This document shows, piece by piece, positions 1 through 35,851 of a stretch of 35,851 bases of DNA. Numbering within the stretch: the first letter of the stretch is position 1; every line of letters starts with the position of its first letter. The DNA is taken from the IMG/VR virus record IMGVR_UViG_3300042526_000184, positions 1 through 35,851 of that record; one strand, written 5' to 3'. The translations under genes were made by a program, and so were the position numbers. Source of the stretch: a virus. The notes under the pieces were generated by a model. It had not been told where the DNA came from. It ran no database searches and was given only the letters and a program-made list of their open reading frames with translations.

Positions 1-1
1 A

Positions 2-163
2 CTCGCATCCTTCTATCGTAAATCGTTTGACGAAGCAGTAAGGCTTGCTGCTGCGGACATTATGCGTCCGCCTTCGCAACGCCCTCTTGCCGTATCCGAT
101 GGGATACCTCGTATGTCTAATCGTTTATGGATGCAATCACTTGGTAGGACTCTTGGTCAATGA
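2..163 (+). CDS. C-terminal end of a phage structural protein (possible adaptor/head-completion protein), 5'-truncated
   Basis: An open frame runs in from the window edge for 53 codons and stops at TGA 161-163. That stop overlaps the ATG of the next gene in an ATGA junction, which supports a real gene end. The visible tail is basic and Arg-rich and contains FDEAVRLAAAD and MRPPSQRPL stretches. The short-tail genes follow directly, and the gene cut at the other window edge encodes an SU10/P22-gp4-like adaptor N-terminus. The two may be parts of the same gene in a circularly permuted genome. This is inference: joining the ends base to base does not keep the frame, so some sequence would have to be missing. 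Confidence 0.6.
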   Translation, partial: LASFYRKSFDEAVRLAAADIMRPPSQRPLAVSDGIPRMSNRLWMQSLGRTLGQ

Positions 164-1773
164 GTCGTCTGTCGTTGCTTCGTACAGACGATTTCACTGG
201 TGGTCTTAATCTTCGTGCTGACCCTTTCCAGTTAGGTCGTACTGAATCACCTGATCTGTTGAACGTGGATATTGATCCACGTGGTGGTTTGACTATGCGT
301 GGTGGTATGACGAAGTTGAATACGTCTGCTATTGGCAGTATTGCTAATGGTTCGTTTACTCCCAAGGCGTTGTACGCTTGGGATCATAGTACCCCACAGG
401 TTTTGTTGTCTGCTAATAGTGCTGTTTATTATGCGACGACAACAGCGTTTACTTCTATGGGTATTTCTACGACTGCACCTTTTGGTGCGTCGTTTACTGC
501 GTGGTCTGCTAGCACTGAAAGTTTTGCTTATGTTGCTACTGGTGGTGTTTCTTACAGGTGGAATGGTTCTACCGCTACTGCGTTGACTGATGCTAGTACT
601 GATTATGAGGATGATTATTCTTCTCCTGTTACTGGCTTTGCTCCTAAGTCTCGTTTGATTACTTCGCATGTGGATCGTTTGTGGTGTGCGTACACGACTG
701 AGGGTGGCGTTGACTATCCGAACCGTGTGCGTTTCTCGCATCCTATTAATCGTGAGTCGTGGGCGACTAACGATTATATTGACATTGTTGAGGGCGGTTC
801 AGGTATCACTGCGATCATTCCTTTTAATGGCAACCTTCTCGTGTTTAAGAAGCGTGCAATATTTTCTATTTTGGGTTATTCAACTGACACATTTCAAGTC
901 GTTAACTTGACGAGTGAAGTTGGTGCTGTTAATCCTTTGAGTGTTGTTGCTACTGAGGCTGCAGTGTATTTCTTTTCTTGGCCTGATGGATTGTTTAAAT
1001 ATGATGGTCAGCAGTTTATGGATTTGTTTACTTCTATTCGTCCTTTGGTTCAAACTGGACGGGTTAACGATATCGCTCAAGGCGAAATTCGTGTTGCGAA
1101 TGTAAATCAAAAGATTTGGGTTTCTCTTGCTTTAGGTACTGATACTAAGGCTTCTGCTTGTTTTATTTATGATCCTTCTTTGAAGCAGAGTGGTGCTTGG
1201 AGCAAGTATCAGACTTCTGATGGTAAAGGTTTGGGTAGTGGCTGCAATTTTGTTACGTCTACTGGTACGACTTACAATTTGGTTTGCCATCCTTCTAATG
1301 CTTATGTATTGAAGGTTGACCAGTTGAGTGTGTATCAAGACGATGTGGGTACTGGTCCTTCTAATTTTAGTTCGTATTATAAAACTCCTTGGCAGGACGC
1401 TAATAATGTGTCTAATCGTAAGATGTGGAGACGACCCGACTTTGTTGTCAAGCAGACAACTGTTGCTACTAATTTAACTTTGCGTGTTTATCATGACTGG
1501 GAAGAATCCATTATTGCTAGAACTTATGTTGTTAGTTTGGATGCTTCGGGCGATTCTCTCATTTGGACTGCTACTGCTGGTAGTGAACCTGATGGTAACG
1601 AAGGTTGGAATGAGGCTGATTGGGGCGAAAGTGCTACTGGTTCTGCCCTTGCTGTCGGCAAGTCTTTAGGACTTGCTCGCAGTGTCCAACTTAGTATTCA
1701 GGGTGAGGGTGGCAAACCTTGGGGTGTTAACTCTATTACTTATAAATATAATCCACGAAAGGTGCGTGCCTGA
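160..1773 (+). CDS. Tail nozzle-like structural protein (537 aa)
   Basis: The protein begins with a conserved-looking segment in which DDFTGGLNLR is followed by PFQLGRTESPDLLNVDIDP and a GGL-x-RGG turn. This opening is typical of podovirus tail nozzle or stabilisation proteins, which build a beta-propeller below the adaptor ring and form the distal tail tube. The rest is beta-rich with many Thr, Ser, Gly and aromatic residues, and there are no signal peptide or membrane segments. The start overlaps the stop of the partial upstream gene by 4 nt (ATGA), and the next gene starts inside its TGA. Its place between an adaptor-like gene and two fibre genes supports a tail role. The family call rests on the N-terminal pattern and context only. 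Confidence 0.6.
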   Translation: MSRLSLLRTDDFTGGLNLRADPFQLGRTESPDLLNVDIDPRGGLTMRGGMTKLNTSAIGSIANGSFTPKALYAWDHSTPQVLLSANSAVYYATTTAFTSMGISTTAPFGASFTAWSASTESFAYVATGGVSYRWNGSTATALTDASTDYEDDYSSPVTGFAPKSRLITSHVDRLWCAYTTEGGVDYPNRVRFSHPINRESWATNDYIDIVEGGSGITAIIPFNGNLLVFKKRAIFSILGYSTDTFQVVNLTSEVGAVNPLSVVATEAAVYFFSWPDGLFKYDGQQFMDLFTSIRPLVQTGRVNDIAQGEIRVANVNQKIWVSLALGTDTKASACFIYDPSLKQSGAWSKYQTSDGKGLGSGCNFVTSTGTTYNLVCHPSNAYVLKVDQLSVYQDDVGTGPSNFSSYYKTPWQDANNVSNRKMWRRPDFVVKQTTVATNLTLRVYHDWEESIIARTYVVSLDASGDSLIWTATAGSEPDGNEGWNEADWGESATGSALAVGKSLGLARSVQLSIQGEGGKPWGVNSITYKYNPRKVRA

Positions 1774-2798
1774 TGGCTACTGCTGCTGTTACTTATACGT
1801 TCGCTAATGGTACTAACGCTGATGGTACTCAAGTTAACTCCAACTTCACTAGTGTCGTTAACTTCTTGAACACTGAAACTGTTCAGCGTGACGCAAGCAT
1901 TGCGTTCACGGCTATCCCCAGTTTGCCTGCTACTGATCCTACGACTGACAATCAGGCTGTACGTAAAGCGTATGTAGATAACTTTCTGCCTGCTGGTGTG
2001 ATTACTCAGTATGGTGCTTCTACTGCGCCGACAGGATGGTTGTTGTGTCGTGGTCAGGCTATTAGTCGTACTAATCCTTTATACACACGTCTGTTTGCTG
2101 CTATTAGTACTACGTATGGTATTGGTGATGGTTCTAGTACGTTTAATCTTCCTAACTTGCAGGGTCGTATTCCTGTTGGTTTTGATAGTACGCAAACCGA
2201 GTTTGATGCGTTGGCTGAAACTGGTGGGTCTAAGACAAGTACGTTGAGTACGCCTAACTTGCCTCCTCACCAACACGGTGTTGGAACTATTTTGCCTAAC
2301 ACTATTGCTGATCACGTTCACGCTCATACTCTTGCTGTTGCTGCTCACAATGCAAACCACTCTCATACTATGGATCATAGTCATACTGTCAGTTCTACTG
2401 GAAGTACTAGCACTACTGGTTCACACCAACATGTTAATGCTGAAGTTCAGTTCCAAGGTCATATATGGAATAGGTATACTTATGGTTATGGTAACGACTA
2501 TGCGATACCTTTAATAGCCAATGCTGGCGCAAACCCTATGGCTGTTGGTTACGGGTCATTTTCTTCGGGTGAACATAACCATAACGTTTCTGTTTCGGGA
2601 ACAACTGGCAGTCCTTCTAATCCTTCTGTTGCTAACAGTACGACTCTTAGTTCTTTAGTCCACACTTTTAGTGGTTCAATTACTGCTGGTGGTGGACATA
2701 CACATACTATGAGTGGTTCTACTGCCCTTGAAGGTAGTGGCACAGCATTCAATAACCTTCCCCCTTACATTGTGGTGAACTACATCATCAAACTATGA
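1773..2798 (+). CDS. Short tail fibre with phage tail collar domain and many HxH motifs (341 aa)
   Basis: Residues about 75-145 match the phage tail collar domain (PF07484 type): a PTGWLLCRG core, then YGIGDGSSTFNLPNLQGRIP. The C-terminal half is crowded with His-x-His pairs (HQH, HVHAH, HSH twice, HQH, HNH, HTH) and ends in a LPPYIVVNYIIKL closing strand. This is the layout of T4 gp12-like short fibres and microcystin-dependent-protein-like fibres, where HxH pairs from three chains can bind a metal ion along the trimer axis. The protein probably contacts the host receptor. The start codon overlaps the stop of the nozzle-like gene, and the stop overlaps the next fibre gene, so the three are likely co-translated. 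Confidence 0.85.
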   Translation: MATAAVTYTFANGTNADGTQVNSNFTSVVNFLNTETVQRDASIAFTAIPSLPATDPTTDNQAVRKAYVDNFLPAGVITQYGASTAPTGWLLCRGQAISRTNPLYTRLFAAISTTYGIGDGSSTFNLPNLQGRIPVGFDSTQTEFDALAETGGSKTSTLSTPNLPPHQHGVGTILPNTIADHVHAHTLAVAAHNANHSHTMDHSHTVSSTGSTSTTGSHQHVNAEVQFQGHIWNRYTYGYGNDYAIPLIANAGANPMAVGYGSFSSGEHNHNVSVSGTTGSPSNPSVANSTTLSSLVHTFSGSITAGGGHTHTMSGSTALEGSGTAFNNLPPYIVVNYIIKL

Positions 2799-4645
2799 CT
2801 AAGTGGACAGCACCCGATATTGCATCCATTCGTGGTGACAATAGTAGACCTCTGCAAAAGATCTTTGGATCTTTAACAGAGTATCTTAAGGACGCTTCAG
2901 GTCAGCATACTGAAGTATCGCAGACGTATGTCCGCAATGGTGAAACAACAACATTGACTATTGGGACTGTTGTCTATTTGGATGCGCAACAGGGCAACAG
3001 GGCTACTGTTAAACGTGCGTTTAATACGAGTGATGCTACAAGTGCCAAGACCCTTGGTGTCGTTGCTGAGAATATTGCTCCTAATGCTGATGGTCTTGTG
3101 ACTACGTTGGGTTATTTGGAGAAAGTTAATACGTCTGCGTTTACTGCTGGACAAACTTTATATTTGGGTGCTACTGCTGGGACGTTTACTGCTACTAAAC
3201 CTGTCGCTCCTAACCATATGGTTTATGTTGGTGTTGTTGTTCGTGCGAATGCTGGCAACGGCATTATTTATGTCCGTTGTCAGAATGGTTATGAGTTAGA
3301 TGAGATTCATGATGTTTTGATTACGTCTCCTGCTACGGGTAATATTTTGATGCGTAATAGTTCTAACTTGTGGGTTAATACTCCGCAGACTTCTATTACG
3401 AGTGTTGGTACTTTGACGGGTCTTGCTGTTAGCGGAACGGCAACCGTTACAGCATCTAGTGGTACTGCTATGCGTATCACTAACTCAGGTACAGGCGAGT
3501 CGTTCCGTGTAGAAGATGCAACTGGTGATATAACACCTTTTGTTATTGATGCTTCAGGCAATGTTGGTATGGGTACTGCTACACCGTTAGCACGACTTCA
3601 TATTACGGATGGTAGTGCCAACATTCGTTTGAACACGTCAACTACTTTTGCTGATGCTCTTAATATAGTGCCCCCCACTTCGTTTAACAGCCGTAATATA
3701 ACGCTAAATACTGCTACTTTGACTGCTAGCCGTACTGTCACTTTGCCTGATGCTACAGGTACTGTAATTACGACAGGCAACCTGTCAAGCATTACGAGTA
3801 CAGGCACTTTGTCAACACCATTGGCTTTTTCTGTTGGTTCAGGCGCAGTCATTAAAGCAATTGAGAACAGGCTTGTTAGTGGTAGTGGTCAATCTGCCGC
3901 AATGTATTTTGGTGATGGTGCTAGTGGTAATACTGCAACAGGTGGCATAGAAGTTTCGTGGAATACTGGCAACAACGACCCAATCATCGGCATTGGCGTT
4001 ACTCGTGATACCAATAACACAAAAATTACCATGAGTTATGCAGGCATCATCAGGATGTTTTCGCAAGGTGCAGAAAAAATGTCTATCACCACTTCGGCGG
4101 TATCATTTGCAAACGGAGTTACTGCGCCTTTCTTAACTGCTACAAGTACATTGACTTCTAATAGCACATTGAATACATTTGGCTCTGTTCAAGTTTACAA
4201 CCAAGGCGTTTCATATCCTGGTGCATCTGTTGGTGGCGGTAGTTCAAACCAAATTGGTTTTCGTTGGACTTCACCTGTTGTGAACTGTACGGTGGACAAT
4301 GTTATTAGCGCCGCCTGTGCAAACTTTTCTGATAGACGGCTCAAAACAAATATACAAACTTTGACTAACGGTATTGAGTTAGTTAGAGGTTTGCGTTGTG
4401 TTAGTTACAATCCGCTTGATGTTATTGGTTTTGATGAAGAAACTTTTGAACCTATTATTGGTGATCTTGACCCATATGATGAAATGCTCGGATTTGTTGC
4501 AGATGAGGTGCAAGAAGTTTATGCCAACGCTATTCAGGGTGAAGGAAACAGAATAAAAAGCATTGACAATGTGCAATTACTGTCTATGGCTATATCGGCT
4601 ATTCAAGATTTGGATCAGCGACTACAACAATTGGAGACAGTATGA
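2795..4645 (+). CDS. Tail fibre/spike with C-terminal peptidase S74 chaperone domain (616 aa)
   Basis: The last roughly 105 residues, from about 512, start with SDRRLKTNI and continue through LRCVSYNP to a GFVADEVQEVYAN segment. This is the intramolecular chaperone (peptidase S74) of endosialidase-type fibres. In this family the domain trimerises the fibre and then cuts itself off just before the Ser of SDRRLK. The middle carries a typical trimeric fibre segment (DASGNVGMGTATPLARLHI near residue 250) followed by Thr/Ser/Val-rich beta repeats. The N-terminal part should attach to the virion. It is translationally coupled to the collar-domain fibre (ATGA overlap), and its own stop overlaps the next small gene. 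Confidence 0.9.
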   Translation: MTKWTAPDIASIRGDNSRPLQKIFGSLTEYLKDASGQHTEVSQTYVRNGETTTLTIGTVVYLDAQQGNRATVKRAFNTSDATSAKTLGVVAENIAPNADGLVTTLGYLEKVNTSAFTAGQTLYLGATAGTFTATKPVAPNHMVYVGVVVRANAGNGIIYVRCQNGYELDEIHDVLITSPATGNILMRNSSNLWVNTPQTSITSVGTLTGLAVSGTATVTASSGTAMRITNSGTGESFRVEDATGDITPFVIDASGNVGMGTATPLARLHITDGSANIRLNTSTTFADALNIVPPTSFNSRNITLNTATLTASRTVTLPDATGTVITTGNLSSITSTGTLSTPLAFSVGSGAVIKAIENRLVSGSGQSAAMYFGDGASGNTATGGIEVSWNTGNNDPIIGIGVTRDTNNTKITMSYAGIIRMFSQGAEKMSITTSAVSFANGVTAPFLTATSTLTSNSTLNTFGSVQVYNQGVSYPGASVGGGSSNQIGFRWTSPVVNCTVDNVISAACANFSDRRLKTNIQTLTNGIELVRGLRCVSYNPLDVIGFDEETFEPIIGDLDPYDEMLGFVADEVQEVYANAIQGEGNRIKSIDNVQLLSMAISAIQDLDQRLQQLETV

Positions 4646-4785
4646 ATGAGCAATCACAGGTAGATGCAGGCAAAGTTATTGAGTCTTTGCTACGACAAGT
4701 AGCAGAATATGCTCAGAAGGTTGCCTTGTTGGAGGCTTTTGTGGCTTCTGTGGATAAGGGTGAGGGTAACGAAAAGGGTGATTAG
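4642..4785 (+). CDS. Small coiled-coil protein of unknown function (47 aa)
   Basis: A 47-codon frame starts with an ATG overlapping the fibre stop (ATGA) and ends at TAG 4783-4785. Residues 8-38 have a heptad-like Val/Leu/Ala pattern (KVIESLLRQVAEYAQKVALL) predicting one amphipathic helix or coiled coil. The tail is charged (EGNEKGD). Small helical proteins after a fibre gene can be fibre chaperones or minor tail components, but no family is recognised. Its last codons contain the GTAACGA box that precedes the next gene. Confidence 0.7.
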   Translation: MNEQSQVDAGKVIESLLRQVAEYAQKVALLEAFVASVDKGEGNEKGD

Positions 4786-4790
4786 TGATG
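4766..4790 (+). promoter_or_regulatory. GTAACGA box, 22 nt before ATG 4788
   Basis: GTAACGA at 4766-4772 lies inside the end of the 47-aa gene. The A of ATG 4788 is 22 nt downstream, directly preceded by GTG 4785 (TTAGTGATGG). It shares spacing and layout with four other gene starts in this window. The function (late promoter or start-site element) is inferred. Confidence 0.55.
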
Positions 4791-5219
4791 GCTTACACTG
4801 ATATAGGTTTAAATTACGAACCTAAGAGGCGTGGCGCTGCCCAGCAGCGTGATGCTTCTTTGGCGATGAATGCGTTTAGTCGTATGTTGTCGCAGCAGCG
4901 TGGTGCTCGTGATCTTATGGCTACTGATAAGGCTGCTTCTAAGGGGCTTGAGGGTTTTGGTGCTGGGTATGGTCGGCGTGGTTTACGTAATAGTGGCATT
5001 TTCCGTAATGCTGCTTCGGACTATTCGCAGAATTGGACGCAGCAACGTAATGATCAGTTGGATGCTTTGCGTCAGCAGTTGGCTCAGTATGACTTGCAGG
5101 ATGCTCAGTCTAAGGCTGCTTATGGTGATACTGAGGCTGAGATTGAGTTGGCGAAGCAGCGTGACATTCTTGCCACGGCTGCTTCTTTACAGGGTTTGCG
5201 CCCGTTTCTAGGAGGATGA
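4788..5219 (+). CDS. Gln/Ala-rich presumed internal virion protein (143 aa)
   Basis: The protein is soluble, rich in Gln, Arg and Ala, and largely helical. It contains a Gly/Arg-rich turn around residues 54-68 (GLEGFGAGYGRRGLR) followed by a Gln-rich helix. It has no recognised domain. The position is telling: it opens a run of four soluble helical proteins of rising size that ends in the 2210-aa protein. That layout fits DNA-ejection or internal core proteins of podoviruses. GTG 4785 and ATG 4788 are tandem possible starts, and ATG is chosen because four other genes share the same NTG-ATG pair behind a GTAACGA box. The next gene has a clear AGGAGG in the 3' end of this one. Confidence 0.7.
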   Translation: MAYTDIGLNYEPKRRGAAQQRDASLAMNAFSRMLSQQRGARDLMATDKAASKGLEGFGAGYGRRGLRNSGIFRNAASDYSQNWTQQRNDQLDALRQQLAQYDLQDAQSKAAYGDTEAEIELAKQRDILATAASLQGLRPFLGG

Positions 5220-5222
5220 GTC

Positions 5223-6437
5223 GTGGTTACTCGGAGATATACAACGCAAGATGGTAATACTGATGGTAAGCGTAGCGTAGGTAAAAGGCTTACCCCTGAA
5301 CAGGGTCTATATGATGGTACTGCTATTTGGAAGCGCACTGATCCTGCCACTACTGCTGCGATAGGTGCTTTTAATGCTGGAAATATTCCTACCAATAACA
5401 CTGGCAAGTGGGGTGCTATTGACACTACCGCAACTCAATTGAAGAATGCTTTATATGAAGATAAGAAGTCAAACCCACCTACTAGTGGTGGTGGTGGGAA
5501 TAGCAATAAGGCTTTGATGGATGCACTTACGCAATATGCTAAGTCTATTCGTGGTGGGAATGTTGACGATGGCAGCATGATGTACGCAAACAATATGACT
5601 GATATCAATAATCTTTATGGTGGTTTGGCTGATAGTGCTACTGCTCGTGCTGCTGCTCAAGAGAAGATGATCTCAGATTTTTATGGTGGCGCTCAGGCGA
5701 ATGCTAGTCAGTCTAATCAGGATATTCTTTCTCGTATTGCTGGCTTGTATGATCAGTCTGCTGGTGAGGTTGGTCGTCAGACTTCTGAGGGTCAAGCAAC
5801 TATTGATCAGACTACGCAACGTGCCTTGGAGGCACTTGGTGCGCAGTCCAATCCTTATGCTGGTTTGCAGATGGCTGATGTTGGGGCTGTGACTGATCCT
5901 ATGGCTGCTTATAGTGAGGCTGTTGGTGCTCCTCAGGGTGGCATTCAGGCTTTGCAGCAGATGCTGCAGTCACAGAATGCGGCGACAAGGGGAGGGTTTG
6001 GAAACCTTGCTCAGTTGTTGGGTGCTTCTCAGCAGGCTGCTCAGCAGTCTCGTATTGGTGATGTGAATGTGGCTCGTGCTGGTGCTCAGCAGGATCTTAG
6101 TACGACTTCTCGTGGTGTGTTGGCGCAGTTGATGCGTCAACGTAATGCGGATGAGATTGCTCAGCGTCAGTCGTTTGATCAGCAGAACTTTGGTATGGGT
6201 CAGAATGCTTTGCAGGCTCGTTTGAGTGGTTCTAATTCGCTTGCTGATTTCTTGAATAGTTTGGGTGCTAATCAGTTGTCTCAAACTTTTGGTCAGCGTG
6301 ATGCTGCTCAGGCTGCGCAGTTGGCTGGGCGGAATCGTCAGCAGTCTCGTCAGGATGATCTGATGAGTCAGTTGTTAGACCTTTCTAGTAAGGGTATTGA
6401 TGTATCGCAGATTATGGCTCTTCTTGGAGGTCAATGA
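5223..6437 (+). CDS. Gln/Ala-rich presumed internal (ejection) protein (404 aa)
   Basis: Translation starts at GTG 5223 behind AGGAGG, 5 nt after the preceding stop region. Residues 1-110 are polar with a Gly-rich stretch (TSGGGGNSN). From about residue 140 the chain is helical and extremely rich in Gln and Ala, with repeated QQ and AQ pairs up to the end (MSQLLDLSSKGIDVSQIM). There is no signal peptide, membrane helix or enzyme motif. Such Gln/Ala helices are common in podovirus internal proteins that leave the head with the DNA. The stop overlaps the start of the next gene. Function is inferred from context and composition only. Confidence 0.7.
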   Translation: MVTRRYTTQDGNTDGKRSVGKRLTPEQGLYDGTAIWKRTDPATTAAIGAFNAGNIPTNNTGKWGAIDTTATQLKNALYEDKKSNPPTSGGGGNSNKALMDALTQYAKSIRGGNVDDGSMMYANNMTDINNLYGGLADSATARAAAQEKMISDFYGGAQANASQSNQDILSRIAGLYDQSAGEVGRQTSEGQATIDQTTQRALEALGAQSNPYAGLQMADVGAVTDPMAAYSEAVGAPQGGIQALQQMLQSQNAATRGGFGNLAQLLGASQQAAQQSRIGDVNVARAGAQQDLSTTSRGVLAQLMRQRNADEIAQRQSFDQQNFGMGQNALQARLSGSNSLADFLNSLGANQLSQTFGQRDAAQAAQLAGRNRQQSRQDDLMSQLLDLSSKGIDVSQIMALLGGQ

Positions 6438-7618
6438 TGGATGAGGATCTTCTAATTTGGTTGATGTCTCAAGCAAATACTAAGGGTGGCTCTAAGCAAA
6501 CCAACAATATTCAAGATCTTGTGTCGTCGCTGTTCTCTCCTGAGTTCGGTGCGCTAACTGGATCTGTTGATCCGTTAGCGACGCAGGCTGCTCCTTATGT
6601 TCCTAATGTCCCTTTGTTGACTGCTTATACGAATGATCCGAATGTTGATGTTCGTAATGCTGCTTTGCGCATTGCGAACGGTGACTCTCCTCTTGATGTG
6701 AAGATGGAGTTGCGTGGCAAGTTTGGTTTGAAAACAGAGAAAGATATCACTGATGCTGGTTTGACTATCAAGGAACTTGATGGCATTGTTGATGATATGT
6801 ATAAGGAGTATGCCTCTAACTTGAGTGATGAGGCTGCTTATAATGCTGCTTCTGCTAAGGCTTTAACTTCTAACGTCTTTGGTGATGCCATGTTGCCTCA
6901 ACCAACAGAGCGTTACACCTTGGATACGATGCCTGTGACTTCTGATTTGCAGGCTATGTTTGATCGTCTGAATGTTAGCGCCGACAAAATTGGTGCTAAG
7001 GGTAAGGCTGTTCAGGGTGCTACTGACTTGGAGAAGCAAGTCATGTTGAAGTATGCGCAAGAGAACCCTACTCCTAAAAAGAGAGTTGTTACGCCGACAA
7101 ACGAGAGTGCTCTGAGAGACGTGCCTTTGCCTGCGTTTGATAATTATGCTGATGCTGTCAAGTATGGCGATGCTTATGTTCGTGGTGGTGGCGGTCAGTT
7201 CGGTGATGCTTGGATTGCTGCTAATCAGGAGTATGAGAAGTTTGTTCAGGCTAATCCTATGGCTTCTGAGGATGAGAAGGATGCGTTTAGGCAGAACAAG
7301 TGGCGTGAAAAGTTGGCTATTAGTATCCCTGAGTTGGGTACTGCCATTGGGAAGGCTCAATCTCCTGAGATTTTGAAAGTTCAGGATCGTGAGGTTTCTA
7401 AACAGAATGCTCGTGAGGATGCTTTGATGCTCAATCGTGCTGCTAAGTCTGAAGCCCAACGTACTGTGGGTAATGATTACGAGAAGCAGAAGAAACTTCT
7501 ACTCAATCAGGCTACTACGGCTAAACAGAAGAAAGTTGGGGAACTCCTCGCTTTGGGCATGCTAGGTAAAACGCCTTTGTTGGACGCTTTGAAGATGCGT
7601 ACAACTGGGCTTGGCTGA
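6434..7618 (+). CDS. Presumed internal virion protein of unknown family (394 aa)
   Basis: ATG 6434 overlaps the preceding TGA and has GGAGG just upstream; a second ATG follows at once. The chain is soluble and mixed helical. There is a charged region around residues 85-140 (VKMELRGKFGLKTEKDIT), a Pro-rich joint near 210-230, and a helical Lys/Gln-rich C-terminus (KQKKLLLNQATTAKQKKVGE). No catalytic motif was recognised. Its position directly before the giant protein suggests that it is part of the same core or ejection assembly. It could instead be an assembly factor. Confidence 0.65.
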   Translation: MMDEDLLIWLMSQANTKGGSKQTNNIQDLVSSLFSPEFGALTGSVDPLATQAAPYVPNVPLLTAYTNDPNVDVRNAALRIANGDSPLDVKMELRGKFGLKTEKDITDAGLTIKELDGIVDDMYKEYASNLSDEAAYNAASAKALTSNVFGDAMLPQPTERYTLDTMPVTSDLQAMFDRLNVSADKIGAKGKAVQGATDLEKQVMLKYAQENPTPKKRVVTPTNESALRDVPLPAFDNYADAVKYGDAYVRGGGGQFGDAWIAANQEYEKFVQANPMASEDEKDAFRQNKWREKLAISIPELGTAIGKAQSPEILKVQDREVSKQNAREDALMLNRAAKSEAQRTVGNDYEKQKKLLLNQATTAKQKKVGELLALGMLGKTPLLDALKMRTTGLG

Positions 7619-7619
7619 T

Positions 7620-7644
7620 GTAACAAGTCCACCTATTAGTGATG
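7620..7644 (+). promoter_or_regulatory. GTAACAA box, 22 nt before ATG 7642
   Basis: GTAACAA at 7620-7626 starts 2 nt after the upstream stop, and the A of ATG 7642 is exactly 22 nt downstream. GTG 7639 directly precedes that ATG (TATTAGTGATGG). No Shine-Dalgarno sequence is visible in between. This is the most degenerate of the five start-linked boxes. Confidence 0.5.
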
Positions 7645-10600
7645 GCTGTTTATAATCCTCGTTTTGATCCCAATGTTATGGGTGTTCCCAGTGGCTCTTC
7701 ACCTAAGGTGCAGAGCCTAAAAGATATCCTTGCTGCTCAACCAGTCCAACAACGTGTATCTTCTTTGGGGAGTAGTGCTTCTACTAAGGGCGCTCCTGAT
7801 GAGGGTGGATGGCGTGGTCTTGTAGGGGATATTCTTGGCAGTGCTCCTGCCAAGATCCTTCTCAAACCTTTAATTGCCCTTGACGTTCCTCGTCGTGTCA
7901 TCATCTCAGGTATTAAAGAAGGCGTTGACATCTTCGGTCCTGATGATGCGTCTTTGGGCGATTTCATGAAGCAGGTTAAAGATCCTACTTTTGGTGCTGG
8001 AGATTTTGTTAATACGGGAAGCAAGTGGGCTGACCGTATTCTTGGTTTTGTTGGTGACGTTGCTCTTGACCCGTTGACTTACGCTACGTTTGGTGCTTCT
8101 CATTTTGCTGGTAGTGGTGGTCGTCTTGCGTTAGCGAACCTTGCTAAGGACGCTGGTTTTGAGGGCGCTAAACTTGCTCAGATTGCACGCTATGGGCGTG
8201 CTGCTCTAGATGCTGATGAGATTGCTCGTCTTGGTGTTAACCGTAGTGGTATCTACATGTTTGGTAAGCGTTTGCCTCAGGTGCGTATTGCTGGTACTGG
8301 CAAGATTGGTGAGTTGAGTGAGAGGGCTTTGGCTGGTCTTCGTCTTGCTGGTTCTAATACCAAACTTGGTTCTGCTATGCAGAAGGCTTTCACTCCTGAC
8401 GATTATAAAGAGTTGCGTATCGCTTTGGCTAAGGGCGATGTTCCTTCTAGTAAAGTTGGCGATATTATTACGACGATTGTTTCTCGTGATACTGAACGTC
8501 AGATGGCTGCTCGTAGTTTGAATGAGGGGCAGCGACGTGTAGTGCAGGTTATGGCTGAGGCTGGCGAGTCAGAGTTGCAGTCAACACGTAAAACATTACA
8601 TAAGTATATGGAGAATCCAGCGTTGTTGGCTAACGCTTCTGCTGTTGAGCAGAAGGCTTTGTCTCGTTGGACTGCTTTGTTTGGTACTTTTTGGGATGAT
8701 GTTGATGCGATCATTAAGGGTGTAGATCCTAGTGGTGGCTTTGGTCGTTTCCAAAACTATTTCCCTCACATGACTACTGATGCTGCTGATAAGTGGATGC
8801 GTGAAGCACGTGGTGCTTACAGTAAAGAAGTTTCTGAACTCATTGACCGTCCTCTTGATCCTGCACAGGTTTTCCAGCATCGTAAATTAAAAGAGGGCAT
8901 GGAATGGTTTGGCACTAAGTTAGGTAAGGATGACTTAACTGTTGATCGTTTGAATGAGATTGCTCGTAATGGTGGTTTCACTGGCGACTTCTTTGAGACA
9001 GACATTGTTACTGTTGCAGAGAAGTATGTTGGTAGTTATTCAAAGCAGATGGGTATCTCTTCTCGTTTGAAGGAACTGTCAGATAAGGGTGTTATTAAAA
9101 CTCTTACTGATCGTTCTATTGATGAAACGATTATTGATACTGGCGCTAAGGCTGCTCATGAAACAGTCTTGAAGGCTGCTACTAAAGATCTTGTTGATGT
9201 TGGTATTAGTTTCAAGGCTGCTCTGCAGATGGCTGCCGAAGGTGTTGTCGTCGCCAAGAATGAGGCTGTTGCTGGTATCGCTAATGTTACTGAGGCTGCT
9301 GTAAAGGCAACGACTGCAGCCGATGCTGCTGCGTTGCAGTTAACAAACATTAATAAGAAGATGGACGATGCTGTCAGTCTTCTTGATAACTATCAGAGAA
9401 CCATTGAGTCGCTTCTTGCTCCTGATGGTTCTTATCCTATTAGTGCTGGTCCAGTGTTCAAGCAGTTGGATGAGTTGAAACTTGAGTTAACTAAGTTTAA
9501 AGACGAGTTCGCTGGCGCTTCTGCTAATGAGGCTAGGTTTGCTGAGGAACTTGCTGTTGCTAAGTCGGAGGGTGCTGCTGCTGAGGCTATTGTTAAGAAG
9601 CGTCAGGCTGCAGAGCGTGCGACGACAAAGAAAGCAACTGATGAGAAGGCTAAGAAGGTTGCAACTAAAATTGAGAAGACTATTACTGATGTTCAGGACA
9701 CGGTTAATTACAACCAGTTGTTGACAGAGAATTACAACTCTATTGTTGAGGGTACTGTGTTCACTGGTGTTAACAGTGATCTTCTTAATAACATTGGTGA
9801 GTGGATTGGTTCGCAGCCTTTGGCTGCTGCTACTCGTGGTCGCAAGGGTGTTCAACCAAAGTTTAGTGGTGGTGTAGATGCGTACATTAAAACCAATCTC
9901 GGTAATCGTGAATGGTTTAAGCGTTTAACTGGTAAGAAAAAAATATCTCCAACCAGTGTTGCTAAGTTGAACTATGAAGGTAGTGAGAATACTGTTGTTG
10001 CTTTGTTGAACTCAGGACCATCTTATATTGAAGATGGTCGTCGTGCTGGCATGTGGATGTTGGCTCGTGATGAGAAGTTCTTTGGTGAGGATGTCCCTGA
10101 GATTCTTGCTAGAGCACGTGAGGATCTTGTTCGTTCTCTTGAAGATGCCGAGACTGCTGTTATTGCTGATGCTGCTAGAGCAACTGCAGCAAAAAAGACT
10201 GAGACAGTAAGTGATGCTGTTGTTGTCGGTGCGACTGCGACTAAGAAGCAGCAGGGTGAAATTGCTGCTGCGTCTGCGAGTCTTACTGGCGAGAATACTG
10301 CAGGTCGTATTGCTGCTCGTCGTGTTGAAGATGTGAATATTGTTGCTGATGAAGCAGGACAATATGCTACACGTTTGGAAAAGTTCTCTAATGTTCGTGG
10401 ACAGTTAGAGGCTGCTGGTCTTTCTAATTCTACTGAGCCTTTGACTCAGGAAGCAAAGGTTAAGTTTGCTCAGATGCTTGTTGGTGAAGAGGCATTGGCT
10501 GAGCGTGCTGCTGCTGCCAATGCAGATGAACTCGTGGGTGATGTTGCGGATTATAATGTTTCTGATGAAATCTTTGCGAAGACAGGCGTTGATGAAGAAG

Positions 10601-13600
10601 CAGCAATGGATGTTGCGAACGCCGAAGATTATGGTAGTACTCTCGCTGACTCTACTGATACGAGTGTTTATTCTAAATCAGATTATATTGAGGGTGGATC
10701 TGTACGGAATATTTCAACTGCTAGTGACACTATTACTATTGATAGCGATTTCCAAAACGCTATCAATAATGCTATTTCTAAACCTATTGAAACTTTTGCT
10801 GATCTTCATCGTGTTGTTAAAGAGATTGAAGACAATATTATTGGGCGTACGTGGGAAGTTGGTCAAGGCGCAACTCAAAGAACATACACTGTTCGTGATG
10901 CAATCGTTGCTCCTACTGCCAAGGATGGCAAGTCTGCTATCCAGCGTGCTGTTGAAAACAACTTAACTAAGGCAAATGTTAAGGCTGCAGAAATTAGTGG
11001 CTTGACCACTCAAGAGGTTTCTCAAGTTGTTGCTGAGAAGTTAACTCAGTACATGGTGTTGTCTGAGTTGCATCAGAGGTTTATCAATATTGGTGCTGTC
11101 CTTGGCAAGCATGGTCAGACTGTCACTAAGGACATGTTGTCTGATACTGCGAAGAATGTGACACGCAACCTTCGCCAGCATTGGCAGGCAAAGGTTGAAA
11201 GATTAACTGCTTTGGGTGGTCCTGAATTGGAACGTGCTCAGAATGTATTGAAACAACTTGATTCTATTACTCTTGAACCTTCTGATGAGTTGTTCTCTCG
11301 TATGCTTGGTGACATGTCTGTTCGTGTTCGTAACACTGCTGCTGATGCATCCGATGCTACTCGTGTGAGTGGTTTGTCTACTGCTGCTCGTGGCAAGATG
11401 GATGATGCTACTGATTCTTTGCAGAAGATGAAGTCCACTCCTCAGTATGTTAAGGCTATGCATGATAAAGAAATGGTTAATGCCATGGACGATCTTGCTG
11501 CCTCCAACCTTGATCAGTATGTTCTTCCCGATGGCACTCAAGGTTTCCTAGCCAAGGATGCCGAGGGCAACGTTGATGTGTTGATGATGCCTGATGGTGT
11601 TACTCCTGTTTCGTTCACTGAGGCTGAGTGGCGTTCTCTATATAAAGACCCTAAAGCAAATGTTGTTGCCGATACCACTAAGGTCACTGCTCTTGAAGAT
11701 GACATCGCCAAGTTGGCAAGCGACATTCAGAATGGTAAAACTACTTTAACCAACATGGAGAAGGCTCGTGCTGCTGGCAAGTTAACTGAAGCAGACATAG
11801 CCACGCAGCAAAAGATCATCAATGCTCTTGGTGCTGCACAACAAAAACTTGATGGACTACAAACAGATTTAGCAAAACTCAAATCTGTCGCTGATGTTCA
11901 TAATCCTGCCGTTCAACAGATGGCTCTTGAAAAGATGCGTATCCTTGTACATGGTAACGGCAAGCAGCAAGGCTGGTACAACTCAGGGGTTGACCTCAAG
12001 GGTGTTCTTAACTCTGACAATGCTGCTGTTGCCTTGCGTCGCACAAACATTAAATCTGCATGGGAATCAGGACCGCAAGCGAAGTTCTTGGCTGAGGTTG
12101 ATAACACTGCAGCGAAGGCTGAAGTGTATGCACAACAAAGTTTCTCTAACTCTGTCGTCGCCATTAACGATCATGCCGACTTGTTGACTAAGGCTGCTGA
12201 TGACGCTGCTAAGGTGGCGCAAGATAAGGCTGCGAAAGAGGCTGCAGATGCTGCAGCGGAAGCAACTGAGGTTGTGCCTCAGGTTATTCCTGCTGCTCCT
12301 GTTGACAACACTAAGGTATCTACCTTGACAGCGATGTTGAAGGAAGCAAGTGCTGGTACTAGTTCTGCTCGTGCGAGTGTTAAAAAGGTTGAAACTAAGA
12401 TTAGTAAGTTGGAAGCAACTCTTGCTTCTGTTCGTCAACGTGAGGCTGCACGTTTAACGGGCAAGGCCGAGAAGCAACAAACTGTTGTTAATAAGTTGGC
12501 TGACACGCTGCATCAAGCACAAGGTGCTTTTGATGCTGCTGATGCTGTACGTGCTTCTGCTCAAGAGGTTTCCGAGCGTACTGTTCCTTGGCTTGAGGAG
12601 ACCATTGCCTTTGTTGACTCTGTTATTGATGGGACTGTGAAGTTGCCTCAGGGTCGTGTAGGTGGGAAGTTTGGTCCTCGTCCTGTTGCTACTCCTATGC
12701 CTCAGACTGTTGCTGATCGTGCTGCACAGACTGCAGCAGATCGTGCTTCGGGTGGCAGGAATGCTACTGCTCGTTTGCGTAAGGCTGGTCTTACTAATGA
12801 TGAAGCGAACGAGTTGACTCGTTGGCGTAAGACTACTCAGTTGGCTATGAAGGCTTTTAATGATGATCCTAATGATCCTATTGCTCGTGTGCTTATGGCT
12901 GCTGCGCATGCTGAGGGTAAATATTTTATGGCTGATCTTACTGTGCGTCAGAATCAATTGATCATGCGTAATATTGAGCAGGGAAATATTGCGACGACAT
13001 TCGTGAAAGCAACTGAGGATGGTTTTGAGTCGTTAAAGAAGATTGGTTTAGGTGGCGTTCAAGCACCTAAGGAGATTGCTGAAGTTTTGCAGAACGTTCG
13101 TCGTGCTGCTCAGCCTGCTTGGGCTAAAGAGTTGAATCGTTTCTTCGGTAAGTACACACGTTTCTTTAAAGCGTATGCAACGTTAAGTCCAGGATTTCAT
13201 GCTCGTAACGCCATGTCTAACACGTTCTCTCTTGTCGCTTCAGGTGCTGATATCAAGAATATTCATCGTGGTTTTGATTTGTATCGTGATCTTATTTCTC
13301 ATATTAATAACAAGGGTAAGATTGATGACTGGCTTGCTAAGTTCACTGGCGAAGAGGCTAAGCGTGTTGAGATTGCTGTGCGTGCTATGGAGTCTGCTGG
13401 TGGTGGTCGTGTGGAGGAAGCGTTCGCTGACTTCGCACGTAAGGGAAGCACTGTTACTGACAACATTTTGACTCGTGGTTCACGCAAGTTGGGTGAGCGT
13501 GTTGAAGGCTCAGGTCGTTTTATGTTGGCTTATGACTCTGCTGCTAAGGGATTAGATTTCAATACGGCGACTGCTCGTGTTAAGCGTTACTTGTTTGACT

Positions 13601-14274
13601 ATAACGATGTTGGTTCTTTTGATCAGAACATTCGTCAGATCGTACCGTTTTGGATGTGGATGTCACGCAACCTTCCATTGCAGTTGGTTAACCAGTGGAG
13701 CAACCCTCGTGCGTATGCCGTGTACAACAACTTGATGAGAAACATTGGTCAGGACGATTCTAAGGATGTTGTTCCTTCTTGGTTGAAGGAACAAGGTTCT
13801 GTGAAGATTGCTGATGGATGGTATCTTGCACCTGATCTTGGTTTTAACAGGTTGAGTAAGGATTTGGAGCAGTTGAAAGATCCTGCTCGTTTGTTGTCGT
13901 ATGTTAACCCTGCGTTACGTCTTCCTGTTGAAGTGTTTGGTGGACGTAAGTTCTATAACAACGTTCCTTTCAGTCAGGATAAAGAAAAAGTTGCTGCTGG
14001 TTTTGGTGTTTCTCCTGTTATTGCTGCACTCGCTGATTTGCTTGGGCAAACCGAGCGAGGTCCGAATGGTCAGCAGTTGGTTGATCCCAAGTTGAACTAT
14101 GCGATACAGTCTCTGTTCCCGATGCTGGGCAAGACTGAACGTCTTGTCCCTGAATCGGATGCGATGAAGCCGAAGGTGCTTGGCAACTGGGCTTCGTTCT
14201 TGGGTGTTCCTGTTCGTCAGGTTACTGAGGGTATGCGTGAGAATGAATTGCGACGACAAAGTAGTGGAGGTTAG
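7642..14274 (+). CDS. Giant presumed DNA-ejection/internal core protein (2210 aa)
   Basis: This one gene takes almost a fifth of the window. Residues about 55-160 contain amphipathic hydrophobic stretches (LLKPLIALDVPRRVIISGI and GFVGDVALDPLTYATFGAS) that could touch membrane. Residues about 500-720 and 1510-1640 are Ala/Lys/Glu-rich long helices or coiled coils. Near residue 1850 there is LSPGFHARNAMSNTFS, and near 2000 QIVPFWMWMSRNLPLQLVN; similar C-terminal segments occur in very large proteins of other phages. No transglycosylase or peptidase motif was recognised. In podoviruses without a tape measure such proteins are packed in the head and ejected with DNA, which fits its place after three soluble helical proteins and before a cell-wall peptidase. 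GTG 7639 is an alternative start. Confidence 0.75.
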   Translation: MAVYNPRFDPNVMGVPSGSSPKVQSLKDILAAQPVQQRVSSLGSSASTKGAPDEGGWRGLVGDILGSAPAKILLKPLIALDVPRRVIISGIKEGVDIFGPDDASLGDFMKQVKDPTFGAGDFVNTGSKWADRILGFVGDVALDPLTYATFGASHFAGSGGRLALANLAKDAGFEGAKLAQIARYGRAALDADEIARLGVNRSGIYMFGKRLPQVRIAGTGKIGELSERALAGLRLAGSNTKLGSAMQKAFTPDDYKELRIALAKGDVPSSKVGDIITTIVSRDTERQMAARSLNEGQRRVVQVMAEAGESELQSTRKTLHKYMENPALLANASAVEQKALSRWTALFGTFWDDVDAIIKGVDPSGGFGRFQNYFPHMTTDAADKWMREARGAYSKEVSELIDRPLDPAQVFQHRKLKEGMEWFGTKLGKDDLTVDRLNEIARNGGFTGDFFETDIVTVAEKYVGSYSKQMGISSRLKELSDKGVIKTLTDRSIDETIIDTGAKAAHETVLKAATKDLVDVGISFKAALQMAAEGVVVAKNEAVAGIANVTEAAVKATTAADAAALQLTNINKKMDDAVSLLDNYQRTIESLLAPDGSYPISAGPVFKQLDELKLELTKFKDEFAGASANEARFAEELAVAKSEGAAAEAIVKKRQAAERATTKKATDEKAKKVATKIEKTITDVQDTVNYNQLLTENYNSIVEGTVFTGVNSDLLNNIGEWIGSQPLAAATRGRKGVQPKFSGGVDAYIKTNLGNREWFKRLTGKKKISPTSVAKLNYEGSENTVVALLNSGPSYIEDGRRAGMWMLARDEKFFGEDVPEILARAREDLVRSLEDAETAVIADAARATAAKKTETVSDAVVVGATATKKQQGEIAAASASLTGENTAGRIAARRVEDVNIVADEAGQYATRLEKFSNVRGQLEAAGLSNSTEPLTQEAKVKFAQMLVGEEALAERAAAANADELVGDVADYNVSDEIFAKTGVDEEAAMDVANAEDYGSTLADSTDTSVYSKSDYIEGGSVRNISTASDTITIDSDFQNAINNAISKPIETFADLHRVVKEIEDNIIGRTWEVGQGATQRTYTVRDAIVAPTAKDGKSAIQRAVENNLTKANVKAAEISGLTTQEVSQVVAEKLTQYMVLSELHQRFINIGAVLGKHGQTVTKDMLSDTAKNVTRNLRQHWQAKVERLTALGGPELERAQNVLKQLDSITLEPSDELFSRMLGDMSVRVRNTAADASDATRVSGLSTAARGKMDDATDSLQKMKSTPQYVKAMHDKEMVNAMDDLAASNLDQYVLPDGTQGFLAKDAEGNVDVLMMPDGVTPVSFTEAEWRSLYKDPKANVVADTTKVTALEDDIAKLASDIQNGKTTLTNMEKARAAGKLTEADIATQQKIINALGAAQQKLDGLQTDLAKLKSVADVHNPAVQQMALEKMRILVHGNGKQQGWYNSGVDLKGVLNSDNAAVALRRTNIKSAWESGPQAKFLAEVDNTAAKAEVYAQQSFSNSVVAINDHADLLTKAADDAAKVAQDKAAKEAADAAAEATEVVPQVIPAAPVDNTKVSTLTAMLKEASAGTSSARASVKKVETKISKLEATLASVRQREAARLTGKAEKQQTVVNKLADTLHQAQGAFDAADAVRASAQEVSERTVPWLEETIAFVDSVIDGTVKLPQGRVGGKFGPRPVATPMPQTVADRAAQTAADRASGGRNATARLRKAGLTNDEANELTRWRKTTQLAMKAFNDDPNDPIARVLMAAAHAEGKYFMADLTVRQNQLIMRNIEQGNIATTFVKATEDGFESLKKIGLGGVQAPKEIAEVLQNVRRAAQPAWAKELNRFFGKYTRFFKAYATLSPGFHARNAMSNTFSLVASGADIKNIHRGFDLYRDLISHINNKGKIDDWLAKFTGEEAKRVEIAVRAMESAGGGRVEEAFADFARKGSTVTDNILTRGSRKLGERVEGSGRFMLAYDSAAKGLDFNTATARVKRYLFDYNDVGSFDQNIRQIVPFWMWMSRNLPLQLVNQWSNPRAYAVYNNLMRNIGQDDSKDVVPSWLKEQGSVKIADGWYLAPDLGFNRLSKDLEQLKDPARLLSYVNPALRLPVEVFGGRKFYNNVPFSQDKEKVAAGFGVSPVIAALADLLGQTERGPNGQQLVDPKLNYAIQSLFPMLGKTERLVPESDAMKPKVLGNWASFLGVPVRQVTEGMRENELRRQSSGG

Positions 14275-14276
14275 TT

Positions 14277-14744
14277 ATGGGTTTGTTCAATAAGAAGCGT
14301 CCTTATACAGGTTGGAATGGCAACAGTAAAGGCAAGTTGAAGGGCATGGAGAAGTTTAAGGACTGGGTTGTGTTCTTGAATGGTGGCAAGATTAGGAATC
14401 TTGGTACGTGGAATGTTCGTTTGCAGCGTGAACATGCTAAGCCGAGTGTTCATGGTACGGGTCGTGCTATTGATTTGCGTTACGCCAACCGTGAGGACGG
14501 TTTGGCGTTAATGGATTTCTTGGTGCGTCATGCTGACGCTTTTGGTTTGGAATATATTGGTGATTATCTTGGTGGTCCGTTTGGTCGTGGCTGGCGCTGT
14601 GACCGTGATGGTTGGCAGGTATACAAAAAACCCACCATTGGTAGTGGTGGGTCGTGGATTCATGTTGAGTTAAGTCCTGCCGTAGCCAACGATGCTGGCT
14701 ACGTGGACGCTGTGTTTGCTTGCTTGCTGAAACCTGTTAAGTAA
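14277..14744 (+). CDS. M15-type zinc peptidase, probable endolysin (155 aa)
   Basis: The zinc-site motif SVHGTGRAIDLR gives H59 and D66, and WIHVEL gives H129. These are the three metal ligands of peptidase M15 (VanX / D-Ala-D-Ala or L-Ala-D-Glu endopeptidases), which cut peptidoglycan cross-bridges or stems. Length and single-domain form fit a phage lysin or virion-associated peptidase, and there is no signal peptide. The acidic general base usually placed three residues before the last His is Ser126 here, so the catalytic base must lie elsewhere or differ. GGAGG stands before ATG 14277, 2 nt after the giant gene. The 3' part also holds a terminator for the opposite strand and a second hairpin. 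The holin-like genes lie far away at 30.7-31.1 kb. Confidence 0.85.
   Translation: MGLFNKKRPYTGWNGNSKGKLKGMEKFKDWVVFLNGGKIRNLGTWNVRLQREHAKPSVHGTGRAIDLRYANREDGLALMDFLVRHADAFGLEYIGDYLGGPFGRGWRCDRDGWQVYKKPTIGSGGSWIHVELSPAVANDAGYVDAVFACLLKPVK
14625..14651 (-). terminator. Rho-independent terminator for the minus-strand replication unit
   Basis: Read on the minus strand, arms CCCACCA (14651-14645) and TGGTGGG (14637-14631) form a perfect 7-bp stem with a 7-nt loop. Six T follow at once (14630-14625). It lies inside the peptidase gene, about 95 nt beyond the last minus-strand stop at 14745, where a terminator would be expected. Confidence 0.75.
14681..14703. repeat. Perfect 8-bp inverted repeat in the convergent region
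   Basis: CGTAGCCA (14681-14688) and TGGCTACG (14696-14703) are perfect complements around a 7-nt loop near the end of the peptidase gene. No T-run follows on either strand, so it is not a standard terminator. It could stabilise the plus-strand mRNA end or help stop polymerases meeting at the convergent junction. Confidence 0.5.
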
Positions 14745-14996
14745 TTATTCCATTCGTTTCTGCAATACTTCTACTACTGTTGTTACGAATGACATTAGTT
14801 CTAGCATTGCCATAATGTTTCCTTCTGTCGCATTCAGGTATGTGCTGATGAATGCTTCTGCCCCATCGTGTGGGATGAGTAGTTTGATTTCGTAGAAGGT
14901 GTCTGCGTCTGATTCTATTTTGTCTGCTCTTGCTTCAAGGTCAGCGATGTCTTTAGGATCAAAAGAGTTTAAGAATTCGTCGCTCACGGCTGGCAC
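14745..14996 (-). CDS. Small acidic helical protein of unknown function (83 aa)
   Basis: This is the last gene of the minus-strand chain. Its stop abuts the stop of the peptidase gene on the other strand. The protein is acidic, without membrane or signal segments, and likely helical (FDPKDIADLEARADKIESDA). The start ATG overlaps the end of the neighbouring 63-aa gene by 13 nt, so translation is probably coupled. No family is recognised. Confidence 0.7.
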   Translation of the reverse strand: MPAVSDEFLNSFDPKDIADLEARADKIESDADTFYEIKLLIPHDGAEAFISTYLNATEGNIMAMLELMSFVTTVVEVLQKRME

Positions 14997-15175
14997 TCAT
15001 CTTCATTTAAGCGGTAGATAGGGATGCAGGGATCGTCGTACTCTTCGTACAGTTCTTCTTCTGCTGCTGTTAAGTATCCATCGTGTGTTGCACAGTAGAA
15101 ACTGACCCATCCTTTACGCATGCCGTGTTGTATCCAAGAGTATTTGTCGTCGTAAACGTTATGTGGATCATCCAT
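14984..15175 (-). CDS. Small conserved-looking phage protein, Cys/His-containing (63 aa)
   Basis: ATG 15175 is chosen because AAGGAA stands just upstream. A frame extension to 15211 lacks such a site and runs through the neighbouring small gene. The protein has WIQHGMRKGWVSFYCATHDGY and an acidic stretch ending in YDDPCIPIYRL. Similar short proteins with a CATHDG-type motif and a DDPC motif are frequent in actinobacteriophages, usually with unknown function. Two Cys and two His could bind a metal, but a full zinc finger is not evident. It overlaps both neighbours. Confidence 0.7.
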   Translation of the reverse strand: MDDPHNVYDDKYSWIQHGMRKGWVSFYCATHDGYLTAAEEELYEEYDDPCIPIYRLNEDECQP

Positions 15176-15251
15176 TTTTATCTTCCTTGATAAGCGAAGC
15201 GATAAGAACAAAGTTGATTACGAGACTTGCGATTACCATTACGTCATACAT
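15168..15251 (-). CDS. Tiny single-membrane-helix peptide (27 aa)
   Basis: A 27-codon frame starts at ATG 15251 with GGAAG about 11 nt upstream and ends at TGA 15168-15170. Residues 4-20 (VMVIASLVINFVLIASL) form one clear hydrophobic helix followed by a charged tail (KEDKNG). It overlaps the upstream gene by 8 nt and the downstream gene by 8 nt, filling a gap that would otherwise be empty in this packed chain. That arrangement supports a real gene. Function is unknown, and a membrane-modulating or lysis-related peptide is possible. Confidence 0.5.
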   Translation of the reverse strand: MYDVMVIASLVINFVLIASLIKEDKNG

Positions 15252-15384
15252 TCTTTTTGCTTCTTCCTTTTTCTATCGCTGGAATAGTTTTTTGTTTAAC
15301 ATCGTAGATGCATGCTAGGTGTGCTTTAGGCACTCCTAGCCTTACTGCTTCACGTACTAGTTCGTCTAGTAGTGTTTCAAGCAC
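15244..15384 (-). CDS. Small helix-turn-helix-like protein (46 aa)
   Basis: The frame starts at GTG 15384, overlapping the upstream stop by 8 nt, and ends at TGA 15244-15246. The sequence LLDELVREAVRLGVPKAHLA followed by CIYDVKQKTIPAIEKGRSKK looks like a short helix-turn-helix with a basic tail, such as a truncated DNA-binding domain. No start in this frame has a strong Shine-Dalgarno site, so expression would rely on coupling to the upstream gene. The gene is supported by tight packing and plausible composition only. Confidence 0.55.
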   Translation of the reverse strand: MLETLLDELVREAVRLGVPKAHLACIYDVKQKTIPAIEKGRSKKNV

Positions 15385-15577
15385 TTTCAGGTTCGTCCGC
15401 TGGTGCAACGAAGTCTCCTTTTACTCGGTCTGCGATTGATCCGATTTGGTCAATGATCGTTGGATCTTCTTTTGATTCCGCCAACCACAGGACTGTTGCG
15501 ATGGCTAGAGCAGCGACATCAGAGAACTCTAGTGGCTTTTGTTGTTCGGTTGTTTGTTCTTTTGTTTCTTCGTTCAT
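15377..15577 (-). CDS. Small acidic protein of unknown function (66 aa)
   Basis: ATG 15577 overlaps the stop of the upstream sigma/DUF1599 gene (ATGA). This start is preferred over an upstream in-frame ATG that would run 81 nt into that gene. The N-terminus is Glu/Gln/Thr-rich, then there is a hydrophobic helix (VAALAIATVLWLAES) that is too short and mixed for a sure membrane span, then an acidic tail. No family is recognised. Confidence 0.7.
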   Translation of the reverse strand: MNEETKEQTTEQQKPLEFSDVAALAIATVLWLAESKEDPTIIDQIGSIADRVKGDFVAPADEPESA

Positions 15578-16344
15578 TTTTCCTCGCTTAATTGCAGATT
15601 GAATGTTTCGTTCCAAACCATCATTGCGATGGTTGCGTATCCGACTAGGTCTTGCCATGTGTCTACTAATGCTTCGTTCTTAGGACGGTGTCCTTCTTCT
15701 ACGAGTGTTAGTAGTCGTGCGATCTTGTCGCACATTCTAATGGCTATTCCTGTTAGTCCGAATAGGTTGATGTTGTTGTGTCCGTAGTCTCGTTGTTTGC
15801 TGACTAGGAGTTTGTGCATTGAGTCTGCTTGCCAAATGCCATCGTGTTTGAGTTGGGCGCAAGCCATGTCTCCTACGTCACCTATGAGTTCTAGTGGGAC
15901 TTCTATTTGTGATCGTACGCATTGTGCGAGTCGTTTCTGCATTCCTTCTATTTGTGTGAGGATTGCAGGGTTGGTGGGGATAAATGAGTCCATGTCATCA
16001 ATGATTGCTCTTGATGCTTCTTCCCATGTTGTGAACATTGTGTACCTCATGTTGATTGAGTGGTCGTTGATTAGTAGTCGTTCTAGTTCAGCCATTGCTT
16101 TCTTTGATAGTCGCCATGCGTGAGGTTTGCTCACGCCTAAGCGTCCACCTAGTGTGCTGTATGAAATGCCTTCGTAGAATATTGCTTCAATGCAAAACTT
16201 GGACTGTGGTCCAAGTTTATCAATTGCATCTTGTACTGCTTCAATGTGTGACATGTCTTCGGGATCAAATATGTCCCCGTGTTGAAGCATGCGTTCTGCT
16301 TCTGTTGTTGGTTTTGCTGCGAGTAGATCAAGGTTGAATGTCAT
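15574..16344 (-). CDS. Fusion of sigma-factor region-4-like HTH with a DUF1599 (nucleotide-modification-associated) domain (256 aa)
   Basis: Residues about 35-92 read as a sigma-70 region 4 type helix-turn-helix. LGPQSKFCIEAIFYEGISYS is followed by TLGGRLGVSKPHAWRLSKKA, with the usual Leu-Gly-Val-Ser turn. Residues about 178-248 match the DUF1599/Nmad1 pattern: KQRDYGHNN, FGLTGIAIRMCDKIARL, then an ALVDTWQDLVGYATIA helix. That domain family often sits in phage nucleotide-metabolism or base-modification clusters. Residues 100-175 join the two. ATG 16344 is the first Met in a gene-like context and overlaps the upstream stop by 17 nt. The protein might be a transcription factor with a ligand-sensing or enzymatic tail. 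Both domain calls are by motif reading. Confidence 0.65.
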   Translation of the reverse strand: MTFNLDLLAAKPTTEAERMLQHGDIFDPEDMSHIEAVQDAIDKLGPQSKFCIEAIFYEGISYSTLGGRLGVSKPHAWRLSKKAMAELERLLINDHSINMRYTMFTTWEEASRAIIDDMDSFIPTNPAILTQIEGMQKRLAQCVRSQIEVPLELIGDVGDMACAQLKHDGIWQADSMHKLLVSKQRDYGHNNINLFGLTGIAIRMCDKIARLLTLVEEGHRPKNEALVDTWQDLVGYATIAMMVWNETFNLQLSEEK

Positions 16345-16792
16345 GGCGTATCGGCTCTGTTGGGAAGTAGTCAATGTGGAGTGCGAAGTATGGTTTGTTG
16401 TTGTCAGGGAATCTGTCAACGACACCGAACTTGTGGAATGCTTTAACCCATTCGGCTAGTGGGGCTACCCAGTAACGTTTCTTACTTGAGTCCCAAATCC
16501 AAAGGTTGACTGGTCCTACTGCTTGCCATACTGACATTGATGTCAGTTTGTCAAAGCGTGTCTTGAGCATACTGTCGCCTCGTGAGGCGCAACCCATAAC
16601 TTCGTATAGCCCATCGGGGAGCATATAGTCGGGAGCGTAACGCATTGTGTCACGCATGTGTCGTGTATCAAATGATGGTCGTAGCATCCCAAGCCTGTGG
16701 GCTGAGGGATTGACAGATTCAAATGCTGTCTCTGCTGTGTCTCCCATTGTTTTGATTCTTGTTGACCACGGCTGGTTCTTGTATGTGCTCAT
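16328..16792 (-). CDS. Phage protein of unknown function, possibly nuclease-like (154 aa)
   Basis: ATG 16792 overlaps the RusA stop (ATGA), so this start is chosen over an in-frame Met 45 nt upstream. The core contains RHMRDTMRYAPDYML, then LYEVMGCASR, then a LWIWDSSKKRYWVAPL strand pair. The order of an Asp in PDYM, a Glu in YEVM and a following basic helix recalls a PD-(D/E)XK fold, but the usual Lys is not in place and the call is not secure. Its place between a Holliday-junction resolvase and a regulator fits DNA metabolism. No signal or membrane segment is present. Confidence 0.65.
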   Translation of the reverse strand: MSTYKNQPWSTRIKTMGDTAETAFESVNPSAHRLGMLRPSFDTRHMRDTMRYAPDYMLPDGLYEVMGCASRGDSMLKTRFDKLTSMSVWQAVGPVNLWIWDSSKKRYWVAPLAEWVKAFHKFGVVDRFPDNNKPYFALHIDYFPTEPIRHDIQP

Positions 16793-17205
16793 GCTTTGAT
16801 CGCAGTCAACTTGACGACTTGTGAGTCGTCTTTCCAAGCCACACCGTTTAATCCATCTAGAATAGTTTTAACATAGTTGTCTATGTCGCCACGTAAAGAT
16901 GATTTGGTTTTGATGTCAATCTGTTCAACGATGATTGCCATGCCTTCTTTGTCAACGACAATGTGGACAGCGACTTCGCCTTCAAAGATTGGACCATCCC
17001 ATGCTGCAGCAATTTCTTTTTCTGCTTGAATGGTTTTGGCTGGCGTGTACATAAATGTTTTGCCTGCTTTAGTCACTGCTGCTCGTGGTCGTTCTTTAGG
17101 GTGTGGTCTTTGTTCTATGAAAATTGAGTGTGACCGTACGCTCTTACTAGCAACTTCTCCAGTTCCAGTCGTCCCGTCTCGCCCCTCATCAGATATTTTC
17201 CCCAT
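16789..17205 (-). CDS. rusA: RusA-family Holliday junction resolvase (138 aa)
   Basis: The C-terminal part has the RusA signature: RGDIDNYVKTILDGLNGVAW then KDDSQVV. D107, D109 and D126/D127 are in the positions of the catalytic acidic residues, and K113 sits in the conserved N-YVK helix. The N-terminal part has the RPRAAVTKAGK strand and a TPAKT segment also typical of the family. The enzyme cuts four-way DNA junctions to resolve recombination or replication intermediates before packaging. The only ATG in frame lies at 17205, which gives an unusually long 91-nt overlap with the end of the primase gene. A GGAGG lies about 12 nt before that ATG. Confidence 0.9.
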   Translation of the reverse strand: MGKISDEGRDGTTGTGEVASKSVRSHSIFIEQRPHPKERPRAAVTKAGKTFMYTPAKTIQAEKEIAAAWDGPIFEGEVAVHIVVDKEGMAIIVEQIDIKTKSSLRGDIDNYVKTILDGLNGVAWKDDSQVVKLTAIKA

Positions 17206-18011
17206 CTTAAATCAGCATCCTCCAAGATACTCATAGCATCCTCAGGATTGAGTGATGCTTTACGGCATTCGTGTGCGAGGTGTGTCAACGTGGTTGACCT
17301 GTCACGTCCTTCAATAGGTCCGTCTCTGAAGATGGCTCTACCTAGTGGTGTCAGTTGCCTTGCTGCTTGCGCCATGTCGTGTGACGGTGCTCCTACAGTA
17401 ATTGTGGCTACTTTTGGTGGCTGATAGTAGTCTGCTATCTCGGCTACTTTCGTGGGTGTCACTCTTGTGGCAATCGCTTCGGGAACAAAGTCAGATAAAC
17501 TGATCTTGTTGCCTTGACGATCTACCATGTATCGTACACCATTACCATAGTCAGGGTACGGTAAACGTACGTAGTTTCCTAGTTGTCCATTGGCAAGTTT
17601 CTCTTGCTTAGGATTCACTTCTTTAGGGTTGAGACCTGTTACTTGGTGCGCTGCAAGGAACATGCGTCGCATGTCTCCTGCAAGAAGAAGTTCTGTAGCG
17701 AATACCCAAATGTGGTAGCCACGCTTAGTCTTCTCAACCCATGATGGTACGCCTACTGCTTGGAATGCATCGTGCAATGACCATGCTTCTTCGGGAGCAT
17801 CGTAGTCAATGTCGGTGCAACCCCATACACATTGTGTTTGACCACCATGTGACAAGCAGGGATAGACACCGATGAATGGTCCTGTGGCTAAATGGTTTTT
17901 GAAATGGTCGGGAGTTAAAGGTGATCGGACACAGCCACCTTCCCATGAACCATAAGCATCGCCACGTCCACGGAACAGTGTGACAAATCCTTTTAGGATT
18001 TCGTCATCCAT
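17115..18011 (-). CDS. Archaeo-eukaryotic-type primase (AEP, TOTE-like) (298 aa)
   Basis: ATG 18011 overlaps the helicase stop by 8 nt. The catalytic DxD is D67-I-D69 in CVWGCTDIDYD. The conserved His is H100 in KTKRGYHIWVFA, and a third motif is GNYVRLPYP around 145-153. This order (DxD, then GxHxW, then NxxRLPxP) is that of the AEP superfamily primase domain found in TOTE systems and phage PrimPol proteins. The C-terminal 80 residues (RDRSTTLTHLAHECR onward) resemble a helical primase C-terminal domain. It should make primers for phage replication. As no DNA polymerase gene is visible, it might also extend DNA. It lies beside a DnaB-like helicase, as expected for a primase-helicase pair. 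Confidence 0.8.
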   Translation of the reverse strand: MDDEILKGFVTLFRGRGDAYGSWEGGCVRSPLTPDHFKNHLATGPFIGVYPCLSHGGQTQCVWGCTDIDYDAPEEAWSLHDAFQAVGVPSWVEKTKRGYHIWVFATELLLAGDMRRMFLAAHQVTGLNPKEVNPKQEKLANGQLGNYVRLPYPDYGNGVRYMVDRQGNKISLSDFVPEAIATRVTPTKVAEIADYYQPPKVATITVGAPSHDMAQAARQLTPLGRAIFRDGPIEGRDRSTTLTHLAHECRKASLNPEDAMSILEDADLRWGKYLMRGETGRLELEKLLVRAYGHTQFS

Positions 18012-19059
18012 TGCCGACCTCACGTAGGAACTGCGAGGGTAACTCGCCATCACGCAAACGTGTAAGACGACCTGATCCCTGTTCAATCTCAAAGTCAATG
18101 TCATCAATAAGACTGCCAGCAGGACGCTTGTTCTTCACGAGGTTAAGTGTCAACGTATGTGAATGGATACGTGCTTCGTAACGCAAGTTATCTAGTTGTT
18201 CCATAGCACGCTCAGATGCCGTTGACTTATCTAGTTTGGCTTCAAGTTCACGGATCTGTGACTCAATCTCAAAACGCTTACGACGCACACCAATGATGTG
18301 TGTCGCTTGCTGCTCACCACCAAACGACCCTGACGAGATAGTCATACGCTTACCATCAGAGCCTGATGAACGTGAAGTCTGATGCAGCACCAATAGTGGT
18401 ACGTCATGTCGTCGCCCCCAAGCCTTCATCGTGTTGGCTTTAGATGGGACATCTTCACCTCCACCTTGAAGGAGTTCAAGATAGTCAAAGACGACAAGGT
18501 CGGGTTTCTGTCCCCACATGTCAGAGACTTCAGACATGGCTTTCTCCATATCGGAGAGAGCCATAGGCTGGTCAAGAACAGCGAGGGTTGGGAAGTGTTC
18601 GTTCGCTGTCTGCTTCAATAAGTCAATTGCCTCAGTGTCGTCCATTGCGATGAGGCGTTCAAGATCTGCTGCGTTCACGCCGTGTGTAACACAGGCGAGT
18701 TTAATCAATACGAGTGTACGTGGTTCGTCAGGTACAAAATAAATAATGTTCTTGTTGCTGTTAGCCTTCAACATCTCTAGCAACGTTAATGTCTTACCAC
18801 TGTGGCTGTACCCAATAACTAGGCACATCTCTCCTGCAGCGATGCCACGCATCTCACGATCAAGATCATTGAACCCTGTGTAGATACGTTCGTGTGGTGA
18901 TTGCGCCCAGCGTACGAATTCGTCTGCTGCTTCTTCAAGTGGATGGTAGTACGTGTGTCCTTTGTGTTCTGCCACGGGGGAAGGAGATGGGGACGATTGC
19001 TCGTCCCCATCCTTCAGTGCTTTCCACTTCGCAGAAAAATCTACGGTGGGTTCTGTCAT
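18004..19059 (-). CDS. DnaB-like replicative helicase, RecA-fold ATPase (351 aa)
   Basis: Walker A is GYSHSGKT at residues 83-90, Walker B is PDLVVFDYLELL with D192, and an HQTSR motif follows at 226-230. A linker-like FNDLDREMRGIAAGEM segment precedes the ATPase core, as in the C-terminal domain of DnaB/gp4 helicases. The usual N-terminal DnaB domain is absent; residues 1-50 are polar and Pro/Ser-rich. It should unwind DNA at the fork and cooperate with the primase encoded next. ATG 19059 overlaps the upstream stop (ATGA), so it is preferred over a Met 21 nt further upstream. The chain ends in a charged tail without membrane segments. Confidence 0.85.
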   Translation of the reverse strand: MTEPTVDFSAKWKALKDGDEQSSPSPSPVAEHKGHTYYHPLEEAADEFVRWAQSPHERIYTGFNDLDREMRGIAAGEMCLVIGYSHSGKTLTLLEMLKANSNKNIIYFVPDEPRTLVLIKLACVTHGVNAADLERLIAMDDTEAIDLLKQTANEHFPTLAVLDQPMALSDMEKAMSEVSDMWGQKPDLVVFDYLELLQGGGEDVPSKANTMKAWGRRHDVPLLVLHQTSRSSGSDGKRMTISSGSFGGEQQATHIIGVRRKRFEIESQIRELEAKLDKSTASERAMEQLDNLRYEARIHSHTLTLNLVKNKRPAGSLIDDIDFEIEQGSGRLTRLRDGELPSQFLREVGNG

Positions 19060-19529
19060 GACGCACCCTTGGGTGGCCAAAACGCTGCTGGCTCTTGACC
19101 TTCAACTGCGTCTGCCTGCTTGAACCAAGGACGCTTTGTTCCTACTGCTTGGTCACGGTTGTCCCACACACGTCCAACGCCTGCCTTCTTGCATGCGGTG
19201 ACTAACCAGTTGGGAAGATCGCCATGCTGCTTACCAGCGACGACAAGTGTGGTACTGCTCGTTGGTTGTGGTGATGCAGCCTTGGTGAACGTGGGCTTGG
19301 GTGCTTCGTTCGCTACTTCTTCCATAGTTGAGTTAGGGAATGTCTGCTGAAGCATTTCAACACCGTGGTCGGAATTGAAACCATGTGCATTGTTAAGGGC
19401 TTCGCTTACTGCGTCAAAAGCGATAAGCCACTCAGCAATGTTGCTCATGGTATTCGTGTCCTTCACGATCAGTTCGGCTGCGATCTTTGCAGCCACCTGT
19501 GTGACAATGGATTGGTCTTTGCTGATCAT
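19056..19529 (-). CDS. Replication-module protein of unknown function (157 aa)
   Basis: ATG 19529 overlaps the nuclease stop (ATGA), and the stop overlaps the helicase start in the same way. The N-terminal 75 residues are helical and acidic, and a Pro/Thr/Ser-rich linker spans about 78-100. The C-terminal 55 residues hold a compact aromatic motif set (LPNWLVTACKKAGV, VWDNRD, TKRPWFK, AFWPPK). This two-part layout, with the position between a nuclease and a helicase, would fit a single-strand-binding or helicase-loading protein, but no family is recognised and this is only inference. Confidence 0.65.
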   Translation of the reverse strand: MISKDQSIVTQVAAKIAAELIVKDTNTMSNIAEWLIAFDAVSEALNNAHGFNSDHGVEMLQQTFPNSTMEEVANEAPKPTFTKAASPQPTSSTTLVVAGKQHGDLPNWLVTACKKAGVGRVWDNRDQAVGTKRPWFKQADAVEGQEPAAFWPPKGAS

Positions 19530-20356
19530 TTTAGTGATCCTTCCTGTGGTTGTATATCTGATGAAGTTAACTTGCTTCCCTTGCATATTGACCAGTACGA
19601 GCACCAAGTCTGACTACACAAATAGTGTGTGTCATTCTTGGTCCACGACTGATCTGTGCCGAGGAGGAGTGCCTGCCTAATGAAAGGTCTGACAATCTCT
19701 CTAAGCCAATCGGCATGGCTCTCGTTACGGTGAACCGACAGTATTTGTGCCGATCCTCCACGAACTAGAATTCCGTACTTGAATGTTGCTGGGTATTCAA
19801 GCCACCCATTTGCGACTGCTGCTGCAGCGTACATGGTTGGCTGTACTGCTTGTGATTGCTTGTCACGTTGATTGTATTTTCGGGCTGCAGTTTTCCAGTC
19901 CCAAACACCAGTCGTCGTTAGACAATCCATTGTACCAATACCATGGACCTTCACTGTGTTATCGCCCAAAATAAATTCGTCCATAGGGAAAGTAAATGAC
20001 TTTTCTACAGCGACAACTTCCCCAACGTGGGGCAGGATGTTCTTGTCAAACTCTCGTACGAGTTCGTGAACGAAATCGTAGAGTTGTTCGTTGGTGTACT
20101 TGACACGGTTGAATGGCTCGTCAAGGAGTTTGTTTAACTCTGCGAGTCCAACCTTGATACCTTCACCCTTGCCTTCAAGAATGCTGGCGATGCCAGCATG
20201 GACTGCAGTGCCTAGGATGGTGGCATCGTTGGGCATGTTCCACTCTGACCTGATCATGCCTTGGCGACCACGCTCATTACACATGAGCGCATCACCAATC
20301 CAAGACTGGCGTACGTAGACGTTGGTTGTTCCGTCATCATCAATTTGAATTTTCAT
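19526..20356 (-). CDS. Cas4/RecB-family PD-(D/E)XK nuclease with probable Fe-S cluster (276 aa)
   Basis: The full motif ladder of the family is visible: H53 in GTAVHAGI, E118 in VEKSF, D144 in GIGTMDCL, D153-W-K155 as the DxK motif, and Q169 to Y176 in the QAVQPTMYAAA helix. C26 near the N-terminus and C247, C252 and C258 near the C-terminus have the spacing of the 4Fe-4S clasp of Cas4 and AddB nucleases. The enzyme is probably a DNA exonuclease or endonuclease for recombination, replication or host DNA breakdown. The ATG at 20356 overlaps the upstream stop, and further upstream Mets would run into that gene. It is not next to any CRISPR gene, so a spacer-acquisition role is not suggested. 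Confidence 0.85.
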   Translation of the reverse strand: MKIQIDDDGTTNVYVRQSWIGDALMCNERGRQGMIRSEWNMPNDATILGTAVHAGIASILEGKGEGIKVGLAELNKLLDEPFNRVKYTNEQLYDFVHELVREFDKNILPHVGEVVAVEKSFTFPMDEFILGDNTVKVHGIGTMDCLTTTGVWDWKTAARKYNQRDKQSQAVQPTMYAAAAVANGWLEYPATFKYGILVRGGSAQILSVHRNESHADWLREIVRPFIRQALLLGTDQSWTKNDTHYLCSQTWCSYWSICKGSKLTSSDIQPQEGSLK

Positions 20357-20799
20357 AGTTCTTCTTTCAGTTGTCTGTGCAAGCGTGCTGCATGAGAAGG
20401 AACAAGATCCATTCCCCACATTACATTCACTAGCACTCTTATTTGAATTGCTGTTGAACCCTTGCTAACTCTATGTCGGAGTTCATCCATTTGTTCTTCA
20501 GTGAAATTAAGTTTACGTTCTGTACGACGACGATTCAGTTCAGCACCATTCAATCTAGCAGTACGAGTGAGCACGCTCCACTCGTCATGAAACATTAATT
20601 GCGCATGCAAGAACTGCAGCATCTTCTCTTCTGTCCAAGGTGTACCGAGGTCTAGATATTCTGCGATATCTAAACCGCACCATCCCTCATTAACTGGATC
20701 TACTTTGATCTGCGTTGGAGTCTTCACGACGACATCGCAGAGACAGTCAATGTCGTGAGCAACGACATTGCAGGTTGCAGGTTTTATTTGTTGTGGCAT
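20353..20799 (-). CDS. Protein of unknown function, first gene of the replication chain (148 aa)
   Basis: AAGGAG lies 5-6 nt before ATG 20799, and the 17-bp palindrome starts only 10 nt before that ATG. This gene therefore opens a chain of 13 overlapping minus-strand genes that runs to 14745. The N-terminal part has three Cys (C10, C19, C21) and may bind metal. The C-terminal half is helical with a basic LNGAELNRRRTERK stretch and a VSKGSTAIQIRVLVNVMWGM segment. No known domain was recognised. Confidence 0.65.
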   Translation of the reverse strand: MPQQIKPATCNVVAHDIDCLCDVVVKTPTQIKVDPVNEGWCGLDIAEYLDLGTPWTEEKMLQFLHAQLMFHDEWSVLTRTARLNGAELNRRRTERKLNFTEEQMDELRHRVSKGSTAIQIRVLVNVMWGMDLVPSHAARLHRQLKEEL

Positions 20800-20808
20800 T
20801 TCATCTCC

Positions 20809-20825
20809 TTTAATATGGTGTTAAA
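20809..20825 (-). repeat. 17-bp palindrome copy 1 (TTTAATATGGTGTTAAA)
   Basis: This is a copy of the TTTAAYATSATRTTAAA palindrome with one central change. It lies 10 nt upstream of the start at 20799, heading the long replication unit. A perfect 11-bp hairpin stands just before it in the direction of minus-strand transcription. Confidence 0.75.
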
Positions 20826-20835
20826 TGGATACTGT

Positions 20836-20867
20836 ATGCAATCCGATCACTCCGTGTCGGATTGCAT
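20836..20867. terminator. Perfect 11-bp hairpin at a unit boundary
   Basis: ATGCAATCCGA (20836-20846) and TCGGATTGCAT (20857-20867) are perfect complements around a 10-nt loop. On the minus strand it follows the stop at 20943 and precedes palindrome copy 1. No T-run follows, so terminator function is likely by place but not certain by form. Confidence 0.5.
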
Positions 20868-20942
20868 CTAGTACTCGTGCTAATCCCCGTTAGGGATAGT
20901 ATACACGTTGAATTGATCAACTTGCATAATACCTGCTCACGG

Positions 20943-21086
20943 CTACTTTTTTGGTTTGGGTATTTCTTTCATGTGAGGGTGACCCCGATGCTTAGCACAT
21001 GTCGGTGCTGATTTCAAAGGCACATGAGTAATGATTGTCGCTGCACATTTCTCACAGAACCACCACTTCTTGTCGTCGCTAGTCAT
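20943..21086 (-). CDS. Small zinc-ribbon-like protein (47 aa)
   Basis: ATG 21086 overlaps the upstream stop (ATGA), and the frame ends at TAG 20943-20945. WWFCEKCAATI gives C11 and C14, and PTCAKHRGH gives C30 and H33. Together these form a CxxC...CxxH knuckle, with further His at 36 and 38. The tail is Lys/Pro-rich. Such mini zinc proteins may bind nucleic acid or a host protein. It is one of four small Cys-pair proteins in the window. Confidence 0.7.
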   Translation of the reverse strand: MTSDDKKWWFCEKCAATIITHVPLKSAPTCAKHRGHPHMKEIPKPKK

Positions 21087-21331
21087 TGAGGTAGAAACCT
21101 TTGCTCTAGGTCTAACGTGTCTAGGATTGAATCAGCAAGGCGTACTGCTACGTCTTGCTCATCATATGAATGGACTTCAACTGCTTCATCTTCATCATCA
21201 TCTTCGTCCGTTGTCTTTAGCACGCAGCCAGTGAATGAGGAACTGAAGTCAATTACTTTGTCAATCAGTTCACCATCCTCCCCGACTACGATGTGGACAA
21301 TGGGCGTAAATGTAACGTGATATATTTTCAT
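21083..21331 (-). CDS. Acidic small protein of unknown function (82 aa)
   Basis: AAAAGGAG lies 5-7 nt before ATG 21331, which decides this start over an upstream in-frame Met that has none. The N-terminus is a beta-rich MKIYHVTFTPIVHIVVGEDG segment. The middle is a run of Asp/Glu (TTDEDDDEDEA), and the C-terminus is helical. Strong acidity suggests a DNA-mimic or protein-binding role, but no family is recognised. It lies in the unit headed by palindrome copy 2. Confidence 0.7.
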   Translation of the reverse strand: MKIYHVTFTPIVHIVVGEDGELIDKVIDFSSSFTGCVLKTTDEDDDEDEAVEVHSYDEQDVAVRLADSILDTLDLEQRFLPQ

Positions 21332-21342
21332 GTTATCTCCTT

Positions 21343-21564
21343 TTAGAATACTGATATTGAATAGTTGTCCCAAGTGAAAATCGTTGTGGCATCTACATGC
21401 CATAACGTGAAGCCCTCTTCGTCAACCTCTAACAGTTCACCGCAAGCGATCTCTTCATCAGAGTCAGAGTGGTTGATGCATAGATGTTTGCCGATCAGGT
21501 TTTCCATGATGGTGATGATGAGTGCATACTCACTGTAGGTGTAGGTGAGTCTGATGGTCATCAT
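21343..21564 (-). CDS. Small protein of unknown function (73 aa)
   Basis: ATG 21564 overlaps the stop of the upstream gene, so coupled translation is likely. An internal Met at residue 20 (MENLIGKHLC) is an alternative start without a ribosome site. The C-terminal 50 residues look like a small beta-barrel (GKHLCINHSD, GELLEVDEEGFTLWHVD, IFTWDNYSIS). It is acidic and has no membrane segment. No family is recognised. Confidence 0.6.
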   Translation of the reverse strand: MMTIRLTYTYSEYALIITIMENLIGKHLCINHSDSDEEIACGELLEVDEEGFTLWHVDATTIFTWDNYSISVF

Positions 21565-21761
21565 GCACTCTCGTACAGAAGGCTAAGAATTTCTTCTTGA
21601 ACTGCAACGAGGTTACGCATATCTGCACTTGATTCTTTGCCGTACTTAGAGTCAGGACCGTACTTGGTCATCTTGCTAATCAGGTTTTGGATTGCGATAC
21701 CAATCGTTTTGTGAAGTGATTCCACTTCTTGCAACGACAGGGTGATAGATAACTCTTTCAT
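21561..21761 (-). CDS. Small helical protein of unknown function (66 aa)
   Basis: AAAGGAAA stands just before ATG 21761, and palindrome copy 2 ends 21 nt upstream of it, so this is the first gene of a four-gene unit. The chain is mostly helical (LSLQEVESLHKTIGIAIQNL and NLVAVQEEILSLLYES) with a Lys/Gly-rich middle. It could be a small dimeric coiled-coil protein. No family is recognised. Confidence 0.65.
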   Translation of the reverse strand: MKELSITLSLQEVESLHKTIGIAIQNLISKMTKYGPDSKYGKESSADMRNLVAVQEEILSLLYESA

Positions 21762-21781
21762 TTGTTTCCTTTGTTTGTGTG

Positions 21782-21798
21782 TTTAACATGATATTAAA
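21782..21798 (-). repeat. 17-bp palindrome copy 2 (TTTAACATGATATTAAA)
   Basis: This is a good match to the consensus. It lies 21 nt upstream of the start at 21761 and directly follows the GC-rich hairpin 21799-21832 on the minus strand. Confidence 0.8.
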
Positions 21799-21832
21799 TG
21801 GGTGGTGGAGCAGGGGGCTACCCCACCACCCA
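21799..21832 (-). terminator. GC-rich hairpin after the DUF932 gene
   Basis: TGGGTGGTGG (21799-21808) pairs perfectly with CCACCACCCA (21823-21832) around a 14-nt loop. On the minus strand it follows the DUF932 stop at 21838, and the TTTAA of palindrome copy 2 follows at once, so it ends one unit where the next begins. Confidence 0.6.
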
Positions 21833-21837
21833 CAGCA

Positions 21838-22839
21838 TTATGCGAAGGTACTAACAGCCTTCGCAGTAAGTGGGAAGTCATCACGAAGCAGGCGACGAAT
21901 CGCAGCAACGTCACGACTATTGTTGCGGACAACTGAACGATGTTGTTCATAGCCTTGGACAGCCATGACAGCATCAAACGCTGTCTCTCCACGAGTCTTC
22001 TCGTTCCACTCGGCAACGATACCATCCCAAGCAGTGTCATACATAGTCTGACTACGACCAGCCTCAGATGGACGTGACCCAATGACAGCAGGGATGACAC
22101 GCTGTGTGAGCATGCGCTTGTCTGCCTCAATATCTAGAAGGCGATTGATCTCAAGATCAAACTGATCAAACGAAGTCATCATCCCTTCCAAAGATTTGAT
22201 TGCAGCAGTAGCGATATCACTAGCGTTACGAGTGTGACGAATAGTGAACCCAGTGTCAGCACTCCAAGGAGTGAACGTGTTCTGACAGACCCAAAGGTTA
22301 CTCATGTACTTGACAGCGAGAGGATAAGTCCCATCGTGTGAAGTGTAGAGACCCATGTAGCGAGTCATCTTGTCAGTCTCGTCACCATCCTTACGGACAA
22401 CCTTGACCATGTCACGGAACTCAATGACAAGGAAGATGACCTGACCACCCCATAGTTCTACAGCAGACACAGGCTGTGCATCACCACGTGCTTGCATGAT
22501 GACATCTGTATACTGACCGAGCACTTCGTTCTGCACAGTTCCGTACTTGTTGCTGTGCATACCGAGGATGCTTTGCTTGTCGGTGCGGATGATTGCAGCA
22601 TGTTGATCAGCGTTCTGCTGAGTTAAACCTAACTCTGCAAGAGTACGCTTCTCTACCTGCCAGTTCAATCCAGCAGTGACTAAGAGTTCGTCGCCAGTAC
22701 GAACGCTGTCACTGATCTGAGTCTTCAGACCAACAACCTCACCCTTACTGTTGACACTCTCACCTAGTCCATGCCACGGTGCGACACGGAACGCTCCGCT
22801 AGTCACACCACCCAGCACACCATTTTGATCGTAACCCAT
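21838..22839 (-). CDS. DUF932 (phage/plasmid-like, TIGR03299 type) protein (333 aa)
   Basis: The N-terminus has the family hallmark APWHGLG (near residues 20-26) followed by the TAGLNWQVEKRTL strand. The HSNKYGTVQNEVLGQYTDVI segment corresponds to the family motif around Tyr-x-x-Val/Ile-x-N. Length and order agree with DUF932 proteins, which are widespread in phages and plasmids, especially of actinobacteria, and of unknown biochemical role. AAAGGAG precedes ATG 22839 and palindrome copy 3 stands 28 nt upstream. It is a single-gene unit: a palindrome lies upstream, and a hairpin plus the next palindrome lie downstream. Confidence 0.85.
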   Translation of the reverse strand: MGYDQNGVLGGVTSGAFRVAPWHGLGESVNSKGEVVGLKTQISDSVRTGDELLVTAGLNWQVEKRTLAELGLTQQNADQHAAIIRTDKQSILGMHSNKYGTVQNEVLGQYTDVIMQARGDAQPVSAVELWGGQVIFLVIEFRDMVKVVRKDGDETDKMTRYMGLYTSHDGTYPLAVKYMSNLWVCQNTFTPWSADTGFTIRHTRNASDIATAAIKSLEGMMTSFDQFDLEINRLLDIEADKRMLTQRVIPAVIGSRPSEAGRSQTMYDTAWDGIVAEWNEKTRGETAFDAVMAVQGYEQHRSVVRNNSRDVAAIRRLLRDDFPLTAKAVSTFA

Positions 22840-22866
22840 TTTAATATTCTCCTTTTGTTGTTGTTG

Positions 22867-22883
22867 TTTAATATGGTATTAAA
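22867..22883 (-). repeat. 17-bp palindrome copy 3 (TTTAATATGGTATTAAA)
   Basis: It lies between the stop at 22888 and the start at 22839, 28 nt before the DUF932 start codon. Confidence 0.8.
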
Positions 22884-22887
22884 TTAC

Positions 22888-23559
22888 TTACTTGCTTTTC
22901 TTCGCAACAGGGTCAGTGCTGGGGAACAACTCATGGTTCTTCATCCAACGCTTAACCCATTCTTTACGACTCTGATTTAATACGTTGACATTCAAGCCAA
23001 CGCACTCGTCAACAGTATCTCTATCTAATGCCGACTGACCCTTACGATACCTGTAGGGGGCGAACACCAGTGTATCATCACAGAATGCACCTTCCACCTC
23101 TAATAAGGTAATTGCTTCGTCATGATCCTTGAACCAATATGAGACACGAAGATTGTCGTACTCTTCTAGTTGAGGATAGTTCTCAATGTCTGCAGGGAAC
23201 TCACCAATGCCAGCAAGACAATCAGTGATCTCGCCAGTATCTGATTCAAGTTTACTAACCTTGACAAACTCACGCTCAACACCATCAAGTTCTGCGATGA
23301 ACGAATTCATCTTATTAGTGATGTGAACAAACGTAGGTCCGAAAAGTTTTTCGTAGAAGTTTGCACGATAGTAGAACTCTTCTGCATGATCTAGATCTTT
23401 GATGCACCCAATGTCAGTCACCATGCACAGGAATACGATTGCTTTGTATTCAACCTTGAGGTCTCTCACTGCAGGCTCACCAACGTACGGTGAATCATAA
23501 TCTTTATAGAGATCATCTTCAGGGATGATCGTGTTCTTGAAGTTGTATGTTAAAGCCAT
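22888..23559 (-). CDS. Acidic protein of unknown function (223 aa)
   Basis: AAGGAG precedes ATG 23559, and palindrome copy 4 lies 19 nt upstream. The protein is soluble and acidic, with an N-terminal DDLYKDYDSPYVGEP stretch, a helical centre around 60-95 (DHAEEFYYRANFYEKLFG) and a basic C-terminal tail (NQSRKEWVKRWMKNHE, then KKSK). No catalytic motif, membrane segment or known domain was recognised. It is a single-gene unit in the palindrome-marked accessory region. Confidence 0.65.
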   Translation of the reverse strand: MALTYNFKNTIIPEDDLYKDYDSPYVGEPAVRDLKVEYKAIVFLCMVTDIGCIKDLDHAEEFYYRANFYEKLFGPTFVHITNKMNSFIAELDGVEREFVKVSKLESDTGEITDCLAGIGEFPADIENYPQLEEYDNLRVSYWFKDHDEAITLLEVEGAFCDDTLVFAPYRYRKGQSALDRDTVDECVGLNVNVLNQSRKEWVKRWMKNHELFPSTDPVAKKSK

Positions 23560-23577
23560 TCTGTTTTCTCCTTGTTG

Positions 23578-23594
23578 TTTAATATGATGTTAAA
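23578..23594 (-). repeat. 17-bp palindrome copy 4 (TTTAATATGATGTTAAA)
   Basis: It begins directly after the stop at 23595 (minus-strand order) and lies 19 nt before the start at 23559. Confidence 0.8.
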
Positions 23595-23831
23595 TTATTT
23601 ACTTGTTAGATAGGTAATAAAAGAATACCTGCTTGTATCTGTAGTCCCATTCTTGAGGGCGTACGCCGTAACATGATACATGTTTGCGGTATCATCCCAC
23701 CAAATGTTGATGTCGTAATCTTCATAACATCCCCACCAGTCATCACCGAATTCGTGATAGGAATTCTCATGCTCATCCATGGCGTAATCAAGTATTGCAC
23801 TTCGTATATGTGGTTTGATTTGTAAATCCAT
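23595..23831 (-). CDS. Small acidic, aromatic-rich protein (78 aa)
   Basis: AAAGGAAA precedes ATG 23831, and palindrome copy 5 lies 16 nt upstream. The chain has many Asp, Trp and Tyr (DDWWGCYEDYDINIWWDD) followed by beta-strand-like segments (YHVTAYALKNG, RYSFITYLTS). It is probably a compact alpha/beta protein. Acidic and aromatic composition like this is common in phage proteins that bind host factors, but the function is unknown. Confidence 0.65.
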   Translation of the reverse strand: MDLQIKPHIRSAILDYAMDEHENSYHEFGDDWWGCYEDYDINIWWDDTANMYHVTAYALKNGTTDTSRYSFITYLTSK

Positions 23832-23846
23832 TTTGTTTTCCTTTCG

Positions 23847-23863
23847 TTTAATATGATGTTAAG
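23847..23863 (-). repeat. 17-bp palindrome copy 5 (last base changed)
   Basis: TTTAATATGATGTTAAG differs from the consensus only in its last base. It lies 16 nt before the start at 23831 and just after the hairpin 23871-23910 in minus-strand order. Confidence 0.75.
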
Positions 23864-23870
23864 TTGGGGT

Positions 23871-23910
23871 TGTGTGGGATGGGGAGATTCAATAATCCCC
23901 ACCCCACACA
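23871..23910 (-). terminator. Long GC-rich hairpin (15-bp stem, one G-U pair on RNA)
   Basis: Arms 23871-23885 and 23896-23910 are complementary at 14 of 15 positions, and the odd pair is G-U in the minus-strand RNA. The loop is 10 nt. It directly follows the minus-strand stop at 23917 and is followed by palindrome copy 5. No T-run follows. Confidence 0.65.
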
Positions 23911-23916
23911 GAACTA

Positions 23917-24513
23917 TTAGCGACGACTGACCTCAACGTCAGGATACGAATTGTAATCCCACTCAATGTCAACGATGCCATCATGATCATCTGAATCAAG
24001 AGCATCCAAGTCTTCAGGATTATCGTTAAGACGATCCTCAAGGAATTCACGTACGTCACTCTCAACCATGCTTGCTGGGGCTTTGCATGTCACAGATACC
24101 CTATGAGTCAGAACGACCTCAAACTCAAACTCATGCTCAACAACATGAGGTGATTCCAAAGTACCCTCCTCAATTAAAGGTGCGACAAGATCCCAAATAC
24201 TATCGTCTGCATCTAATGCTTCAGACTCAGCGATACGATTAATGAACTCCTGAAAGATCGCAGTAATACGATTCATCTCAATGTAACGCTTACCTGACTG
24301 ATCACTAACAAACTTGTAGTGATCAGTACGATTCTTGATATCGTACATGTTGATAGCAGGAATGTCAGTACCCTCAACGAACTCGGTACTACCATTCACA
24401 ATCCACGCCCCAAGTTGGTAATCCTTGAAGCGATCATCATGATTGATCTCTAAAATTGTGAACTTATTCATTTGAACGTGCTCCTGTTCTGTTGTAATTT
24501 CTTCTGAACTCAT
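23917..24513 (-). CDS. Acidic protein of unknown function (198 aa)
   Basis: AAGGAG stands before ATG 24513, and palindrome copy 6 lies 39 nt upstream. The protein is strongly acidic throughout. It has an N-terminal beta-like segment (KFTILEINHDDRFKDYQLGA), a central helix (ITAIFQEFINRIAESEAL) and a C-terminal half with EHEFEFEVVLTHRVSVTC followed by an Asp-rich DNPEDLDALDSDDHDG stretch. The first 14 residues before MNKFTILE may be dispensable, because that internal Met is an alternative start. No family is recognised. Confidence 0.65.
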   Translation of the reverse strand: MSSEEITTEQEHVQMNKFTILEINHDDRFKDYQLGAWIVNGSTEFVEGTDIPAINMYDIKNRTDHYKFVSDQSGKRYIEMNRITAIFQEFINRIAESEALDADDSIWDLVAPLIEEGTLESPHVVEHEFEFEVVLTHRVSVTCKAPASMVESDVREFLEDRLNDNPEDLDALDSDDHDGIVDIEWDYNSYPDVEVSRR

Positions 24514-24551
24514 TTTAATTTTCTCCTTGTTTGTTTGGTTTATTGTTTGTA

Positions 24552-24568
24552 TTTAACATGATGTTAAA
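24552..24568 (-). repeat. 17-bp palindrome copy 6 (TTTAACATGATGTTAAA)
   Basis: It lies between the stop at 24570 and the start at 24513. Confidence 0.8.
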
Positions 24569-24569
24569 C

Positions 24570-25460
24570 TCAGTAGACATCAACGACAAAAGTACTGTCG
24601 CCAATTAACTGCCGAGCCTTGCCCTTAGCGGACAGGTCACCAATGACTGCACCCTCAGAGAGCATCCATTCATCAGTCTTGTCAGCATCAACAAAGGACA
24701 CGCCAAAGTCCTTGATGCCAAAGAATTCTCGCAAAGCCTCCACGTCAATAGGTTGACCCTTTTTACGTGACGTGACCACAGCAACCTTACCTCCACGTTC
24801 AAGATGACGACGCACCTTATCCACGTCAGAGTTCTCATTCCAAGAGTAACAGTAATTGAAATTACCGTAAATCTCATCAGAGTTATGCGCTATACGAGCA
24901 GGGTTCTTAGTGTAACCGTAAACGGTAACATGCGGAAGATCACCCAAACTAGTCAGACACTTATGCCAAGACAGATCAGAGTTAACATCAGGTCTGAACA
25001 AGATGTCACCATGTTTAAGCACAGCCCTACCTAACTCCCACCCAAGACGATAAGCAGCCACCGATGGATACTTACCCCAAAGATGAGTCCTCCACACCCA
25101 AGCCTTACGTACACTGTCGTAGCGACCATTACCGTTATTGAGGACACACACTTTGGTACAGTCGCCACGCCATGCACACAGTTCATAGTCACTGATGTCA
25201 GCATGAGCCAGTGTCATCCCGTATGTCGCTACCTTGCTACCGTTTAACTTCATGTTAAATTGAGGCGCAGTCAAAAGATCTGCGACGACAGGGTTAAAGC
25301 CTTGCTCCTGACGTACCTCTTTGATTAGATCATTGCCATAGACAGATCTACCACCCATGACAGCATCACTGTAGCCGTACTCTAAATATGAATTTGTATA
25401 CTCTTCGCTGTTGCGAAGAATTTGAGATAACTTAGGCTTGATAGCCACTTGAATTTCCAC
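24570..25460 (-). CDS. gp88-like (DUF7227-type) phage protein (296 aa)
   Basis: The start is GTG 25460, with a strong GGAGG 5-6 nt upstream and palindrome copy 8 lying 22 nt upstream. The key motif is CAWRGDCTKVCVLNNGNG near residues 95-112, a CxxxxxC-x3-C pattern followed by Asn/Gly. Next come WVWRTHLWGKYPSV and an FRPDVNSDLSW segment. Mycobacteriophage gp88-like and cyanophage relatives share this Cys motif plus an RPNVNSD-type motif and have no proven function. The C-terminal part has strand-helix units such as GKVAVVTSRKKGQ. A palindrome copy lies inside this gene at 25243-25259. The family call is by motif memory. Confidence 0.6.
   Translation of the reverse strand: MEIQVAIKPKLSQILRNSEEYTNSYLEYGYSDAVMGGRSVYGNDLIKEVRQEQGFNPVVADLLTAPQFNMKLNGSKVATYGMTLAHADISDYELCAWRGDCTKVCVLNNGNGRYDSVRKAWVWRTHLWGKYPSVAAYRLGWELGRAVLKHGDILFRPDVNSDLSWHKCLTSLGDLPHVTVYGYTKNPARIAHNSDEIYGNFNYCYSWNENSDVDKVRRHLERGGKVAVVTSRKKGQPIDVEALREFFGIKDFGVSFVDADKTDEWMLSEGAVIGDLSAKGKARQLIGDSTFVVDVY
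25243..25259 (-). repeat. Palindrome copy 7, inside a gene (TTTAACTTCATGTTAAA)
   Basis: Perfect 6-bp arms with a changed centre lie within the gp88-like gene. It is the only copy inside a confident gene and may be a weak internal operator or chance. Confidence 0.5.
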
Positions 25461-25481
25461 TTAAACCTCCTCAGGTTTTCA

Positions 25482-25498
25482 TTTAATATGATGTTAAA
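25482..25498 (-). repeat. 17-bp palindrome copy 8 (TTTAATATGATGTTAAA)
   Basis: It lies 22 nt before the GTG start at 25460 and contains the stop codon of the upstream gene (25494-25496). Confidence 0.8.
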
Positions 25499-25688
25499 CG
25501 CTTACAACTAAATAGCATCCCTTGCGATAACGCTCAACTTGAACGCTCGCAAATTTAGAGTCTACCTCAATAGTACGTAACATAAACCATGTACCATTTA
25601 TTTTAGTCCGACGCTCACCAGCGACGACAGAGGAGAATCCGTAGTCGTACGCTGATGGAGCGTTAGTCAAGAACCTAGAAAGGCTCAT
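25494..25688 (-). CDS. Small protein of unknown function (64 aa)
   Basis: ATG 25688 overlaps the end of the 53-aa membrane-protein gene by 14 nt; an in-frame Met at 25715 is an alternative. No clear Shine-Dalgarno sequence is present, so translation is probably coupled. The protein is small and basic with beta-like segments (RTKINGTWFMLRTIEVDS and ASVQVERYRKGCYLVVS). Its stop codon lies inside palindrome copy 8. Confidence 0.55.
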   Translation of the reverse strand: MSLSRFLTNAPSAYDYGFSSVVAGERRTKINGTWFMLRTIEVDSKFASVQVERYRKGCYLVVSV

Positions 25689-25836
25689 TATCGTCAGAGA
25701 ACCATTGAGGCTCATAGTCCCGAAAGAACCTATATTCCTCACCAGCACCGACACTTCTACCCACCTCATAGGCGAACCATATGAGACCTACGATCAGTAA
25801 TGACGCTAGACCTAATAGAACATATGGATACATCAT
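25675..25836 (-). CDS. Small single-pass membrane protein (53 aa)
   Basis: ATG 25836 overlaps the upstream stop (ATGA), and the frame ends at TAG 25675-25677. Residues about 5-23 (YVLLGLASLLIVGLIWFAY) form one membrane helix near the N-terminus. The rest is a polar, acidic and aromatic tail (EEYRFFRDYEPQWFSDDNE). The tail probably faces the cytoplasm. Superinfection exclusion or a lysis accessory role is possible, but function is unknown. Confidence 0.65.
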   Translation of the reverse strand: MMYPYVLLGLASLLIVGLIWFAYEVGRSVGAGEEYRFFRDYEPQWFSDDNEPF

Positions 25837-26087
25837 AGTGTATACCCCAAGCCACGGTCAACGATTGAACGTAAACGTCGCTCTTCAGGGTCAGTGACTT
25901 CCGAATCCACCCCATAGTTAGGGATATCCCACACTTCACGATGATGCTGAGCAATAGCCTGAGCCTGCTCCTCATTATGACAAGTCATCTGAAAACGATG
26001 CGAATCAGAACTATCACCAGTAGGTGACCTGAACCAAAGCCATACGACTTTGCCCTCGTTATATGCTGCAACTAATGAACCTTTCAT
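25833..26087 (-). CDS. Small protein of unknown function (84 aa)
   Basis: AAGGAG precedes ATG 26087 and palindrome copy 9 lies 20 nt upstream, making this the first of three overlapping genes. The N-terminal half looks beta-rich (GKVVWLWFRSPTGD, RFQMTCHNEEQAQA), followed by a His-containing helix (IAQHHREVWDI). The C-terminus is charged. No known family is recognised. Confidence 0.65.
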   Translation of the reverse strand: MKGSLVAAYNEGKVVWLWFRSPTGDSSDSHRFQMTCHNEEQAQAIAQHHREVWDIPNYGVDSEVTDPEERRLRSIVDRGLGYTL

Positions 26088-26106
26088 GCTTACTCCTTTG
26101 TCGTTG

Positions 26107-26123
26107 TTTAATATGATGTTAAA
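26107..26123 (-). repeat. 17-bp palindrome copy 9 (TTTAATATGATGTTAAA)
   Basis: It lies 20 nt before the start at 26087, at the end of a roughly 230-nt stretch without a confident gene. Confidence 0.8.
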
Positions 26124-26138
26124 TGTATTTTGGGGCAG

Positions 26139-26166
26139 GCAGTTTTACGTCATGCCTAGGACGCTT
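26139..26166. repeat. 28-bp imperfect direct repeat, copy A
   Basis: The segment starts GCAGTTTTACGTCATG and matches copy B at 26257-26284 in 24 of 28 positions. Both lie in the gap between palindromes 9 and 10. No function is known. Confidence 0.6.
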
Positions 26167-26256
26167 GACCCAGTGGATAATAGGCAACCAATTTATGAGA
26201 CCTCCGACCCCTACTATTCTACTAATATATTCGGTCCATGCTCTATCAAGATTCAA

Positions 26257-26284
26257 GCAGTTTCACGTCATGCTCAGGACGTTT
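26257..26284. repeat. 28-bp imperfect direct repeat, copy B
   Basis: The segment starts GCAGTTTCACGTCATG and lies 118 bp from copy A. Each copy contains a small CGTC...GACG inverted repeat that might be a binding site. Confidence 0.6.
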
Positions 26285-26345
26285 AGCAATTTCGCAATAT
26301 TTTCGATGCCCATGCATGAACGTATCCATGCACTTCGTGCTCCAT
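26283..26345 (-). CDS. Possible 20-aa peptide after palindrome 10
   Basis: ATG 26345 opens a 20-codon frame (MEHEVHGYVHAWASKILRNC) ending at TAA 26283-26285. It lies 12 nt after palindrome copy 10, a spacing like that of the confident genes. The ribosome site is weak (an AGG about 11 nt upstream). The stretch could instead be a non-coding RNA or an empty remnant. The rest of 26124-26282 holds no gene that I can see. Confidence 0.25.
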   Translation of the reverse strand: MEHEVHGYVHAWASKILRNC

Positions 26346-26356
26346 TGCCAAACCTA

Positions 26357-26373
26357 TTTAAGATGATGTTAAA
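26357..26373 (-). repeat. 17-bp palindrome copy 10 (TTTAAGATGATGTTAAA)
   Basis: It has one change in the left arm. It lies directly after the 33-aa gene and heads a stretch with no confident gene. Confidence 0.7.
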
Positions 26374-26378
26374 TGGAC

Positions 26379-26480
26379 TCAGGCAATACGCTCAGCCCAA
26401 ATAAAGCCCTTGGACTCAATCTGATCCTCAACATAGTCAAGCCATGACTCATCAATATAATCGTAATCGTGCTCAGACAT
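26379..26480 (-). CDS. Tiny acidic protein (33 aa)
   Basis: ATG 26480 has a strong AAAGGAG about 7 nt upstream, and the frame ends at TGA 26379-26381. The peptide is very acidic and aromatic (MSEHDYDYIDESWLDYVEDQ) and then slightly basic. The ribosome site and the palindromes on both sides make it credible despite its size. Acidic mini-proteins of phages often bind and block host proteins, but nothing specific can be said here. Confidence 0.6.
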   Translation of the reverse strand: MSEHDYDYIDESWLDYVEDQIESKGFIWAERIA

Positions 26481-26508
26481 AGTCTGCTCCTTTTAATGTT
26501 ATGTAATA

Positions 26509-26522
26509 GCGCACTATTGCGC
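26509..26522. repeat. Short hairpin in a structured leader
   Basis: GCGCA (26509-26513) pairs with TGCGC (26518-26522) around a 4-nt loop. It lies about 29 nt upstream of the 33-aa gene and is the third of three consecutive hairpins on the minus strand. Confidence 0.5.
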
Positions 26523-26532
26523 AGTAGACTAG

Positions 26533-26548
26533 CCTCCACCGAAGGAGG
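26533..26548. repeat. Short GC-rich hairpin in a structured leader
   Basis: CCTCC (26533-26537) pairs with GGAGG (26544-26548) around a 6-nt loop. It is the second of three consecutive hairpins. Confidence 0.5.
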
Positions 26549-26550
26549 TA

Positions 26551-26581
26551 GTTACCGTTTAACACCATGTTAAACGGTAAC
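26551..26581 (-). repeat. Extended palindrome copy 11 (13-bp perfect arms)
   Basis: GTTACCGTTTAAC (26551-26563) and GTTAAACGGTAAC (26569-26581) are perfect complements around ACCAT. The inner 17 bp (26558-26574) are the shared palindrome with a changed centre. The outer 7 bp on each side are unique to this copy, so it may act as both operator and hairpin. It lies between the stop at 26597 and the start at 26480. Confidence 0.75.
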
Positions 26582-26596
26582 CTAGCCTCAGTCAAA

Positions 26597-27175
26597 TTAA
26601 GCCTTGACAAGGGCTTTAGTCGTACTCTTAGAGATCTCAGCCTCAAGCCATAGGGCAAGCGCCTTCTTCTCCTCCAACGACCATTTAGCGACAGATTCGC
26701 AAGTATGGGCAAATTTATCCACAGTAGAATTCACTGTGACATCCTTTTCACCATCGCTTGAAACTGTGACAGTCTTGGGCGCTGACTTCTTCGCCTGAGC
26801 CTGAGCCTTAGCCTCATCAGCCTTTTTCTTGGCTTCAGGACTAATAGCGCATAGAGCCGATGGAAGACTAGGGTACTTCACAAGTACGGCAGCAACATCC
26901 TTATAGGACTTCATGCGGTCTTCCTTGTGAGCCTTAGCCAATTCCCGAAGAACACGAGAAGCGAGTGACATCTGAGCCCCAAAGGACTTAGGCGACACGG
27001 TCTTCTTCATGATCGCAGGAAGCAACTTGAAAGCCTCGTCACACGTAGTATCAGCAGGCTTAGCGTCTGCCAACAAGACGTAGACTTCGCTACGAGTACG
27101 TTCGGCTTCAGTGAAGCGTTCAGCGTTCTCAGTTGCCACTTGGGCGAAGAGCGAGTTTGATCGGATAGTAGTCAT
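26597..27175 (-). CDS. Helical protein of unknown function (192 aa)
   Basis: ATG 27175 with an AGGAC site is chosen. An in-frame Met at 27229 would put palindrome copy 12 inside the gene, unlike almost all other copies. The protein is helical: residues 1-110 are mixed helices (ENAERFTEAERTRSEVYVLL), 111-135 are Lys/Ala-rich (AKKKADEAKAQAQAKKSA), and 160-192 form an amphipathic helix with a basic end. It has no signal or membrane segment and no known domain. As the first palindrome-controlled gene on this side, it may be expressed early. Confidence 0.65.
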   Translation of the reverse strand: MTTIRSNSLFAQVATENAERFTEAERTRSEVYVLLADAKPADTTCDEAFKLLPAIMKKTVSPKSFGAQMSLASRVLRELAKAHKEDRMKSYKDVAAVLVKYPSLPSALCAISPEAKKKADEAKAQAQAKKSAPKTVTVSSDGEKDVTVNSTVDKFAHTCESVAKWSLEEKKALALWLEAEISKSTTKALVKA

Positions 27176-27200
27176 GATGACCGTCCTATTCTGTTTGTAA

Positions 27201-27217
27201 TTTAATATGATATTAAA
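27201..27217 (-). repeat. 17-bp palindrome copy 12 (TTTAATATGATATTAAA)
   Basis: It lies 26 nt before the start at 27175 and is the right-most copy of the family. Confidence 0.8.
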
Positions 27218-27528
27218 TGGAGCAAGCATATGGTTATGCCACTCACCTACTCCGATTCATCATACCTTTCTTGTACCTCGTTTGTTCAGTACACTAGTTC
27301 CGTGGCGGACGGAATCGGGAAACAGTCCTAGTTCTATTGGCGATCCGTGTGCATGTGCGTGTGCGTGTGCATGTGGAGGGGTGCATGGGGGGGTGTACGT
27401 ACCTATTCGCCAAAGAGTCCCTCAGGGCGTAGCCAAATCGTGATAGGTTTATATACTAGTGTGACCGTAGTCACAGTGGGGGTATTGTGTGGTGTTCAGC
27501 GACTGTCGTTGCAGGTAGGAATATGTTT
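27218..27528. other. Non-coding stretch with alternating pyrimidine-purine tract
   Basis: About 310 bases hold no credible gene on either strand. A 30-bp tract at 27346-27375 alternates pyrimidine and purine without a break (CG, TG and CA steps only). It is followed by G-runs (GGAGGGG, then GGGGGGG) and a GTACGTAC palindrome at 27395-27402. A small inverted repeat, GTGAC/GTCAC, lies at 27461-27474. It is G-rich compared with the neighbouring gaps. It could be a replication origin, a control region or an area of unusual DNA shape. Confidence 0.5.
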
Positions 27529-27801
27529 TTAATGTATTTTACGGGATGGCATGTGCTCACAGAAGTAGGTGACGCAGTTCTTGAGAACTGCTGTCCCTGC
27601 GCTGTAGTTCCCTGTGGCTAGTTCGTAAGTGCAGGCGACCCAGTAGTACTGGTCGTTTTCTGCTACGAGGTAGCCTACTGCTGAGAGGACACATGGTTCG
27701 TGTTTGGCATCGGGTTCGTGCCAGTCGTCTCCCATGCTGTAGTGGTCTTCCCAAAAGATTTCTACTAGGGGTGGTATTTGTGGTGCTTCTTTTTTTACCA
27801 T
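27529..27801 (-). CDS. Small protein of unknown function (90 aa)
   Basis: ATG 27801 overlaps the end of the upstream gene by 7 nt, with no clear ribosome site of its own. The chain is acidic at first (VEIFWEDHYSMGDDWHEPDA) and then beta-rich with Tyr/Trp and three Cys (QYYWVACTYELATG, NCVTYFCEH). It might be a small globular protein, perhaps metal-binding through the Cys and His. No family is recognised. Confidence 0.65.
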   Translation of the reverse strand: MVKKEAPQIPPLVEIFWEDHYSMGDDWHEPDAKHEPCVLSAVGYLVAENDQYYWVACTYELATGNYSAGTAVLKNCVTYFCEHMPSRKIH

Positions 27802-28085
27802 TTTACTTTGTCTGCCCAGTACGCTGCGGACATTGGTCCTTTAGCAATGTTGGATGCGTGACGTGCCTTGAAGGAGGCACGTTTCTTGGTCATGCGATCA
27901 GATTCTCCTGCTTTGGGTTTCCCTGCTGTGGATGCACCTTGTTCACCAAAGCGGATAGTTTTAACTTGACCACCTGATTTAGCCACGACAATATGAGACT
28001 TCTTAGGGTGGTCGGGTGTGCGTTTGGGTTTGTTGTAACCTGCTACACCTGCCCTAGCGAGTTTGGGGTCTTTGCTAGATGCCAT
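27795..28085 (-). CDS. Small basic phage protein (96 aa)
   Basis: ATG 28085 overlaps the upstream TAA by one base. The protein is rich in Lys, Ala, Gly and Ser, with a Pro/Lys-rich start (NKPKRTPDHPKKSH). Its C-terminus, RASFKARHASNIAKGPMSAA then YWADKVKW, recurs in small proteins of cyanophages and other marine phages as far as I remember. It has no membrane segment. The basic charge fits DNA or RNA binding, or a minor virion component. The exact role is unknown. Confidence 0.7.
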   Translation of the reverse strand: MASSKDPKLARAGVAGYNKPKRTPDHPKKSHIVVAKSGGQVKTIRFGEQGASTAGKPKAGESDRMTKKRASFKARHASNIAKGPMSAAYWADKVKW

Positions 28086-28198
28086 TAGTACTTCTTTGTC
28101 TTAGATTGTACCTTCATACCTGTTTTGGCTGCTGCCTTTTTGGCTGCAGCCTTACCCTTGGCAGTATAAGGGAATTTCTTGTTTCCTACTTGTGGCAT
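28085..28198 (-). CDS. Tiny Lys/Ala-rich basic protein (37 aa)
   Basis: ATG 28198 has AGGAG 6-7 nt upstream, and TAA 28085-28087 overlaps the next start. The sequence begins MPQVGNKKFPYTAKGKAAAK and continues with a Lys/Ala helix. Very similar openings are known to me from tiny proteins of marine phages and cyanophages, where they have no assigned function. It is probably nucleic-acid-binding or virion-associated. It is the first gene of the minus-strand unit that faces the divergent control region. Confidence 0.7.
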   Translation of the reverse strand: MPQVGNKKFPYTAKGKAAAKKAAAKTGMKVQSKTKKY

Positions 28199-28216
28199 AT
28201 ACGCTCCTGTCGTCGC

Positions 28217-28230
28217 AACTAGTACTAGTT
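28217..28230. repeat. 14-bp perfect palindrome AACTAGTACTAGTT
   Basis: A perfect self-complementary 14-mer, 19 nt upstream of the 28198 start. It is a possible operator for the leftward small-gene unit. Confidence 0.6.
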
Positions 28231-28234
28231 ATAG

Positions 28235-28270
28235 ATCAACGAGTGCGTCCCTGCGGTAGCACTCGTTGAT
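28235..28270. repeat. Perfect 12-bp inverted repeat with 12-nt loop
   Basis: ATCAACGAGTGC (28235-28246) and GCACTCGTTGAT (28259-28270) are perfect complements. It lies in the middle of the divergent region. No T-run follows, so it may be a two-way transcription barrier, an operator or an RNA leader hairpin of the leftward unit. Confidence 0.7.
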
Positions 28271-28291
28271 AACCATAAGCCCCTAACCTAA

Positions 28292-28323
28292 GCGTTACCC
28301 GTTACCTCACTAAACAGGTAACG
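28292..28323. promoter_or_regulatory. Cluster of three GTAACG boxes with an 8-bp inverted repeat
   Basis: On the minus strand two boxes, GTAACGG (28305-28299) and GTAACGC (28298-28292), lie side by side. On the plus strand one box starts at 28318. CGTTACCT (28300-28307) and AGGTAACG (28316-28323) form a perfect inverted repeat with an 8-nt centre. The two leftward boxes could serve the 28198 unit and the rightward one the packaging genes. Confidence 0.55.
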
Positions 28324-28342
28324 AAGTTGCCTGTAATTGATG
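28318..28342 (+). promoter_or_regulatory. GTAACGA box, 22 nt before ATG 28340
   Basis: GTAACGA at 28318-28324 lies 22 nt before ATG 28340, which is directly preceded by TTG 28337. There is no ribosome site in between. This box heads the whole rightward packaging/head operon, which is the strongest argument that it is a promoter. Confidence 0.65.
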
Positions 28343-28768
28343 AGTATTGAAGAAAATGTGCTGGATGCGCGCCAAGAATCTTACATAGGTTGGCTATGTA
28401 CACCTCCTTCTGAACGTGTCCCTTCAAGCAAAGAAAAGTATGCCGACTCCATCGGAGTGAACGTTGTCACTTTGCGTCGTTGGGAGAAGAAGGAAGTCTT
28501 TAAGAAGACTTGGGCTTCCAAGGTAGAGGACATTCAGGGCTCTCCTGAGCGTTCGCAGCGCCTTCTTGATACTTTGTACAATCAGGCGATTGGCGGCGAC
28601 ATACGGGCAGCACAACTGTATCTGCAAGCCACCAATCGGATGTCTCCTCCTACGCTGACAGTTAAGTCTGAGAAGTCAACGGCTGAACTATCTGACAAGG
28701 AGTTAGATGATCTGATTTCTGCTGTTGCTTCTCGTGAGCAGGAGTCACGCAAACTTCGTATTGTATGA
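28340..28768 (+). CDS. terS: Terminase small subunit (142 aa)
   Basis: Residues about 10-60 form a helix-turn-helix of the phBC6A51/terminase-small type (KEKYADSIGVNVVTLRRWEK, then KTWASKVEDI). A helical oligomerisation part with LYNQAIGGDIRAAQLYLQ follows, then a charged tail (TAELSDKELDDLISAVAS). It should bind the packaging site and hand DNA to the large terminase. The large subunit follows after one tiny zinc-ribbon gene. ATG 28340 is chosen; TTG 28337 is directly before it. No Shine-Dalgarno site is present, and a GTAACGA box stands 22 nt upstream instead. Confidence 0.85.
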   Translation: MSIEENVLDARQESYIGWLCTPPSERVPSSKEKYADSIGVNVVTLRRWEKKEVFKKTWASKVEDIQGSPERSQRLLDTLYNQAIGGDIRAAQLYLQATNRMSPPTLTVKSEKSTAELSDKELDDLISAVASREQESRKLRIV

Positions 28769-28896
28769 CCGAGTTGGTTGAATGCCCTGTTTGTGGTGAA
28801 GAGTATCCACCTGCAGCATGTAAGTGGGAATGTCCAGTGTGTGGTCAGGAAGATAATCCCGAGCCACTTAAGATGAGGAAAAATGGATCTGAGTGA
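28765..28896 (+). CDS. Mini zinc-ribbon protein between the terminase genes (43 aa)
   Basis: ATG 28765 overlaps the small-terminase stop (ATGA), and the TGA at 28894-28896 lies 14 nt inside the large-terminase gene. Two CPVCG knuckles (C7-C10 and C23-C26) plus C19 make a clear zinc ribbon of rubredoxin-like spacing. The tail is Lys/Arg-containing. It may assist packaging by binding DNA or terminase, or act on host transcription. Overlap with both terminase genes indicates co-translation. Confidence 0.75.
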   Translation: MTELVECPVCGEEYPPAACKWECPVCGQEDNPEPLKMRKNGSE

Positions 28897-30472
28897 ACTT
28901 CTCAATGAGAAGGAATGGCGCAAGTGCAAGGGTGGCGAAGACGCTTCTGTAGATGATTTAGTTGAAGCGTTCAAATACTTTTGTGATAACTACTGGCATA
29001 TTAAACATCCTGAGCGTGGTCGTATCAAGTTTGATATGCGTGAGGCACAGATTGAAACTATTCGTGCTTGGCTTTCTAATAGATACAGTGTAGTTCTTAA
29101 AGCACGTCAGATTGGGTTTTCTACTCTTGGTGCAGCGTACGCTTTTTGGTTGACGTTCTTTTGGTCTGATAGGTTTGTGGTCATGCTTTCTCGTACTGAA
29201 CGAGAGGCTGCCAAGTTGCTGCAGAAGTCTAAGTATGGTTTTAAATTCATCCCTCTATGGATGAAAGAACGTGGACCTGACATCACGTCTGACAACCAAT
29301 TAAAGATGACGTTCTCTAACGAGTCCTCTATTGAATCATTACCTTCAGGTAATGATCCTGCCCGTGGTGAATCCGTGTATCTCGTTATCGTTGACGAAAT
29401 GGCGTTCTTACCCAACTCCGAAGAGGCGTGGGCTTCCATTGAACCTATTGCTGACGTTGGTGGTCGTGTCATCTGTCTAAGTACGGCTAACGGATCAGGT
29501 AACTTCTTCCACCAAATGTGGGTAGGATCACAAAACAAAACAAACTTGTTTAAAGGTATTTTTTGGCCTTGGTCTGCTGGTGACCGTGACGAACAATGGT
29601 ATGAGTCAAAGTCTAAAACGATGCCTTCTTGGCAGTTGCACCAAGAATACCCTCGTAGCCCTGAAGAAGCGTTTATTAAATCAGGTAACCCCGTTTTTGA
29701 TATTGACATTTTGATGCAATATGAGATTGAAGAACCACAACGTGGATACTTGCACGTGACTGCCCGTAAACAGGCTGAATACAGAGAAACTCCTGATGGC
29801 GAGTTGGCTATTTGGGAAATGCCTGAACCTGATGGTATTTATGTTATTGGTGCTGACATTGCTGAAGGTCTAGGTCATGGGGACTATTCGTCGGCGCACG
29901 TCATTAATGCTCGTACAGACAATTTAGTAGCGCACTGGCATGGTCATATTGAACCTGACCTTTTTGGTGATGCCCTTTGCGAAATAGGATGGCTTTACAA
30001 TGGTGCTTTAATTGCTGTGGAAAACAACAACCACGGTTTAACCACTGTGAAGGCTATGCAACGATATGGCTACAAGAACATGTATCGTCAGCGTCGTTTG
30101 CAACAGCGCAACCCTGAACCTTCAGAGATTGTTGGTTGGCGTACTACAACTGCGTCAAAGCCTTTGGCTATTGACGAGTTGGCTGGGGGTATCCGAGACA
30201 ATGTTATTTACATTCCTTGTGAACGCACTATTGCAGAATTAAAGACATATGTTCGTAATGCTAATGGCAAGATGAATGGTTCTCCTCACGACGACAGAGT
30301 GATGTCTTTGGCTATCACATATCAAATGTTGAAGTATGTGTGGCTTCCTGAGTACAGACCCGAGATAGCGTCACCAAAATATAGTCTTCACTGGTTTGAA
30401 CGTTTTATACAATATGGTGACGAAGGATTAAAAACTGTACCATTGGGCGCATATAACGCACGAAAGAAGTAG
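28883..30472 (+). CDS. terL: Terminase large subunit (529 aa)
   Basis: The ATPase half has the packaging-motor Walker A variant KARQIGFST at residues 73-81, Walker B VIVDEMAFL near 170, and a coupling motif LSTANG near 205. The nuclease half has the RNase-H-like acidic residues: D325 in GADIAEGLGHGD, E in ALIAVENNNHG near 377, and the HDDRVMSLA motif near 468. All are the expected catalytic positions, so the protein looks active. It cuts concatemeric DNA and drives it into the prohead through the portal. A GAGGA site precedes ATG 28883. Length is normal for the family. Confidence 0.95.
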   Translation: MDLSELLNEKEWRKCKGGEDASVDDLVEAFKYFCDNYWHIKHPERGRIKFDMREAQIETIRAWLSNRYSVVLKARQIGFSTLGAAYAFWLTFFWSDRFVVMLSRTEREAAKLLQKSKYGFKFIPLWMKERGPDITSDNQLKMTFSNESSIESLPSGNDPARGESVYLVIVDEMAFLPNSEEAWASIEPIADVGGRVICLSTANGSGNFFHQMWVGSQNKTNLFKGIFWPWSAGDRDEQWYESKSKTMPSWQLHQEYPRSPEEAFIKSGNPVFDIDILMQYEIEEPQRGYLHVTARKQAEYRETPDGELAIWEMPEPDGIYVIGADIAEGLGHGDYSSAHVINARTDNLVAHWHGHIEPDLFGDALCEIGWLYNGALIAVENNNHGLTTVKAMQRYGYKNMYRQRRLQQRNPEPSEIVGWRTTTASKPLAIDELAGGIRDNVIYIPCERTIAELKTYVRNANGKMNGSPHDDRVMSLAITYQMLKYVWLPEYRPEIASPKYSLHWFERFIQYGDEGLKTVPLGAYNARKK

Positions 30473-30497
30473 GTAACGATCCACTTATAGTGTGATG
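30473..30497 (+). promoter_or_regulatory. GTAACGA box, 22 nt before ATG 30495
   Basis: TAGGTAACGAT starts in the stop codon of the large terminase. GTAACGA 30473-30479 lies 22 nt before ATG 30495, which is preceded by GTG 30492 (TATAGTGTGATGG). There is no ribosome site. Confidence 0.6.
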
Positions 30498-30722
30498 GGA
30501 TCTATTAACTGCGTAGAATGTGACAAACTATTCTCTTTTGACGTACTTCCACGTAGAGGTGCTGTCTGTTTTGGTTGTCACGTAAAAGGTATCCGTTTAG
30601 GGTTTGCTCATGGTAAAGAAGACTTCCATGGTCCAACCATTAAACAGCGTCAAGATGAACAAATGAGGCATGCTGCCAATGCTGGCATTAAAGCCGAACC
30701 TGTTGGGACTCGTTGGATCTAA
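30495..30722 (+). CDS. Small zinc-ribbon protein (75 aa)
   Basis: INCVECDK gives C6 and C9, and AVCFGCHVKG gives C25 and C28, a classic treble-clef or zinc-ribbon spacing. The rest is basic and polar (HGPTIKQRQDEQMRHAANAG). Similar short zinc proteins occur beside head genes of many actinobacteriophages. It may be a structural adaptor or nucleic-acid binder. There is no Shine-Dalgarno site. GTG 30492 and ATG 30495 are tandem possible starts behind a GTAACGA box. The next gene starts directly after its stop. Confidence 0.7.
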   Translation: MGSINCVECDKLFSFDVLPRRGAVCFGCHVKGIRLGFAHGKEDFHGPTIKQRQDEQMRHAANAGIKAEPVGTRWI

Positions 30723-30917
30723 ATGTATTGGATCACCCCTATTGTCGTCGCACTTATTGGTGGTCCTTTAATGTTGGCTTTAAAAAGGTACGACACTCGC
30801 AATACAAGAGAACATGGCGAGAACTATAAAGTTCTTCGCCGTATTGAAGACAAAGTTGACCACATAGATGATCGTTTGGACGATCATGTTGAATACCACT
30901 TGAAAGAGGGATTATGA
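30723..30917 (+). CDS. Membrane-anchored coiled-coil protein, DUF2746/holin-accessory-like (64 aa)
   Basis: Residues 3-20 (WITPIVVALIGGPLMLAL) are one membrane helix, followed by a basic stop (KRYDTRNTREHGEN) and a heptad helix (RRIEDKVDHIDDRLDDHVEY). This is the layout of DUF2746-type proteins encoded beside holins in actinobacteriophages. It may control lysis timing or span the membrane as a partner of the holin encoded next. It starts right after the previous stop and overlaps the next start (ATGA). Confidence 0.7.
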   Translation: MYWITPIVVALIGGPLMLALKRYDTRNTREHGENYKVLRRIEDKVDHIDDRLDDHVEYHLKEGL

Positions 30918-31102
30918 AATATTCAGAATCAGCCAAGAAAGCAGTCGCAACATTCGTGTTTGCCTCAACAGGTATTCTTGTTGGTGGCGCTGTAGGCGGT
31001 CTAGAGATTTGGAAGACAGCCCTTTGGACTGGTGTTGGCGCACTCATCAACTTCGTTTATCGTGCGTCTGAAGAATACATTAATAGCATTGAAGGCGAGT
31101 AA
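30914..31102 (+). CDS. Holin-like protein, r1t type (62 aa)
   Basis: AGAGGG precedes ATG 30914. Two hydrophobic segments, about 11-31 (VATFVFASTGILVGGAVGGL) and 33-49 (WKTALWTGVGALINFVY), fit the two-helix r1t holin pattern with a W-K-T-A-L motif before helix two. The C-terminus is charged and acidic. Holins assemble in the inner membrane and open it at a set time so that the lysin reaches the wall. The likely lysin is the M15 peptidase at 14.3 kb, far from here unless the genome is circular. The family call is moderately sure. Confidence 0.65.
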   Translation: MKYSESAKKAVATFVFASTGILVGGAVGGLEIWKTALWTGVGALINFVYRASEEYINSIEGE

Positions 31103-31105
31103 TCA

Positions 31106-32944
31106 ATGGCTCGTCCTTCTAACTCTGAGGCACTTACTCGTTATCAAAAGAAGATTGCTATTACCAAACGTTGGCGACGTGAGGAAGAATACGACGATAC
31201 GTGGCGACGTTTGATTGACCTTTATCGTGGTCGCCATTACGAAGACATCTCTGACGAAGATCGTCTTTTGATCAACATCTCATTTTCTACGATTAACGTT
31301 ATCGCACCTAGTGTTGCTGTTAACTATCCTAAGATTGCGGTTAATGCCCGTCGCCCTGCTGATGCGCCTAAGGCGATCATCACTGAGGCTGTAATTAACT
31401 ATTGGTGGAAGCACTACAAAATACGTCCCGAATTCCGCAGGGCTGTAAAAGATTTCCTTATCGTCGGTCATGGCTGGTTGAAGTGTGGCTATCGTTATGT
31501 TGAGGAAGAGAACATCTCCGAAGAGGGGGATCATTCTGATCCTAATGTTGAGGGCAACGAAGTAACTCCATCTATTGTGATTGTTGAAGATCGTCCTTTT
31601 GTTGAGCGTGTATCACCATTTGATGTGTACGTTGATCCTGACGCTACTTCAATGCAAGATGCCCAGTGGATTGCGCATCGTATCCGTCGCTCATTGAAAG
31701 ATATCAAGAGCGATAAAAGGTACTCACGGGCTGCACGTGAAAACATTAATGCTACCTCGTGGGGTCGTTATAGTGAAGATCCAGCAAAACGTAAAGTTCA
31801 AGACACCGAAGAAGGCTATGTTGAAGTATGGGAATACTACGACATTGCTAAAAAAACAATGTGTGTTTTTGCTGAAGGTTCAGAACAGTTCTTGGTCAAG
31901 CCAATTGATATGCCGTACGCTTTCGGTCATCCTTTTGTGATGATCCGAAACTACGACATTCCTGACTATTTCTATCCCATGGGTGATCTTGAGGCTATTG
32001 AGCCGCTTCAACGTGAGTTGAATGCGACTCGTACTCAGATGATGAATCACCGTAAACGGTACTCACGTAAGTATTTGTTCAAGGAATCAGCATTTGATGC
32101 TGATGGTCGTGATGCACTTGAATCAGACTACGACAACGTTTTAGTTCCTGTATCGGGTGACGAGAACCTTAATAACGTTGTTGTGCCTTTCCCTGCTGTA
32201 GTTACTCCTCCTGAGTTCTATCGCCAGTCAGACATTATTGAAGGCGACATTCAAACTGTTTCAGGTGTATCTGAGTATCAGCGTGGTGGTGTTCCTGAGA
32301 TTCGTCGTACAGCGACAGAAGCAGCAATTGTTCAAGATGCTGCGAATGCTCGTGCTGCTGACAAGTTGGCTACCATTGAAGGTTCTATCGCTGAGGTGGC
32401 TTTCCGTCTTGTTGCTCTTGCTCAACAGTTTATGACTGGTGAGCAAGTTGCTCGTGTTGTTGGTCGTGATGGCGAACCTACATGGGTTACTTTTGAGCCT
32501 GAATATATTGCTGGAGAGTTTGACTTTGATGTTGAGGCTGGTTCTACAGCCCCAGTTAATGAGTCTTTCCGACGACAGATGGCATTGCAGATGGTTGACG
32601 CTATGTCGCCGTTTGCTGGCGCTGGTCTTATTAACATGCCTGCGCTTGCAGCGCATGTTCTGCAGTTTGGTTTTGGTATCAAGAACCCTGACCAGTTCAT
32701 TCAGCAAGCACCTCCTCCACCCGAAATGGGCGAAGGTATGCCACCTGAAATGGGTATGCCACCTCAAGGTGGTATGCCTATGCCTCCTGATGTGGGTGGT
32801 ATGACTTCGCAGGGTGCGCCTGCTGCAGGACCAGTTCCTGTTGCTCCTCCACCTTCAAGCCCTGATGCGCTTTCAGGTGTTGACCCTTCGGTGTTAGCGA
32901 TGCTTTCTTCTCGTATGGGCATGCAGTTACCTAACACCATGTAA
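31106..32944 (+). CDS. Portal protein (612 aa)
   Basis: Position directly after the terminase region and before scaffold and capsid, together with length and composition, mark this as the portal. The core has an N-terminal helical start (YQKKIAITKRWRREEEYDDT), a stem-like region near 285-330 (REFNAT-type helix: LQRELNATRTQMMNHRKRYS) and a TATEAAIVQDAANA helix near 405. The last about 85 residues are Pro/Met/Gly-rich and probably disordered. The dodecameric portal is the DNA gate and the seed for capsid assembly. The P22/SU10-like size and the adaptor gene fit a short-tailed phage. The ribosome site is weak (GGCGAG). Confidence 0.9.
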   Translation: MARPSNSEALTRYQKKIAITKRWRREEEYDDTWRRLIDLYRGRHYEDISDEDRLLINISFSTINVIAPSVAVNYPKIAVNARRPADAPKAIITEAVINYWWKHYKIRPEFRRAVKDFLIVGHGWLKCGYRYVEEENISEEGDHSDPNVEGNEVTPSIVIVEDRPFVERVSPFDVYVDPDATSMQDAQWIAHRIRRSLKDIKSDKRYSRAARENINATSWGRYSEDPAKRKVQDTEEGYVEVWEYYDIAKKTMCVFAEGSEQFLVKPIDMPYAFGHPFVMIRNYDIPDYFYPMGDLEAIEPLQRELNATRTQMMNHRKRYSRKYLFKESAFDADGRDALESDYDNVLVPVSGDENLNNVVVPFPAVVTPPEFYRQSDIIEGDIQTVSGVSEYQRGGVPEIRRTATEAAIVQDAANARAADKLATIEGSIAEVAFRLVALAQQFMTGEQVARVVGRDGEPTWVTFEPEYIAGEFDFDVEAGSTAPVNESFRRQMALQMVDAMSPFAGAGLINMPALAAHVLQFGFGIKNPDQFIQQAPPPPEMGEGMPPEMGMPPQGGMPMPPDVGGMTSQGAPAAGPVPVAPPPSSPDALSGVDPSVLAMLSSRMGMQLPNTM

Positions 32945-32963
32945 CGATATGTTTGTATCTATA
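32941..32963 (+). promoter_or_regulatory. GTAACGA box before the scaffold/capsid genes
   Basis: GTAACGA at 32941-32947 spans the portal stop codon. No ATG lies 22 nt downstream; instead a 33-nt leader with AAGGAG follows before GTG 32996. By analogy with the other boxes an mRNA would start near 32963. Confidence 0.5.
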
Positions 32964-32995
32964 GAGCAACCATTTAGGACTCTAAGGAGATACAG

Positions 32996-33769
32996 GTGAC
33001 AGACACCTTTGAAGATAGCCTTGGCGCAGACCCCATTGTTGATGGACAAGTTGAAGATCAGGGATTAGCCGAACTAGATGCACCAGTTCTAGACCTAAGC
33101 GAATACAGTGACCATTACGTTACTGTAAAAGTTGATGGCGAAGAAGTACGTGTGCCTCTATCTGAGGCTGTTGCTGGCTATTCACGTCAAGCGGATTATA
33201 CCCGTAAGACGCAAGAGTTGGCATCGCAAAAGCAAGAACTCCAATGGGCTTCTGCTATACGGCAAGCACTTGAAAGTGATCCTGCTTCAACACTTGATTT
33301 ATTGTCAAATCACTATGGTATTAGCCGTAGGGATGCGCAACAGATGGTTGAGGATGATCCGTTTTTAACGGATTTTGGGATTGAAGATCCAGTTGATAAA
33401 CGTCTCCAAGAGATTGATAGACGAGTATCGGCTTTTGAACAGGTGCAGGCACAGCAGAGACTTGAAGAAGAGATCTCGCGTTTGCAAACCAAATATGGTG
33501 AAGATTTTGATCCTCAAGAAGTTGTATCCGCTGCCATCGGGCAGGGGAATACGAATCTTGAAGCAGTCTTTAAGCAGGTTGCTTTTGACCGTGTTAGTGC
33601 TAGGCGTTCAGCAGAAACTGAACGTGCCACTAAGGCGACTGAAGCAAAACGTGCAGCGTCTGTTGTTTCAGGTGCTACATCTGCTAGGACTGCAAAGGAT
33701 GAGGTCGGACCTGTAAAAACAATCGCTGACGCTTGGGCTGCTGCAAAACGGCAACACGGTGTCTCTTAA
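32996..33769 (+). CDS. Scaffolding protein (257 aa)
   Basis: GTG 32996 follows a clear AAGGAG. The protein is acidic at the N-terminus (DTFEDSLGADPIVDGQVEDQ). It then has the common scaffold motif VPLSEAVAGYSRQADYTRKT near residues 55-73, followed by a long charged helix with coiled-coil character (QEIDRRVSAFEQVQAQQRLE). The C-terminal 50 residues are Ala/Arg/Lys-rich and end in ADAWAAAKRQHG. Scaffolds guide coat assembly and leave the prohead before DNA fills it. The next gene is the coat protein. No protease domain is present. Confidence 0.85.
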   Translation: MTDTFEDSLGADPIVDGQVEDQGLAELDAPVLDLSEYSDHYVTVKVDGEEVRVPLSEAVAGYSRQADYTRKTQELASQKQELQWASAIRQALESDPASTLDLLSNHYGISRRDAQQMVEDDPFLTDFGIEDPVDKRLQEIDRRVSAFEQVQAQQRLEEEISRLQTKYGEDFDPQEVVSAAIGQGNTNLEAVFKQVAFDRVSARRSAETERATKATEAKRAASVVSGATSARTAKDEVGPVKTIADAWAAAKRQHGVS

Positions 33770-33789
33770 ACCTTAAAGGGGTAATTATT

Positions 33790-34728
33790 ATGGCTATTCA
33801 TGGAGATGCACTACAAACACTGTTGGCAACAACAGTTGCAAACTACCGCAAAACACTTACTGACAACGTTTTCAACGCTCGTCCTTTGACCTATTTCTTG
33901 ATGGATAAGGGTCGTGTTCGTATGTTGAATGGTGGAACTAACATCGTTGAACCTCTTATCTACGGTGAGAACTCAACTGTGTCGTCGTACTCAGGTTATG
34001 ATGCTGTTTCGCTTACTCCTCAGTCGGGTATCACTGCTGCAGAATACGACTGGAAGCAGTACGCTGCTTCCATCGCTATCTCGGGCATTGAAGAAGCGAA
34101 GAACAATGGTGAGCAAGCAATGGTTAACCTTCTTGAAGCGAAGATCATGCAGGCTGAAGAGTCAATGAAGGAAGGCTTTAACGCCATGTTTTTCGGTAAT
34201 GGTACTGGTAACAGTAGCAAGGACTGGAACGGCTTGGGCAACCTTATTGAATCAGGTAACAGCGTTGGTGGCATCAATGGTGCTTCTGAATCATGGTGGA
34301 ACTCATATGAGGAAAACACTGCTGGTGCTTTGACCCTTGCTCAGATGACGACTGCCTATAACACTGTTAGTGTTGGTAACGATCATCCTGACATGGTTCT
34401 TGGTACTCAGACTTTGTTTGAGAAGTATGAGTCGTTGTTGCAACCTCAGTTGCGCTACACCGACACCAAGACTGCTGATGCAGGCTTCCAAAACTTGTTG
34501 TTCAAGGCTGCTCCTGTGGCTTATGATGTTGACTGTCCTGCTGGGAACTTGTTCTTCTTGAACAGCAAGTATCTCACTTTGGTTGGTCACTCGGACAAGT
34601 GGTTTGAAGTTACCCCATTCGTGCGTCCCGAAGAAAAGGATGCTCGTTTCTCGCTGGTCATGTGCTACGGTAACCTCACGGTCCGTAACCGTAAGAAGCA
34701 GGGTAAACTTACGGCTAAGACTGCCTGA
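33790..34728 (+). CDS. Major capsid protein, HK97-fold type (312 aa)
   Basis: ATG 33790 has AAAGGGG 8-10 nt upstream and is chosen over an in-frame GTG at 33733 that would overlap the scaffold gene. The N-terminus (LQTLLATTVANYRKTLTDNV) is helical, then NARPLTYFLMDKGRVRMLNG and an EPLIYGENSTVSSYSGYD loop follow, typical of P22/SU10-like coat proteins. The central part holds ITAAEYDWKQYAASIAISG. The C-terminal half includes RYTDTKTADAGFQNLLFKAA and ends in a basic tail. A strong terminator follows 25 nt after the stop, as usual for the most abundant virion protein. Confidence 0.92.
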   Translation: MAIHGDALQTLLATTVANYRKTLTDNVFNARPLTYFLMDKGRVRMLNGGTNIVEPLIYGENSTVSSYSGYDAVSLTPQSGITAAEYDWKQYAASIAISGIEEAKNNGEQAMVNLLEAKIMQAEESMKEGFNAMFFGNGTGNSSKDWNGLGNLIESGNSVGGINGASESWWNSYEENTAGALTLAQMTTAYNTVSVGNDHPDMVLGTQTLFEKYESLLQPQLRYTDTKTADAGFQNLLFKAAPVAYDVDCPAGNLFFLNSKYLTLVGHSDKWFEVTPFVRPEEKDARFSLVMCYGNLTVRNRKKQGKLTAKTA

Positions 34729-34752
34729 GTTTTTCCGACAAGGAATACAGAG

Positions 34753-34778
34753 AACCCACCCTTCGGGGTGGGTTTTTT
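34753..34778 (+). terminator. Strong rho-independent terminator after the capsid gene
   Basis: AACCCACCC (34753-34761) pairs perfectly with GGGTGGGTT (34766-34774) around a TTCG tetraloop, and the T-run 34773-34778 ends the element. A GTAACGA box follows 11 nt later. Confidence 0.92.
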
Positions 34779-34785
34779 GTTGTTA

Positions 34786-34811
34786 TAGGTAACGATTATT
34801 TAGTGTTATAG
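34786..34811 (+). promoter_or_regulatory. TAGGTAACGAT box directly after the capsid terminator
   Basis: The undecamer TAGGTAACGAT (34786-34796) is identical at 30470 and 35249. It is followed by TTTAGTGTTATAGG, and a leader with AGGGAG leads to ATG 34835. Its place right after a terminator is where a promoter is needed. An mRNA start near 34811 is predicted by analogy. Confidence 0.65.
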
Positions 34812-34834
34812 GAATCTATTTTTAGGGAGATATA

Positions 34835-35251
34835 ATGGCTGCAAAGAAAATTACTGGTCGTTCAGCAGATGCTGCTGCTGGGGCTGCTACTGCTCGCAAG
34901 TTGGCTGCTGCTGCTAAAATTGCACAGGCTAAGGCTGACGAGGCAAAGAAGGCTGCTGCTGCTGCAAAGAAGAAGTTAGTTGCGTCACAGGCTAGCGATG
35001 CTGCCAGTCGTCGTTATGTGTCCACAAGTGGTGCAATTATCACGGACAGATTTGGACGCAAAACACAACAAAGCACTTTGAAAGATAAGAAAACTGGTAT
35101 CAATCGTCAAACACAAACATTCCTTGATGAGCCTAAGGGTAGCGAGTATAGGTCACGAACGGGTTATAGTGCAACCAATGCTAAAACTAGAAAAAATATT
35201 ATGAACTATGGTCCTAAAGAGGGTTCTTATAAAGCCAGTTTTGGTAAGTAG
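34835..35251 (+). CDS. Basic Ala/Lys-rich protein, histone-H1-like in composition (138 aa)
   Basis: AGGGAG precedes ATG 34835. The first 55 residues are almost only Ala, Lys and a few polar residues (AAKKITGRSADAAAGAATAR, then KADEAKKAAAAAKKKL). This forms a basic helix like that of histone H1 or phage DNA-binding proteins. The rest is basic and polar (SGAIITDRFGRKTQQSTLKD, TGINRQTQTFLDEP). It may bind packaged DNA or act as a minor head protein. No enzyme motif or known domain was recognised. It has its own box-terminator-defined unit start. Confidence 0.7.
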   Translation: MAAKKITGRSADAAAGAATARKLAAAAKIAQAKADEAKKAAAAAKKKLVASQASDAASRRYVSTSGAIITDRFGRKTQQSTLKDKKTGINRQTQTFLDEPKGSEYRSRTGYSATNAKTRKNIMNYGPKEGSYKASFGK

Positions 35252-35276
35252 GTAACGATTCAGCCTACTAATGATG
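35249..35276 (+). promoter_or_regulatory. TAGGTAACGAT box, 22 nt before ATG 35274
   Basis: GTAACGA 35252-35258 lies 22 nt before ATG 35274, which directly follows ATG 35271 (TACTAATGATGG). The TAG stop of the basic protein is part of the conserved undecamer. There is no ribosome site. Confidence 0.6.
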
Positions 35277-35504
35277 GCTGGAACACCTATACATTCATAC
35301 TACGGGGTATCTGCAACACGAGACTCACGTCCATACGCTACAGCAAATGCTGCTCCTGCGCCTGCTGGCGGTATGCCCTATATGGGGCATACTCGCTGCA
35401 TGGCTAACGAGGAAACATGTCAGGGTGCTCGTGCTAAAGGCACTGAGTTCTGCATTGGTCATCTACGACAAAAAGCGAAGGAGATAGCCAGTGAACCTGA
35501 CTGA
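35271..35504 (+). CDS. Small zinc-knuckle protein (77 aa)
   Basis: The C-terminal half has RCMANEETCQGARAKGTEFC followed by IGHLRQKA, giving C43, C50, C61 and H64 as likely zinc ligands. The N-terminal 40 residues are Ala/Pro/Tyr-rich and look flexible. Similar CxnC-KGT-xxCxxH proteins occur near head-completion genes of actinobacteriophages. It may be a minor head or DNA-binding protein. Two ATGs in a row (35271, 35274) can start it and no ribosome site is visible. The stop overlaps the next gene by 14 nt. Confidence 0.7.
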   Translation: MMAGTPIHSYYGVSATRDSRPYATANAAPAPAGGMPYMGHTRCMANEETCQGARAKGTEFCIGHLRQKAKEIASEPD

Positions 35505-35851
35505 GATTCGCTCTAAGATTCGTGAGATTGTTGACCTTGATGCACAAGATGTTTCGGACACTCTTCTTAATATGTATATCAAGGATGGCTTTGAACGCAT
35601 TATTGCGTTGGAGCGACGTTGGCCTTTTTATCAGAAGACTTTTAATTTAAGCACTGTTGAGGATCAACGTGCTTATGCCATTAACACTGTTGGTGATGGT
35701 AACTTGCGTGAGATCACTTCTGTTGTAGATACTTCTACGACTGGTAATCGTTTAGAGTACATTTCTTATGATGATGCTGAATCAGTTTGGGTGGGATCTT
35801 ATGACCAATCTTCACGACCCTCATATTTCACGTTTTGGCAGGAACAGATCC
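35491..35851 (+). CDS. Head-tail adaptor protein (SU10/P22-gp4-like), 3'-truncated by the window end
   Basis: GTG 35491 has GGAG (35480-35483) about 8 nt upstream. The 120 visible residues begin NLTEIRSKIREIVDLDAQDV and continue with LLNMYIKDGFERIIALERRW then PFYQKTFNL. This opening, a helix pair followed by a RRWPFY motif and beta strands, is characteristic of adaptor proteins that dock below the portal ring in short-tailed phages. The frame is open to the last base. The partial gene at the left window edge may be its C-terminal end. Confidence 0.75.
   Translation, partial: MNLTEIRSKIREIVDLDAQDVSDTLLNMYIKDGFERIIALERRWPFYQKTFNLSTVEDQRAYAINTVGDGNLREITSVVDTSTTGNRLEYISYDDAESVWVGSYDQSSRPSYFTFWQEQI

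Follow-up and report, generated by a model that had tools for sequence, protein, structure and literature searches.

A sigma region-4 protein as candidate reader of a compact late promoter in a widespread group of uncultured freshwater phages

What reads the short GTAACGA boxes that stand before the late genes of a virus of 35,851 bases (the window, that is, the whole stretch of DNA analysed here), and could it be a protein in which a sigma-like domain is joined to a DUF1599 domain? The gene for this protein, P0001 (256 residues), lies on the minus strand at 15574..16344, with its ATG at 16344 and the end of its stop codon at 15574. A GTG at 16425 would extend the open frame upstream, and the alignment of its relatives begins at the ATG. 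P0001 is the penultimate gene among the minus-strand replication genes (exonuclease, helicase, primase and RusA). The late genes (terminase, portal, scaffold, capsid and tail) occupy the plus strand from about 28.3 kb to the end of the record and continue from position 1 to 14.7 kb. A first-pass annotation, made from the letters of this DNA, had named P0001 as a candidate reader of a "GTAACGA code", and had supposed that the fusion would couple late transcription to nucleotide state or to modified DNA.

The N-terminal part of P0001 is a true sigma region-4 domain. Its helix-turn-helix (HTH), residues 32-91 (16072..16251, minus strand), was recognised by Pfam, by a PDB profile search, in an AlphaFold model and by structure comparison. 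The Pfam match (PF04545, residues 40-87, E 3.3e-5) lies 0.3 bits below the curated cut-off, and the same family is matched by 15 of the 15 aligned relatives. All 11 matches in the PDB profile search were sigma factors, the best at 1.4e-6. The model (mean pLDDT 83) contains the four sigma-4 helices, and its comparison with region 4 of sigma-BldN (6dxo) gave a Z of 10.0 and an rmsd of 1.1 over 59 residues. The recognition helix comprises residues 73-91 (16072..16128, minus strand), within which Arg78 and Leu79 (codons at 16108-16113) covary with the first two bases of the box. Region 2, which serves core binding and -10 melting, has no match in the P0001 chain or in its relatives, the remainder of the chain being DUF1599. 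None of the other scanned open reading frames of the window has a sigma family match, so that the first-pass view of P0001 as the only clear sigma-like protein there holds.

The assignment of the C-terminal part to DUF1599/Nmad1 also held. This all-helical domain, which is optional in relatives, spans residues 151-246 (15607..15894, minus strand) and was also delimited as residues 173-251. P0001 by itself matches DUF1599 (PF07659) below the cut-off (E 0.003); its match to phrog_1485 reaches 1.9e-15, and 15 of 15 relatives match PF07659, the best at 2.1e-6. Modelled separately, the domain had a pLDDT of 95, and Foldseek returned nothing for it at E 0.001. Its invariant residues E125, D129 and D133, together with D107-K108 (A5 numbering), would be compatible with the catalytic acidic residues of dimeric dUTPases and all-alpha NTP pyrophosphatases.

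GTAACGA occurs 10 times in the window versus 3.1 expected, and six of the nine plus-strand copies fall in non-coding DNA, which makes up 5% of the window (binomial p ~1e-6). Late promoter-like sites were located on the plus strand at 4766..4787, which serves the gene 4788-5219 (MAYTDIG...); at 28318..28339, whose box (hereafter box 1, here GTAACGA) precedes what is probably the small terminase gene, just before the gene of the large terminase; at 30473..30494, immediately 3' of the terminase stop codon, with an ATG at 30495; and at 35252..35273, with an ATG at 35274 and a second in-frame ATG at 35271. At all four, the spacing between the first base of the box and the ATG is exactly 22 nt. In two others the box lies 46-58 nt from a gene with its own ribosome-binding site. 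The scaffold site (32941..32993) consists of box 1, TATAG and a conserved leader, GAGCAACC...GGACTCT. The site at 34789..34834 is followed by a ribosome-binding site and the ATG at 34835, and its box comes immediately 3' of a terminator-like hairpin behind the capsid gene, a position expected of a promoter. Among relatives, the codons just 3' of box-linked ATGs differ mostly by synonymous changes (for example, atg gct tac act and atg gcc tac acc); translation therefore begins there, and the 5' end of the message cannot lie downstream of the ATG.

Several other features of these regions deserve mention. Box 1 of the terminase promoter lies within an inverted repeat, CGTTACCTcactaaacAGGTAACG (28298-28326), with extra box copies facing the early genes. 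The scaffold leader (32964-32987; loci L149-L268) is conserved group-wide, precedes the ribosome-binding site and has self-complementary AGAG and CTCT, given which the scaffold message may start with a small hairpin. The first gene after the 30473 promoter (30495-30722) codes for a small cysteine-containing protein, MGSINCVECDK.... A late protein of 2211 residues (7639-14274) has no match in Pfam, PHROGs or PDB and is probably an internal virion (ejection) protein. Neither Rfam matches nor tRNAs were found in the window.

Relatives were gathered by successive IMG/VR scans, which yielded 8, 21 and 317, of which last number 80 were kept. Judged by their sequences, the "GTAACGA code" had been drawn too narrowly: GTAACGA is one lineage's version of a late promoter box that appears in at least six lineage-specific forms. 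At the equivalent place relatives carry GGAACG/A, AGAACG, CGAACG, TGAACG or GGGACA, and GTAGTG and GTAGCG also occur; for example, GGAACGA is found in G034, AGAACG in G050 and GGAACG/A in phages with split genes. A TATA-like box follows about 8-12 bp downstream of box 1, and box 1 stands 20-23 nt from the ATG, which gives a consensus of G[T/G]AAC[G/A]A, about six bases, CTATTAGTG and ATG. Each phage examined in this respect (G034, G045, G050, G055, G151 and G164) carries its own box variant at several promoters. The pattern AGGTAACGA...ATG was present in 10 of 13 relatives, with 12 matches versus a single control match. When all contigs are pooled, reading frames that begin with ATG cluster at 20-23 nt from the phage's own box (67 cases at 22 nt versus about 8 per position elsewhere), and a reversed-box control gave a flat profile. 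Sites with promoter spacing numbered 75 on the late strand and one on the opposite strand. An unbiased scan of IMG/VR with the scaffold leader alone (TAGAGCAACC...GGACTCT, a pattern without box 1) returned 120 loci; barring a few chance matches in coding sequence, nearly all are preceded by a box 1 variant at a distance of about 20 nt. Chance occurrence of the boxes is ruled out by these counts and controls.

Several phages have, near the divergent region, a second conserved form of the promoter, in which box 1 is followed by GGGGGGGA-TATAGGGGGGG, on the strand that does not carry the late genes (L125 at 17533, plus strand; L422 at 14003, plus; L120 at 664, minus; L143 at 17324, plus; L426 at 14846, plus). 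In G078 (L419/L420), the deepest-branching leader-bearing phage, a palindrome, GGGACAgttTGTCCC, encloses the GGGACA boxes, a hint that the reader may act as a dimer in this phage.

The promoter and the sigma-4 gene travel together. In the unbiased scan, 19 of the 20 contigs of at least 30 kb with a true promoter also carry a sigma-4 gene, versus none of the five contigs in which the leader matched by chance inside coding sequence. One apparent case of a promoter-bearing phage without the gene, G074, was ruled out as a fragment without that segment: it matches G061 on both flanks and lacks the stretch where G061 has its sigma-4 gene. Phages with the layout and without the protein, like a structure without an HTH, were looked for, and neither occurred.

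Moreover, the recognition helix and the box change in a matched way, as a comparison of 75 non-identical phages revealed. Where the second base of the box is T, residue 79 is Leu in 27 phages, Ile in five and Lys in one; where the box begins with GG, it is Lys in 34, Gln in one and Arg in one. Arg78 is found in 69 of 69 phages with a G-first box and is missing from all six with A, C or T in that position. In sequence, this part of the helix reads SKPHAWRL in the window, AKSHAWRK in a GG phage and SKSVAWYA in an AG phage. Residue 79 is the column of the sigma-4 domain most strongly associated with the box, followed by the turn and residues 71, 72 and 74 of the HTH; the best column of DUF1599 has an association of 0.60, versus 0.77 for residue 79. 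The sole clear mismatch to this rule is G164 (L427/L428), where GTAACG boxes go with Lys79 and Asn75 (NKVNAWRK). Box calls in six phages (G038, G058, G059, G075, G078 and G091) were corrected by hand and are judgement calls: the automatic calls had taken a neighbouring AACG or AGC(A) core, which was replaced by the site at the normal distance.

Such agreement could also come from a shared tree, if the boxes were read by another factor, be it an undetected T7- or virion-type phage RNA polymerase or a host factor, and the sigma-4 protein acted otherwise, for example as a repressor or an anti-host factor. We consider this unlikely. It is true that the promoter is somewhat T7-like (AACGA-N-TATAG, with a start near TATA|G), and that on a five-protein tree the box classes are nearly monophyletic, with five changes of the box and four of residue 79 making one or two independent pairs. 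Independence was also examined on a DUF1599 tree, and a tree-corrected test of helix against box was underpowered by the small number of independent changes. Elsewhere in the phage proteomes, 7 of about 1,900 columns reach the box association of residue 79. However, the five best-associated columns of the HTH are without exception confined to the recognition helix and the preceding turn, which make up 11 of its approximately 65 columns (hypergeometric ~6e-5), and the pairs themselves, Arg with G, a hydrophobic residue with T, and Lys, Gln or Arg with G, follow the known chemistry of sigma region 4. It is this confinement, together with its chemical sense, that is notable, rather than the value of residue 79 alone. 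In addition, no polymerase was found in the window by Pfam, PHROGs, PDB or motif, the 2211-residue protein included. A single-subunit RNA polymerase (PF00940) was likewise not matched in 22 records, which is weak evidence since control genomes were equally silent.

On balance, P0001 is likely to be a late-gene activator whose sigma-4 domain reads box 1, and in this respect the co-occurrence and the matched changes support the first-pass proposal. We put it no higher than likely because independent pairs are few, comparable columns exist in other proteins, G164 does not fit, and some boxes were corrected by hand. From the fold, the layout and the paired variation we infer DNA binding, activation, the identity of the polymerase and the transcription start point. 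In the mechanism that we propose, the sigma region-4 domain would bind box 1 (here GTAACGA) as double-stranded DNA, with Arg78 facing the G at base 1 and residue 79 facing base 2. Bound P0001 would then position RNA polymerase on the TATA-like box some 8-12 bp downstream. This would most likely be the polymerase of the host, because neither a whole sigma factor nor a polymerase was found in the phage. As predicted from the sequence, transcription would start 19-23 nt from the first base of box 1, probably at TATA|G; that is, at or a few nucleotides before the ATG of the nearly leaderless late genes, and at GAGCAACC for the scaffold gene. Complete sigma factors use promoters whose -35 and -10 boxes are separated by about 17 bp, and with the sigma holoenzyme transcription starts about 35 bp from the -35 element. 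Box 1, at about 20 bp from the predicted start, is about 13 bp closer than that element. The sigma-4 head would either be seated on the polymerase differently than in a sigma factor, or act as an activator beside it.

The fusion itself might instead be a sensor of nucleotides or of modified DNA, with DUF1599 controlling the sigma-4 head. Most members of the group have the two parts either fused or side by side; dimeric dUTPases head the list in structure comparison of the C-terminal domain (5myf, Z 6.1, rmsd 3.8 over 122 residues); and dUTPases of staphylococcal phages act as regulators. However, a Z of 6.1 is inside the chance range for helical bundles. Among the first 81 relatives, moreover, 64 are fused and 17 have sigma-4 and DUF1599 as separate adjacent genes, and three full-size records (G078, G079 and G151) have boxes and a sigma-4 gene and no DUF1599. 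Since DUF1599 is absent from these three box-bearing phages, box reading cannot depend on it. DUF1599 is dispensable in nature and its fusion to the reader is not constant, and a sensing role for P0001, including the coupling to nucleotide state or modified DNA envisaged at first, is not supported; we hold it to be improbable. In the proposed activator, DUF1599 would be an accessory that some lineages have fused to the reader and that reading can do without; it is perhaps a nucleotide-hydrolysing enzyme. Box 1 is very unlikely to be an RNA translation signal and no promoter, as its fixed distance to the ATG in many genes, with no ribosome-binding site between, might suggest, since at the scaffold and 34789 genes it lies farther off, before their own ribosome-binding sites and with the spacing of box, TATAG and leader kept, the 34789 box follows a terminator-like hairpin, and a DNA-reading helix varies along with the box.

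How does the proposed activator compare with known systems? In T4, late transcription goes through a sigma-like part (gp33 and gp55) rather than a whole sigma factor, and gp33 does not read DNA; in the present phages, by contrast, box reading appears to lie with the sigma-4 part, and no counterpart of gp55 was found. With the Ltr/RinA/ArpU and Q-like activators of Gram-positive and other phages, the likeness lies in small proteins that turn on, through the host polymerase, the genes of packaging and morphogenesis, as proposed here. Weak matches to PHROG transcription regulators (phrog_36 and phrog_248) were obtained with standalone relatives. The split relatives reached E values of 0.01-0.05 with the NCBIfam model phage_rinA (TIGR01636), at 13.7-16 bits versus a cut-off of 31.9, and P0001 has no match to TIGR01636. 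Ltr of Phi13 binds about four repeats 40-110 bp upstream of a sigma-A TATA box and drives one promoter (PMC13123087). In the present group, on the contrary, a single box of 6-7 bp stands about 20 bp from the predicted start at about six promoters, and the reader is sometimes fused to DUF1599; four imperfect repeats upstream of one late promoter were not seen. The P0001 family thus falls outside both the curated Ltr/RinA model and the repeat layout. Phage late activators of the Ltr/RinA kind are already known; the present family differs from them in its single boxes at several compact promoters, and no earlier description of a GTAACGA phage promoter was found in the literature searched.

The closest parallels in fold, recognition helix and kind of box (GTAAC/GGAAC) are region 4 of the ECF and group-3 sigma factors, such as BldN, SigD and SigH of Corynebacterium glutamicum, and SigB/SigF, which also share a switch of the second base with a polar/hydrophobic change of residue. 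BldN reads CGTAAC (PMC2375139), and its Leu aligns with Leu79 of P0001. In C. glutamicum, the second base distinguishes the box of sigma-D (GTAAC) from that of sigma-H (GGAAT), and it is read by a Val or a Ser of the recognition helix (PMC11588781). Unlike these factors, P0001 has no region 2, would act at a box about 20 rather than about 35 bp from the predicted start, and belongs to a family that is stand-alone or fused to DUF1599.

The phages concerned form a large, uncultured group widespread in freshwater, of which no cultured member was found in this analysis; GTDB contigs yielded no bacterial prophage relatives. A protein of an uncultured Caudovirales phage in BFVD, A0A6J5QFU4, has a P0001-like two-part fold (262 columns, TM 0.79/0.75, 32% identity); it is named after Gp74 of Clostridium phage phiCTP1, a name that is a similarity transfer only. 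MW202803, itself uncultured, is the sole related named phage record found and the sole GenBank relative. In MW202803.1 (L148), an unannotated sigma-4-like reading frame (17347-17856) lies immediately 5' of the DUF1599 frame, and the gene between those of terminase and portal is annotated as a DNA-directed RNA polymerase. This record is without AACG boxes and has instead about 28 palindromes, GTTTC-N5-GAAAC, over 42 kb (55 matches on both strands, versus 0.7 expected). Some of them are spaced from late starts as a promoter would be, and in appearance they resemble repressor or "stoperator" sites.

Taken further, P0001 may be a sigma factor reduced to its reading head, which would bring the host polymerase to a compact 20-bp promoter, with the head about 20 instead of 35 bp from the start, late messages starting almost at the ATG, and head and box changed together into at least six forms. 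We offer this fuller picture tentatively. If it is true, such reading by a reduced head would be a promoter architecture not described before. The group also supplies a natural series of sigma-4 helices paired with boxes (GTAACG, GTAGTG, GGAACG/A, AGAACG, CGAACG, TGAACG and GGGACA). With this series, the code by which sigma region 4 recognises DNA would become open to direct testing, and orthogonal promoter-activator pairs could be obtained. For the phages themselves, it offers an explanation of late gene control across a widespread freshwater group, in which DUF1599 comes and goes beside the reader.

Follow-up and report, generated by a model that had tools for sequence, protein, structure and literature searches.

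Positions 28199-28339 of the window (the whole stretch of DNA analysed, a viral record 35,851 bases long and classed as linear) are a real, conserved and divergent late control region, and the spacing, recurrence and conservation of its signals suggest that it is probably a divergent pair of phage-specific late promoters combined with the 5' leader of the leftward transcript. Both promoters would have the form GTAACG-N14-T[A/G]^R, where the caret precedes the predicted +1. Rightward transcription would start at the ATG of the small terminase gene terS or one base ahead of it and give a leaderless or near-leaderless mRNA, presumably translated as such. Leftward transcription would start at GGGG (28283) and yield a leader of 80 nt that carries a conserved hairpin and a Shine-Dalgarno (SD) site, followed by interchangeable small genes. 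Five other late sites would fire from the same promoter class, and a phage factor would recognise the GTAACG box in trans, most likely on the host RNA polymerase, the candidate being a sigma-region-4-like protein. The preliminary description of this DNA had proposed the main switch of late expression; this idea survives in the sharper form of a divergent promoter pair, the class of which recurs at other late genes. If correct, the promoters would represent an additional class in a common group of uncultivated phages, whose operons could then be read from sequence.

Comparison with the relative G001 showed that the window is a circularly permuted genome with about 170 bases missing at the joint. 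The rightward late genes begin with terS (28340), include terL, portal, scaffold and capsid, and continue over the joint as far as 14744, while leftward genes start at 28198 and continue downward; thus 28199-28339 is a divergent junction, and the gene layout agrees with the earlier placement of the region between leftward small basic genes and a rightward packaging operon. The portal protein matches the SU10 and P22 portal families, and the nearest annotated record is the spring-water podovirus MW202803 (TerL 51%). For the host, homology yielded bacterial-genome relatives of TerL with no more than 36% identity, together with GP88-family and weak actinobacteriophage matches only. To obtain relatives, 80 TerL loci were fetched, and a pattern search for the conserved block CCCCTAWCNNNARCGTTACNCGTTAC returned 53 stretches of viral contigs; in each of the 20 loci listed among them, terS follows the block directly. 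Relatives with the same gene order and an unrelated gap at this place, which the preliminary description had named as evidence against the region, were sought, and the outcome favoured the region.

Table 1. Features of the divergent control region and of related sites, with positions and strand in the window. The caret precedes the predicted +1; distances are counted from the first G of GTAACG.
Feature	Positions	Strand	Remarks
Candidate recognition factor: sigma-70 region-4-like domain fused to DUF1599-like domain	15574-16344	-	
Box of gene 4788	4766-4771	+	ATG at 22
First leftward gene, 37-aa small basic protein	28086-28198	-	Unrelated genes replace it in relatives
GCGACGAC and SD site AGGAG of leftward leader	28204-28216	-	Conserved
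14-bp palindrome	28217-28230	none	Unconserved; judged chance
Leftward leader hairpin	28235-28270	-	12-bp stem, internal loop, 2-bp inner helix, CAG loop
Predicted leftward start TA^GGGG	28280-28285	-	Predicted +1 = 28283; invariant in alignments
Leftward box 2, GTAACG	28293-28298	-	7-bp step from box 1; degenerate in L023
Leftward box 1, GTAACG	28300-28305	-	22 nt upstream of GGGG at 28283
Hairpin-forming repeat CAGGTAAC-GAA-GTTGCCTG	28315-28333	+	Encloses rightward box; absent from the preliminary description
Rightward terS box, GTAACG	28318-28323	+	GGTAACGA at 28317-28324; predicted +1 at or next to A of ATG 28340 (22 nt)
terS, small terminase	28340-28768	+	phrog_2538, E 2.4e-05; own ATG = predicted +1
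Box of Cys-rich gene 30495-30722	30473-30478	+	ATG at 22
Box before scaffold leader TATA^GAGCAACC	32941-32946	+	Predicted +1 at 23; SD-led gene 32996
Terminator-like hairpin and T run, 3' of major capsid gene	34753-34779	+	Seen in sequence
Box directly behind capsid-gene terminator	34789-34794	+	TATA^GGAATC at 22; SD-led gene 34835
Box of gene 35274	35252-35257	+	ATG at 22

GTAACG occurs 27 times in the window against 12.1 expected, a count reached in none of 100 shuffles, and each putatively functional box lies 22-23 nt upstream of an ATG or of a TA^G step. The longer pattern GGTAACGA-N13-TRATG has four matches in the window (terS, the Cys-rich gene 30495, 35274 and 4788) and none in 100 shuffles. 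Among 74 distinct copies of GGTAACGA in the loci fetched by then, an ATG-started ORF of at least 45 codons followed at 23 nt in 36 and at 24 nt in 8 (44/74), counted from the first G of GGTAACGA to the A of the ATG, a scale on which 22 nt counted from GTAACG becomes 23. Thirteen control words gave mostly 0 (range 0-5) at 23/24 nt; only words closely resembling the box scored at 23 (TGTAACGA 5, AGTAACGA 3, GGTAACGC 2, CGTAACGA 1), and the reverse complement of GGTAACGA gave 5 at 24 nt. Fifty-nine ATG sites of four named gene classes, picked by box and ATG alone, have T at -2 without exception (59/59) and a purine at -1 in 56. Three further classes of site have no ATG at this distance: TATA^GG stands at 22 behind the capsid terminator (10/10), TTA^GGGG or ATA^GGGG at 22 at the leftward site (21/21) and TATA^GAGC or TGTA^GAGC at 22-23 at the scaffold site (12/12), agreement that is partly chosen, since the +1 of these classes was placed by the TAG step. 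In an unbiased scan of 141 distinct GTAACG copies from seven records, T[AG][AG] was found at offset 20 in 43, most other offsets giving about 10; the 29 at offset 23 reflect the TGG of ATGG.

Promoters are favoured by the class of site that lies directly behind a terminator, by the non-ATG sites with their shared spacing, by the scarcity of other promoter matches and by the narrow gap between the divergent boxes of L023, L041 and L139. A scan listed the stem at 34753-34779 for the minus strand only. As the preliminary description had it, GTAACG boxes face both ways within the control region. Leftward box 1 keeps its distance of 22 in 21/21 distinct sequences and is retained in L023, where box 2 is lost; box 2 is probably auxiliary. 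The conserved leader of the scaffold site (32964-32995), with GAGCAACC-N-GGACTC next to the SD site, is kept even in distant clades and is possibly a second leader hairpin.

All symmetric elements of the preliminary description are present at the coordinates given there, yet its four nested elements do not form one nested device. The 14-bp palindrome AACTAGTACTAGTT is the only one of its class in the window against 2.4 expected under a first-order Markov model, which is not significant at window scale; we rejected it as an operator, because its number is expected by chance and relatives lose it while the hairpin and the boxes stay. The 8-bp inverted repeat CGTTACCT/AGGTAACG (28300-28307/28316-28323) belongs to a class with 68 members in the window versus 11.2 expected and is simply two facing GTAACG boxes. 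By contrast, the window has perfect 12-bp inverted repeats (gap 3-20) in two places, at 28235 and in a cluster at 26551-26553, against 0.0 expected, and the first of them (28235-28246/28259-28270, loop 12 nt) is a real hairpin, located in the 5' leader predicted for the leftward transcript. Among 11 distinct sequences whose loop is 12 nt long, 94.7% of the cells of the stem are paired, and pairing is kept despite double-sided changes in 10 of 12 pairs. The covariation score was 0.826, compared with 0.179 +/- 0.043 for shuffled and at most 0.103 for slid alignments, and the inner two-pair helix covaries as well (C-G 6, G-C 5). L109, L112, L121 and L129, which have other loop lengths, were kept out of the alignment; their stem folds too. 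These compensatory changes mark the element as a structured RNA leader. Its assignment to the leftward RNA rests on its position, with the predicted leftward start on one side and the SD site of that transcript on the other; the G-U pairs of the stem do not decide the strand. Since the stem sequence drifts freely, a sequence-specific duplex-binding protein was rejected as the reason for it. A mini-ORF across the hairpin (ATG 28276, leftward) was also discarded, as relatives do not keep its start (by eye), and a tRNA was sought and not found.

A model of the leader found one match per region-holding record with E below 1e-8. No Rfam family scored above its gathering threshold; the best hit, at E 1.1 and elsewhere, is attributed to chance. 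Relatives differ in the gene to the left of the leader, the exchange border being the SD site, and keep leader, boxes and terS. The covarying leader would be an RNA element without an above-gathering Rfam match, acting as a portable unit for the expression of interchangeable genes. In G006 (L104 12470-12532) the model matched a second time and more weakly (E 3.5e-4), in an early-region gap with two stem-loops. GCGACGAC is also found upstream of the SD site of gene 14277 (14245-14277), which may be coincidence.

The box differs between lineages: distant clades carry another word, altered at all sites of one phage together. Among the 78 loci examined, 47 carry the scaffold site together with the one that follows terL, and in 46 of these the two hexamers are the same (GTAACG 30, GGAACA 10, AGAACG 5, GTAACA 1), with L038, L042, L044 and L076, which lie beyond the automatic spacing limits, judged by eye to agree; the sites of L058 are discordant. 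In L023 the scaffold, terS and 35274-type sites read GTAACA and the leftward box GTAACG. Since the word changes in concert at unrelated genes, it is likely to have a trans-acting reader. For this role the region-4-like protein encoded at 15574-16344 is the best candidate, judged by its fold and its occurrence. Its domain stands alone, without the fusion, in other clades; Pfam Sigma70_r4 was matched by 10/10 aligned members, their profile matches FliA at 4e-9, the predicted fold (pLDDT 76) matches sigma factors (best E 0.007), and the helix-turn-helix of sigma region 4 is present. The protein was found in 13 of 14 box-bearing records (the window, G001-G006, G012 by profile, and G013-G017) and not found in the box-bearing 19-kb fragment G018. 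In MW202803 a profile search gave none at E up to 1, and its late strand has no GTAACG-type box at late starts. The recognition helix reads SKPHAWR in the window group (GTAACG), SKTHAWR and NKVNAWR in the GTAACG records G017 and G014, KSHAWRK with GGAACA, and KSHTWYH or KSVAWYA with AGAACG; shared ancestry alone could give such co-variation of helix with dialect and of box with region 4.

The sites do not resemble promoters of the common sigma classes. No sigma-70-like consensus match was found in the control region, 3 such promoters were found in 27500-35851 against 12.1 expected, and TANNNT at -12 to -7, which in sigma-70-type promoters accompanies a -35 hexamer some 17 bp further upstream, was present at 0/102 sites. 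Sigma-54 promoters (-24/-12) were rejected because GC at -12 is unconserved (by eye). ECF sigma -35 elements contain AAC, and AAC is present in all four box words. A box at -22 to -17 fits neither the -35 nor the -10 position of sigma factors, so the usual geometry of region 4 provides no explanation. It is a tentative possibility that a region-4-only sigma makes the host polymerase use a compact promoter (with its word at -22 to -17, T at -2, without -10) whose start is the initiation codon, that structural-gene mRNAs are leaderless, and that word and recognition helix co-evolved into at least four dialects. Were this so, a sigma fragment would define a new geometry of promoter, and protein-DNA specificity could be tested on ready-made pairs supplied by the natural dialects. 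A split or recoded polymerase in the overlapping leftward ORFs 15574-20799 was considered and dismissed, as these are normal genes such as RusA, primase, DnaB and a PD-(D/E)XK nuclease.

Against promoters stands the folding of the rightward boxes, which lie in hairpins beyond chance expectation, whereas a leaderless promoter needs none; SD-like words near a few boxed genes (4788; L044, L112) also count against them. At the rightward box relatives have different stems with the box in the loop. Rightward boxes with their own flanks had a mean fold energy of -6.81 kcal/mol compared with -4.45 +/- 0.35 with permuted 3' flanks, and 0/1000 permutations were as low, in a test of 35 representatives of 57 sites, some of them mutually related. 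These hairpins may be a second control layer or a DNA structure. They also agree with a reading in which the box acts at the RNA level, a protein or the ribosome reading GGUAACGA, often in a hairpin loop, and controlling the ATG 22 nt downstream. The fixed ATG distance in four gene families, the complementarity of the flanks, the constant loop GAGGTAACGA within variable stems and, in MW202803, a different hairpin placed 10 nt ahead of the start codons of terS and the Cys-rich gene all fit such a signal, but it leaves unexplained why sites with long SD leaders keep the same spacing to TA^G, it does not account for the site right behind the terminator or for the leftward site without ATG, and in L023, L041 and L139 the two starts are about 60-75 bp apart, which leaves no space for another promoter. 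On balance we regard an RNA-level signal as unlikely.

The preliminary description had also suggested a packaging start (cos/pac) next to terS, in which case the boxes would be small-terminase sites. The region is directly upstream of terS in all aligned relatives, and a P22-like portal fits headful packaging, so that a pac site is possible; contig ends, however, are scattered round the genome, with 1 of 40 relatives (L001-L040 of the 80 TerL loci) ending inside the region (L035), and the breakpoints of the window and of six long relatives all differ, the six relatives running through the region. As these are ends of metagenome contigs and not of virions, the scattered breaks argue only weakly against cos here. 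Moreover, the boxes recur at other late genes, where a packaging start does not need them, and expression signals account for every conserved feature; the suggestion thus found no support and we consider it very improbable. Equally improbable is a DNA-hairpin promoter for an unrecognised phage polymerase, similar to that of the N4 virion polymerase: many boxes have hairpins and TATA^G at the leadered sites resembles phage-polymerase starts, but several sites (4788, 34789, leftward) have no hairpin and no RNA polymerase was matched among the window proteins scanned. The single-subunit RNA polymerase family PF00940 was matched in 0/7 records, a search in which control genomes gave no match either, and the 2211-aa virion protein was rejected as a polymerase, with no match and no motif found.

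The proposed late promoters share single features with known systems. T7-type late transcription repeats one promoter class many times along the late genes, with a terminator immediately behind the capsid gene and with dialects between relatives. A repeated putative late promoter class, a post-capsid terminator and dialects among relatives are likewise seen here, but no T7-like polymerase was seen, the box lies at -22 to -17 with an unconserved spacer, and in place of T7-type specificity bases at -12 to -5 the stretch from the box to -2 varies by site class (by eye). Late promoters of the jumbo phage AR9 are AACA-6N-T[A/G] with the last base as the start, in a phage that encodes multisubunit polymerases and has leaders of 26-491 nt (PMC5312081). 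The likeness is a phage-specific late promoter with an AAC-containing word at a fixed distance before a T[A/G] start; the sites described here differ from the AR9 type in having a spacer of 14 instead of 6 and another word, and belong to a 36-kb podovirus without multisubunit polymerase genes and with ATG at +1. The SAS of cluster K mycobacteriophages is GGGATAGGAGCCC, contains AGGAG and lies 3-8 nt before the ATG of non-structural genes, and RNA pairing of the ESAS repeats is not supported there (PMC3203893). Common to SAS/ESAS and the box is a short asymmetric word at a fixed distance before many starts, sometimes with inverted repeats; the box is distinct from SAS in its 22-nt distance, its word, the lack of an SD site, its late genes and its ATG-less sites. 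The late regulators RinA/Ltr of staphylococcal phages act at a single promoter that has a TATA box and direct repeats (PMC13123087). They resemble the proposed system in that a small phage protein from the early cluster activates the operon starting at the terminase gene, and differ in using one promoter compared with many here. Leaderless mRNAs in mycobacteria are the topic of PMC4633059. In the literature covered, which leaves out subscription papers, no phage promoter with GTAACG was found.

Other repeated elements were seen outside the control region and in the nearest annotated record. In MW202803 (L179, MW202803.1) the start-associated hairpin CCGTTTCTGACGGAAACGG lies 10 nt before the ATG of terS and of the Cys-rich gene, and variants of it are found at two more late genes (L179 positions 41422, 39204, 30027 and 23425). 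The near-palindrome TTTAACATCATATTAAA recurs on the leftward strand upstream of early leftward genes in 20799-27217, with copies before 20799, 21761, 22839, 23559, 23831, 24513, 25460, 26087 and others; its distance to SD site and start varies, and it is a candidate early operator or promoter element. A long inverted repeat between leftward genes, GTTACCGTTTAACA-tgg-TGTTAAACGGTAAC (26551-26590), combines the early palindrome with GGTAAC arms.
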